Assembly (NCBI RefSeq): GCF_029962835.1
Contig: NC_080588.1
Coordinates: 12,418,001-12,482,000 of the forward strand
Direction: 5' to 3'
DNA: 64,000 nt
DNA from: Magnolia sinica
Lineage: Eukaryota > Streptophyta > Magnoliopsida > Magnoliales > Magnoliaceae
Positions 1-64,000 of the stretch are shown piece after piece. The notes under the pieces are model-generated. The model had not been told where the DNA came from and did no database searches. It was given only the letters and a program-made list of their open reading frames with translations. Numbering within the stretch: position 1 is the first letter of the stretch; each line of letters opens with the position of its first letter. The translations under genes were made by a program, and so were the position numbers.

Positions 1-1053
1 GGCTGAGTTTAACCAGCTCGTAATTGAGTCCGCTATCGACGTGCCAGGTAGATATTGGCTAACTACTGGCCAGGCAAATAGTGAGGTCTCTTCCACTTGC
101 ATGGTTGCACATCTAGTGGGTGGCGATTACATGTAGAGTATACTAAACCCCGATGATGATCCTAGAGATGTACAGTACTGATATGTGGACTTATTGAGCA
201 AGAGTTGCAGACTCATTCATTCATTCATTCACTATCCACTTAGGCTAGTGGTTCACAACTAATTGATATGTGTACCTTCGCAATGGCCAGGACTTCGGTT
301 GGGGTGCATGATCAATCTGAGATTAGGAGTTCACCACATTGAGTGTGATTATCCAAATTTAGGTATAGGACTGGTTTAGATAGAAATCCTTTATGGTGGA
401 CCTCATAACCTATGATACTACATACTATCATCCCGACTTCATACTCCAGCTTGGTTATTTCATTCGCACTGCATATCGCATACTGCATCCGCGACATATG
501 GTATTTTAGGTTGATACGTTTCTGCATCACATAGCCTGGATAAGGCTGATGGTATTTATAGACTTACCAGCATATTTCTGCATTACTTTGTTATTGTACG
601 ATTTATAAATTGCCAGTATTTCCGCTTACTCTGATATCTATATGCTTAGCACGTGCATCATACACACTTTCACCACCCTCTAAGATTTCTATAAGCTTAT
701 GCACGATAGATGCATGTAGGTGGTGTTAAGTCGTAGTAGTGTTGAGCTTGGAGCATGCGGTTGTCTTCTGGAGCTTTGATTATTGATATATGTATTTCCC
801 CTTCATATACTGTATTCAACTGTTTATATTAGTGGATATGTAATGATGATGTTGCCTTTGTGATTTGGGTAAACTTGTGGTTATGCTTATTACGAGTTAA
901 ATGTACATTGGAAAACCCTCCTTGCAGGATCCCAGGATCAGAATCTGGCATATGGGCATTGGGAGTCGAGAATGGGGTACTACGGATGTTGTCGGCACCG
1001 GATTCGGTGATCAGGAATTTTATAAGCCCAATTTCTGAATTTGGGGCGTGACA
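1..1053 (+). mobile_element. 3' portion of a long gypsy-type LTR
   Basis: This stretch is homologous to 48961-50221, the 3' end of the solo LTR at 44513-50221, in the same order and orientation. Both end in GGGGCGTGACA, a typical LTR 3' end. Its left end lies outside the window. It is not followed by a primer-binding site, so it is either a solo LTR or the 3' LTR of an element to the left. No reading frame of interest is present. The copies share an ATTCATTCATTCACTATCCACT tract and a segment near 660-760 resembling 49830-49930. Confidence 0.75.
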
Positions 1054-2007
1054 ATGTTATTGTATTTTAGTGGATGATTAGCCAATGGTGGATGTATGTT
1101 GTTGTTGGGATTTTAGCCGGGTGACTAGTCATTGTATGCATGTACCCTTGGGTATTTTAGCGGATGACTAGTCATCGTGTGGCCATCCTTCTTTTTGGTG
1201 TCGTGGGTTTCATGAACATTTGCTAGCTAGATGTGCATCCCCTAGTCTGAAGAACATTTCATACATACATGCATTTAAATAAGATTGCACTTATGGATTT
1301 CTATTATGATTATAAGTTTCCTCTTAAAATATTCGTAAACAATTATTATGGATTGTAAATCTTGGGGAATGCTTCTCATTGAGATGGCCACTCATGGATA
1401 CTATGACCAATTACACCAATAGGTGGCATAAAGGATAAGTAGGTACCTGCAGATGTGGAGTAGGGTGATGTCACTAGGGACAAGTGGTCATACTTATCCC
1501 AGGAAGAGCTTAGCGACATTGTGGCACAAGATTAGATGTTTAGTTTTCCTTTCTATTCTGAGAGACCTAGTTGTTATTCCCTTTATTTGGACTTGAGTAC
1601 TTAGTTTGTATAAGCCCTGTGGGCAAGTTATGTTTGGATTTTGATTTGGACATCACTCAATGCATGATTTTTCTTTACTTATATTATGGTGCTCACTTGA
1701 GAACGTTAATCAAGTTTATTTGCAAAAGGAAAATTTTCTCTAAAGATAGCACTCAAGAATTTGTACATGAGTACCAACTTAGGCTAAGAAATCCAAAGCA
1801 TTAGGAGTCGTTTGTTAAGATGGATTCCATGTGAATTAGAATGCAAATCCCAATTACTGTGAAATACATGTGAATTAGAATCATAAGTGGTGTTTGGCAC
1901 CATGCACATGGATTGCATGTGAATCTAAAAATTTTGTGTAGCACATTTCTCCATGCATGACATGGATTTCACTATATTCTTAATAGTGGCCCATTGTAAG
2001 TTTTATA
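1054..2007. other. Unassigned intergenic sequence
   Basis: No coding region or RNA gene is recognised. A short segment is imperfectly repeated at about 1090-1130 and 1145-1180 (GCGGATGACTAGTCAT-like). From about 1800 there are MITE-like repeats of a GTGAATTAGAAT word, but no clean terminal repeats or target duplication were found. Confidence 0.4.
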
Positions 2008-2717
2008 TGAAATCCATTACGATCACCAAGTGTGTCACTCTATATTAGCCATAGGGCACAAAATTCAGCTCAATCCGTGATTCAGTTGAACCATTTGAAT
2101 AGAAACAATATACAAGGGCTACCTCTCCCAACTGTTTCCCTTCGTATGGCCCACCTGAATCATGAACTAGGCCACTTTTGGGGATCTATAGTTAAAATGG
2201 AGTGTCACATATAATGATCAGAGTTAATTTCATGTAAACATTAAGGTGGGGTATTCCAATTCTTGAACCCAATAAAGTTATTTTCATGCAGGGAACTTGG
2301 CGTGAATGCATCTAGTCCTTAAACATATCGTGGGACATGGCCATCATGATGTTTATGTAAAATCCACCCCGATTATTAAGTGTATCACTTAATTTGACCC
2401 ATAGGGTCCAAATATCATATTGCTTTGTGATTCAAGTGAACCATATGAAGGGAACCCATAGCCCTCAATCTTAAAATTGTTTCCTTTCATGTGGCTCATA
2501 TGAATTAAGGATGGGCATTTTTTTTTCTATACGCCTACATTTTAGCTTCGGATCTAACGGTTGGAGTGGATTTCATATAATCATCACGGTGGACCCTGAT
2601 AAAGGTAAAGGGCAAGTGTCTCTCTCCCAACTTTCTCCTTAATATGGTAGACCTAAATCACACACTGAACTGATTTTTAGGCTCTATGGTTAAATTAATG
2701 GGACACACTTATTGATC
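2008..2717. repeat. Degenerate ~350-bp repeat, host of the 3.1-kb solo LTR
   Basis: A unit starting ATGAAATCCATTACGATCAC (2008) recurs in diverged form at 2357 (GTAAAATCCACCCCGATTAT). A third copy starts near 2566 and is interrupted by the solo LTR at 2718, resuming at 5811. Shared words include CTCTCCCAACT and a run describing a TTGAACCATTTGAA-like box. It resembles a diverged MITE or tandem family. No TIR or target duplication was identified. Confidence 0.5.
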
Positions 2718-5700
2718 TGTAACGCCCTGAAATTCGGGGGTCGAGCATAACTCAGCTCCCGAGTTCCAAAACATCACTTATGCAACATATTTAATGATGG
2801 ATGTATGTTGCCTGTATTAATGCATAAAACATGAAATAGATTAAGCCAAAACACAGATATAATTCAGGGATAAGTGAATAAAGCAAGCAGAAGACTTATA
2901 GAAATATATGTGTACAAGTGTAAATCCCTGAAGTACATTCACTAACCAGGTCGTATGAAAGTGTTTCTTAACAAAATTACAAGTATCAAGTTACATCATT
3001 TAAATTCCCAAAAATAATCCCAGAGTCCCGCGCATCAGAACAAGCTCGCTAGAACCTGTCTGAAAACTGCATATAAGAGAAAGCAGCCTCATCATCATCC
3101 ATCTCTCGCTCTGCCTCAGAAGTCGCATCCACATCTGCAACATCAGAACCTAAGACAGAGTCTAGTGGGTGTTTAACACCGCCCCAGAACGTGGGAGTGA
3201 GTGATCAACTCAGTGGAACAATAAGGCACTGGTTAACATGTTATCAGTTCAATCAAGCAGTAATGATAAAGCAAAAAATTAAATAAATCCTAAGTACTCT
3301 TGTTAATGCAAGGATGTATGCAAAATGATGCGTGCCCTCACACGTACACCCTCAGCGTCTTCATCTTACATTACGCATGACACCACCTCAAAGTGTGCCA
3401 CATCTACAAAGCACATGTAAATGCAGTGCATGGATATGATTACCAAGTTGTTATTAGTCCTTTTCATACAGCAGGATTGGGAAGCTAAGATACCTTCCTC
3501 ATATCACCATCCAAACAGTGATCCATTCTAGGGTCGTCAATCCTAGACATCTCATACGATCATATGGTTTCAGGTCGTAGCAAAGGGCTCATCACCAATC
3601 AATGCACGCCTTTCATACCTTTGTTACTACACCAAGGCTCGTCACCTCAATGCGGTATCCAGGCATGCTCGAGGTCACTAAAAGGGCTCGTCACCAATCA
3701 ATGTAGGCTGACAGCACGAATATAGTGTCTCATACCACCATAATCGGCTCATGAGTTTAGTTGCTCACTGGTCACTACGGGGAGGCTTGTCACCCCAGCG
3801 TAGGCCGACAACTCGACCATGGTGTCCCATACCACCATGTCTGGGTCATGAGTCTTAGCGGATCAAGGTACAAAGGTTAATAGGATTTCATTGGTAAGTT
3901 CGGTACCCTAGATTCAAGCAGTAGCGTCCATACATGGTGAACATACATCGAATAATCGGGTTACTTGACGAACTCGACAAGCACGAGCGCACGTTGGGTT
4001 GAACGACATAGAGTGCGCAAACACTCTGCGTGGCCAAATCACTGCTGCCAACTCTACTACGGCTCAGGTTCGTCTAATTACATCCACTGTGGCGAAAGCA
4101 ATCTCAGCCACAACCTTAAGGCAGATTACCGATTTCCTGGACTATTCATAGTCCCAAACACATTACACTACAACAGATAATGGTATTGAATGTAAAACAA
4201 TAAAGGAACAACAACTTTAATCATGTGATACTCAAGCATCTAAAGAATATCAACTTAACATAAATGAAAGCATAAGTAATGCTTGAAATTAAATAACAAG
4301 GAATGTAACTAGCAAGAAGGAAATCACACACACTAGTGGGAGAGTTGAGAATCGCTTCTCCACGCCCATACTAGGTTGAAACATCACACTTTAGATCATT
4401 CAGACATTTCTACAAACACTTAGAATACATGAAACAACACACATGACGTATGTTGAGAAACAAGCATTTGGACAATTCCTTTTACCAAGGAGTTGTCATA
4501 CACACATCTAGCATACATACATGACAAATAATCATGGCAAACACAAGTGCATATTTTATACGTATACGGTACTTTATACATACACATAGAATACACAAAT
4601 CTCAATATAACACATGCATATCAGGAACGCAACATAACCACAATATTTGGCATGTGAAATCTCATCCATAACAAGAATAAATCATTAATTGGCATTGAAA
4701 GCCTTGAAAACCATAACCTATACACTTAAAGTCCACACCTTAAGCCAGAAAAGAAACACCGAACTGATTTAGACGAGTTGTCTTCATCAACGGCGATAGA
4801 ATGCCCTAAAACAAGGATAGAAATGAGATACAACAACACCAAGACTAATCTAAGCTCTAACACAGATTAGGGTTAGGTTAACTTACCCAAAGATGAACTC
4901 AGAATCGTCAGAATAACGATTCAAAGTGAAGGTTCAAGGATGCAGAAAACCAGGAAAGAATCCAAGATGATTCACCAAACTTCTCTCTCACTTTCTCTCT
5001 TTTCCACTCTCTCTCCAAGCTAGGGTTAGAGAAAATTCGTATGGAAAAGAGAGCTAGGGTTTAAGGACTATAAATAGGCCTATCTTTGATGAAAATAACC
5101 CCAGGGACAAGGTATACTTAGGTTATAACCAAAGTAAGCCTCTCACGATCTAACGAAGCACTTCTAGTGGGCCTATAACCACGAAAGGTCGGACTTAAGC
5201 TCACTGACCATGGATCTAGGTCAGGCCGAGTTTTCATACCGACCGGCTCTTCAGATCAGCCGTGGCAGACCACACTCAATTCAACGGTCACAGAATCTCG
5301 ATCAGGTCCACAAGCACAAGGATATGCCTGGGCCATCTTCCCTGATCAGAGGGTGAAATTGGGTTAGAATCCAACGGTCAGATAGCTTAAAATCATCGCG
5401 CAAGCGACACGACTCAGATTTATTAAAAGCTTATTAAATTTCCAACCGTTCTCACACTCTCCACTCCAGACTCAATCAAATCGACCCAGAACATCACATG
5501 GACTTGATTTTCGAGGTGATGGTCAAGCCCAACATGGTGACCGCAACATCCTAAGATCATCGCTATCGGACTTTCGACGCACGGTCCAGGTCCGATCCAG
5601 AACTTCCAAAAATTTCCCAAAACAACTGGATTTAGCGATGGATCCCAGATTTCAGAGTAACATAGCGCTAACTAATCTACAAGTTTTGAGTCATGCAGAT

Positions 5701-5810
5701 CGAATTTAAAGTGATTAATGCGAATTTCACAAGCAATCGAGTATAGCGCTAATTACCCCAAAAACAACTACTTAGGGAAAGATAAGCACAAAAATTCCAA
5801 GGTCGTTACA
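2718..5810 (-). mobile_element. Solo LTR, 3,093 bp, gypsy-type, TSD TGATC
   Basis: The element begins TGTAACGCCC and ends GGTCGTTACA, so it has the TG..CA ends of an LTR. It is flanked by a perfect 5-bp duplication TGATC at 2713-2717 and 5811-5815. No gag-pol, primer-binding site or second LTR is present, so a solo LTR is the simplest reading. An unusually long LTR or a non-autonomous element cannot be excluded. Orientation is inferred: read on the - strand it ends CAGGGCGTTACA, like the GGGGCGTGACA end of the other long LTRs. A TATAAATAGG box at about 5075 is on the + strand, so orientation is not secure. A CT-rich stretch is at 4980-5025. Confidence 0.8.
3490..3860. repeat. Diverged repeats inside the 3.1-kb LTR
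   Basis: The word GGCTCGTCACC (and GGCTTGTCACC) recurs about every 60-120 bp. Longer units GTAGGCTGACA..GTGTCTCATACCACC and GTAGGCCGACA..GTGTCCCATACCACC are about 100 bp apart. This is a local tandem structure within the LTR. Confidence 0.6.
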
Positions 5811-5815
5811 TGATC

Positions 5816-6360
5816 GGGGTGGATTTCACACAAACATAATAGTGGGTTTAAGTTCATTGATTTTTGTATCTTATTTGTTAATCACATGAGTCCTCGTGTC
5901 ACGTAGTCAGTTGAGCCCTTGAAAAGTGAAGACCGAGGACATAAGCGAAGATGGAGCATCGAGGAGCAAAGAACAGATAAATGAGATTCCTTGGTGACCC
6001 TAACCCTTGACCTAAAACAACCATTATACCTCTAGATGATCTAGGATTAATATGAATAACTAATTGATCATCCCTTAGCCTTAGAAAACCAAGTAAAACA
6101 GATATATGGGTTGCATCTTCATCGTCCAACTGTTGGACAATGGGACGCACCATGATGTATCTATTTTATCCATGTTGTCTGTCCACTTCAGGACATGGGA
6201 CCCACCCTGCACGTGCTGCATGTATGGTGTGGGGCCTACATTGATGTATGTATTATATATTCAATCCTCTGTCCCTTGGACGGTGGGACCCACCCTACAT
6301 GTGTGGGGTCTCCACCGTCCAACTAGACATGAATCCCACCATGATATAGGTGCAAAGCTG
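5816..6360. repeat. MITE-phrase-rich sequence
   Basis: After the target duplication the interrupted ~350-bp repeat resumes briefly. From about 6140 the text is made of words such as CCCACCATGATGTAT and GTCCACTTC, shared with the MULE-type MITEs and with the array inside the 5.7-kb LTR. No ends or target duplication were found and no gene is seen. Confidence 0.45.
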
Positions 6361-6399
6361 CTATAAAAAAATATTTGAAAATAATAGTTTTCGATGGTT

Positions 6400-6775
6400 G
6401 TTCGATGACATCAAGCTACCATCGAAGGGCCTTTGAAGGCATCTAAGGCCCTCTTGATGGAATCGATCAAGAGCCAGACTGTCTAATAAGAAAATGACAT
6501 TTGTTCTGATTTTCTTGATGGCATCGTAGGTTAAGTTCAATGGCATCGAAGGACCCCTTGATGGCATCGATTGAGAATGAGAATTGTCTAACAAGAAAAA
6601 GACATTTATTTTGATTTTCTCGTTGTGATCGAGGACACCTTCGATGGCATCAAAGGTCGCCTTTGATGACATCAAAGGTCCATTGATGGAATCAAACAGA
6701 AAAGTCAGAAAGGTCTACTTCGATACCATCAAAGGTGCTTCGATGACATCAAAGCCACCTTCGATGGCATCAGTA
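6400..6775 (+). promoter_or_regulatory. Array of palindromic GATGNCATC boxes
   Basis: Boxes of the form CCTTCGATGGCATCAAAGG, close to a dyad, recur. Starts of TCGATG/TTGATG are at 6641, 6663 and 6683 (spacing 22, 20) and at 6720, 6740 and 6761 (spacing 20, 21). More degenerate boxes lie at 6410-6590. The array ends about 50 bp upstream of TATAAA. The sequence differs from the CGACYGGTCG boxes of the copia LTRs but the spacing and position match. Confidence 0.65.
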
Positions 6776-6821
6776 GAACAATTTTCTGCCCATTTTTTTT
6801 ACCATTGGAGCTCAAATTTTT

Positions 6822-6827
6822 TATAAA
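6822..6827 (+). promoter_or_regulatory. TATA box candidate
   Basis: TATAAA in the context TTTTTTATAAAGGGC, about 50 bp downstream of the palindromic array. Confidence 0.4.
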
Positions 6828-7390
6828 GGGCATTTGGTTCTTGGACATTTTGATGGGTTTTTGTGCAATAGAAGCTTAAGTGAATCCATATTTATATCCA
6901 TCATCCCAATCCTCTATACCATTGAGTTCTACGCAATCTTCCTTGAGATTAACAATCTTATGAGGATTCCAACCTCCACCTTGAAGATGTGCTTGAACTC
7001 TTCCATTTTCTAAAAATTAGACTTAAGTTATCATGGCATACCATTGTCTAAATCTTATAGAAAATCCATCTAGGTGAATCCCCTAAGAAAAATAACTTCC
7101 CATTAGTTGTAGGAGATTTAACCAACCTCCCATCACCTTGGTCACCTCGAAGGAGCATCAAATGCAAGATGGTTGATCTTAGAGTTAAGGCCTTAACGAA
7201 GTAGTGACATCATGATTGGGGGAGCATCGAGGAGCTGATTGAAGCACAGGAGAGCGACGATGAAGCGACCCAAGACGGAGCAAATGGACTCAATCTAACA
7301 AGTAAGTTGTCATATTTAGAAGTCCATTTTTACTCTCTGTCCTTATGTAATATTGATGGTAAGAGTTTGTGATCCAAACTCGAAATAAGT

Positions 7391-7935
7391 TCTTGTGTAG
7401 GACCTTGACTCTTGTGTAGGGCCTAAATTCCTAGGTTCTTGTGTAAGACATTGGCTCTTATGTAAGGCTTAAATTCCTAGGTTTTTGTGTAGGACAATGA
7501 CTCTTGTTTAGGACCTTTACCAAATCCTTATGTAGGTCACCTGGAATGATTGTTTACATGTTAGTCTCCGTGGGAGCCTTTGGCAAGAGTAAACATAGGG
7601 CCTTGGGTTAAGACCGTGGTTGTTGGATAGCCTATAGAAAACCAACGAAAGTCTCTTGCCAGAGCCTCCGGCGGGAGTGTACGTAACTAGTTCTTGTGTA
7701 GGACGTTGGACCTTGTGTAGGGCCTAAATCTAGGTTCTTGTGTAGGACCTTGGCTGTTGTGTAGGGCTTAAAACTCCAAGTTCTTGTGTAGGACCTTAGC
7801 TTTTGTATAAGGCCTAAATTTTCAAGTTCTTATGTAGGACCTTCGTTGTTGTGTAGGACCTAAAACTCCAAGTTCTTATGTAAGACCTTGGCTCTTGTAT
7901 AGGGCCTAAAGTTTAGAATCCTTGTGTAGGGCTAT
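7391..7935 (+). repeat. Tandem CTTGTGTAGGACC / CTTGTGTAGGGCC repeats
   Basis: Alternating words TTCTTGTGTAGGACCTTG and GCTCTTGTGTAGGGCCTAAA recur about every 40-50 bp, interrupted at 7550-7690 by a different stretch. They are diverged by point changes. No reading frame of interest. Confidence 0.75.
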
Positions 7936-9315
7936 AAAGGGTTATAGGTTAACCTGATTTAAAATCTCCTATAATGAAATCCGGTACACTCATGGGTTGA
8001 GTGCGCCCGCCGTAAGTGAAGTTGGCAAGTAGTTAAACCATTATATATAATTGTTTTGGGATTGTCATTTGTGTACTTGTTTAATTATGATTGTGAGCTT
8101 GAATGCTTAATTATGTATGCATGATTAGATAAATGCTTAGTGTTAATAGTTAGCACATCCCACAGACGCATATACACTATTATAGACTAGTTGCTTACTT
8201 GCAAATCATTCGTAGTCTGTGTGATTGGACCCTCTATTGGCTTGGAAGTTGAAAAGGCCAAGATATATGCCCTAGAGTGGGGGGGGGGGGGGAGAATAGG
8301 ACTATGCCAAATTAAACTTTTAACAGCGGAAACTAAAGAATATGATAGCCAACAAAAGAAATGAAACAAATCACAATACAGAAATATAAAGCAACCTCAA
8401 ATTCAAGTCTTAAGAGGCTGATACAAATGTTGTTCTAAGGACAACCTTGCACCATAAAAACCAAGGGTTTATGGCAGGACAACCTTACTAGAACGATAAG
8501 TATCAATATCCCAAACTGAAGAGGAATAATAAAGGGAAATAGCAGAAAGTAAAGTCTAAACTATTACAACATTCCCACAATGCTTGAAATGTAAATATTA
8601 CAACATTTACATCCACACGTACATCCCACAATTCTGAATGATAAAAGATAGAAAATATTAAACAAACATTCAAACCACAAGACAAAGATTTATAGTGGTT
8701 CACCTATGTGTACACCAACTATTAAACAACAGCCACACAGCTACTTAACTCCTAATATCCTCACACAGGGGATATTAGCATTCACTATCAAAATAAGTTT
8801 CACAAGTTCTCCTAAAACCTTCACAATTGTGTCTTTTATATGGGCTTACACAATTCAAAAACCCCACTTTCTGAGTTTTCTTGCTCTCCTCAGATAACTA
8901 ACATAATGAGATTTTTCTGGCTTAACCTCAAACAAAACCAAAATATTTGAATTTACAATAAATGTAAAATACCTGGATTTCTCCTTTTTGTTGTAGCCCG
9001 GAAGAACCAATAAGAGTAGAAGTTCGAATGTGAAGTTCAATGTCCAATACTCACTTTGATATGGTTCTAAGTTCTAATTGATTTTAAATTAAACCAGTTG
9101 GGCTAGCTATATTTGATTTTGATTCCAAGAAGAAGGAATACAACAATTCCTCTTTTCAATTTAGATTGGAATAAAGAAACAAAATCAAATTAAATAAGCT
9201 AACAAAAGAGAATATTAAATAAGCACAATATAGCTTAAAAATAAACACAAACTTATCTCAAAGTGATGCCTTGATTTTACTTGAATTGAGTTATCAATCT
9301 CTGAAATTCGTCGTC

Positions 9316-9323
9316 TATTTATA
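9316..9323 (-). promoter_or_regulatory. TATA box of the SIRE 3' LTR
   Basis: TATAAATA on the - strand (GCATCTATAAATAGACG), directly downstream of the palindromic array. The same box is at 18148-18155 in the other LTR and 39956-39963 in the related solo LTR. Confidence 0.7.
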
Positions 9324-9341
9324 GATGCAAAAATCACGCCT

Positions 9342-9719
9342 ACGACTAGTCCTGAGTACTCCACAACTAGTCGTAGATGAAATGGATTTTTGAATTTTTA
9401 AGCGGGATTGAAACAGATGATTACACGACCGGTCGTAGGGTGTCTACGACTGGTCGTAGGACCTCTACGACTGGTCGTAGAAAACCCACGACTGGTGGTA
9501 GGACTTAAGGATTCGTTGTTGTAATTTGAGTCGAAGAACTAGGACCGGTCGAATGACTAGTTGACACTATTCACACAACCAGTCAAACAGAGTCCAGGAC
9601 TGGTCGTAGATGAACAGAAAATTCTTAATAATTGCAACAAACTTAGGACTGGTCCTAGATTTTCTAGGACTGGTCGAACCAATGCTAGGACTAGTCGAAT
9701 AAGGTCTAGGACTAGTCTT
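9342..9719 (-). promoter_or_regulatory. 21-bp-phased palindromic boxes in U3 (3' LTR)
   Basis: Boxes of 12 bp matching ACGACYGGTCGT or close variants start at 9342 and 9363; at 9425, 9446, 9467 and 9488; and, with AGGACYRGTC, at 9645, 9666, 9687 and 9708. Within each run the spacing is exactly 21 bp. Two boxes have the full 16-bp dyad-like form CTACGACTGGTCGTAG. The nearest box is about 20 bp upstream of the TATA box on the element's strand. Function is unknown; a binding site for a dimeric factor is an inference. Confidence 0.85.
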
Positions 9720-10186
9720 AGAACAGACCAAATACTTATAAAGTGATTTAATATGAATTATGTATTCAAAATGACTTACCTTAAGATCAATCTAAGGTTT
9801 ATCATACCTGAGATATGAAGTATGAATATTGAAACTTCATTCAATCAGATGAAGGTTGACCTTTGAACCTTATGAAGCTTAAGATCTCTACTTAATGTAG
9901 CTTGATCTTGAGATCTTCTACAGCTTGGAATGTACTTCATTTTTAAACATCATCTTTAGACTTGAACAAGCGCTCTTCTGATTGACGTAGTTTTAAACAT
10001 TGAAGCTTACAGAAGAGGATCAAGTACATGACCTTACATTTCTTGAAGTAGATCACCGTACTTGACATGAAGCATTGATGCAGTGTCTTGAACATCCATT
10101 CAACAACAAACTACACAAGACACATATAGAGGTTTTGGCACCACAAAATTTGACAACCAAAGGAGCATGAGACCATAGCACTTACA

Positions 10187-10199
10187 ATCTCCCCCTTTG
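10187..10199 (-). other. Polypurine tract of the SIRE-type element
   Basis: Read on the - strand, CAAAGGGGGAGAT abuts the 3' LTR, the expected position and composition of a plus-strand primer. Confidence 0.8.
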
Positions 10200-10847
10200 T
10201 CAAATTTGTGACAAAACACACTCCAAAGAAGAGAAGCACAACTCATATATAAAAGAACCAGTTACAGCCTGATTAAAGAATCATGCACCAGTTGTTAACT
10301 TAACGAATCATGCACCAGTTGTTAATAAGTACACCAGTTGTTAACAAGCACAAATATTACTCCCCCTGAGTAGCACATATAAATCCAAACGAAATGCTTA
10401 TGCTACTACTTCCACAAATATCAATCTATATACCTAACAAATTCTCCCCCTTTTCTGTCACAATATGACAAAGGAAGAAATAAAAGGATAATTAGAAGGA
10501 GAGTAAGTAATGGATGAACTAGTCAAGATATAAGCAAGTTAAAAAGTCCACACACCATAAGCTAGTTCAAAAAAATAAAAACAGTTACTTACGGTTCATA
10601 CACCACCAAAAGTAAAAGGTAATAAAGTTAATACAGACCAATATAATCACTTAACCAGATCCTGAAGGAGTAGGAATAGAAGGATCAAGTTGATGAAGGC
10701 CCTTGTTTATACGCCTTAGATACTTGCGCATATATTTAAACCTTAAATCATGGGCAACATTCATATTTTCTACCTTCTCTTCCAAAGCACGTAAACGTGC
10801 ATCAAACTTAGATGGCTCATAATCAGGATCATTTCCAGAATCAGATA
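10200..10847 (-). other. SIRE 3' untranslated region
   Basis: Non-coding stretch between ORF3 and the polypurine tract. A short phrase (CACCAGTTGTTAA) is repeated about three times at 10288-10345. Nothing else is recognised. Confidence 0.6.
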
Positions 10848-11780
10848 CTATCTCATCAAAATGTCATCCATGTTAATATTATCAGGAGGAAGATCACTAG
10901 CATCTTCTTCATTCCCAGCTTCAGCTCCACTTCCACTAACATCCACTTGGCCAGGAGCTGATCCCAATTTCATCTTGTTTATATTAGCATTGTTGAAAAT
11001 GAGATGATGGATAGGAGCCTCTCCAACAGGCATAACTACTAGCATATGATTAGCTAAAATAGTCATAAGATATGCAAACGGAATATCACTATGACCTGGA
11101 TAGAGACGAAACTGAATAATTGAATGACATATCAAGGAAGACAGACAAACTTTAGTACTAGAAATGACAAAATGCAAGACCCGAACCATAAAAGAAGTTA
11201 GTTCAGTTTTTTTACCTGAATGAGGATACATATTTGAAATAAAAATTCTATAGAGCATCCTGTATCTAGGTAACAAATACTTTGTAAGGAGTGCATTCCC
11301 TTTATGCGTCCATTGCACATTCATATTGCATAGATCACTAGTTAGCATACATTTCTCTGATTTAGAGGGTTTTTCAGTTCAAGTATGAATATAAATACGC
11401 TCATCATTAACAGGAATATCCATAAGGCTAGATATCAAATGACGATCTACATCAAATGACCCTTCTCTAGCATCAATCTTAAATGATAAATTTTCAGTAG
11501 AAAAGTCAGAAAGACATGCAAACATGGCTTGTGCAATAGATTGGAATGCTGGCCCACCCCAATATAAGATGTTATCCCATCCTACAGCTTGGAGTAAAGA
11601 TAGGATACCAAACTGAGCAATATGATTAAGATCAACTGGACGTTCGACAATGACATTTTGCATACGCAAATCCCACACATATGAGGGATCATCTTCGGGA
11701 GACCGAAGATGTCGCCGAGTTAAATTCGACCTGGAAGAGGAAGCACCACGTGTTGTTTTCTTTTTCCCTCTGGAGTCCAT
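10848..11780 (-). pseudogene. ORF3: putative plant transposon protein, one internal stop
   Basis: About 310 codons in one frame, interrupted once by TGA at about 11379-11381 (consistent with CGA to TGA). The chosen start gives a basic N-terminus MDSRGKKKTTRG. The body has hydrophobic helices and a stretch (LLTKYLLPR..RIFISNMYPHSG) that fits the poorly known putative plant transposon protein domain often found 3' of pol in long copia elements. An acidic tail (EAGNEEDASDLPPD) closes it. It is on the same strand as pol, where SIRE relatives carry an env-like or accessory ORF. I see no clear signal peptide in the chosen form. Role unknown. A box cluster and TATA-like sequence lie about 270 bp upstream. 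Confidence 0.65.
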
Positions 11781-12050
11781 TTGCAATAAGAAACTCAAGG
11801 AAACAAGAAGATACAAAGGATGTAGAGTGGGGTTTTGCTGGACCAGATTTTTCAAAATAAAATCCCAAAATTGCAATGAAAGATCAAATAGATTACTCTA
11901 AGAGTGAAAATGAAGTAATATAGACTAGAATCTACAAGAAAAACATAAATAACGCACTAACCTTAAATATCTAAGTTGGTGGCTTCGACTGGTCAGGCGT
12001 TGGCTCATTGGAGAGGGAATAGGAAATGAGGAAGATGAGATTTTTTTCAA

Positions 12051-12143
12051 AATTATAAAAGACCCAACGCGCTCCACGACTAGTCTTGAGCTGTCCTCAA
12101 CCGGTCATACCACGACTGGTCAAGTACAACCACGATTGGTCGT
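12051..12143 (-). promoter_or_regulatory. Internal palindromic box cluster with TATA-like sequence before ORF3
   Basis: ACGACTAGTC-, CAACCGGTCA-, ACGACTGGTC- and ACGATTGGTCGT-type boxes start at 12076, 12097, 12112 and 12132. On the - strand they are followed at once by TTTTATAATT (12060-12051) and a CT-rich leader, then ORF3. One more partial box is at 11987. This copies the order seen in the LTR U3. Internal promoter function is inference. Confidence 0.5.
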
Positions 12144-12242
12144 GTACAGGAAAAAACATGTATTTTTTCATAAAAATTTATAATTTAACCATATAAAGTA
12201 TCAAATATATATATACACTATGATACATACATGCATGAATAA

Positions 12243-15200
12243 TCAATTTCGAATGTACATACCAAGATCAAATTTTAATTTATTAAACCTACTTTTGTCG
12301 AGCGATTTAGTGAAAATGTCAACAAGTTGAGTCTCAGTCGGAATGTATTCTAAAGGTATTATTTTTTCTTCCACTAATTCACGAATATAATGATACCTAA
12401 TGTCAATGTGCTTGGTACGTGAATGTTGGATTGGATTTTTTGAAATATTTATCACACTGGAATTATCCCAATATAATATCATTGATTCCTGTGCAATTCC
12501 ATAATCGCTTAACATACGTTTCATCCAAACAAGCTGAGTACATGCATTTCCTACTACGATGTATTCAGCCTCAGTAGTAGAAAGCGATATAGAACTTTAT
12601 TTCTTGTGGAACCAAGAAAATAAACAATTTTCAATATAAAATAACCACCACTAGTTGATTTCTTATCATCGATATTACCAGCCCAAGCAGCATCAGAGTA
12701 CCCAGCCAATTGAACACTAATATCATATGGATACCAGAGACCCAATTTAGTAGTACTTACAACATATCTCATAATCCGCTTGACCGCAGTTAGATGTGAC
12801 TCTTTAGGGTTAGACTGATATCTAGCGCAAATACCAACACTTAAAGCAATATCAGGTCTACTAGTAGTTAAATAAAGTAGACTACCAATCATACTTCTAT
12901 ATAGTCTAGGATCCACATCTTTACCTATAGAGTCCTTCGAGAGTCTTAAAGATGTACTCATAGGAGTATCAAAGTTCTTACCATTCTCAAATCCAAACCT
13001 TTTAATCAAGTTCAAGGCATAATTGGTTTGAGAAATAAAAATACCATCAGGTTGTTGTTTTACTTGCAACCCTAGGAAATAGTTTAATTCCCCAACTATG
13101 CTTATTTCGAACTTAGATTTCATTAAATTTGCAAACTCAACAGTCATGGTAGTACATGTTGATCCATAAATAATATCATCAACATAGATTTGAACCATTA
13201 AGATATCATCATTATGTTTCTTAACAAAGAGCGTCTTATCGACACTACCCATTTTAAAATTATGAATTAGTAAAAACTTAGTCAATTTTTCGTACCATGC
13301 CCTGGGAGCTTGTTTTAAACCGTAAAGAACCTTTTTAAGGCGATACACATGATCAGTGTTCTTAGGGTCTTCAAAACCCATTGGTTGTTCCACATACACT
13401 TCTTCATGTAGATCACCATTTAAGAAGGCACTTTTTACATCCATTTGATAAATTTTAAACTTCTTAAAGCATACAATGGATATAAAAAGTATGATTAACT
13501 CAAGACAAGCTACTGGGGCAAAGGTTTCATTATAATCAATGCCTTCTATTTGAGTGTACCCTTGTACAACCAGTCTAGCCATGTTTCGAATAATATTACC
13601 AAGTTCATCAGACTTATTTTTAAAAATCCACTTAGTTTCTGTAGTCTGTTTATCTTTAACTCTAGGAACTAGACACCAAACATCATTTATCACAAATTGG
13701 TTAAGCTCTTCTTACATCGCAACTATCTAGTTTTCGTCAGAAAGAACTTCTTTTACGTTAGCCGGTTCTATCTGGGATGTGAAGCACATGTAATTACATA
13801 TGTCTTCTAGTTGTCTACGAGTGCGCACACCAGTGAGAGGGTTTCCAAGAATCTGAGTAGTTGGATGATCTTTAACAGACTTCTGTTCAGTATTAGTTTG
13901 ATTTGATGAAGTATCTGGTTTGTCAATTAAAAGAACTTCATTATTATCTGAACTTGGGGTAGGTGTATTCAAATGATTGTCTATGACCACATTTATAAAT
14001 TCTTGAATCACACCAGTCCTTTTATTCAGTACGCGATATGCACGACTGTTTAAAAAATATCCTAAAAAGATTCCTTCATCACTTTTTGTGTCAAATTTTT
14101 CAAGATTTTCACAGTCACACAAAATATAGCACTTGCTGCCAAAAACTCGAAAGTATTTGACAGTAGGCTTCTTATCAAACTAAAGTTCATAAGTAGTTTT
14201 ATTATTAGATTTACATGCATAAACTCGGTTAATAATATAGCACACAGTATTTACGGCTTTAGCCCAAAGATTTAGGGAGCTTCATACTATTCAACATTAC
14301 ATTTCCTATTTCTTGAAACACTCTATTTTTTCTCTCCATAATTCCATTTTGTTGTGATGTTTTGGGAGCAAAGAATTCATGCGATATTCCCTGATTGCTA
14401 CAGAATTTCTCAAAACTGCTATTCTCAAATTCAGATCCATGATCACTACGAATTTTACTGACTTGAGAACCTTTTTCAGTTTGAATCCGCTTGAGCACTC
14501 TTTTTACTTCATCAAGGGTTTCTGATTTATCCCTTAAGAAGGCTATCCATGTGAATCTGGTATAATCATCCACGATCACCAGAATGTATTTTTTGCCACC
14601 TCAACTCTCCGACCTGGTTGGTCCTATAAGATCCATTTGAAGAAGTTCGAGTGATCTTGATGTGGCATTGGAGTTCACTTTCTTATGAGGGCTCCTTGTT
14701 TGTTTGCCAATCTGGCATTCGCCACATTTTGTCTACTTTATGTATTTTAGATAGACCTCTTATTAGTTCTTTTTTGCTCAATCTATATAGATTACACTAG
14801 TGTACTTGTCCAAGGCGTTTATGCCATAATTCCGTTTCATCGGTATGGACCATGTAACACAATTGATTATATAAGCTACCATCGCATATAATATAGCAGT
14901 TTTCATAAGTCCTGCGACCAGTTAATATAACAGAACCCTTTTTGTTTAAAATTTCACAACCTTGATTTGAAAATTTCACACTATGATTGTTATCGCATAT
15001 TTGAGATATGCTTAACAGGTTGTGTTTTAGTCCCTCCACATATAAAACATTCTTAAATAAGGGAAGATTATAGAGTTGAACCATACCTTGGCCAATAATC
15101 TTGCAGTTGCTACCATCACCAAATGTGACTGACCCATCAGTCGTATCTTTAAGATCGGTAAATATAGCCTTGTCGCATATCATATGCCTGGAGCATTCAC

Positions 15201-15290
15201 TATCTAGGTACCACTTTGAATGACTTGTTGCTTTGAAAGCAGTGTGAGCAACCAAGCAAGTAACCTTAGGAACCCATTTCATAACAGTTT
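12243..15290 (-). pseudogene. SIRE-type pol: protease, integrase, RT, RNase H (frameshifted)
   Basis: Polyprotein order on the - strand is copia-type. Protease at about 15230-15100 has YLDSECSRHM where D-[ST]-G is expected, so the glycine next to the catalytic Asp is Glu. Integrase core at 14579-14259 keeps D..D..E (VDDYTRF, RSDHGSEF, NGIMERKN). RT at 13693-12700 keeps YVDDIIYGS and the motif [11 protein letters not shown]. RNase H starts at about 12640, then shifts frame near 12600 and continues at 12524-12243 (DNSSVINISKNP, RTKHIDIRYH). Other breaks lie near 13700, 14130-14250, 14590-14790. Products would act in cytoplasmic particles (reverse transcription) and nucleus (integration). Not functional as read. 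Confidence 0.9.
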
Positions 15291-15429
15291 TAGGTTTAGG
15301 AGAATTGTTGGTCTTCTTCTGTCTGTTGTTGTAAGAATGACCTACTAAGATTTTAAAAGCTCTTTAAGCAAATCAACTATTTTTTCAGCTAAAGGGTTTT
15401 GGTTCTGATTTTTATAATTGACAAAGTTT

Positions 15430-16997
15430 CTTTTAGGTTATTGAAAAGTTTTAGCATTTTTAGAAAAACCTTGAATAGTACTTTTCCCTTTTGAGTTAGG
15501 GGTTTCTCCTTTCACAAACTTAGGAGGAGTATTCTTTTGTTTAGAAGGTATATTCTTAGGATCTGTCGCCACATTTTCTAGATCCAGATAAGAGTTTTTC
15601 AAACTTTGAATCTCTTTGGGCATACTTTCATGTATCCTTTAAACTTAAAAGTGAAGAGTTTTCAAGTTTAAGTTTGTCATTTTCAGATTTAAGATTTTGA
15701 ATCAGGGAGGTTTTGAATTCTAAATCGCATTTAGTCTTTTCAAAATAATCTGAAATATGAGATTTTTCTAAACAAGAGACTCATAATTTTCTTTAAGCTT
15801 CAAAAATTTTTCTTTTTGAAGTTTAAGTTTGATAGCAATTTTACAACTTTCCTTGTATAGGGCATTGTAAGCATCTTGAAGATCATCTTCATTTTCACAA
15901 TCACTATTTAGATTTTCTTCACTTGTTAAATCATCACTATTTGAAAATGTGAATTTGGCTAGAGTCATAAGAGCTTTAACGTCATTGCCTGACTCGGTTT
16001 CAGAATCTTCTGATTCAGAAGAGGCTTTAGAATCAAAGGATTCATCCCAAGTAGCCAACATACCCTTCTTTTTGGGTTTGGCCTTTTTAGGACACTTGTT
16101 TGCCAAATGCCCATATTCTTAGTAGTTGTAACACTGACTGTCTTTTAATGATTTCTAAGATTTAGGTTTAGGTTTAGATCTTTTCTTATTATTAGCTTTT
16201 TGAACATCAACCTTCTTTTTTACTTTTGAAAATTTTGTAAAAATTTTTTGCCAAAAGGACCATATCATCTTCAGAGTTTTCTAAATCAGAATTTTCTTGA
16301 AAATTATTTTTAGAATATTTAAGAGCAATCAATTTTCCTTTTGGAGCTTTAAAAGTTAAGTCATAAGTCTGTAAAGAGCTAACTAATTCATCTACCCTCA
16401 TATTGTCCGTATCACGAAGCTCCTGGATCGCGGTTACCTTAGAATTGAACCGTTCAGGAAGTGAGTGTAGTATCTTTGCACACACTTTACTTTCTAGGAT
16501 TTTATCACCATGACCCCACATAGAGTTCACAATGTCATTTAATCTAGTGTAGAAGTCCATAAACATTTCATTTTCCTCCATATGAATTTCTTCAAATTTG
16601 GTAGTGAGGATTTGGACTTTAGATTTCTTAACGATTGATGTACCCTCGTGTGTCATTCTAATATATCCCAGGCTTGCTTTGCAGAATCATAGGATATAAT
16701 TCTTTTGAACTCATCAGGTGATAGTGCGTAAGTGATTGCATTTAGTGCTTTTGCATTTGCACTACTCTCACTTTTCTAAAGTGTGGTCCAAGAAAAATAA
16801 GTTGTTATTCTCATTGTTTTTGAACCATCGATACCAGTCACTTCAGTGGTAGGAGGGGTCCATTCATTCACTGTGGCTAGCCACACACTTTCATCCATGG
16901 ATTTAAAGAAAATCCTCATCCTGGCTTTCCAATAGGCATAATTGGTGTCATCAAATGGTGGAGGCCTAGTGACTGAAAGGCTATCAAAATTTGACAT
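15430..16997 (-). pseudogene. SIRE-type gag, broken
   Basis: Begins MSNFDSLSVTRPPPF and includes the copia gag region (YWKARMRIFFKS, then a long helical capsid-like part at 16656-16207). It is followed by a zinc knuckle near 16140-16090 and an acidic SESEDSETES tail. The knuckle reads CYNY-stop-EYGHLANKC, so the second Cys has become Tyr and the next codon a stop, both explainable by G-to-A or similar transitions. Further stops or shifts lie near 16775, 16660, 16150 and 15640. Gag would form the cytoplasmic particle. The start chosen is 87 bp inside the 5' LTR boundary and is preceded by the primer-binding site. Confidence 0.8.
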
Positions 16998-17067
16998 TTT
17001 ATAAATAACTTAGATCGTTAGCTCAAGAAATGAATCCAAGAATAAAGAATTAAAAATGAGCTATTAG

Positions 17068-17079
17068 GCTCTGATACCA
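17068..17079 (-). other. Primer-binding site (tRNA-iMet)
   Basis: TGGTATCAGAGC on the - strand, two bases inside the 5' LTR, complementary to initiator-Met tRNA, the usual copia primer. Confidence 0.9.
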
Positions 17080-17081
17080 CT

Positions 17082-19032
17082 TAAAAAGGCCAAGCTATAT
17101 GTCCTAGCCGGAGGGGGGGGGGGTGAATAGGACTATGCCAAATTAAACTTTTAACAACGGAAACTAAAGAATATGATAGCCAACAAAAGAAATGAAACAA
17201 ATCACAATACAGAAATGTAAACTAACCTTAAATTCAAGTCTTGAGAGGCTGATACAAATGTTGTTCCAAGGACAACCTTGCACCATAAAAACCAAGGGTT
17301 TATGGCAGGACAACCTTACTAGAACGACAAGTATCAATATCCTAAACTGAAGAGGAATAATAAATGGAAATAGCAGAAAGTAATGTCTAAACTATTACAA
17401 CACTCCCACAATATTTGAAATGTAAATATTACAACATTCACATCCACACATACATCCCACAATTCTGAATGATAAAAGATAGAACATATTAAACGAACAT
17501 TCAAACCACAAGACACAAAGAATTATAATGGTTCGCTTATGTGTACACCAACTGTTAAATAATAGCCACACAGCTACTCCACTCCTAATATCCTCACACA
17601 GGGGATGTTAGCGTTCACTATCAAAATAGGTTTCACATGTTCAGCTAAAACCTTCACAATTGTGTCTTTTATATGGGCTTACACAATTCAAAAACCCCAC
17701 TTTCTGAGTTTTCTTGCTCTCCTTAGATAACCAACATAATGAGATTTTTCTGTCTTAACCTCAAACAAAACCAAAATAATTGAATTTACAATAAATGTAA
17801 AATACCTGGATTTCTCCTTTTGTTGTAGCCCGGAAGAACCAATTGGAGTAGAAGTTAGAATGTAAAGTTCAATGTCCAATACTCACTTTGATATGGTTTT
17901 AAGTTCTAATTGATTTTAAATTAAACCAGTTAGGCTAGCTATATTTGATTTTGATTCCAAGAAGAAGGAATACAACAATTCCTCTTTTCAATTTAGATTG
18001 GAATATAGAAACAAAATCAAATTAAATAAGCTAATGAAAGAGAATATTAAATAAACATAATGTAACTTAAAAATAAACACAAACTTATCTCAGAGTGATG
18101 CCTTGATTTTACTTGAATTGAGTTATCAATCTCTGAAATTCGTCGTCTATTTATAGATGCAAAAATCACGCCTACGACTGGTCCTGAGTACTCCACGACT
18201 GGTGGTAGATGAAACAGAGTTTTGAATTTTCAAGTGGGATTGAAACAGACGGTTACACGACCGGTCGTAGGGTGTCTACAACTGGTCGTAAGACCTCTAC
18301 GACTAGTCGTAGAAAACCCACGACTGATCGTAGGACTCAAGGATTCGTTGTTGTAGTTTGAGTCGAAGAACTAAGACTGGTCGAATGACTAGTCGACACT
18401 GTTCACATGACCGGTCAAATAGAGTCCATGACTGGTCGTAGATGAATAGAAAATTCTGAACAATTGCAACAAACTTAGGACGGGTTCTAAATTTTCTAGG
18501 ACTGGTTGAACCAGTACTAGGACTAGTCGAACAAGGTCCAGGACTAGTTATAGAACAGACCAAATACTTATAAAGTGATTTAATATGAATTATGTATTCA
18601 AAATAACCTACCCTAAGGTCAATCTAAGGTCTATCAGACCTAAGACATGAAGTATGAACATTGAAACTTCACTCAATCAGATGAAGGTTGACCTTTGAAC
18701 CTTATGAAGCTTAAGATCTCTACTTGATGTAACTTGATCTTAAGATCTTCTACAGCTTGGATTTGTCTTCTTAGAATGTACTTCATTTTTAAACATCATC
18801 TTTAGACTTGAACAAGCGCTCTTTTGATTGACGTAGTTCTGAACATTGAAGCTTACAGAAGAGGATCAAGTACATGACCTTGCATTTCTTGAAGTAGATC
18901 ACCGTACTTGACTTGAAGCATTGATGCAGTGTCTTGAACATCCATATAACAACAAACTACACAAGACACATATAGAGGTTTTGGCACCACAAAATTTGAC
19001 AACCAAAGGAGCATGAGACCATAACACTTACA
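17082..19032 (-). repeat. 5' LTR of the SIRE-type element
   Basis: 1,951 bp, matching 8250-10186 base for base apart from scattered substitutions and small indels. Its first bases on the + strand are TAAAAAGGCC, so the terminal TG has become TA. Palindromic boxes start at 18257, 18278, 18299 and 18320, again exactly 21 bp apart, upstream of the - strand TATA box at 18148-18155. Confidence 0.92.
18176..18560 (-). promoter_or_regulatory. 21-bp-phased palindromic boxes in U3 (5' LTR)
   Basis: Counterpart of the array at 9342-9719. The ACGACCGGTCGT box at 18257 is a perfect 12-bp dyad. Others carry one or two substitutions. As the 5' LTR, this copy would drive the element. Confidence 0.85.
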
Positions 19033-20942
19033 GAAGCATTAGAATTGAATTGCCTTGCCTTGCTTAGTTTAATTGTTAATTAGTTTAAGATAAACAATTA
19101 GTTCCCCCCCCCAAAGGACATAACATTCATTCCTTAAGCTTCCACACGTAGAGCCATGGTAATCTTATTACACCACGGGCAAAATTTCAATGGGCCCCAC
19201 TAATGCTTAGAGCAAGCATAATATTGATTTTGATGTTCACGTCATCCATGGTAAATTGTGGTAATGAGATTTGAAAACATAGCTTCTATTAAGGAATCCA
19301 AAAATGGTGAAAGGATGGTAAATGAAATCCATTTACCACCTCCGTACCACTCTCCAAACGCACTTATTTTATGTATTTACCATCAATTCCCACCATTTCC
19401 TTAGTGCTAAACAACCTCTTGCACAACAATGTGAGATATACAAATATAATGAATTTTAAAATCCACCAAAAATCCCACTGCATCTCCTACTAAGATGGTA
19501 GGTTTGAGTACGTAAGACCTGAAATTAATCCAATCATTACCATCCATTTCAATCCCCCAATAAAATATATATCCCATACCTGAAATTAATCCAATCATTA
19601 CCATCCATTTCAACCCCCGAATAAAATATATATCCCACCAAACCCATCATTGAGGCCTGTTTGGTATGTGGGCTTAAAAGGGATTAAGTGGGATGGAATT
19701 GCATTTGGTCCATTTTAAATTTCATCCGTCATTTGGGAAGGACGAGAGTGGTTGAGATTAGGTGGGATGGAATTACATTTGATTTCATGATGGATTTTCG
19801 GTGGATTTTGAAATATACTAAACATGTGAGCCCACATCGATGCATGTGTTTTATCCATGCCATCAACTCATATGCGCCTTTACATGTGACATTACAAGTG
19901 ATCGACATCCATAATGAATCTGGCTCATTGATTATAATTTCATGGTCCACCAAACATGGTTTTACTTAATCGAGTGTTTTTCATATGGTAAGAATTTTAT
20001 CCCAAACATGGTATTAGATGGCCAAAATATAGGGTTGAAACTAGGTCGGGTTGGGTCGAGTCGATGCTCAACCCTAGCCCAACCCAAGGTTCCTATACCT
20101 TAACCTTAACCTAACCCAACCCAACCTCAGGTTACTAATTCTCAACCCAAACCCAACCCAAGCAAGCTTTGTCGGGTTGGCTAGGTTGATATATGCTAAT
20201 ATTTTCATTATTACATTAGTCTATTATATTTTCAAAATACATCTTATTTTTTGTACCTAAGATTTCATTAATTATATATGTAATTATTTATCGTAAAAAA
20301 TTTCATTTTTATAAACAAACAAGCTAAAATATTTATAGGACAACTTTTTTAAAAGTCCTATTATGTAGCACACAATCTATTTGGGAGATATATTCAGTAT
20401 ATGTTGTTGAATTAAGTCATTGGAACTGACATGGACCAATGAAATCTGACGACGGCATTGGAATTTTTTGTGCATTCATCACAGATGATCCATACTTAAT
20501 TATAACTAATTATAATTTATAAGTAACTTATATATCATATAGATTAGGTTCAATCCAAAAAATCAAGACCTCAACTCAATTCCAACCCAAATTTTATCAA
20601 GTAATCGTTCGTATAGTCCACGTCTAAGACTTTCGGCCTGACTTTCGGCCCTATCAAAATACCATGGTATTTATTACAACGTAGTAATGGTGGTAATCCC
20701 ATGTAATACAATTCCATATTATTTTATCCCACGGATTAATTGTCCTATGGTGTAATATGCCCGGTGAACTTTCACTCCTAACTGTCATCGAATTTTCCGT
20801 AGATTTGGTCCGCTCAGAAAAGAAGACATAGGCGCAGCAGTAATGTTAAATCATGGAACCCCACCAGGTCAGAGATATTTAAGGCGCCGCACGGCATTCC
20901 ACCGTGACTGGTACAGCCACAGAGCTAACATGGGTCCAAATC
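19033..20942. other. No gene seen; MITE-like and simple repeats
   Basis: The LTR-like flank of 8249 resumes here for at least 100 bp. A 61-bp unit is tandemly duplicated at 19517-19577 and 19578-19638. A GGCCTGTTTGGTATGTGGG end typical of small MITEs starts at about 19656 but its partner end was not found. At 20040-20190 there are AACCCAACCCAACC-type repeats. The rest is AT-rich and uninformative. Confidence 0.5.
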
Positions 20943-21480
20943 GGGAACGGATTGGCTACTCCCCATGACACCAGCCCGGTGGCTGGTGTTTGGTGGTCTT
21001 TAGGCCCCAACATGATGTACGTGTTTCATCCATTCTGTTCATCCATTTTTAAAGATCATTTTATGGCTTGACTGTAAAAATAATATGGATATAAATCTCA
21101 GGTGGATCACACCACAGGAAAAAAAAGTGATTGGATATCCATCATTTAAATCCTCCTAAGGCCCACTGTACTGTTTGTCTGACATCCAATCTGTTGATTA
21201 GGTCATAAAGATCCAGATGAAGGGAAAAAACAAAGATCAGCTTGATCCAATACTTTTATGGCCCCCAAAAAGTTTTTAATAGTCGACGTTCATTCAACAT
21301 TGTTTCCTTTAATGTGGTCCACTTGAGATTGGGGTATACCTCATTTGTTGTATAATATTATAAAATGATCTATAAAAATAGATAGACGGCATGGATGAAA
21401 CACATACATCACGGTGGGGCCCATAGACCACCGAACACCAGCCATTGGCTGGTGGCAGGGGGAGTAGCCAATCCGTTTCC
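20943..21480. mobile_element. MULE-type MITE A1, 538 bp, long TIRs, perfect 9-bp TSD
   Basis: The two halves are inverted copies of each other over most of the length, starting GGGAACGGATTGGCTACTCC and ending in its complement (..GGAGTAGCCAATCCGTTTCC). GTCCAAATC flanks it at 20934-20942 and 21481-21489. Long terminal inverted repeats with 9-bp duplications are the hallmark of Mutator-like elements. It is non-coding. A second copy is at 41360-41898. Confidence 0.9.
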
Positions 21481-21589
21481 GTCCAAATCTCGGTTCCTGA
21501 CAACAGTGCCTTAGCTCACCGATGGCGACACGTTTCGCCTCCCTACAGTTTGGTGCAGTTGTATGTTATTATATACGAGACATCTCCAT

Positions 21590-22211
21590 GAAGGCGAAAT
21601 AGCTGGTATACGGCACACGAGCGAAATGGCTGGTCTAGATAGGTGTCGTGCGAGGACGAGCGCTGACGCTCCTCGAGCTCCAGCTGAAGTTGTACGATCG
21701 GTTCAAATGAGATCAAACTTACATGCGCTTAAAATGTAGTTATAATATCCATATAATTCATGGATACTGTGGGATCATAACGGAGGGTGAAACGAAAAAT
21801 AATTCACATAAAAGGTTTAAGTGAACGACATCAGAAATAGCAATAGGATAATGATTCTCACCGCCAAAACATATATAGGGCCCACCCTAATGTTTATTTT
21901 TCATTACCTTTGTTTATAAGGTCACACATGTCCAAATCAAGAAGAAAAACAAATATCTTAGTAATCCAAAACTTAACTCCCAAAAAAAGTTTCAATATTG
22001 GTATTTCAAAAGGGTTTCAATATTGCTTGGACGTTCATTACCCCGCAGCCTTTTTGCAGTCTGGTTCATTTTATCTTTACGTCAATTGTATTTTTAACTT
22101 CTTGCCGAGCTCTCCAAATAAAAGTACGTTGGGGGAGATAACGCATACCTCGCGATGGGACCGATAGAAGCTGTTGACTTACCAGGTGTAGGAGATTGGT
22201 GGTGGCTGGTA
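21590..22211. mobile_element. MULE-type MITE B1 (left part), split by the CACTA element
   Basis: Begins near AATAGCTGGTATAC and runs in the reverse sense of B2 (41908-42538). It is interrupted at the CACTA target GTA (22209-22211). It resumes at 41192 (CATCAGCCAATATGCTT) and ends near 41210, giving a total of about 640 bp, close to B2. No convincing 9-bp duplication remains. Confidence 0.7.
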
Positions 22212-22319
22212 CACTACAAGAAATACTAGTATCAGGGGCGTTTTTACCACAGGCGGCTATAACAAACGCCGTTGTAAATGGAAATCAGGGGCGTTTTTAT
22301 GTGGCCGCCCGTGTAAGAT

Positions 22320-22760
22320 GAATCCACCACCGCACCTTCCAATTTTTATTTTTTATTTTTTTTAAAAAAACCTAAAATCTATTTTACCCCAAATCGCGCG
22401 CCCGAAATCCGAAATCGCGCTTCTTCTCCCGCACGCCCGAACTCCAAATTGCACTTCTTCTCCCGCGCGCCTCCTCTCCAAAACCCTTCTCCCCTCTTTC
22501 TATTCCTCGTTTGTAGCACTCCCTTTCTCATCTCTCCCTCTTGTCTCCTGCGCTTCTCCCATCTTTGATTTGAAACTATCCATCTCCCATCTCCAAATCT
22601 CATTCTCTCTCTTATTTCTCTTCCTTTCTTCTCATTCTCAGGGTTCTTAGATCAGATCTACAGCTACAGATCGAGTAGGCCCAGTAACCTACGGACGTGG
22701 TCATCAACGGTAAAGAGAAAAGAAGAAATCTAAGAAGGCACTTGAAGGTACTCTCTCTTT
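22320..22760 (+). other. CT-rich leader-like region of the CACTA element
   Basis: Just inside the left subterminal repeats the + strand becomes strongly pyrimidine-rich with CTCTC runs (22420-22640, 22750-22780). This is typical of a plant 5' untranslated leader. No start codon with a recognisable protein follows. Confidence 0.4.
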
Positions 22761-23378
22761 CTCTCTATTTTCCTCTTTTGATGACCAGAAATTGGGCAGC
22801 ATCCATGGCAGCGGTAGCCATGTCCGCCACTGTCCATGGCCCCCTATGTGTTTGAAGAAATGCTTCAACCACGATTGGTAAATAAATAGGCCCTCACACC
22901 CAAAGCAAATATGTTGGCTAGACCTGGGGCACCTTCTTTCGATTAACTATTTAGTCCTGTCAATCAATCGTATCACCTTCCCTTTAGGTTTCGTAACATT
23001 GATTTGCAATGGGGATGTAGATCATACAAAGCTTTTCTTGCAGAAGCCTTTGTCCATGGACGTCTACAAATCACCCATTTTCAATCATCAGTTTGTCCCT
23101 CTGCGGATTTATTGTCTTTTATTCAAAAAGGTCCATTGGCCACTCATCATGTGGGTGATCGATGGCATGTGCAAACATATTGTGGCTTTGCTTTGAGCCT
23201 TTCTCCAGTAGCCGGGTGCAGTGCCATTATCTTCTGATTTTCTACTCCCCTGTTTTTCTTTTCTTTTTCTTTTTTTTTGGTCTGATTTTGTCCTTTTTCA
23301 TATGATAGGAGTGGCATGCTGTTTAGGTGGGCCCTCCCGAATCATCATATTGTATACTTGTCCATATCAATATACAAC

Positions 23379-23417
<39 letters not shown>

Positions 23418-24803
23418 AATCACACTTAACATAATTATACACAGGTATTCCATAGAAAAACTATGTATGCTTTCTTTAACTAAATACTGATGTGCTTGTC
23501 ATCTATCTGTATATTATCTTAGAGCCCTGGCAGGGTTAATCATTGTAGGAATTTGGTTCTTACTCCCAAAACATGCAAGTGTGGCAATATGTATGAGTTT
23601 GGGGCATTCATTAAGTGGACCCCTCCATGTAGCCAAAAATCAGGTTGATGAGGTCTCTAGTGGGTCTCATGTAAAAGAAAGATGGATGATTAAAGGAACT
23701 AGCAAGGCCGGGGAACATTAGACATTCCATCTTCCGAAACCAACACTTTGGATATTATTTGACATACAATAATCTCTATATGCCTATTATGGATCTTTAG
23801 AATGGATGAATAGGATCATCAAGCTTCATTATGATTAGGGATTTTGTAGGAATTAGTAAGTATAATTTTTTTTCCCCTCTCTTCTTCTTTTCTATCATGA
23901 ATATGTAAAACAAGCCCTAAAAGGCAAATGCTATTTTTCTTATACTCCATCTTCCTTGTAAGAAGACAGCCATAGTGTAAACATTTTACTTTTTCCATAG
24001 TATAAGCTGTTTACTTTTTGGTTAGTTGTTTGTTTATACTTTGCATGCTTACACTACTATAACAGAAACTAGCAAACTGATGTAGAACATGGCACAGATA
24101 CATTCCTGGCATGGTTGGACTAAAAGAAGGTGGAATCTAAATTGATCATAATTAAATCTCTTCTCCTTATAAATGATTTTGCTAACTCCGGCAAAACAGC
24201 GAGCTTGCAACTGATGTTGCACCCATGGGCTCAGTTATTTCCTGAAATCAGCCAACATCTTTCCTCTAAAAAAAATATTATTTTGCTTTTAACCATTTCA
24301 TCGTGTCATAATTGTTATTGTTTTTGTTGTTAACACCATGTAATTTTACTTCTAGCTCATGTAGATTTTGTTCAAATCTGGCCCTATGATAACTCATTTA
24401 TTTCGTGCTGTTATCATCTTGGGTTGCTGCTATTAAGGCAATGCATGATGTTATTTATCTTCGCCATCATCTAGAGAAGGCAAGTTCAGTCCCTTCACCT
24501 TTTGGTCCATTGTATGAACTCATTGTAATAGATATTTGGTTCCTAGAGAGTCAAGATTTCAGAAACTGTGGATGCCCCACTCTATATTAGGTAATTGTGC
24601 CCTATTTTAATGGCAAAAATGCACCCAATTCAGAAACTGTGGAAGCCCCACTCTATATTAGGTGGAAAGCAGAAAGTCCATCAAACTGGCTTCAAATGAC
24701 AAGTGAGCTCATTTATCAAAACAGAAATGAGCATGTTGCAATCACTTAATAATGTCTCCCTTGCAGGTTCCATTCTTGTTTCGACTTTGGCATCACCACT
24801 TAC
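22761..24803. other. CACTA interior without recognised gene
   Basis: Open stretches near 22999-23237 do not match a family I know. A 26-base A run is at 23384-23409. A 40-bp phrase (CAGAAACTGTGGA.GCCCCAC) is duplicated at about 24560-24597 and 24630-24662. Captured host sequence is possible but unsupported. Confidence 0.4.
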
Positions 24804-24935
24804 TACTACAAGAAATATCATAATCAGCGGCAGATTCTTACTGGCGGCCCCAACGAAATGCCCGTGTAGATACAAAATGTGCGGCGTTTTTACGTGGCAA
24901 CCCGTGTACGGATAAGCCACCGCCGCTGGAATTAA
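24804..24935 (+). mobile_element. Second CACTA-type left terminus
   Basis: TACTACAAGAAATATCATAA differs from a CACTA end by a C-to-T at the first base. The next 120 bp resemble 22212-22335: both have GCGGCG-type words, GGCGTTTTTA.GTGGC and CCCGTGTA followed by CCACCGC. It marks the start of another CACTA copy, possibly the one to which the transposase genes belong. Confidence 0.65.
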
Positions 24936-25096
24936 AACAAAAAAAAAGAGGGTCCTTTTGCATTTGTTGCTTAGCTAATGAGTGGGCTGGTCTGATTTTC
25001 ATGATAGAAAGGTATGCATTGAGAGGAAACCACCCTATGAATGTCTGGATCTTAAGCATTTTCAACCTTAGCATGTGTGTTGCATTCTTATTTGGT

Positions 25097-25240
25097 GATT
25101 GAAGAAGACATGGTATGTGTAACGAGCACTCCCCACTATCTAATATATGCATGTAGGTATCATTTTTGATCAAAGAAGACATGGTGTGTGTAAGTAGCAC
25201 TCTCCACTATCTAATATATGCATGTACATATCATTTTTAA
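25097..25240 (+). repeat. ~72-bp tandem duplication
   Basis: The unit containing AAGAAGACATGGTATGTGTAA..CACTATCTAATATATGCATG occurs twice in direct orientation with a few substitutions. Confidence 0.8.
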
Positions 25241-25475
25241 AGAGGTAGATGAATTTCTTTAAGGAGGGGAGTAATTTTGCTATATAACATTGATTTCTTT
25301 GTGACGTTCATGAGGAAGTAGGACTTATTTACATGAACAAATCAACTGAGTTGTTGAACATCTAATTATAATTTATAGTTGTTAATTGATCTTGCTTAAT
25401 AATGTTTTTATTGCTTTATTTATAGTTGGTTGGATGATGAATATACTTGCGATTGAGAATAGAAATAAACAACTT

Positions 25476-25480
<5 letters not shown>

Positions 25481-25546
<66 letters not shown>
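25481..25546. repeat. (AT)33 microsatellite
   Basis: Uninterrupted AT dinucleotides. Open frames across it (runs of Tyr-Ile) are artefacts. Confidence 0.95.
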
Positions 25547-25705
25547 GGAGGATTTATTTTTTAGGGAGACATGTTATTATTATAACTTGGCTTCCTTTGC
25601 TAAATGAACGGATGATAATGGGGCTTGTTTAAATTATATTAGGAAGCTTTGTCAGGCCCAGAGTGTATTTTCACTAACCCGTCTGAGTGGCTAAGGAAGA
25701 TACTT

Positions 25706-28700
25706 ATGGATAAGAGTTGGATTCATCTGCCAAGGTATCCATTTAGAAACTTCTCATTTTAGTTGTTGTGGCTTAGTGGTCAAGATGCGTTCTTTTGGCA
25801 TATCCTCTAGTTTCATTGTCTGATTTAGGGTCAGCGACGCATACTTAAATGGAGCTGCGAAATTTATAGATTTTGCATTTGCAAATGCAAGTAATAGAGG
25901 GAGGATCCGATGTCCATGTAAGAACTGTAACAATAACTTCTAGGTGTCTCGAGAAGCAGCATATGATCATATTGTGTGTGACGGATTTAATACAAGTTAC
26001 ACCTACTGGCGTTTCCATGGGGAGGTTACGTCTTCTTCCATGCCTACTACCACAAATGTCGTAGGCGATAATCCAGATCCACATGATGATATGCACGGAT
26101 TGTTACATGATGTGTTTGGTATTTCAAATCTAAATGGTGAAGAGAGTGATGCGGGCCACATGTCATATGGACCTACACAGGGACAGAATACTGAAGCACA
26201 ACAATTTTTCAAATTGGTAGAAGATGCTGATCAGGAATTATACCCAGGTTGTAAGAAATTCACTAAGCTTTCTTTCGTTGTGAAACTATATCACATAAAG
26301 TGCCTTAGTGGATGGAGTGATAAATCATTCACCATGTTACTTGAATTGTTGAAGGAGGCTCTTCCCGAGGGTGAAATGTTGCCAAAGTCTTTCTATGAAA
26401 CCAAGAAGATTATTGGGGAGTTAGGCCTCAGATATAACAAAATTGATGCATGTCCCAATGACTGTATGTTGTACTGGAAGGAGGCCATCAATGATCAATC
26501 ATGTGCTATATGTGGTACTTCTAGATGGAAAGTAGCTGAACATCAGTCAGATGATGAGGGATCTTCTTCATCTGCAAAGGATCGAAAAATTCCAGCTAAG
26601 ATATTGCGTCATTTTCCCTTGAAACCAAGGCTTCAAAGGTTGTTTATGTCATCAAAAATAGCTTCCTCTATGAAATGGCATGAAGTAGGACGCACCGATG
26701 ATGGAATATTAAGGCATCCTACTGATTCCCCAGCGTGGAAAACTTTTGACCACAACCACCCAAGTTTTTCTTCGGACGGTCGTAATGTTAGACTTGGGTT
26801 AGTAACTGACGGTTTCAATCCATTCAGGACAATGAGTATTGCTCATAGCACATGGCTTATTATTCTGATACCATATAACTTACCACCATGGATGTGTATG
26901 AAGCAACCTAATCTCATGTTGTCCTTACTTATTCCTGGCCCTTATGGACCTGGTAATGACATTGACGTGTATATGCAACCTTTGATAGATGAGTTAAAGG
27001 AATTGTGAGAGGTTGGCGCAGACACTTATGATGCTTCAAGCAATGAGACGTTTCGATTACGTGCGGCATTGTTGTGGACTATCAATGACTTCCCTACATA
27101 TGCAAACTTGTCTAGATGGAGCACTAAAGGATGTCTCGCTTGTCCTTGTTGTAATAAGGACACTTCGTCTAAATGGTTAAAATATGGTCGAAAGTTTTGT
27201 TATATGGGTCATCGTCGATTTTTAGAATATGATCATAAATTTAGAACTGATAGCAGATCCTTTGATGGCATGGAAGAATTTGGCGAGGCGCCAACTCCAT
27301 TATTTGGTTCTGATGTGTTGGCCCAGTTGCAGGGAATTAATGTCACCTTTGGGAAGACTGTAGGCAGTCATGAACATAAGAGAAGATGAGAAGACAATGA
27401 GGAAGAAAGATATAACTGGAAAAAGAAGAGCATTTTCTTTGATTTGCCGTATTGGGAGCATAATCTATTACGTCATAATTTGGACGTGATGCATATTGAA
27501 AAGAACGTATGTGATAATGTGCTTGCAACGCTGTTGAATATTGCAGGAAAACAAAGGATAGTATAAAGGCATGTCTTGACGTACAAGATATCGGTATAAG
27601 ACAAACATTACACCCAAAGCAGCTTTTATTTAACAAGACCTATTTGCCACCCGCATGCTTTACTATGTCACCAAGTGAGAAGGATGATTTTTGCAAAATC
27701 TTAAAGCGGGTGAAAGTTCCAGATGGTTATGCAGCCAATATTTCACATTGTGTGCATCTCAAAGAGCGTAAAATTTCAGGACTCAAGAGCCACGACTGTC
27801 ATATTATGATGCAGCAACTACTTCCAATTGCGATACGAACAACATTACCTAAGAACGTAACCTCAGTCTTACTTGAATTGAGCGGATTCTTTAGAGAATT
27901 ATGTTCCAAAGTTGGTCGAGTAAGAGACTTTGACTGATTGGAATCTCGAATTGTGTTAACACTTTGCCATTTAAAAAAGATCTTTCCACCAGCTTTTTTT
28001 GATATTATGGTGCATTTGACCATTCATTTAGCGGGCGAGGCAAAAATAGCTGGACCGGTATAATATCGATGGATGTACCCCATTGAAAGATGCGTGTTAA
28101 TGTTTAGAAATTAAAATTATTTGCCATGCTATGCTAGTCATGCTAATCGACCATATATTTTTAAACTTTTTAATATTTGTGATCACAGATATCTACTCAC
28201 ATTAAAGTCGTATGTGCGTAATAGAAGTTGGCCCGAGGGATCAATTGCAGAAGGGTACTTGGCAGAAGAATGCTTAACATTCTGCTCGAGGTACCTGCAT
28301 GGTATGGAGACAAGGTTCAATCGGCCTATACGGAATGATGACTATGGTAACACTATTATAGAAGAACAATCCTCTATTTTCCCACTAGTAGGTCGTGCAT
28401 TAGGGAAGTCTGAGGATTGTGTACTAGATAACGTTACATCCGCACAGGCACGTCGATATGTCTTGTTTAACTACCATGAACTCAGCCCATTTCTTGAGTA
28501 AGCCAACTATAAGACTTAATTTATACATAGATAAATTTACTCTCTTTTTTTTGCTAAAACTAATGACTTTTACAGAGAACATATGAATGTTATTAAGCGG
28601 ATGAATCGTCGTGCACGGTCAAGGGACATAGAATGCATTCATAATGATACATTTTATAAATGGTTTAGTGATCGTGTAAGTAGTCGATTTGATAAGTTTA

Positions 28701-29531
28701 AGGACGTATGCATGTTTTTTTTAATTTTTTATTATTCAAACATGTGCTTTTGAATGAATATTTTTGGTATCTAAATAGGTTGAACAGTTGCGCCATGAAA
28801 GGAATGAGTAGGTTTCAGAAGACCTTAGATGGCTAGCTCGTGGTCCTAGTATGGCAAGAAGATATAAAGGTTTTATTGTAAACGACTTCAGATTTCACAC
28901 CAAAGATCATGAGAAAAAAAGAAAAACTCAACATAGTGGAGTTGTTGTGACTGCAAAGACATCAAGCTTTGCAAGTGCCAATGACAGAAATCCCATTGCA
29001 GGAGATGTAACATACTATGGTGTATTGACGGACATCATAGAACTGGAATATTGTGGTACTCGGAAGGTTGTATTATTTAGGTGTGATTAGGTTGATGTTC
29101 GATCTCAAGGCAGGGGTGTTAAGAAGGATGGGTTGGGGTTCACGCTTGTGAATTTGAAACGATTATGCCATACAAGTCAACATTTGTCTGATGAACCATT
29201 TGTGTTTGCATCTCAAGCTGAGCAGGTGTTTTACGTACAAGACCTCATTGAGAAGGATTGGCACGTTATAGTGAGGACGAAACCTAGAGACTTATTTGAG
29301 ATGCATGGGCAAGAGTTTGCAGATGATGTTGATACATTCTTAGGCATGTTGCCCTGCGATGATCAATGTTTGGAGGACCCGAGTGATGACATTGTTAGCT
29401 GGGAAAGGACAGATGTCGATGGTACAACAGTTGTCACATGTTTACTACCCACCCAGCCGATGGTAGAAGAACAAATAGATGATACTGAGTTATCTGATCC
29501 CATTGGAGACGACATTTTGTACAATAATTGA
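25706..29531 (+). pseudogene. CACTA TNP2-like transposase, decayed
   Basis: Exon 1 (25706-25734) encodes MDKSWIHLPR and joins exon 2 at 25829. Together they give the transposase-associated N-terminal domain with the C-P-C..C-N-N cysteine set. Exon 2 (to about 28088) holds the TNP2 core, including LPYWEHN..LDVMHIEKNV around a catalytic Asp, and the SHDCHIMMQQLLP block. Exons at about 28187-28497, 28576-28705 and 28779-29531 carry the C-terminal DUF4218- and DUF4216-like parts ([13 protein letters not shown]). In-frame stops at about 25940 (W to TAG), 27006, 27388, 28808 (Q to TAG) and 29088 (W to TAG), a shift near 27560, and a damaged donor after 28088 (GT to AT) make it inactive. The product would bind CACTA ends and catalyse excision in the nucleus. 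Confidence 0.88.
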
Positions 29532-29676
29532 TTTCTTAAGTACCATGTTTTTCTAATGTATGAAGTAGAAATTAAAATGTCTTTTTTCATATAGTTCTGT
29601 TATTTATTTATTCAAAATTGAATCGTCTTATCAACATGCATTTGTTCACTAATGTGACTCAGGTCCTTCTTAAGAC

Positions 29677-32030
29677 ATGAAACGTGCTCTTTCTAAACGC
29701 ATGACTAGGCTACCGATAAGCCTTATGACTAGTGGCATCAATCAGCCTCAACTACTCGAGACTGATGTGGGTCCCTCTCAGCCTCAGTTGCCCCAGCCTA
29801 TAGCGGGTCCCTCCCAGCATCAGCCTTCCCTGGCTACATCAGGTCCAGTCCAGCCTTTGTTGCCCGAGTCTACAGTGGGTCCTTCTCATCCCTAGCTTCC
29901 CGTGCCTACGGCGGGTCTCTCCCAGAGTTTGCCTCAAGATCCACACCAGACAATTGATTCATTAGAGGATACTTCTAGTGGTATGTTATGCATTGGTTCT
30001 AATATCCTTAAAAATTTAATGTATTTTTTGCTAATGAACTATACAAGTCTGCATATTATTTATGTGCATTTTTTTTCAACAGAGTTGTTATTCACGAAGA
30101 GAAGGAGTCGAGGCCCCACACGATGCCATCAAGTTTGGAACATGTGTGAAGGGCAACGCATTTTTATTACCACCAACAATCTAGGGTAACCCGTTAATGA
30201 AAATGTTAGCAAGCTGACAAACTTTTTGGGGACAATAGCACGTAATGGGGATTACGCACCCCTTAAATATTCTAATTGGAGGGTAGTGCCAAACGAGAAG
30301 AAGGATGATATGTACGAACTTGTCATGGTAATGGTGATTTGTTTTATGTATTTTATTATTTTATTATTTATTCTTTGTTCAATATGTGATTGTCTACTTT
30401 GTTCATGTGATGCAGTCCAAGTTTCAGTTTGATAAAAAGATTAAATCTTGGGTGTTGATGTCGATTGGAAAAAAATGGAGGGACTGGAAGTGCGAACTGA
30501 AGAAATTCCACTACTCGCCTCATGATAATGATGAGGCACGGCTAGCATACCTCAATGAGCGTGTCCATATGGATCAGTGGAAGGCCCTCATTGAGTTTTG
30601 GAACTCTGAAGAGGGAAAGGTATGTGATGAGTAGCTACTAAAACCTACACGTTATGAAATTACACAACTATCTTAAGCTGAAATTTCATAAATTACTTTA
30701 TTGATGTGTCACATTTTAGGCCCGTAATAAGATAAATATGGAAAATCAGAGAAAACAACGCATTGGCCACGCTGCAGGCACGAAGAGCTTTGCGCGAATA
30801 TGTGAAGAAGAGGTAATTTTTTTATTAATCACCTAATAATTTGATGTCAATCTATTTCTCATATATAACTTATTTAAATAATGATAGAGAAACAAGAGGG
30901 CCAATGGGGAGGATTTGACCCGAGTAGATATGTTCTTATTGACACATAGACGCAAGAATGGGATGCCTGTAGATGAGGCCTCAGCAAGAGCAATGGTATG
31001 TATATGTATCTTCTTATTTTGTTTAATCTTTTAGCAATATCAAATCTAAATTGGTGATTTTTAATTGTAGGAACAATTAAATGAACGAACTTCACAGCAG
31101 CCAGAGGCTTCACATAACAGCACTGCGAGAAAAGATATATTCTCGGAAGTCGTGGGTGACGAATGACATGGCCGTGTCTGCACTTACGGGTTAGGTCCCC
31201 CTCCTTCTGATATATGGGGCACAACATCCCACAGTGTCCAATCCCAAGGGATGACCTCCAATGCTCAGAAGATAGATGAACAATATGAGGATTTGCATGC
31301 TAAAATATCTTCCCTAAGAGAAACTATGGCTGATAGAGATGCTCAAATATCTTCACTAAGAGAAACTATGGCTGATAGAGATGTTCAAATATCTTCACTA
31401 AGAGAAACTATGACAACATTGATGGCAGCCATAACGAATCCAAGCATTAATCTAGCTACATTATTAGGTGTTTCAGCTAATCCTAACTTGAACCAACCCT
31501 CATCATCATCAAGCCACTTGGTTCCAACCCCTCAGGTAATTATAATATATACATGTATATTTTTATGTGTAATATGTTTTCAATTATACATAGTTCGAGT
31601 TGTATACAAGAATTGACGTTGATTTATCATTTGTAGAGAGACTTGGCGAATAAGGGGAATTCTACAAGTTGCACTAATGTGACTCAAGTTCTTCTTAAGA
31701 GTATTGTAAGGCCTGGGGATACTGTAGCTAAAGGAATCGTTTTGAGCACGGATCCATTGACAAAAGTAGGGGGACAAAAACTTGGAGTTGGTTTCTGGGA
31801 AGTAACTGTTCAAGTGGCAATGGTACGTGATGAGGATTTGATAAGAACCCATGGACGATATAAAACAATTGGGGATGCAATTGGAACGAGTATTGCTTGG
31901 CCCACTACTTTATGTATGGTAAGTTTTTATTTTTTAATTTTTGTAAAGCAATAGAACTTATTGTATGAGATTGTGAATAGTAATTGATTTATTTTTATTA
32001 TTTTTTATAGGTTGCAGATAGAAATGGATG
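29677..32030 (+). pseudogene. CACTA TNP1/Ptta-like second gene, decayed
   Basis: An N-terminal Pro/Gln-rich repeat region (QPQLPQP-type) is followed by exons split by GT..AG introns. Exons I infer: 30416-30619, 30720-30812, 30888-30995, 31071-31535, 31637-31918, then 32011-32030 ending in TGA. The middle (KWRDWKCELKKFHY..) fits the plant Ptta/En/Spm transposase family. The end (IVRPGDTVAKGIVLS..VGGQKLGVGFWEV) fits the TNP1/En/Spm C-terminal domain. Near 31286-31415 a 42-bp unit is repeated three times, encoding ISSLRETMADRDAQ, a coiled-coil segment. Stops at 29893-29895 (TAG), about 30187 (TAA) and about 31164 (TGA) each fit a C-to-T change. TNP1-type proteins bind subterminal repeats. Confidence 0.8.
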
Positions 32031-33149
32031 ATGACTACATGAGAGAAGTTTTTATTAAGTATTTGGAACTGTAAACATCTTTTGTAAGTAGGGGTAGTAG
32101 GGATCTGTGGTTTCAGACTTTTGGATTGAGTTAGACACATCTAAACAGTTTATTTTTATCTTAGTTTAATTATAGAGGGCACATCTAAACTTATCTAATC
32201 TCTTTAATTTAATCTTAGTTTTATAAGATTATGATTTGTGATTTGAATTTTGCGTTTGCATGTCTTTAATTTAATCTCTTCTGTTTCTTTTTTTTTTTTT
32301 TTACATGTGGTCACTTAGTCATCATATTTGTAGGGTAAGAGTTCCTATCATACCTTTTAGTCTTAGGCTCCATTTGGTCATCACATCAATCTTTATGAAT
32401 ATAATTGTTTCTCAAACCAAATGGAGCTTAAGCCCTTTTTTAACTCCGCCAATATAACTTCTTGCATTGCCGGTCCCAAGCCCGGGTAAAGGAGGAGGGA
32501 AAGGGCATCAAGGTGAGTTGTGTCATTTTCTTCCATTTTATGTCTTTTGTGATAGTATTCAATTAAGTTTAAGTTTAATACACTCATAAAATGTTTCTTC
32601 ATGGCTGCCTTACGTTGACTTGGCGAATAGCTATGGCACTGGGAAAATGTCAGAATTAGAGAGTTGTCTTGAGACAAACATGGAGAATTTCAAAACTGTG
32701 AGTTCTCTATCTTGAATTATTTTTCCTTACTTTTTGCCAAAGCTTGGTAATCAACATGTTGCTGAGCTTCTCTTTGTATAACCTCCCATAGTCACATGAG
32801 ATTTAGAGGGTTGCTTTCCGTTGCCAGCATGTTAAGGCTTGTTTTCCTAAAGTTAATGTTTGCCACTTGCCTAGGGCATTGTGCACTCTTAGTATTGATG
32901 GAAAAATATCAATGCAAGAAGTGCCCCTTGGGGCCTGTTTGGTTGCCAAGGAATTCATTCCCTAGTTTTTATGTTTCCTAGGAATGGTAGAATTGGTATT
33001 TCTCTCCATTATTGTACACATTTAAGTTATAAAATGAGGTCCTTGACATCTGATTTTATAATCCCCTTCAGTTTGCAATATCCACTCTTTAGTTTTCCTT
33101 TACCTAGAAAACATGCCTATATGATCGCTGCAAGGAGCTTATTTTAAGG
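32031..33149. other. CACTA interior, no gene recognised
   Basis: AT-rich. A short inverted pair GGCTCCATTTGGT / ACCAAATGGAGC at 32369-32429 may be a tiny MITE. GGGGCCTGTTTGGTTGCC near 32932 resembles a MITE end without partner. Open frames here are short and unrecognised. Confidence 0.4.
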
Positions 33150-33500
33150 CATGAGCCTAAAAATGAAGCAGATACAAACCTAAAGTGGGCCACACCACAG
33201 GAAACAGTGGGGATTGAATGCATCCAAAACTCTAATGGACCACAAAACAGTGGGGATGGAAAAACTCATCATTGACACTTCCTTGGGCCCGCCATGATAT
33301 TTATATGACATCCAAATAGTTCATACAGTTTCAACTATACCCGTAGGGACGAATAGAAAACACAAATATTAGACTGATACAAAACTTCAGTGACCCTAGG
33401 GAAGGTTTCAATGATAAGCGTTCAATCATCACGTTTTCTTGTGGCATGGCCCACTTCACTCTACGGTCTGTCACATTTTTGGGTGAGCTGGCCAAAGTCT
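33150..33500. repeat. Diverged MULE-A-like fragment inside CACTA
   Basis: Contains the MITE words GTGGGCCACACCACAGGAAACAG-type, GGGCCCGCCATGATATTTAT and TTTCTTGTGGCATGGCCCAC, in the order seen in MITE A. No TIRs remain. Confidence 0.55.
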
Positions 33501-34050
33501 TAGCCCACTAAGATGGCTTCTATAAAGGAATGGATGATACAACTTTAAGATGCACAAAAAGGAGCAGAGGTCACCAAGCTACAGACACATTTCTTTTTTC
33601 TTTTTCTTTTCCTGGTAAGCCCAATTCAAGGAATAAGAAGGAAAGAAAAAGAGTAGAAACTAGACCCTAACACTATTGACCAACTTTTGCTTCAAAGTGC
33701 TTATTAGCATTCCCTTTCTATGAAATTTTGCTTAATGTCAATCTCATAAAAGTAACAAGATTTCTATGCAGGCACATAGAAATCTTGTTACAACATTCCT
33801 ATACATGCAATAAATTCCTGTTTGACAGAGCTCATAGTTGTGGCAGAATGCAATAAATTCCAGGTTAGTTTGAACATTATTGCTGGCCATTAAAATGGGT
33901 CTGTCATTTTTTATTTTCCCATTTATCAATTGGTAAGTTGGCATAGAAAATGCTTCATTTAATTGTTCATTTATCGTTGGTTTGATATCAATTTGTCAAG
34001 GTCTGTGAAAGATCCCTAAGAGATGAATTTCTTTTGCTTTTGTTTGGCAG

Positions 34051-34198
34051 TCACCACTGGTCTTCACCTTTGCCAATCAAGCAGGCCTAGACATGCTGGA
34101 GACAACACGGTTGGCTTTACAGGACAACACTGGTTAAGATATTTGATGAGTCTGGACAGAAAGCTCTATGCTCCGAATTTGCCAAAATAATGCAACAG
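34051..34198 (+). pseudogene. Captured class III HD-ZIP exon (MEKHLA region)
   Basis: A single 148-bp exon bounded by an AG acceptor (TTTGGCAG, 34043-34050) and a GT donor (34199). It encodes SPLVFTFANQAGLDMLETT and then, after a 2-base loss near 34118, TLVKIFDESGQKALCSEFAKIMQQ. This is the highly conserved start of the MEKHLA region of class III homeodomain-leucine-zipper proteins (REVOLUTA/PHABULOSA group). The flanking splice sites imply capture of genomic DNA rather than cDNA. No other HD-ZIP exon was found nearby. It lies 2 kb downstream of the TNP1-like gene, in the same direction. It cannot encode a working factor. Confidence 0.85.
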
Positions 34199-34229
34199 GT
34201 AATGTCAAGATCCCCTTTTCCTCTAGAAT

Positions 34230-34245
34230 CCCCCCCCCCCCCCCC
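34230..34245 (+). repeat. C16 homopolymer
   Basis: Sixteen consecutive C bases in the former intron downstream of the HD-ZIP exon. Confidence 0.9.
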
Positions 34246-34309
34246 TCCCAAATTTGCATCTTCATTCCTCTGTTAGATGAGCTTAGGGAGCTTTTCGGAT
34301 GCTTAACTG

Positions 34310-34430
34310 AACTGAATGGCTGGCCACACTTATACCATTGGTGGGCATCCTATAATGACATGATGTTTAGGTTACTAAAAGGCATGCCACACTTATTCCA
34401 TTGGTGGGCAGAACATGACATGATGTTTCT
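34310..34430 (+). repeat. ~50-bp tandem duplication
   Basis: GCCACACTTAT.CCATTGGTGGGC..GACATGATGTTT occurs twice in direct orientation. Confidence 0.7.
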
Positions 34431-34950
34431 TCTGTTGATCATCCTATAATGCCTATTTGTATTTGTGTGTATATATTTTTATTCTGCTTTAATGGCTATT
34501 AGTTTAGAGTACATTTGGTTGCCACTAAAGAGATTTTTCTTCATAATTCATAATTTACAGAAACCTACTAAGAGCTTAAGAGTAGAAATTCCAAAGACAT
34601 AAATTTGTTTTTCTATGCCTGTGAAATGCTCATGAGCCAAATGCAGCCTGAATGACTTTCTGATGTAAGATGTTAGAAACTATTCATGAAATGTAGGTTC
34701 TAGGGTGTGTTTAGCAGTTCAAAGGGTGGTTGATGGGTGCATATATATGTTGATTTCACTGTACAAGTTCTGATTTCAGTATCGAAAACCAATCCCATTC
34801 TCCAACCATCCAGCTAAGATATTATAGCATGGCAACAGTTATTGGACTGTGTCTGCGAGTTAAGATGATGTGTTGTTTCCTTCTAATTGTTGCCTTGGTC
34901 CCTTGTTGGCACTGGTAGTCTAGTCCCCATAAATAAATAAATGCGGATGC

Positions 34951-36377
34951 TGTCTCAGCTGCTCTCTCAAAACATTTAATTGGCCTAAATAATGTGGCTA
35001 CTGTAAATGGGACTTGAACATTCAAAGAGTGAAACAGATAACGACAGGAAGAATTAAGAACTGCTTACTGAACCAAGAACTGTAGGACCTACTGAACCAG
35101 TAACTGCAGGACTTACTGAACCAAGAACTGCTGTAAATGGCCTGCTGATTCTTCTTGAAGTTAACTTTGCACAAAAGTATTTCCTTCATCGATTCCCATG
35201 AAGAGTTGTTGCTCTGAGAAGAATCAAGAACTGCTTTATATGAAGGATTTGATACTGCAGTAGCAGCTAATACACTAACCAGTTCACCAGCAAGAGAACT
35301 TCCAGGACTATTTTCGTCCACCTGTCCATACTCAAATTGAATTATAGAATTGCTGCAGAGGTTTCTCACTGTCCCATCATAACAGAATGACATCTCTAAG
35401 TGTGGCCATTAGATTTTTAAACAAAGTTCCTGGTTTAGTAAGTCCTCTGGAAGAACGGTCAACACTTCCCTGGATGATATGGAATGGACCAACTCTTCAT
35501 AGGGGGTCAGACCTTGAAAAAAGGAGCTCTTAACTAACCCAAATGCCTCAGAAGGATAGTCAACACCATTAACAGAATACTTAATTTGGAAGTGGAAACT
35601 CATATCCTCAACCAAACGCCTTGAATAAAACTTCCCTCGGTCATAAAGTTGAAGCCCCAAAAAGCCAAGTTGTTGAACAACCTTACTGATAGCTAAATCA
35701 TTTTTAGAATCTATCAAATTACCCAAAGCAGATAACTTTAGAATATGAGTCACGATAGGCAGTTTTACAGTTTTCAGGTAGCTTTCCACTTGCAACTCTA
35801 CAAGTTTATTTTAATTTGATCTCAAATGAAGCAGCAAAGGTGATATGTCCTAAATCTTCTTCTTTATATCTTCAGTAACAGCCTTGGGAATGTCAAAATC
35901 ATTCAAGCCAACACTATATCCTTCTAAAAAGAGAATCTCCATCAGCAATGGCTGCAACCTATTAAAGAACTTAACAGCCTCTTCTGTTCCCTTCTTGTCA
36001 AGAACATAAGTAACAATCTCTGTGAATGATGACTGCAGTAAATCTCTATTGAAATCAATCCTCACCGTTTCACTTTTACTGATCAAATGCCTCTCCCCAA
36101 AGCAGTCAAAAAATGCAGGTAAAGCACTATGTACTATTTGCAAAACAGTCCACAGAGGACCTGTACAGTGAGCCTTAAGCAAAGCAGGTTCTAGTAAAAC
36201 TGGTGAAACACACATAGCCAATTGTTGTGCAGTTGCTTTGTTCAAGAAAAAAGTCTTAAACATGAGTTTAAGTGACAATAAAGAATCATGCACTAGTTAT
36301 AAATTTAGACTACCACTATGAGAACTATGGATTTGCTTTTCAACACTAAACAGCTCCAAAACTTCTGCCTTTGCTAT
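34951..36377 (-). pseudogene. NRPE1: Captured NRPE1 fragment (Pol V largest subunit), antisense to the transposase genes
   Basis: From 36377 downward the - strand encodes IAKAEVLELFSVEKQ, DSLLSLKLM, NKATAQQLAM, WTVLQIVHSALP, VVQQLGFLGLQL, RKFYSR-like, TPYEELVHSIS and, ending at about 35149, TVRNLCSNSIIQFEYG, GVLAATA-like and ILLCKVNF. These are in the order and spacing of the NRPE1 catalytic region after the metal-binding NADFDGD motif, which is absent. A separate later NRPE1 segment (NVQVPFTVATL..PIKCFERAAE) follows at about 35022-34951. It therefore joins two non-adjacent parts. Stops at about 36300 (CAA to TAA), 35853 and 35813, plus two frameshifts near 35380-35450, rule out function. NRPD1 (Pol IV) is the alternative; the VLDSS..NSSW block favours NRPE1. 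Recognised from memory of the family. Confidence 0.85.
35061..35132 (+). repeat. Filler repeats at the NRPE1 junction
   Basis: Three imperfect copies of ACTTACTGAACCAAGAACTG lie between the two NRPE1 segments. AGGACTTACTGAACCAAGAACT (22 nt) matches the sense strand of the NRPE1 fragment at about 35412-35436 at 20 of 22 bases, in inverted orientation. This suggests template-copied filler made during end-joining. Confidence 0.6.
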
Positions 36378-36744
36378 AGGGTGGACACCACATGGTTTCT
36401 TCATCAACAGGAATTGAAGGCGAAGCCCATGAATGTATTCATCATCAACAAAAATTAGGAGGCGAACCCACTTTTTCTTCATTGACATTTCAGAGCAAAC
36501 CCTCGCAGATCCTCTTTATCAACAAAAACCAGAAGCACGCCCACACACGTATCTTCTTCATCTGTGCAAGCATACATACATCCATCCATACTCCATCCAT
36601 TCATGCATGCATATACACACATAAAAACATGGATTTCATCATACAACCATGCACCCATTAAAAATTGTAGTGCACTTTGCATTTTGCAAGTTACTTCCAT
36701 TTTCTGTTTTTTTAAGACTGAGAATTTATTCCTCATTGTGGCAG

Positions 36745-36822
36745 ACATACACGAACAAGCTAGAGAACAAGGTTTCACGTCTGGAAGAAGAGAATGAAAG
36801 GCTCAAGAAGCAGAAGGTCGAC
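36745..36822 (+). pseudogene. Captured bZIP leucine-zipper exon
   Basis: Preceded by an AG acceptor (TTGTGGCAG, ending 36744). The + strand encodes TYTNKLENKVSRLEEENERL followed by KKQK, the start of the leucine zipper of group A bZIP factors (ABI5/AREB/DPBF type), with Leu/Val at heptad positions. The basic region is absent. Like the HD-ZIP exon it retains a splice acceptor, so it was captured as genomic DNA. It sits 370 bp from the end of the NRPE1 fragment and points the other way. Not functional alone. Confidence 0.8.
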
Positions 36823-37308
36823 ATTTCATCTCTCATTGCGATTTTTTTTCTAAATGGGGTTGCAGGACCATGCAGAGTTGGTTATATCTAAGTTTTGGTC
36901 GGATATTGCTAGAGAATTAGATTTTGTTTGTTTTCCTTTTAGTTACATTTTAAGGCATCTTATGTTAAAAAAGCTAGGATTCAGTGGCCTTATTGTTGTT
37001 TTTTGTTTGTTTTTCATTAGTTTCTCATAGCAAGTTGCGATTTTGGTTCGTTTCCTTTTGCTATTGAAATGCTAGGAATTTACTTAGCATTTAGAAACTG
37101 CGGGCTGCTCCTTGTTTAATTTTCTTTGTTGGATAGACTTAGTAAAAGAGAAGTATCTTGTCCCAGCTTCTTAGGGTCTGCTTCATGGATCTTTTTTTTT
37201 TCTTGGTGGCCAAAATTATATTCCTATCTAGGACCCTATCTTGTGTGAGTGAAAAAGCCATCTTGTCCATTATCACCACCTTTATCATGGTCCTGTTAAA
37301 GTATCTAA

Positions 37309-37721
37309 GGGCCCGTTTGGCCCGGTGGATTGGAAGGGATTGAATGGTATTAGGATGGATGGCATGGATTTCTAGGTAATGATGGTGTTGTCAGTGGATT
37401 GTCTTGAGATCCATGGGATTGCTATATCCCTGGATTGCTATATCCAGTCTGTTTGGCATGCCTGGCCAATCTGGGGATTAAACCTTCCCATCCCTTCCAA
37501 TCCCATGAACCGAACATGTCCCAGGCAAATTTGAACAGATTAGGGTGGATTGGATGGGATTTAAAGGTAATGATGGTGTTGTCAATGGATTGTCTTAAGA
37601 TCCATGGGATTGGGATCAGATTACCGACTCTGTTTGGCACACCCGGCCAATCCCGAGATTTAACTTCCAATCCCTTCCAATACCATCCAATCCCTTCCAA
37701 TCCGACCGGCCAAACGGGCCC
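37309..37721. mobile_element. MITE with GGGCCCGTTTGGCC termini, 413 bp
   Basis: Terminal inverted repeats GGGCCCGTTTGGCC / GGCCAAACGGGCCC. TAA is on the left and TTA on the right, so a Tourist/Harbinger-type TWA target is possible but not exact. A ~195-bp internal unit (GGTAATGATGGTGTTGTCA..GGATTGTCTT) is duplicated in direct orientation. Non-coding. Confidence 0.75.
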
Positions 37722-38755
37722 TTAACTGTTACGAATATGAATGAACTAAATCAATCATATTTATCATTTACATTCTGACTGTTGAGTTTTCTTATTTCTT
37801 CAGGTTTTGGATGCTTCTTGTACATGCCTGACTAGCAACGAAATCCACTTCAAGAATATTAGGTGATGACTTTTGTTTGCTTTTCTTTCTAAACTTCTTC
37901 ATACTTGGTGTGTTTTTCTTACTGGTTTTCTTTTACAAGGCCAATTTTTGTTTCCTTTGTTGCTTATGATTTGCAATACCTGCCAGCAAGCAATTGAGTA
38001 TGAGTTGTATTGTGGTGCTTATAAGCCTTGTAGCACCGTATAGTTTGATACAATGACAATTTATTAATGTGATTGAAGTTCCAATTGAAGGTAAATCATT
38101 AAGAAAAAAGGAAATGAAAAAAAGAAAGAAAAGAGAAGAAAAGTTCCAATTGATACAATGACAATTTTTTTTTACTATGACACTTTCCCAACTATAGAGG
38201 TGACTTGTGAAGCTGATTATCCTTTTATTTTCTTGTTTATCATGGGCCTTGATTGTTTATAAAGGTTTAAGTCTTCAACAAATAGAGGGCCTAGTTCTGT
38301 AGCACTCTACAGCTCCAAGAGGTATAATCTCAATGATGTGCCACTTACCAAATTAGCTATGCTTCTCAGCCAATTGCAGGGAAACTTTCAAGGGAGGAAT
38401 TTAAGCTCATTGCAAGAAAAGGGCTTACATCACACATAGTGGACATGTGATCATGGCCAGTGAGGATTGGTGCTGTAGACATTTGCCAGAAGATGTGGCT
38501 AGGAAAGGAAGACATTTATAGTTTGTTTTGAAAACTTTAAATAGACTATTAATTGTTTTGTTGATATTGTGCTAATTGTTGTCTTGATGAATGTTAGATT
38601 TTTTGGGTAATTCAAATTCTTGTCATTCAATCATAGGTTTTTGATAGTTAGATCGATGGAGATTTGATTGTAGGACAGCAATTACAGGAAAGGATTAGTC
38701 AGAATCAACAGGAATTTGTAAAGAATCAACAGGAATTTCTATTTATCGGCACTTT
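37722..38755. other. CACTA interior, possible captured exons, unrecognised
   Basis: A stretch at 37803-37861 is bounded by TTTCTTCAG and a GT and encodes VLDASCTCLTSNEIHFKNIR. Another open stretch is at 38265-38430. Neither matches a family I know. The splice-like borders beside three other captured exons make capture plausible only. Confidence 0.3.
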
Positions 38756-40722
38756 TGAAAAGGCCTAGCTATATGTCCTAGAGGGGGGGTGAATAGGACA
38801 ATGCCAAATAAAACTTATAACAGCGGAATTAAAAAGAATATGATAGCCAAAGTAAATCACAATGCAGGAAAGTAAAACAGCCTCAAAATTTAGATCTTGA
38901 GAAGTTGATACAAATGTTGTTCTAAGGACAACCTTACACCAAAAACCAGAGTTTATGGTAGGACAACCTTATTTCTAGAAAGATCTTTGTATCAAATCTC
39001 AAACCAAAGAGGAATACAGAAATAAATACAAACTGAATTGAAATAAATTGTAATCACAAATGTATTGTTCTAGGGACAGCCATACACCATAAAAATGGCA
39101 GGGCAACCTTGCTGGAACAACTTTTAAAGGAAATTGAATATCAAGCTGATAAAGGAATAGCAGAAAATAAATTCTAAACTATTACAAAATTCTCACAATG
39201 CTTGAATTAAATGATTACAACATTCACCACCATACATACATCCCACAAAAGAATAATTAAAGATCAGAAGTATAAATCATTCAACCACAACACAAGGGAT
39301 TATAGTGGTTCGCCTGTGTGTTCACCAACTGTTAAACAACAGCCACACAGAATGCTACTCCACTCCTAATATCCTCACACAGGGGATATTAGCGTTCACT
39401 AACAAAATAGATTTTCCCAGCTTCACCCAAAACCTTTGCAATTGTGTCTTTGTCTGTGGGCTTACATAATTAAAAAACCCCACTTCTGAGTTTTCCTGGC
39501 TCTCCTCAGATAACCAATACAACAAGATTTTTCTGGCAAATCTTGAAAGAAACCAAAACAGAAAGGAATTTACAATCAAATGTAAAATACCTGATTATCT
39601 CCTTCGTTGTAGCAGCCCGGTAGAACCAAATCAGAGTAGATGATTGAATGTCCAAGTTCAATGTCCAGTCCTCAATTACAATGGTTATAATTCTAATAGA
39701 TTTTAGATTAAACCAAATAGGGCTTGCCTTAATTGATTTTGATTCCAAAGAAAGGGAATAACAATTCCTCTTATCAAATTAGATTGGAATAGCAGAAACA
39801 AAATCAATTAAATAAAGCTAAGGAAAAGGAATATTGAATAAGCACACTTAGCTTAGATGGAGCACAGAATTATCTCTCAGAAGTTCGACGAAGATTGGCT
39901 TGAGTGGATTACTTAATTTGATGATTTCTTCTGAGATTCATGCCCTATTTATAGGTGAGCAGATCGCGTCTTCGACTGGTCTAGGGAGCTCTTCGACTAG
40001 TTGAAGCAAAACAGATATTTGAAAAATCAGGCACGATAAGCTTTGACCGTTCTTCGACTGGTCGTAGGTCACCTTCGACTGGTCGAAGAACGTGAAAACA
40101 TCGCTGGATTTTGAGTCGAAGATTTTCGACTGGTCGAAGATGCAGTCGACACTGTTCCTTGGTCGAACAGATTCCTGGACTAGTCGAAGCCTAACAGATT
40201 TTATCCGAAATTTGTAACAAACTCACGACTGATTGAGAAATTTCTTAGACTGGTCGAAGCAACTCTAGGACTAGTCGAAGAACAGACCAAACTTATGTAA
40301 AATAAACATTCAATTTATGTATCTAAAATGATCTACTTCTAAGGTCAACCTAAGGTCAGTCAAACCTCAACCATGAAGTAAGGACATTGAAACATTAGGA
40401 ACTAGTGACCTTGAAGTATGAGCCTTGAAGTCTTGATGTAGTTCAATCTTGAAATCTTGATGTAGCTCAATCTTGAAAGTGTCTTGAGTTCTTTACAAAC
40501 TGCCTTGTACTCTTCTTGAAGTCTTGCAGCTTGAGTCTTGTCTTGTGAGCAGTTCTTACATTCAAGATTGATCCTTGTACTTGTGAGCTTTGCTTGTTGT
40601 GAGCTTAGCTTGTTTATGAATGTTGATCCTTGAGAGAGCTTCACTTATGCAAGTTATGTATAATAGTGATTTTGGCACCACAAATTTGACAACAGACAGG
40701 GATATAAACTATAGCACTTACA
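38756..40722 (-). mobile_element. SIRE-type solo LTR, 1,967 bp, TSD ACTTT
   Basis: Homologous end to end to the LTRs at 8250-10186 and 17082-19032 (TGAAAAGGCC .. CACTTACA) but clearly diverged. ACTTT flanks it at 38751-38755 and 40723-40727. It has inserted in the CACTA right subterminal region. Palindromic boxes precede its - strand TATA box (39956-39963), but here the arms read TTCGACTGGTCGAAG. Confidence 0.92.
39972..40278 (-). promoter_or_regulatory. 21-bp-phased palindromic boxes, TCGA variant
   Basis: TCGACT boxes start at 39972 and 39993; 40054 and 40075; and related boxes at 40225, 40246 and 40267. Each run is spaced exactly 21 bp. Both arms differ from the ACGAC/GTCGT boxes of the other SIRE LTRs in a complementary way, so dyad symmetry is kept. 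Confidence 0.85.
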
Positions 40723-41188
40723 ACTTTTAGCGGCGTTTTTCAAAGCTTATAGCGGCGTTTCTACAATCCATTAGCAGAAGTCGTTGCATCTTTTAGCGGC
40801 GTTTGTAGTAACTTTTAGCGCGTTTCTAACAAAATTTACGTGCGTTATTATCACTTCTAACGGCGTTTTAGCAGTTTTTAGCGGCATTTTTTTACTTTAA
40901 TACGGCGTTTGTAGGAATTTTTACCGGCGCTTCGATGAGTTTTAGCGGTGCTTTTATAGTTTTTGCGGCAGTCACAGAAGCGTCGGTAAAGTATAGTATG
41001 CGCCGGTAAAAGTTGACTATGGCGGCGGCCGTTAAAAATGCTGCTAAAAATTTGTGACCGCCGTTAAAATATACAGCGATGCCCCTTTTAGTGGCACATG
41101 CCCGACCGTCGGTCATTCTTATAATGACGATTTTTTGGACTTTTAGGGGCGGTTTTGGCCGCCGGTAAAGGTCATTTTTCTTGTAGTG
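40723..41188. repeat. CACTA right subterminal repeat region
   Basis: A dozen copies of TTTTAGCGGCGTTT and variants in both orientations lead into the terminal CTTGTAGTG. Such subterminal arrays are binding sites for TNP1-type proteins in this superfamily. Confidence 0.75.
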
Positions 41189-41359
41189 GTACATCAGCCA
41201 ATATGCTTGTTCTTACTGAGCTCCGATGGAGCACTTTGGTGGGTAGGGGATTGGCTGGTGTACCACACACTACCAACCTAGCTGGCTAGTGTGTGTACGT
41301 TTCATCAATGTCAAGTACTGACACTCCTTGAGCACCGAGCCATAAGAACAGTTCAAAGG

Positions 41360-41898
41360 GAATCGGATCAGCTACTACCCCTGCCACCAGCCAAAGGCTG
41401 ATGGTCGGTTCTATGTGGGTCCACCATGATGTATGTGTTTTATCCATTCTATCCATCTATTTTTATAGATCATTTTATGGTATGAGACAAAAAATGAGGT
41501 ATATCCCAATCTCAAGTGGACCACATCACAGGAAACAGTGTTGAATGAACATTGACCATTAAAAACTTTTTGGGGATCATAAAAGTTTTGGAACAAGCTA
41601 TCTTTGTTTTTTCCCTTCATCTGGATCTGTATGACCTAATCAACAGATTGGATGTTGAATAAACAATATACTAAGCCTTAGGAGGATTTTAATGGAGGAT
41701 ATCCAATCATTATTGTTTTCCTGCGGTGTGGTCCACCTGAGATTTTTATCCCTCTAATATATTTTGTATCGAGCCTTAAAATAATCTGTAAAAATAGATG
41801 AACTGCATGGATGAAATACATACATCATGGTAGGGCCCACAGATCACCGAACATCAGCCACGGGGGATGGTGGCGGGGAGTAGCTATAATCCGTTTCC
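41360..41898. mobile_element. MULE-type MITE A2, 539 bp
   Basis: Same family as A1: inverted halves starting AATCGGATCAGCTACTACCC and ending ..GAGTAGCTATAATCCGTTTCC-like. Left flank GTTCAAAGG (41351-41359), right flank ATTCAATGG (41899-41907), 7 of 9 identical. Confidence 0.85.
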
Positions 41899-41907
41899 AT
41901 TCAATGG

Positions 41908-42538
41908 GGAAGTCGATTGGCTGGTGTAACCTAACTAGTGAGTTGACGTGGATTGGCTGGTGTAACCTAACTGGTTAGTTGACATCACCAAGTTTTGTGG
42001 GTCTCCTATGAGTTATATCCAAACTGTCTGTCCACTTGGTGAGCTGGTTATAAGGGTTGAGCTGAAAAATAAAACAGATATAAGAATCAAATGGACCACA
42101 CTGTAAAAAGCTGTGAAGATTGAACTCATACCATTAAAATCCATCTGGAGGTTATAAAAATTTTGAATCAATATGATATTTGTTTTTTCTCTTCATACTC
42201 GTCTATGTGACCTTGCGAACAAAATAAATGGAAGTTAAACGTCACGATGGGCCTTACGAAATTTTCAATAGTAAGAATCATTATCCCACTGCTATTTGTA
42301 GTGTGGTCCATTTGAGCTTTGGAAATTACTCATTTTTTTGAGAAATATCTAAAGCGATCTCACCAAGTGGATAAGCGGTGTAGATATGATAAATACATCA
42401 TTTGGGGGCTATGTAACTTTGATCTCCTTTGAACCGTTCATACAACATGGAGCTTGAGTAGCATCAGCTCGTCTTCTCCCGACAGGTAACCACACCAGCT
42501 AGGTTGGTGGTGTGTGGTATACCAGCTAATCTTCTTCC
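41908..42538. mobile_element. MULE-type MITE B2, 631 bp
   Basis: Starts GGAAGTCGATTGGCTGGTGT, ends in its near-complement ..CCAGCTAATCTTCTTCC. Left flank ATTCAATGG (41899-41907), right flank GTTCAAAGG (42539-42547). The internal text matches B4. A 36-bp duplication of the GATTGGCTGGTGTAACCTAA end is present at 41915-41970. Confidence 0.85.
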
Positions 42539-43006
42539 GTTCAAAGGAGGTATTTATTATTTCCACACCGTTAATCCATTCGGCGATGTCATTTTAGAGC
42601 ATGAGTTAAAAAATGAGTCGTATCTGAAGCTCAAGTGGAGCACACCATGATTCTCGCTATTAAAACATTTGTAAGACTTACTATAAAGTTTATTTTCCAT
42701 CCAATCTGCACTTATCTATTCATAAGTACACTAACCTAGACGAAGAGGAAAAATAAATATCATCATATTGTTCTGAAACTTCCGTTACCCAAAAGGATTT
42801 CAATGGTATACATTAATCCCCTGTTTCTTTTTTCAATGCGGTCCATTTAATCATTGGATCTGTCTTATTTTTCAGCTCAAGCAATACAACGAGTTCTCCA
42901 AATGATAGGACGGTTTGGATATAAGACAACTTATGGTAGGACCCACAGAACTTGATGATGTCGACCCACCGGCTAAGTCGGTGGCGTGTGATACACCGGC
43001 CATCCG

Positions 43007-43204
43007 TTACGGTGCTCCTAGTTGCATCAAGACATTTAGACAATCCAATTAACAGATCTGAAATGTCCTTTCAAGCATGGAAGCAGATTGGCTGGTGTAC
43101 CACGTACCACCAATGTGGCTGGTGTATTTCCATTACGGTGCTCCTAGTTGCATCGAGGCATTTAGACTATACAATTAACATATCTGAAATGTCCTTTTAA
43201 GCAT
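43007..43204 (+). repeat. ~124-bp tandem duplication beside MITE B4
   Basis: TTACGGTGCTCCTAGTTGCAT..GAAATGTCCTTT occurs twice, at about 43007 and 43131, including a short copy of a B-type MITE end. Confidence 0.75.
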
Positions 43205-43230
43205 GGAAGCAGATAGGCTAGTGTACCACG

Positions 43231-43810
43231 TGTTGGGGATTTGGGCTGCGAAACCACACAGATCTAGATCTAGGATAGCAATACAATGGCACTAAGCAAT
43301 CACAGAAGAACACAAAGTTTTAACGTAGAAAACCCTTGCAGGAAAAAACTATGGCACAAAGCGACAGAAATCCACTATGAAATAAAAATTACAAGAGAAA
43401 GGACTTACCCTATTCGAACAACCTCAAATCTCACCCTTGTTACACCCTTTGATAACCCTAGAACCCTTTAGAAAGCTTTTTCATCCTTTAGAATAGCCCT
43501 AGGGACCCTTATTTATAGTTTTAGGAAACTCCCTTCTTCATCCTTATTGTGAAAGGACTCAAATCCGCAATCCGTACAAATTCGGAAATGAATCTGTGTA
43601 ACTATGACTGGTCGTAGGATGGCCACAACTGGTCGTAGGACCCCTACGACCGGTCGAGAAATCCCTACGACCGGTCGTGAATCCCGAACACCAATGAAGA
43701 GAGCTCCCTAGACTTTAAGTCGAGCGGGCTATGACTGGTCGAGACGACCCCTACGACCGGTCGAGCAATCCTTACGACCGGCCGCAGGCGGTAAAGACTT
43801 TCTGACAACA
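43231..43810 (-). repeat. 3' LTR of the Tork-type element
   Basis: 580 bp from TGTTGGGGATTTGGG to TTTCTGACAACA on the + strand. About ten differences from the 5' LTR in the first ~185 aligned bases by eye. TATA box on the - strand at 43510-43517. Confidence 0.93.
43604..43785 (-). promoter_or_regulatory. 21-bp-phased palindromic boxes, Tork 3' LTR
   Basis: Boxes start at 43604, 43625, 43646 and 43667 (spacing exactly 21) and at 43731, 43753 and 43774. The 43667 copy is a perfect ACGACCGGTCGT. They lie upstream of the TATA box on the element's strand, as in the SIRE LTRs. Confidence 0.88.
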
Positions 43811-43822
43811 ATCTCCACCAAG
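43811..43822 (-). other. Polypurine tract of the Tork-type element
   Basis: TTGGTGGAGAT on the - strand abuts the 3' LTR. Confidence 0.7.
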
Positions 43823-43919
43823 TCTTCAACCTTCAACCGTGTAGCACCTTGACCTCTCCTCTTATCTCTTCATCGCATCATAGTTTCAATCAACGCTTCT
43901 CATGCACACTGTCCTTCTT

Positions 43920-44512
43920 TTATGCCATCGCCAAGCCCAAAGAAGTTGCACAAAACTTGAACTTCTCTGTAGGAACGACCTTGGTGAGCATGTCTGCTGG
44001 ATTCACGCTGGTGTGAAAGTTTTCCAATGTGACGCCTCCTTCCTCAAGCACTTGTCTGATAAAGTGGTGACGAACATCAATGTGTTTAGTACGTGAGTAA
44101 TAAACAGAATTTTTAGCCAAATTGATAGCGCTCTCGCTGTCACAGTTAACCGACATGGCCTCCTACTGAAATCTTAACTAATTTATCATGCCTCTGAGCC
44201 AAACACCTTCTTTAAACGCTTCCGTCACTGCCATATATTCTGCTTCGGTCGTGGAAAGAGCCACCACTGACTGAAGCTTCGACATCCAATTGATTGCTTC
44301 ACCCGATAGTACAAACGAGTATCCTGAAGTAGACTTCCTGAAATCTATACTGCCTGCATCGTCAGAATCCACATACCCTACCAACTTTGTCCCTGTTTTT
44401 TCAAAAGTTAAGACGTAGTCTTTCATACCTCGAATGTATCGAAGTAGCCATTTCACTGCCTCCTAATGTTGCTTGATGGGGTTTGTATTATATCTGCTCA
44501 CAACACCAACTG
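43920..44512 (-). pseudogene. Tork RNase H and pol C-terminus, distal part
   Basis: Continues the pol frame cut by the inserted LTR. It encodes VSRYNTNPIKQH, a stop near 44462 (Q or W to TAG), then [44 protein letters not shown] and, after a stop near 44165, SVNCDSESAINLAKNS, RTKHIDVRHHFIR and NPADMLTKVVP. These are RNase H blocks of the Tnt1 type. The insertion lies within the run of residues just before VSRY. Confidence 0.9.
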
Positions 44513-45189
44513 TGTAAGGCCTGTATTCTAGCCGGTACTGCTCCATAGGCTTCCGCGGTCCTCCCGGTCGAATTCTGATGACCCGCGATCTGTTATCGGC
44601 AGTTGCGCATAACCTTGAGTTATGTCCCGTATTCTAGAGTCGACTTAACCCAAAACTTGTACCCTATCGGCTGCACCGTCGTCGCGGTTCTGATGTCGCG
44701 TATTACGCGCCGAGGTGATACCCAAGCCAAGAGATGTAGGCCCGCGTTCAGTTCAAGGGAAACACCGCGCGTCGCAATTCCCAAGAGAATCTCTACCCTA
44801 AACATCACATCAAGCCATCAATGAAAGTCAAGTACACAACCTTACCTATCCATCCCTTTTTCACCAATAAGGAATGACACCCATTCCTTTTTCCACCCAA
44901 AAGTCAAAAAAAAAAAACCATTACCCATCACACCCACTCCTCTCCTTTACAACCTCTCTCTCTCTCTTCTCTACCCACTTTTTCAAAGCACCAAATAGCC
45001 TTTGGACATCCAAGCTTGGAGACTTAACACCCCATTAAAACAACCCCTTCCTTGCAAGATCCCACTCAATCCAACCCTTGAATCGCCATCTCCACCATTG
45101 AAGGAGCTCCATTGGAGCTTCGGAGCATTAGGGAAGAAGGAATGTGGATGCTTCTCTTTCTCTCTCTCTCTCCCTCTCTTTCATTTTTC

Positions 45190-47450
45190 CTTGGTCATGA
45201 TGAGTGGCCCACCTATAATATATGTATTACAACCATGCCGTCCACCTAGTGGGCCCACCTAGTAGTCTGATTAGGCGGGCCTAGTTGGAGAAAATACACA
45301 AATATCCATTTTTAGCAAAGGCTAGTGTGTCCCATACGTGTGGACCCACTCCAATGTAAAGTACATAGTGTCATTGTGGGACCCACCTTGATGAAATATG
45401 ATTCACACCGTCCAAGGACGCTGAAAGTGATTCTGTGAAGCGTGAATAGGCCGTGAGATGCACTACAGTGTCTACATGATGCTGTGTAGAAACAAAGATA
45501 TCAGCTTGATTCCAAACTTTTGAGTGGGCCGCTTATGCAGGCTCCACCTTGATGTATGGATTTAATCCACACCGTCCATTTTACTCCTCAGCTCATTTCA
45601 GGCATTGAACCAAAAAATGAAGTCAATCCGACCCCCCCGATGGGCCATATCATTGAAAAGAGTAATTTTCACCGTTAAAATGCACTCTAATCTTTCTACA
45701 TAGCGAAACATGTCAAACAATAGGCTTGTTTGGCTTGTCTTGAGCCATAGGAGCCAGTGGATGGGGCGGATTCTCCTGATGCAGGCCCCACCTAAGAAAA
45801 TCTTTAAAAAGAACCCCTTTAAAAAAATGTGCAGGGGCAGCAGGCACTGCCGCTAACACCAAAGGACGCGCAGCAGCGTCCTGCTGCCCCACTGATGGAC
45901 GAAAGGGCTGGGACATTGGGTCCCAGCCGTGGGCCCCACCATGATGCGTACCGAACATCCATACCGTGCATTTGATGGGCCCTTTAGTGAAGTGGGCTCC
46001 CTCTAAAAATCAGTAATGGGTGGAACTCAGGTGGCTCACACGGCAGGAAAAAGTGATGATTGAGCTTCTGCCATTGGAACCCATTTACGTTGTCACAGAA
46101 GTTTTGGATCATTATAAAATGTTTTTTTATTCATCTGGGTCTGTGTGACCTTGTTAACGGATTGGATGGAGAGATGATGTTATGGTGGGCCCCACATGAG
46201 ACCCACCTACCGTGAAATGGGTTGGCTAATGTCGGTTACACAACTGTATGGCCGTAGTATTGACATCAGGAAGTTCTGTGGATTTGACAGGAAGTATGTG
46301 GGTTCATCCAACCGTCCATTCATCTGGACCATCCATCTGTGTGGACCACACCAGCCATATGGCTGCTGCACCGTCAACAGGTCCGTGGGATCCTAACCTT
46401 GATGCAGTGATCCATCTACATTGTCCATTCATACAGAGCCCACCTTAATGTAAATATTTTATTTACACCATTTTTCCAGGGAGCCCATCACACGTGTGGT
46501 GTCCACACCATTCGTGAGACGTGGACCCCACACGATGGGTGTTTTTATCCAAGTCGTCTAGCCCCTTAATGTGGCCATGATGTGTGTGTTGGTCTAATGT
46601 TTCTGGACGGTGGGGCCCGCCCTGATGAATGTGCCCTGTATCCACTTCATCCATATTTGGACGGTGGTGCAGCCCACCATGACTCGTGTATTTTATCCCT
46701 GTCTGCCCATCTGGTGGGGGCCCACCTTATGACATGTTGTATATTTGAGCAATCTTGCTGTTGTTGACATCAGCAGCTGTTGGCTGACCATGAGACATGT
46801 GTTTCTCCAACCGTCCATTACTATGGAACGCACTCTGATATATGTGTTTCAACCATGTTGTCCATGGGTCCCACGTGGGGACCACAGTGATGTATTTACT
46901 TCATCTACACCGTCCATTCATCTGTGAGGACCCCACCGTGACATATGTTTTGCAATCCACACCGTCCATCTGTTAAAAGACCCACTATAATGTATGTTTT
47001 GATTCCACACACGTCCATCTGAACAGGTGGTGTGGGACACCACCATGATATTTGTGTTTCATTCATGCTGCCCTGTAGCGTGGGCCCCACACACGTGTGA
47101 AACCTACCATGTTGTATGTACAGTGTGTAGCCTGCCTTGATGGACCGTCTAGATAATGGACTCCACCATGACGTATGTAATATATACACACCATCTGTCC
47201 ATTTATGGTGGGACTCACCCTGATGTAGTGTTGTATCCACTCCGTGCATCCATGGGTCCCATGTGAGGCTACCTTGATTTATGTCAACCCACTTATCTGG
47301 GACAGTGGGGTGCCACACCATTCTGTATTCGTTCCATCCACACCATCCAAATAACGCGGGACGGTGCTGAACAATATTTGGACGATGTCGTGGACTCCAC
47401 TGTGATGTACGTTGTACCCATGCTGCCCATCTGGTGGGGGCCCATTTATT
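45190..47450 (+). repeat. Degenerate array of the GTCCATC phrase inside the 5.7-kb LTR
   Basis: The words GGGCCCACC, TGATGTATGTGTTT and CACACCGTCCATC recur roughly every 45-70 bp with many variants. At about 45900-46280 the text also includes a stretch like MITEs A and B (GGAAAAAGTGATGATTGA, TGTGTGACCTTGTTAACGG, then GGTTGGCTAATG). The array seems derived from MITE sequence. Confidence 0.7.
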
Positions 47451-47800
47451 GCGTATTGGGGCCCACTTGTTATGTATATAAGGCCATTGGTGCAGCCCAT
47501 GTAATGTGACCGACTTAATATATACGAGGCCCATTGGTGCGGCCCGTGGACGCAGTCCACTTGCTGTATTTGAGGCCCATTGTGATATGTTTGGGGCCCA
47601 TGGGTTGAGACCCACTGAGATGTATTTAAGGCCCAGATATTAGGCCAGGTGTGATATATATATAGGTCCATGTGAGTGGCCCATCTGCGACCCATTGTGA
47701 TATATTTATGGCCTGTTGGTGCGGCCCATTGATATAGCCCATGGTGATTGTATGAGACCTTTGTGTGAGACCATGGAACCACTATATATTCGGCCCTATG
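47430..47800 (+). repeat. Degenerate GGCCCATTGTGATGTATTT array
   Basis: Short units GGCCCATTG.GATATATTTGAGG repeat about every 30-45 bp. Similar units reappear at 48240-48390. No gene. Confidence 0.65.
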
Positions 47801-47999
47801 TAGACCACTTCTTGAGAGCAATGTAGGTTAAATGTCCACATTGATGGACAATGATGGTTAAAGGTCCACATTGTGACCTCCCTTTAAGCTTGGTTAGGCC
47901 TAGTCTCATCATCCTTTAGTGGGTTAACCCAAACGAAAGGGTCCCCATTGATATTACTTGGGCCATCATTGGTTGTCCATCTACGGACCCCTCCTTGTG

Positions 48000-48235
48000 T
48001 CAAGGCCGATTACGGATTCTGATCTATCATGGCTGATTGCTGAATATTGATCGAGGCTGATTATCAATCGAGGCCGATTACCGATTCTGATTTGTCTTGG
48101 CCGATTGTTGATTATCGATCGAGGCCAATTTTCGATTCTGATTTGTCTTGGCCGATTGTCGAATATCGATCGAGGCTGATTATCGATCGAGGCCAATTTT
48201 GATTGCCGAGGCCGATTGTCGAGACCTATATGATG
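48000..48235 (+). repeat. GATCGAGGCCGATT tandem repeats
   Basis: Units built on TATCGATCGAGGCCGATTAT and TTGTCTTGGCCGATTGTCGA repeat about five times. GATC and TCGA words give local self-complementarity. Confidence 0.75.
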
Positions 48236-50226
48236 TATATGTGATCCATAGTTGAGGCCCATTGTGATGCATTGGAGGGTCAGGTGATGGAGTCCATTGT
48301 GATGTATGTTAGGCCCATGTGAAAGGCCCATCGTGGTGTGTATTACGCTATTGAGAGGGACCCATGGTGTTGTATATTTGGCCCTTGTGTGAGGCCACGG
48401 GTCCACCATTCCTTGGGGGACAATGTTGGTTAAATGTCCACATTGTTGTGATTGATTGTCGATGCCGGATATTGATACTGATTATGAGTATGTGACTGCA
48501 TAGCATCATGATCATGCATATATGCATCATTTGCATGTTTGTTATGAGATGTGGTTGACCATTGCATATGCCATTGGGCAGGTTGTTATGAGACTCCCTG
48601 ATAGGCGGAGGTTATCTCACATGAGCGCACGATATGCGTAGGATTTATGCATGACTGGATTATATGACTCATGCATCTTGCATTGTGTGCCCTAGCGACA
48701 TTAGGGTCGTAGCCTCCACAGGCATATCGTGGATGACTAAATGGGACACCGAAAATGTTGGTTCTAGCATACAAGCGCCATAGATATCCCTAGGTGAAAA
48801 TCCCTAAACCCTCTTGGTACTAGAGGACGCCACAACGTCAAGACCGAGTGGATACATGAGCGCCCAAGTGCCGAATACCAGGAGGCCGCGTCTCCCACTG
48901 TGTCATCGTCGGTTGGGAGGGGGTGTGGCCTTACCCGCCAAAGAGTAGGGGGCAATACTAGGCTGAGTTTGACCAGCTCATGAATGGGTCCGTTATCGAC
49001 GTGTCGGATAGGTATTGGCAAACTATTGGCCAGACAGATAGTGAGGTTTCTTACGCTCACTTGGACTGTGAGGCTGGGAGAGCGGCAGTGCCATTTGGAG
49101 TGTACTAAACCCCAGTAATGATCCTAGAGATGAATTGTACTGATATGTGTATTTAGTGAGTAGGAGTTGCATACTCATTCATGCATTCATTCATTCACTA
49201 TCCACTCGGGTTGGTGGTGCGCAACTATTTGTTATGTGTGCCTTCGCAATGGTCAGGATTTCGGTTGGGGCGCGTGACTAACCTGAGATCAGGAGTTAAC
49301 CACATTGTGTCTGACTATCCAAATTTAGGTATGGGACTAGTTTAGATAGAAGTCCCTTGTGATGGACCCCATATCTTGCGATACTACATACTATCATCCC
49401 AACTTCACACTGCAGCATGCTCTTTCCATTCGCACCGCATATTGCATTACATCTGTGGCATATGACATTTTAGATTACTGTGTTTCTGCATTATATGGTT
49501 TAGATATGACTGATGCTATTCGTGGACTCATCAGGAATTGCATATTGCATCGCATCCTTGGCATCTAATATCTGGCTCTTTATGACTCATTTGCATAGTT
49601 GTTCTATATTATGTATTCTTATATTGATTGACTCATGGAATTGTCTATATTTTCGCTGACTTTATTATCGTATGATTTATGATCTTGTCAGTATTTATGT
49701 TTACTCTGATAATTCATGATCTTGTCAGTATTTCTGCTTATTCCGATATTGTACGATTTATGGATTACTAGTATTTCCGGTATTGTATGATGACGACATT
49801 GCATTGAATACTTGACACTTACCTTGTGCATAAACTTACACCACCCTCTAAGCTTACTATAAGCTTATGCATGATAGATGCGTGTAGGTGATGTTAGGTT
49901 GCAGCAGTGTTGAGCTTGGAGTGTGCAGCGGTCTTCTGGAGCATGATTTTCAATTGATGTATTTTCCTTTCAGCATTGTACTCAAATGATTATATTAGTG
50001 GATATGTGATGATAATGTTGCCTTTATGATTTGGGTATACGTGTGGTTATGCTTATTACAAGTTAAATGTACACATAAAAAAATCCTCCTTGTAGGATCC
50101 CAGGATCGGAATCTGGCGTATGAATGCTAAGAGCCGAGAATTGGGTACTACGGAGGCTGTCGGCACCAGATTCGGTGATTGGGATTCCTGTGAATCCAAT
50201 TTTTGGGTTTGGGGCGTGACAAACTG

Positions 50227-51610
50227 CCTGTGAAATATCCGGTCTTGTACAGACCATGGCATACATTAAGCTATCAACCACATTTGAATAGGGCACATGA
50301 GATATAACTTACTTTTCCTCATTAGATTTAGGACATTTTTCTGAGGAAAGCTTGAAGTGAGCCGCGTGGGGAACGCTTACCGACTTTGCCTGATCCATCC
50401 CATACTTGATCAATACCTTTTCAAGGTATTCTTCCTGTGATAACCAAAGCCTCATCCTCTTCTTATCTCTATGAATATCTATACCGAGAACCCTTTTTGC
50501 AGCCCCCAGATCTTTCATCTCGAATGTCCCTGATAACTGAGTCTTTAGTACGTTGATTTCAGACATATCATGACAGGGGATCAACATATCATCAACATAC
50601 AGTACTTGGATGATGAATTTTCCATTACTCAGTGTCTTGTAATAGACATAGTGATCGTATTCACTCCGAGTTAATTTCTGACTCACCATAAAAGAATTAA
50701 ATTTTTTATACCACTGCCTAGGCGACTGTTTCACGTCATACAACAACCTCATTAACCTGTAAACCTTTTTCTCTACACCTTTAAATTCGTAGCCCTCTAG
50801 TTGCTTCATGTAGATCTGCTCTTCCAATTCCTCATGCAGGAATGCAGTCTTCACATCCATCTGTTCTAGTTTGAGATCGTATCGGGCAACCAGTGCCAAC
50901 ATGAATCTGATAGATACCTGCTTAACTACCGTCGTGAATATCTCTGTGAAGTCGATTGCTTCTCTCTGAGTATAACCCTTTGCTATCAACCTTGCTTTGT
51001 ATCTATCATGTTTCCTTTTGAATAACCACTTGCATCTGATCGCTTTTCGGCCCACAGGAAGCTCCACCAGCTCCCATGTGTGATTTTTGTGCAACGAGTC
51101 CATCTCATCATCCATCGCCGCCTTCCACTTTTTTACATCAGGCTCATTAAGAGCCTCCTGAATAGTAGACAGGTCCCCCTCGTCTATAATGAGGGCATAT
51201 GCAATATTAGAGTCGTCCCTGTATCTTATCGATAACCTGCAATCACGCGGTGGGTTCCTTCTCACAGGTGGCTGCTCCACCTGATCTTGTACCTCTGTCT
51301 TCACATCTGTCTCTACCTGAGTATCATTTGTGTCAATCTAGACGTCTACGATCACCCTTCCTGGTTCATTTTGCTCCTCTTGATCATTCTTACAAAATAG
51401 AGAGATTTCATCGAATTTGACGTCACGGCTAGTGATGACCTTGCGTGTGACCTTGTTGAATAACCTGTAACCTTTCACACCAATGCCATAGCCAACAAAG
51501 ATATACTTTTTGGCACTATGGTTTATCTTATCTCTCTCAACTGACGGTACATGAGAGTAAACCTCACAACTAAATATGCGTAGATCTGCGTAGTCGAGTT
51601 TCTGACCACT
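50227..51610 (-). pseudogene. Tork reverse transcriptase and integrase C-terminus
   Basis: The - strand from 51304 downward encodes the RT with KCKWLFKRK, IDFTEIF, MDVKTAFLHE, QSPRQWYKKF, VLYVDDMLIP (YVDD active site intact), KDLGAAKRVLGI and LWLSQEEYLEK. It then breaks near 50309 and resumes with YSNVVDSLMYAMVCTRPDIS up to the insertion. From 51610 to 51305 is the integrase C-terminal region (YIFVGYGIGVKGYRL). Stops near 51608 and 51340 interrupt it. It would synthesise cDNA in the cytoplasmic particle. Not functional overall. Confidence 0.9.
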
Positions 51611-52813
51611 TCATATTTCCTTTGGGATTTTACATTCAATTGCCATTGAAGGAGAACGGTTTACCAAATAACAAGTCGTGTTAACGGCCTCAGTCCATAA
51701 GTCCTTACCCAATGCAGCATTACTTAACATGCATCTGGCCTTCTCCAAGAGAATCCAATTCATTCGCTTAGCCACACCATTTTGCTCGGGCATGTGGTGC
51801 ACTATGTTGTGCCTGATGATCCCTTCATTCTTGCAATACTCATTAAACTCAATTGAAGTAAATTCTTCACCATTGTCAGTCCTTAAAACTTTTATTTTCC
51901 GCTCTGACTGTTTTTCTACCATTGCCTTCCATTGCTTGAATATGGTAAAAACTTCGAATTTACGTTTCATTAAGTAAACCCAAACTTTCCTAGAGTAGTC
52001 GTCAATGAATGAAACAGACCATGACAACCCCCCAATGACTTCTGGTGATGGCCCCCATACGTCAGAGTGCACATAATCAAGCACTCCCTTACAAACATGT
52101 TTTCCAAATTTAAAAGACAGTCGAGATTGTTTACTATATATACAATGCTCACATATATCTAAATCAAAAATTTTAAAAACTGGAATCAAACACCGATAAA
52201 AAAGTACCTTCATGCCCCGCTCGCTGATGTGGCCCAGACGAGCATGCCACATACATAGAGACGTGAAATCTGTAATAGTTGCTGCCACTCCACCTACCGA
52301 AGTGCTCCCAATCAACCTGTAAAGGTTTCCATGCCTTTGCGCTCTCATAACAACGAGTGCCCCTTTTGAAACTTTAAGGACACCATCAATACCAGTGAAC
52401 TTGTACCTTATAGCCTCGAGTGCACCGAGAGAAATCAGACTTTTCTTCATATCAAGAACATGACTGACGTTAGTCAAGGTACGCTCCATCCCATCAAACA
52501 TCTTGATATTCACTGTGCCAATAGCCACAACATTACAGGCATTATTATTGCCCATAAAAACCTGTCCACCGTCACATTCCTTATAACTGGTAAACCAACT
52601 CCGATGAGAAGTCATGTGATAAGATGCTCCTGTGTTAAGTATCCACTTGTCTTTATGATTGTCATATAAGTGACCAATCATGGAAACAGATAGAACGTCA
52701 TCACCACTTGATTCTTCATCAGATGTGACCACATTGGCCTCTTTGGAAGAAGTCGCTGAATTTTCTTTCTTCGGTTTAGGATTTCTACAATCCTTCTTCA
52801 TGTGTCCAGACAA
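51611..52813 (-). pseudogene. Tork protease and integrase core with lost catalytic residues
   Basis: 400 codons are open, beginning in the zinc-knuckle tail (SGHMKKDCRNPKPKK). The protease reads WILNTGASYHMTS, so the catalytic Asp of D-T-G is Asn. The integrase HHCC region (MWHARLGHISERG..CEHCIYSKQ) is present. The DDE core has IDDYSRKVWVY and RTDNGEEF but EQNGVAKRMNW where ..AERMN is expected, so the catalytic Glu is Lys. Both changes are single G-to-A transitions on the coding strand. The open frame is therefore long but the proteins would be inactive. Confidence 0.88.
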
Positions 52814-53497
52814 CCCACAATTCTAATACTTTAATTTTCCTTTACCCTTGCCCTTGGATTTGGATTTAGGTCTTGAGGATCCTGTACCTTGCTTAGAATC
52901 TCTGCCCCTCATAATTAGTGCCTCGGAAGATGCCCCCATGTCACCGTTTAACTTTCTCATAGCCTTTCCTTAAAGGGCTGAGATAACGGTGTCAGCACTT
53001 AGGGTTTTATTTGCGGTGCACATCGTGTCCCTGAAAAACTCATATGATGCAGAAAGAGAATTCAACAATATATATACTTGTTCCTCATCTTTGACCACTT
53101 CCTCCATATGCAGCAATTTGCACATCAATTTATTAAAGTTGCTGATATGGGCTTCTAGATCTCCACCCTCTGTCATCTTGAAGGAATAACACTGTAGCTT
53201 CAAGTGTAGGTGATTTTTAGAGAACTTCTCTGCATAGATGTTCTCTAACTTTGCCCACAAACCAACTGCGGATTTCTCCCTCAAAACATTATAGAGAACC
53301 TAATCTGTGAGACATAAACAGATAGAGGCTAAAGCATTGCTATCAAGGTTTTCCCATTCATCATCTTTCATGGTAGATTTCCACTCCTCAAGAGCCTTAA
53401 TCTCGCCTTACTTAGTTAACAGGCTAATCATCTTAACCTTCCATAACTCAAAATTATTTTTGCCTGAGTACTTAATATTAAACTTGTCGTTTCCCAT
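52814..53497 (-). pseudogene. Tork gag with C-to-T type stops
   Basis: Starts MGNDKFNIKYSGKNNFELW at 53497. The capsid region (NLDSNALASICLCL..YILLNSLSASYEFF) follows. Stops at about 53408 (QG to TAA), 53299 (CAG to TAG) and 52973 (CAA to TAA) are each one C-to-T change. The zinc knuckle reads Y-stop-NCGLSGHMKKDC, so the first Cys is Tyr and the next codon a stop. The protein would form the particle shell. Confidence 0.85.
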
Positions 53498-53539
53498 TAT
53501 TACTAATCCTTCAGATTCAGATCTGTGCCCCAACGATTG

Positions 53540-53551
53540 CTCTGATACCAC
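53540..53551 (-). other. Primer-binding site (tRNA-iMet), Tork-type element
   Basis: TGGTATCAGAGC on the - strand, two bases inside the 5' LTR. Confidence 0.92.
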
Positions 53552-53553
53552 TT

Positions 53554-54132
53554 GTTGGGGATTTGGGCTGGGAAACCACATAGATCTAGATCTATGATAG
53601 CAATACAATGACACTAAGCAATCACAGAAGAACACAAAGTTTTAACATGGAAAACCCTTGCAGGAAAAAACCATGGTACAAAGCGACAGAAATCCACTAT
53701 GAAATAGAAATTACAAGAGAAAGGACTTACCCGATTCGAACAACCTCAAATCTCACCCTTGTTACACCCTTTGATAACCCTAGAACCCTTTAGAAAGCTT
53801 TTTCATCCTTTAGAATAGCCCTAGGGACCCTTATTTATAGTTTTAGGAAACTCCCTTCCTCATCCTTGTTGCGAAAGGACTCAAATTCGCAATCCACACA
53901 AATTTAAAAATGAATTTATGTAACTACGACTGGTCGTAGGATGGCCACGACTAGTCATAGGACCCATATGACCGATCGAGAAGTCCCTACGATCGGTCGT
54001 GAATCCTGGACACCAAAGAAGAGAGCTCCCCGGACTTTGAGTCGAGCGGGCTACAACCGGTCGAGACGACCCCAACGACCGGTCGAGAAATCCCTACGAC
54101 CGGTCCTAGGCGGTGAAGACTTTCTGACAACT
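53554..54132 (-). repeat. 5' LTR of the Tork-type element
   Basis: 579 bp, homologous to 43231-43810. The final base is T rather than A. TATA box (- strand) at 53832-53839. Palindromic boxes start at 53926, 53947, 53968 and 53989, exactly 21 bp apart. Confidence 0.93.
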
Positions 54133-54725
54133 CCACGTACCACCAATGTGGTTGGTGTATCAACATTACCAAGTTATGTGGGTCCCATCATGAGGTATGA
54201 TTTTTATCCAAATCTGTCCGTTCACTTGGTTAGTTCGTTGTAATGCTTGATCTGAAAAATAAAACACATCCAAAAATCAAGTAAACCACACTGTAAAAAG
54301 TAGTGAAGGATTGAATGCCTACCATTGAACCCTTTTTGAGGTCGCATTATTTTTGGATCAATATGTATTTTTTTTCTCTTCAACCAGGTCTGTGTGACTT
54401 TATGGACAGATTGGATGGAAAGTAAACATCACAGTGGGCCCATGATTGTTTTAATGGTGAAAATCATTGTCCCACTACCATTCGTTGTGTGGTCCACTTG
54501 AGCCTTGGAAATTACTCATTTTTGGGATTAACATCTAAAATGATCTCACCAAATGGATGAACGGTGTACATATTATCAATACATCATTGTGGGACAATGT
54601 AAATTGATCTCCTTTAAACCATTTGTACATCTCGGAGCTTAAGGAGCCTCAGCGCTCATCATTACAAGACACTTACCCACACCAGGTAGGTTGCCTGTGT
54701 GTGGTACACTGACCAATCCGCTTCC

Positions 54726-55990
54726 CTTAAGTATATGGTTAGTAGTGTTGATGCAAAAATTCGGTCTACCCTCCTAGGCTTCACGGTATCAACACAAGTA
54801 ACACAACAATAAAGACCCTGGCTAAGCAAGGGATCCTCCAATGCCAAAATCAGGCAAATTGAATCTTAGTAGGGAGTATTCAGATGTATCATTGCATACC
54901 TTTCATAGTAGATGGAGGGCCCATTTATATGCCTGGAGAGAGTTGCGTGGGGAGAGACGTCTCCTGAATCACAAGTTGGATTGCAGGCGTGCGTGCGTTC
55001 AGTGGATGTTTCTCAATAATTTCGCGAGATCATCGGTGAAGATAAGATCAAGTGGTCGAGATCAGGAAATGTGGTAGGTGACCGAGGTTAACCATCCGAG
55101 CTACCCTCTATAGCTGCTCTAAAGGAGAACGTCCTGAGCTGGGCTCTCTAATGGCTTATGGTCTGGTCTTCCTCCAACCTTCATGGTTTATACCATGGAG
55201 TCAAGCCCCTGACGTCGGATCTTTAGGTTCCAATCAGAATATTGACCTACCTGTACAAGTCATACCCAATCATTGAGACCGAGCTCCCTGGATGGAGCTT
55301 AGATGGCTTTAGGGATGACCAACCTCTTTATCTTATCGCATGGTGTAGGGCTTCCCTGAGTGTATCAACTCGACGTCTTGCCCCGTACTCAGTCATACCT
55401 CAGGGGCCCTTACCAAGAGATGATCTAAACAATAGCTTGGAAATGGATAAGACCATGGAAGAGCTTAGTGTCTGATGGAACTAGAGATACTTCATCTTTT
55501 AATGGTTGAGCTTGAGGAATAGGTGGGTTTCCCAGCAGTGGATTATTGCTTTCTGGCCGTTGAGGAGCTCCTTGGTCATACTCAACATTAGTTGACCATG
55601 CAACGAGCTCATATGTCTGAGCTGACCTCTTCCCCTTGGCCAGTCCATTTTTTACTAGTATTAGTAATGACGATCAGGATCATTTATGAAAATAGGTCCA
55701 ATCAATAATATAATTCATATATTTGTTAGCATACGCTGTGGATTGCTTAAGATTGTAAGGGATAGTTATTTTAGCCAATCGTAACAATTCCATCCAGAAG
55801 GATGCCTAGAAAACAAAAATTAATAATGAAGTGGATCATCCGATCATTGTTATTTTTGCATGGTCATGCATGGAATGTGTTATGTATCTAATGGACAATT
55901 TAGATCAATGATTGAATCATCCAAATAACTTATACAACTATGAGTGCTTGACTAATGGTGATATGTGTTCGCCATTATTTTTGCATTAGG
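54726..55990. other. Unassigned repeat-like sequence
   Basis: No protein family is recognised. TGATGCAAAAATTCGGTCTA near 54750 resembles the start of some gypsy LTRs, and GGGCCCATTTATATGCC near 54918 could be a promoter, but no matching end was found. Confidence 0.3.
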
Positions 55991-57179
55991 TGTGCTGGCG
56001 TGCCAGAATTAGAATTGCATCTCCAATTTGAACTGAACAACAAAGACCTCATGCGCCAATATAGGTAGACACGTAGAATATAACCGAGATCTTGTGAGAT
56101 CGGTCGCCTATTCGGCCACTCGCTTAATGTGTAAATTGGATCAGGCGATAGTCAAGGGTGTGGTTCGTCCTCTGATTGTGGGTTACACTTTTACCTTTTG
56201 TACAAAAGGAATTTTCAACACAGATAAAATAAAATAATAAAGAAATCCTTACAATTAGTCACGAAGTGTAGCTGAAGAACACCTTTTTAATAGATGAACT
56301 ACGTCCAGTGTACGAGCGTAGACTTGGATTACGGCCAGAATTATGGATTACACTAAGGAATGTAAATCAACAGGCTTGGAAAGTAAAGATTATACTAGTA
56401 AATGTAATTTGTTTAACAGGAAAAGTGACAGGTTATGTTACGGAATGTAAATTGACAAGATAATTAAAAGGATAATTGAAAGATAATGTTTAGTTTATTT
56501 GGATTGATATGAAACAATTTTCCTTCTTGCTTTGCTTTGTTATTTATAGCTTAGATCCAGCCATTCTGGATCCTTCTCACATTTTAACGATTACCATAAC
56601 CATTCTCCATTATTTTCTTGGATGCTTCCCATGTTTTACTTCATTTTCTTCTCCTCCCACCACCTGTCCTATAACCTCTTAGCACTATTGCCTTCTGGAC
56701 GTTTCCTTACCACTTGTCCCACTAACCACTATAGGCCTTCTTGTTGACTCGATCACATTGCGCTTGGCTACTCGGTCGAGCTCCTCAATGGACATCAGGT
56801 GCTTGATCATCCTCTAGGATTGACATCGACCACTTGATCGACCTCTAGGAAGGACATTGGCTACTTGATCAGCCTCCGCGAAGTACATCGGCCGTTTTGG
56901 TTAGCTTCTTAGTTTGCTTTTGAATTCATCTCAACTACTCCCTATCTTGTCACGCTATTAGCTGTGATTTCATAAAATGCACTCTAAGCATCCTTGGAGA
57001 TCTTTAGCCTGCAATATCTTTCCAATGCTATGACACATCATTTCCAATTGGGTTTCCCATGAACGGACGGGAATACGCTACAACATTACCCCCCACATCG
57101 CGTCACCTTTGGTAAAAGGTGAATGCAATGTTAATACATTGTTTGGTGCAAAAAGTGTGATTGCTCGACTATGTAAAAA

Positions 57180-57510
57180 TATCAATTTCAGTCATCCTGG
57201 TCTAACTCGACCATCATGATCGAAAAACGATAAATTCAGGCATCTTGATCGAACTCAGTCATCATGATCGAAAAATCGAAAAACAGAAAAATCTGCCATC
57301 CTGATCGACTTGGCCATCTTGATCGAGAGATAACAAACTCAGTTGTCCTGATCGAAAAATGTCAAAGTCGGACGACTTGGCCAAATTCGACCATCTTAAT
57401 CGAAAAATGGAAAAATTCAGCTTGGCCGAATTCAGCGATCTTAATCGAAAAATGGCAAAATTCGGCTATCTTGGCCGAATTCAACCATCTGGATCGAAAA
57501 ATGACAAAAT
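57180..57510 (+). repeat. CATC.TGATCGAAAAAT tandem repeats
   Basis: Roughly ten units of about 35-45 bp built on CGACCATCTTAATCGAAAAATGG within the element interior. The units are self-similar and produce overlapping open frames that are not genes. Confidence 0.75.
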
Positions 57511-57971
57511 CAATCGTGGCAATGGAGATTGTCAACCAATCCATTCCGAATATAGCTTATAGCTGATAGAGGTAGTAATATCGCCACGAACTTAGCTTGT
57601 TACTTCTTGAACTATTTGAATAGTTAGGTCACGATTTAAACAGCTCAAATCGACAGTTGGAGGGGGTTTAGGGCCTACCTAATTTTATTTTCCATGATAC
57701 AATGGATTCCCAAGGAATGGCTTACCCCTAGGTATATCTTGGTTTCCTTCTTTAGGAATAAGATTCCTGACCTCCCGCTCTGGTCGCCTGAACTCGGCTG
57801 ACATCGGAGCATTTCGTATATCCTAAATTGGAACCGAATGAATATTCTGTTGTGACAGAAGAGGTAGCTACAGTGCTGGCAGTATCGACGCTAAATTTCT
57901 GACAGAACTAATATCAACAATTGGTTAAGACACATTTTGTTAAGGCACGATATGCGTTATTTCAGAAAACA

Positions 57972-58200
57972 TCATATTCGGGCTTCCGGCCTAGCTGGCC
58001 ATCCATTTGTTGACGGTCTTAGCCTGAATTTGTAACTTCTCAGCCTAACTCGTAACCGCTCTTCTATATTTTGATTCCTCATTTGCATACAACATAGCCA
58101 AGTCATCGTTATCTCAGAAAGATCTGTCGACAATCTTGCTTTCTCATTACTTCCATGATGACTCATGTTATGGCATCCCACTAGGCATGCCAAAAAATCG
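57972..58200 (-). pseudogene. Possible gag N-terminal remnant
   Basis: Open - strand frame beginning MSHHGSNEKARLSTDLSE, next to the putative 5' LTR. Position and charge pattern fit a retrotransposon leader/gag start but no domain is recognised. Confidence 0.3.
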
Positions 58201-59315
58201 TTCCCTGTTATTTCTGCACTAGTTGTGCGGGCATGCCAGAATTGGAATCGCGGCTCCAATTCAAACCGAACAACAAAGAACCCATGTGCCAAAATAGGTA
58301 GACAGTGTATGACCAAGATCTGGTGAGATCGGTTGCCTATTTGGCCACTCACTCAATGTGTAAATTGGATCAGGCGATAGGCAGAGGGTGGGGTTCGTCT
58401 TCTGATGGAGGGTTACACTTTTGCCTTCCGTCTAAAAGGAATTTTCAACACATAAAATAAAATAAGAAAGAAATCCTTGAAGTTGGTCGCGAAGAGCAGT
58501 TAAAGAACACCTTTTTGATGGATGCACAAGTCCAGCGCATGAGCGTAGACTTGGATTACAGTTAGAATTACGGATTACACTAAGAAATGTAAATGAGCAA
58601 GCTTGGAAAGTAAATATTACATTAGTAAATGTAATTTTCTTAACAGTAAAAGTGACAGGTTATACTACAGAATGTAAATTGACTGGATAATTGAAAGATA
58701 ATGTTTGGTTTGTTTGGATTAGTATGAGACAATTTCTCCTTACTTTAATCTTCTATTTATATCTTTAATCCAACTGTTTTGGAAACTTCCCATGTTCAGA
58801 TGGTTATCATAACTGTTCTCCATTACTGCCTTCATGATACTTCCCACGTTCTTGCTACACTAGTTGGCTTCCTCTGCTTCTTTCTTTTCCATATCTCCTA
58901 TAACCGTCTAACACTACTACTTTGTGGAGAGTTCCTTGTCACTTGTCCTAATAATAAATAAGGCCTTTTTGCTTACTCAATCGCACTCTGCTCATCAGCT
59001 CGATTGACCTCCTGGATGACCATCGGTCGCTTTATTGACATCATAAATGGTCATCGGCTACTTGATCGACTGCTTGAATAAATATCAGCCACTCAGCCAA
59101 CCTTTAGGATGACACTTGGTCACTTGGATAGGTGCTTGGTTTACTTTTGAATTTCTCCCAACTGCTCCTTATTCTATCATCCTGTCAACCGTGATTCCAT
59201 GAAAATACACTCCAAACATCCTTTGAAATCTTTAGCCTATAATATCTTTCCACTACATTAACACATAATCTTTCCAACTAGGTTTTCAAAAAAGGGTCGA
59301 AAATACAGTACAACA

Positions 59316-60110
59316 ATCCCAAAGATCATGGGCACATTTCTCATAAAAGATAAATTTACCACTATACGACCCATTTAGGGCCCATTTACCTGTTGAAGCC
59401 CACTTCTTTTTACTTCACCAAAATAAGCCCCATACATACGGATGCCTTCCCAAAGGTCGAAAATGCCCCTCCTATGGCTGACGCACCCTATTCATGCCAC
59501 CAGCCGCGTCTCCACCAAAAAACCTAGCTTTTTCTTCTTTCCTCTCTCTGATCCTTCATCCTAGCTGTAGATTATCATTTTCTGATTACTTCTCCCCATC
59601 TGTGACTATCCACCCTAGCAGTAAAACCCTCCTTTTACTGCTTTCTTCTTTCCCTTTTATATGATCGAGAATACACACCCCACACATGTCTTTTTCGACA
59701 TTTTTTAGCCCAAGATAGGACGAAAAATGGTCCCCCCATCTAAGAAGTTTCGAATGGTAGGTATATTCAAATCCATGCTTTTTATTTATGGATCCCACTG
59801 TATATTATACTATATATGTGCACGGTCCACAATCCATTTTCATTTTTTTAAAATATTGAGCTTTCTTTCTGTGGACCCCACTGTATATAATACTATATAT
59901 GCACACGGTCCCCAATCCATTTTCACTTTTAAAAAAATACTAAATGGTATAGCATGTCTTGCTAAATGAGCAAAATTAGGACTCAAATGGCCCACATTGA
60001 GGGTTTTTTAAACAAAGAATGAAATAAGATGTGAAGCTAAACGAAGTCCATGAAAGAGACTGAACACCAACTGAGTTAACAGACCGAGGACCCACTGAGT
60101 TATTGATAAG
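59316..60110. other. Leader-like sequence with a ~78-bp tandem duplication
   Basis: Pyrimidine-rich at 59520-59660. GGACCCCACTGTATATTATAC.. with GCACGGTCC.CAATCCATTTTCA occurs twice, at about 59790 and 59870. May belong to the MULE-type gene region to the right. No product recognised. Confidence 0.4.
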
Positions 60111-60320
60111 GACCGTGAATTGAGCTAAAATGACTGTGAACTAAGGTAAAATGACCGTGAACTGAGCTAAAATGATCGTGAACTGAGCTAAAATGACCGT
60201 GAATTAAGCTAAAATGATTGTGAATTGAGCTAAAATCACTGTGAACTGAGTTAAATTGACCATGAATTGAGCTAAAATCATCATGAACTAAGTTAACTTG
60301 ACTGTGAACTGACTTAATTC
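60111..60320 (+). repeat. 21-bp minisatellite, ten units
   Basis: Ten diverged copies of GACCGTGAACTGAGCTAAAAT. The - strand reads as a seven-residue repeat (HGHFSSV). Reverse-complemented, the unit shares TTCACGGTCATTT with the next array. Confidence 0.9.
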
Positions 60321-60321
60321 C

Positions 60322-61054
60322 GATCATTCCCCGTCATTTCATGGTTAATTCCCTTCACTTCACGGTCATTTCCAATCATTTCATGGTCATTTCTGGCCAT
60401 TCCCCTTCACTTCACGGTCAATTCCATGCATTTCACAGTTAATTGCTTCACTTCATGATCATTTTCATGCATTTCATGATTAATTTTCTTCACTTCACGG
60501 TCATTTCCAATCATTTCACGGTCATTTCCGGTCATTCCTTTTCACTTCACGGTCAATTCCATGCGTTTCACGGTCAATTCACTTCACTTCACGGTTAATT
60601 CTAGGCATTTCACGGTTAATTCGCTTCACTTCATGGTCATTTCCATGCATTTCATGGTCAATTCCCTTCACTTCGTAGTCACTTCCAATCATTTCACGGT
60701 CATTTCTGGCCATTCCTCTTCATTTCATGGTCAATTCCATGCATTTCACGGTCAATTCGCTTCACTTCACTGTCATTTCCATGCATTTCACGGTCAATTC
60801 CCTTCACTTCATGGTCATTTCCAATCATTTCATGGTCATTGCCGGCCATTCCCTTTTACTTCACGGTCAATTCCATGCATTTCATGGTCAATTTTGGCGA
60901 TTCCCCTTCACTACACAGTCAATTCAATGCATTTCATGGACAATCCCCTTCACGTCACGTTCAATTCCACTCATTTCACGGACAATTTCCTTCACTTCAC
61001 GGTCAATTCCATGCATTTCACAGTCAATCTCCTTCACTTAACGGTCATTTATAG
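60322..61054 (+). repeat. 21-bp minisatellite, about 35 units, opposite strand to its neighbour
   Basis: Units CAYTTCACGGTCAWTTCCNNN repeat for about 733 bp. Since 21 is a multiple of 3 and the unit lacks stops in several frames, long frames of heptads (HFTVNSM, HFTVISM) appear, up to 166 codons. With the array at 60111-60320 it forms a head-to-head pair able to fold back. Confidence 0.9.
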
Positions 61055-61515
61055 TCCTTAGACAAATCCACACACGGTCAATTTCACAATATTCTCGGCC
61101 AAAATGCAACATATAACCCTGAAAATTGACCCGTAACTTAGTGAAATTGGCCATGGACTTGTTACATATGACCTATGAGTCGACCATTTGACATGGAATT
61201 CTTCAAAATGGCCAATGACTACTTGATATTGACATTTTTTTAATTGATAACCTTGGTATAAATTTACCAACAATTGCATGAAATTGACTGATAAATGAGT
61301 GAAACAGGCCCAAAGCGAGTGAAACAGGCCTAAAACTTGTGAAAATTCACTAATAAGTCTTATACTTTCATTTGGAATTCGCTAAAAATTAACCGCCAAC
61401 TCGGCAGACTCACACCATACTTTATGAATTTTCATCATAACAAGTCAACTTTCACATTATGTTTCATTAAATATTGATTGTTATCATTGATATAATTTTC
61501 AATTCATCCTTACAG
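61055..61515. other. AT-rich sequence, no gene seen
   Basis: Diverged phrases related to the minisatellite core continue to about 61240. A 17-bp phrase GCGAGTGAAACAGGCC is duplicated near 61296-61335. Confidence 0.4.
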
Positions 61516-62442
61516 ATGACAAACTCTTGTATAAGGGATTTGGTGAGTCGGCCCCCACCATCTCATGCAGAAGTTCTTTGACATGGTGGTTTGATAGTGT
61601 GAAGAGTGGGTTGGAGAAGAATAACACTAGATTAAATATATTTAGGCTGACCCCATTCTCATTTTTATTACACTTTCTATCATTTAGGTTTATAGGAGCC
61701 ATTTTTCACTCACTTATTGAGAGATATATATAGGCAATCTTATATTCAAGATAAAGGGGAACCATGTAAAATTTACCAAGATGGACTTCACCCTAATAAC
61801 AGGGCTAAAGACTGGTGACCTCTCTATACTCAATATCCATCGTTTGAAGAATTCAATAAGAGAAAAATATTTCAATGAATATCCTAGCTTAAAGAAACAT
61901 GTACAGGAGGTTTTCAATAGGATATTTGATAGGAACAAGCATGACGATGTCGTGAAGGTGGCCCTAATATTATGTATAGAGTAGTTTGTTAGGGGTACCA
62001 ACACGAATATTATATGTTGTGCAGACTTTATCGACCTTGTCAACTCGTTGAAAGACTTTAATATCTACCCTTGGGGTAGTTTGGCCTTCTAGATGATGAC
62101 GGAAGGGATCGAGAGTGCCTTGATGGCATCCTAGGGTTCTCATTACAATGTCACCAGTTGCATATTTTCCTTATGAGTAAGGATTCTTTCTTTTTCTATT
62201 TTAATTCATAGTTTATAGCAAACTATATTTATTTAAAATCATCTTGTCATTTCATTGTAACAGATATGGGCCCTCGAGAGAGTACCGACTCTTCGACAAT
62301 ATATAATTTCATATGTTTCCTTCCAAATTTCACAATCCATACAATATCGGGGATGGAAGGGTTGAAAGTATAAGAAGATTCATCAAATTATAGAGAGTAA
62401 AGATGTAAGTCAATTTCTATGAAGCTAAGTGGTCACTAATTC

Positions 62443-62478
<36 letters not shown>

Positions 62479-64000
62479 CTGTAGCACGAAAATGAAGATG
62501 TTCTCTTACAGACTGAGATCGTTCTTATCTTAGAGCCTACCACCGAGGAGTTGGAGACGGAGGCCGTTCATTTGGTCCGTGAAAGATTTGATGTAAGATG
62601 TTAGAAACTTCTTCTTTTATGTTGATATTTTATATTTAATTTGACATGTTATATAATTGATACATTACTTCATTTTGTAGGGCACTAAATATGAAGATGG
62701 TGAAGATATGGAAGAGAGATTGGGACAAGGAGAGGGAAAAGAGGGGGGAGAGGAAGAAGAAGGGGGAGAGGAAGAGAGTACTGATGAGGGAGAGGGAGAG
62801 GGAGTAGGATTGCAATTGACTAGGGAGTCAAGGGAGGATAGGGAGGAGCATGAGGCGTAGAGGCTTCAGTTTGAGAGAGACAGGGAAGAGTTGAAGCTTC
62901 TCGAACGCATGCTAAAAGAGAGAAGAATCAATTAAGAGGGAGAGAGAAGTAATACTTAAGGAGGTCAAGGTGGTTGAACAAATGCTAAAACTAAAAGAAG
63001 CCTTGAGGTTAGATAAGGAAGAGTTGAATGAGATGACGGTTTTGAAGAAGGAGAGGGAAATGCTTATGAGGGAGAAGGAAGAACTGAAGAAGGAGAGGGA
63101 AGAGTTGGAGGAGGGTAAGGTGGAGTTGAAGAAGCAGATGGAAGTGTTTCGTATAGAGAAGATTCAGTTTTAAAAGGAGAAGGAGTTAGAGAATCAGAAG
63201 CAAGAGTTTGAGGAGGATGAGGATGTGTTAAGCGTTGATATATGCGAGAAATCACTGCATTCTATTCCGGTATATAAGAGGTGACCTAAGAGGGTGGTGA
63301 AGCCGTCTGTCTATAAGCATTCTCTATTCACTTCCATCTCTGTTGTGCAAACCACCCCAAGCAACGCCGCCGATAATGAGAAATAGAGAGAATTTCCTAC
63401 TTCTCTGATACCCTTTGAGGCCAAGATCAATCCATTTAAGGTAATATCAAAGGACGAACTCCATGAATTAGAAAGTTGGGCCAATGCAAACAAAGAATCA
63501 CCAAAATTTCTTTGGTTTAAGACCATTTGGGAGAAAAATACATGGATTGATAGCGTAGTAAGTAAACACACACATACATACATGGTTTTATTCAGAACAC
63601 TTATATTAGAGTAGAGCTTGATTTTCCATCTTTATTGATTAGGTTATCGACAAGTACGTTGATTTCTTAGAGAGAAGGCACCGATCATTTCCTACTTTAT
63701 ATACAAAGGACTGTAAGTTCTATCCCATATTTTTTTTGGTAACTATATGAATTGGATCATGGTTATTATGTTATTTCATTATATGATATATGTTCTAATT
63801 TGGTATGTTGTTTGTAATAGCCATGTATCGACATGCAAATGTTGACATTAAGAATGTATCGGGATGTTGGCAGTGATGAAGCGCATTTATTATTAAAAGG
63901 GCTAGAAAAACTCACTGTGATCAGCATTGTCAAGCCTCGTGACGGGCAGAAGGCCATATGGCATTATGAAGAGGTAATGGTGTCATTACAAGTTATCAAC
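61516..64000 (+). pseudogene. DUF1985/Ulp1-protease-type MULE gene, 5' part, decayed
   Basis: Introns of GT..AG type separate the inferred exons 61516-62165, 62264-62404, 62485-62592, 62681-63557, 63643-63712 and 63821 onward. The first encodes a DUF1985-like domain (KFTKMDFTLITGLKTGDLS, FNRIFDRNKHDDVVKVALILCIE, NSLKDFNIYPWGSLAF). Then come IWALERVPTL, an acidic/Glu-rich linker and a long Glu-Arg-Lys coiled coil (62880-63200). Next is VIDKYVDFLERRHRSFPTLYTKD, as found just before the C48 (Ulp1-like) peptidase domain, whose catalytic part would lie beyond the window. Stops include about 61982, 62090, 62130 (TAG) and several in the linker, with a shift near 61740. Such genes travel in Kaonashi-type MULEs. 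No TIR was found here. Confidence 0.6.
62446..62476. repeat. Short AT microsatellite in an intron
   Basis: About 15 AT units within the inferred intron at 62405-62484. Confidence 0.85.

Follow-up and report, generated by a model that had tools for sequence, protein, structure and literature searches.

Short repeated enhancer units near the promoter are familiar from viruses, as in the 21-bp Tax-responsive repeats of HTLV-1 and the 21-bp repeats of SV40. In plants, the tobacco retrotransposon Tnt1 carries tandemly repeated BII boxes. These boxes lie in the U3 region of this Tork-lineage element and bind defence-induced DNA-binding factors (available part of PMC3316501), and U3 is described as evolving as a module (available part of PMC1838419). 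The palindromic boxes analysed here resemble BII in layout, being repeated in U3 upstream of a TATA box; they differ from the Tnt1 arrangement in being palindromes of 12-14 bp, mostly 21 bp apart, that occur across families with 30% identical reverse transcriptases and are repeated inside an element. The HTLV-1 and SV40 repeats belong to other hosts and act with other proteins, and are likened to these boxes by description and not by sequence.

The maize element Grande is a gypsy element, and the spumavirus transactivator Tas acts on both promoters of its virus. Grande holds an extra open reading frame (ORF), gene23, between pol and the 3' LTR, which is read antisense from a promoter of its own (available part of PMC7264820), and spumavirus transcription has two starting points, one in the LTR and one at an internal promoter, alongside a transactivator ORF (available part of PMC7828637). 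Element E1, described below, is similar to Grande, as far as the extracts of that source go, in having an extra ORF with a candidate promoter of its own between pol and the 3' LTR, and unlike it in being a copia element with a sense ORF and with boxes resembling those of its own U3. It may resemble the spumavirus layout, as given in the extracts, in that a box array and TATA-like and initiator-like motifs, which could form a second promoter, precede an accessory ORF; unlike in spumaviruses, the boxes also occur in families without the ORF, and an activator role is only hypothetical. No description of a palindromic module shared by distant copia families and present again inside an element was found in the literature searched, and the parts of the sources available to us do not mention a sense promoter with the element's own U3 boxes. 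Seven box strings searched for in papers gave matches in PMC6447185, PMC5784242 and PMC7867169, which, judged by title and listing, are off topic.

The window, that is the whole stretch of DNA analysed, comprises 64,000 nt of Magnolia sinica (assembly GCF_029962835.1, contig NC_080588.1, positions 12,418,001-12,482,000 of the forward strand). The array, its enrichment, its placement, the constraint on it and the non-box sequence shared between families were computed here. Together they point to a palindromic-array switch that distant copia families have in common, kept by selection and probably read by a protein. Such a switch would be a testable cis-element that ties together how several copia families of one genome are transcribed, and would show by what route regulation becomes common to distant retrotransposons.

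Elements and box arrays of the window

Two elements of the window, E1 and E2, both on the minus strand, have the hallmarks of Ty1/copia elements: a pair of LTRs, a 5-bp target site duplication (TSD), a primer-binding site (PBS), an RVT_2 reverse transcriptase (RT) and copia gag/integrase domains. The LTRs of E1 are about 1.94-1.95 kb long. Its 3' LTR (8250..10186, about 1.94 kb, with U3 at the high-coordinate end) is 93% identical to the 5' LTR (17081..19032), whose low end is approximate and adjoins the PBS TGGTATCAGAGC at about 17068-17079; the TSD, GAAGT/GAAGC, matches at 4/5 bases. The RT (12554..13711) is accompanied by a Retrotran_gag_2 domain, and E1 is presumably of the SIRE lineage, a search for RT homologues having returned no lineage label. 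E2 has LTRs of 580 bp (3' LTR 43231..43810, 92% identical to the 5' LTR, 53553..54132), a TSD, CCACG, that matches at 5/5 bases, an RT at 50309..51337 and rve and gag_pre-integrs domains; it is presumably of the Tork lineage, the label given in an earlier, sequence-only reading of this DNA. The two RTs are 30% identical over 271 columns. About 5.7 kb of the E2 interior (approximately 44512-50219) is absent from other E2 copies (L006, L011, L015) and is therefore probably a nested insertion. A further copia family, E4 (L007, L009, L010), has an RT 47-48% identical to that of E2 and 32-36% identical to that of E1; its array is ordered like that of E2, with spacers partly diverged, and its LTR resembles that of E2 around the TATA box. 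Outside these elements, plus-strand matches to Transposase_21, DUF4218 and DUF4216 (25944-29531) are presumably the remains of a CACTA-type transposon, and a minus-strand segment (35850-36296) similar to RNA polymerase Rpb1 domain 3 may come from an exon of a host gene or be a gene fragment.

The sequence-only reading had placed boxes at 20 starts in the four LTRs, and all 20 hold boxes with 0-3 mismatches to ACGACNGGTCGT, far above chance. In the E1 3' LTR they form a four-box cluster in 21-bp steps at 9425..9499 (starts 9425, 9446, 9467 and 9488) and a TATA-distal one at 9645..9719 (9645, 9666, 9687 and 9708). Further boxes were found in this U3: a TATA-proximal pair at 9342..9374 (9342 and 9363), with its nearest core 28 bp from the TATA box TATAAATA (9316..9323), and three boxes between the clusters at 9541..9607 (9541, 9575 and 9596). 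The E1 5' LTR repeats the array at 18174..18551 (18174, 18195, 18257, 18278, 18299 and 18320, with more decayed boxes up to 18551), upstream of a TATA box at 18148-18155. In the E2 3' LTR the boxes (43604..43785) lie upstream of a TATA box at 43510-43517, with four at 21 bp (43604-43678) and three newly found ones (43731, 43753 and 43774, spaced 22 and 21 bp, ending at 43785); in the 5' LTR, four boxes in 21-bp steps (53926-54000) are joined by another three (54053-54107), together spanning 53926..54107. Two arrays are also new, one in a diverged E1-type LTR, E3 (minus strand, about 38740-40420), with TTCGACTGGTCGAA-type boxes at 39972..40278 and a TATA box at 39946-39953, the other inside E1 at 11985-12143.

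Depending on the mismatches allowed, each of the four named LTRs holds 1-8 box pairs spaced 21 bp. Shuffling the dinucleotides 200 times for each LTR and setting gave a maximum of 0 such pairs, except for a maximum of 1 in one setting of the E1 5' LTR; in this check of periodicity, all four LTRs far surpassed their shuffles in boxes and in 21-bp pairs. Tandem Repeats Finder called 21-bp units (22 in single rows) in all four. Across the whole window, when up to 3 mismatches are allowed, 27 box pairs have a spacing of 21 bp, 1 of 20 and 3 of 22. Exact 8-bp cores, GACYRGTC, number 39, where base composition predicts about 2. The arrays described account for 37 of these 39 cores. The earlier view that all boxes lie 21 bp apart needs correction: between clusters the distances are 62, 53, 49 and 34 bp in E1 and 64 bp in E2, and the internal array has steps of 20/15/20 or 20/15/21. 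The two cores outside the arrays, at 1123 and 1166, belong to two TGACTAGTCA palindromes 43 bp apart that lie outside recognised LTRs.

Occurrence, structure and conservation of the boxes

The boxes were compared within one genome, the 1.839-Gb source assembly. The perfect box ACGACCGGTCGT occurs 3356 times, against 35 for its reversal, and two perfect ACGACYRGTCGT boxes separated by a gap of 0-30 (12-42 bp apart) occur at 7429 places, against 0 for the reversal. Box pairs are thus strongly enriched over the reversal, with 21 bp favoured: 3649 of the 7429 pairs (49%) are exactly 21 bp apart, against 3% under an even spread over the 31 gaps. Among the first 50 listed pairs the spacings were 15 (6 pairs), 20 (13), 21 (19), 35 (3), 36 (1) and 42 bp (8), and no others. 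The listing of ACGACCGGTCGT places gave the first 50 of the 3356, all on one contig (C1). Fetching in listing order covered 38 of these, from the top, and gave 35 regions, with loci L001-L004 left out of the counts. By blastn, and among the matches listed, 34 of the 35 belong to three copia families, namely long-LTR E1, 580-bp-LTR E2, and E4, and consist of 7 E1-type LTRs, 14 E1 internal arrays and 13 E2- or E4-type LTRs; the remaining region, L035, has its box in unassigned sequence. The copies share descent and are counted as related copies, without correction for relatedness, so that the counts do not represent independent events. Translations of the array (a query joined from three stretches) searched against other species yielded 205 candidates, none at E up to 10, and the viral contigs searched gave no match.

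Each site is a symmetric, degenerate 14-mer, YWSGACY|RGTCSWR. Flank preferences in 341 array boxes, which played no part in finding the boxes, are symmetric, with S, then A/T, then a pyrimidine on the left and a purine on the right. Covariation between the half-sites of these boxes was absent at 5 of 7 position pairs (z -1.2 to 1.4) and present to some degree at the outermost Y/R pair (z 4.7) and the S pair (z 2.2), relatedness being uncontrolled; in the 55 boxes of the window arrays, none was found at five flank pairs (lowest p 0.098). We read the symmetry of the 14-mer and the sparse covariation as the signature of a dimeric protein site and not of paired RNA.

Distance to the TATA box is strongly conserved. 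In 13 of 14 E1-type LTRs, TATAAAT and the core closest to it are separated by 28 bp (47 bp in L037), and in all 18 E2/E4-type LTRs that hold TATAAAT by 96-98 bp, so that an array just upstream of the TATA box, as first described, applies to E1 and not to E2, whose nearest core is 96 bp away. Exact spacing between boxes was kept in E2/E4 at 0.73-0.81, modestly better than in random stretches of equal length (0.56-0.73); E1 kept it at 0.83-0.92 (random stretches 0.82-0.90) and the internal array at 0.67-0.75 (random stretches 0.73-0.75). The proposal that all boxes face one side of the helix was not borne out, spacing being no better kept than in random stretches in E1 and the internal array. 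Helical phasing was accordingly dropped as a constraint, since spacing exceeds random only in E2/E4, and modestly, and the internal array contains a 15-bp step.

Constraint on the cores was measured in three alignments with one copy per locus (E2/E4 U3, n=10; E1 U3, n=10; internal array, n=8), the copies being drawn from the window and the first fetched batch of loci, with the 15 loci of the second batch outside. Cores showed a pairwise identity of 0.82-0.90, inter-box spacers 0.63-0.68 and columns outside 0.69-0.73, cores thus being the most and spacers the least conserved class. Because core columns were found with the motif, one reference served to label them and the other copies to score them, which lowers this bias and leaves some of it; for 9 of ten choices of reference the cores beat all 300 random 8-column placements, the exception being L013 (0.824 against a maximum of 0.827). 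With every perfect seed box blanked, core identity was 0.79-0.88, still above the spacers (0.63-0.68) and the outside columns. Within LTR pairs the relation is reversed. With boxes labelled from one LTR per pair, the E1 pair differs at 20/168 box positions and 100/1769 positions elsewhere, and the E2 pair at 13/84 and 35/495, a box divergence about twice that of the rest. This faster divergence rules out a low mutation rate as the cause of core conservation. Transitions make up 15/20 (E1) and 12/13 (E2) of the differences inside boxes and 76/100 and 26/35 of those outside, a share that fits decay of methylated CpG without proving it. Cores are kept between copies yet decay quickly once inserted, which argues for selection on replicating copies: the boxes appear to be mutable yet retained in replicating lineages, and the pairing of fast decay with conservation across families is a sign that they matter for the success of the element.

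The internal array of E1 and its extra ORF

A second box array (11985..12143, minus strand; cores at 12134, 12114, 12099, 12078 and 11987) lies in E1 after pol and before the extra ORF. The internal cluster ends in a core that lies 28 bp before a TATA-like TATAAT (12052..12057), downstream of which comes an initiator-like CTCATTTC whose A is at about 12027. The plant initiator consensus is YTCANTYY. Internal arrays are also present in other E1-type copies, with spacings of 20, 15 and 20 in 11 of 17, the remainder showing one-base spacing differences or lost boxes. A TATA-like motif lies +26 to +28 from the last internal core in 14/17 copies (4 TATAA, 10 TTWAAWT), a weak motif given how few hold TATAA, and a YTCANTYY match at +56 to +58 in 15/17, the TTWAAWT and initiator patterns having been picked after the copies had been viewed. 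Among the LTRs, 5/14 E1-type and 0/18 E2/E4 copies matched the initiator +35 or +36 after the TATA box, and the initiator is thus no general mark of these promoters. No internal box array was found in 6 E2/E4 interiors, where single exact cores in L007 and L011 sit at LTR edges.

The extra ORF follows pol on the minus strand (10848..11780, ATG at 11780-11778). It is PF20167-like, its pieces in E1 matching that family below the Pfam cut-off, and an in-frame stop at about 11379 breaks the window copy; the ORF is also present in L008, L019-L021 and L023. Differences at third codon positions outnumber those at second positions in 16/16 aligned pairs, at least 2-fold in 14 (16 of the 21 pairs of seven stretches aligned with a score of at least 150), a pattern indicative of purifying selection. 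The ORF has a basic start in L019 and an acidic stretch in a homologue. The AlphaFold model of a homologue (mean pLDDT 36) is unusable, with a long helix near the end at very low confidence. A database search gave three hits, none named as plant; one of them lies on a 492-base contig under the label Mycobacterium kansasii, and we take it to be contamination. The internal array probably drives a separate sense transcript of the extra ORF, and it allows an incisive test of the idea that a plant LTR element can express an accessory gene from a sense promoter of its own.

A candidate enhancer module and its rivals

The sequence-only reading had described the E1 and E2 LTRs as otherwise dissimilar, and blastn agrees outside the arrays. 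The window four-box clusters of E1 and E2 align, unmasked, at 84% over 74 columns, mostly box. Spacer identity as proof of exchange was rejected and this alignment dropped, the window pair (spacer identity 0.67) being the best of 40 cross-family cluster pairs, with four cores at exact 21-bp steps, whose mean, 0.41, is like the 0.38 and 0.46 of non-corresponding clusters. With boxes masked and TATA removed, E1 and E2/E4 U3s are nevertheless not wholly dissimilar: they align with a mean score of 21.0, above all 100 shuffles (18.0, sd 0.39) and a reversed control (18.3). The best-matching part is a collinear CGACTCAAA(A/G)TCCAGCGA-type segment that takes up a comparable position among the boxes. 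In each set 8/10 copies match a 9-base degenerate pattern describing this segment; it comes 18-21 bp downstream of a core in 15/16 (47 bp in L015), with 33-46 bp left to the following core. The 11 bases that follow, which are independent of the search for the pattern, match between families at a mean of 6.4/11, against 2.3-4.0 at three sites of the pattern in the window outside these LTRs. Of the whole-length LTR homology that the sequence-only reading had named as refuting its view, only a part was thus detected, in the U3 module and not in R/U5, where blastn gave nothing above the array matches. In masked U3, E2 and L009 score 88, against a cross-family mean of 24.5; E2 and E4, closer in RT, are also closer in masked U3, which makes old descent as possible as exchange.

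We consider it likely that a factor binding as a symmetric dimer recognises the boxes, that the array is an enhancer of the copia promoters and that the module is homologous across families. Each 14-bp site would consist of two inverted half-sites, so that one sequence-specific factor could bind YWSGACYRGTCSWR as a symmetric dimer; clusters of 3-4 sites, mostly 21 bp apart and at a set distance upstream of the TATA box, would recruit it, and the recruited factor would drive transcription of the element, with the array acting as an enhancer. The module may descend from a common LTR of great age or have been handed on by exchange of U3, and in E1 a second array with core-promoter-like sequence would drive a separate sense transcript of the extra ORF. 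Protein binding, its dimeric mode, enhancer activity and the internal promoter are all inferred from the sequence patterns. No known factor was matched to the boxes; the factor is most likely a host protein, since families without the extra ORF retain the boxes. Of the earlier claim of a shared promoter module for a dimeric factor, the sharing between distinct copia families and the symmetry of the 14-mer stand, and dimer binding is a prediction.

Other readings account for parts of this evidence. If the two lineages had independently gained the same boxes for the same host factor, cross-family spacer identity would be expected to look as it does (0.41, like that of non-corresponding clusters); the further collinear non-box sequence that the U3s have in common, which lifts the box-masked alignment above all 100 shuffles through the CGACTCAAA(A/G)TCCAGCGA segment, disfavours such convergence, and we hold it to be quite improbable. 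Common descent or exchange fits better, so that of the two origins first proposed, convergence or exchange, the latter is favoured, together with common descent. A neutral minisatellite, in which functionless 21-bp units spread through slippage or conversion, seems to us the least credible explanation. It accords with tandem units of one length, with exact spacing that is under no clear constraint and with the many Retand elements reported to carry tandem repeats between pol and the 3' LTR (available part of PMC11963269), but core and spacer should then evolve alike, whereas cores reach 0.79-0.88 and spacers 0.63-0.68; the quick decay of cores after insertion and the fixed placement before the TATA box also oppose it. 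Pairing at the RNA level is very unlikely as well. Boxes of the internal array and of the 3' U3 would pair within or between RNAs for dimerisation, export or packaging, each palindrome being able to pair with any other copy and both arrays falling in the 3' portion of the RNA; two of the half-site pairs do exceed shuffles (z 4.7 for the outermost Y/R, z 2.2 for the S pair), but the other five do not (z -1.2 to 1.4), the flank pairs reach a lowest p of 0.098, and a fixed distance to the TATA box is not expected of an RNA signal.

The extra ORF itself could encode the factor, in a spumavirus-like circuit in which it is a DNA-binding activator on the boxes of the LTR and of the internal promoter, and which E2 and E4, without the ORF, exploit. 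The same boxes precede both E1 transcription units, with the core 26-28 bp from the TATA-like motif inside and 28 bp from the TATA box in the LTR, the ORF is under purifying selection and has a basic start, with an acidic stretch in a homologue, and the 6 E2/E4 interiors have no internal array. This circuit, a bold alternative to a host factor, is nonetheless unlikely: the model (mean pLDDT 36) yields no DNA-binding fold, the PF20167 matches fall below the Pfam cut-off, the ORF is tied to the boxes by position alone, and E2 and E4 retain the boxes without it.

The window also contains other repeats. A second, unrelated palindromic array on the plus strand (6404-6777) consists of nine GATGNNATC sites of TTCGATGGCATCAAA type, some spaced 20-22 bp and others 43-83 bp, with TATAAAG downstream at 6822. 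The genome holds 517 copies of TTTGATGGCATCAAA, counting both strands, and 2 of its reversal. This array is possibly a further LTR promoter built in the same way. A satellite-like array of 21/42-bp units of TTCATTTCACGGTCAATTCCA type, distinct from the box type, lies at 60108-61050, and a tandem repeat of TTCTTGTGTAGGACCT type, with a period of 46 (two halves of about 23), at 7389-7930.
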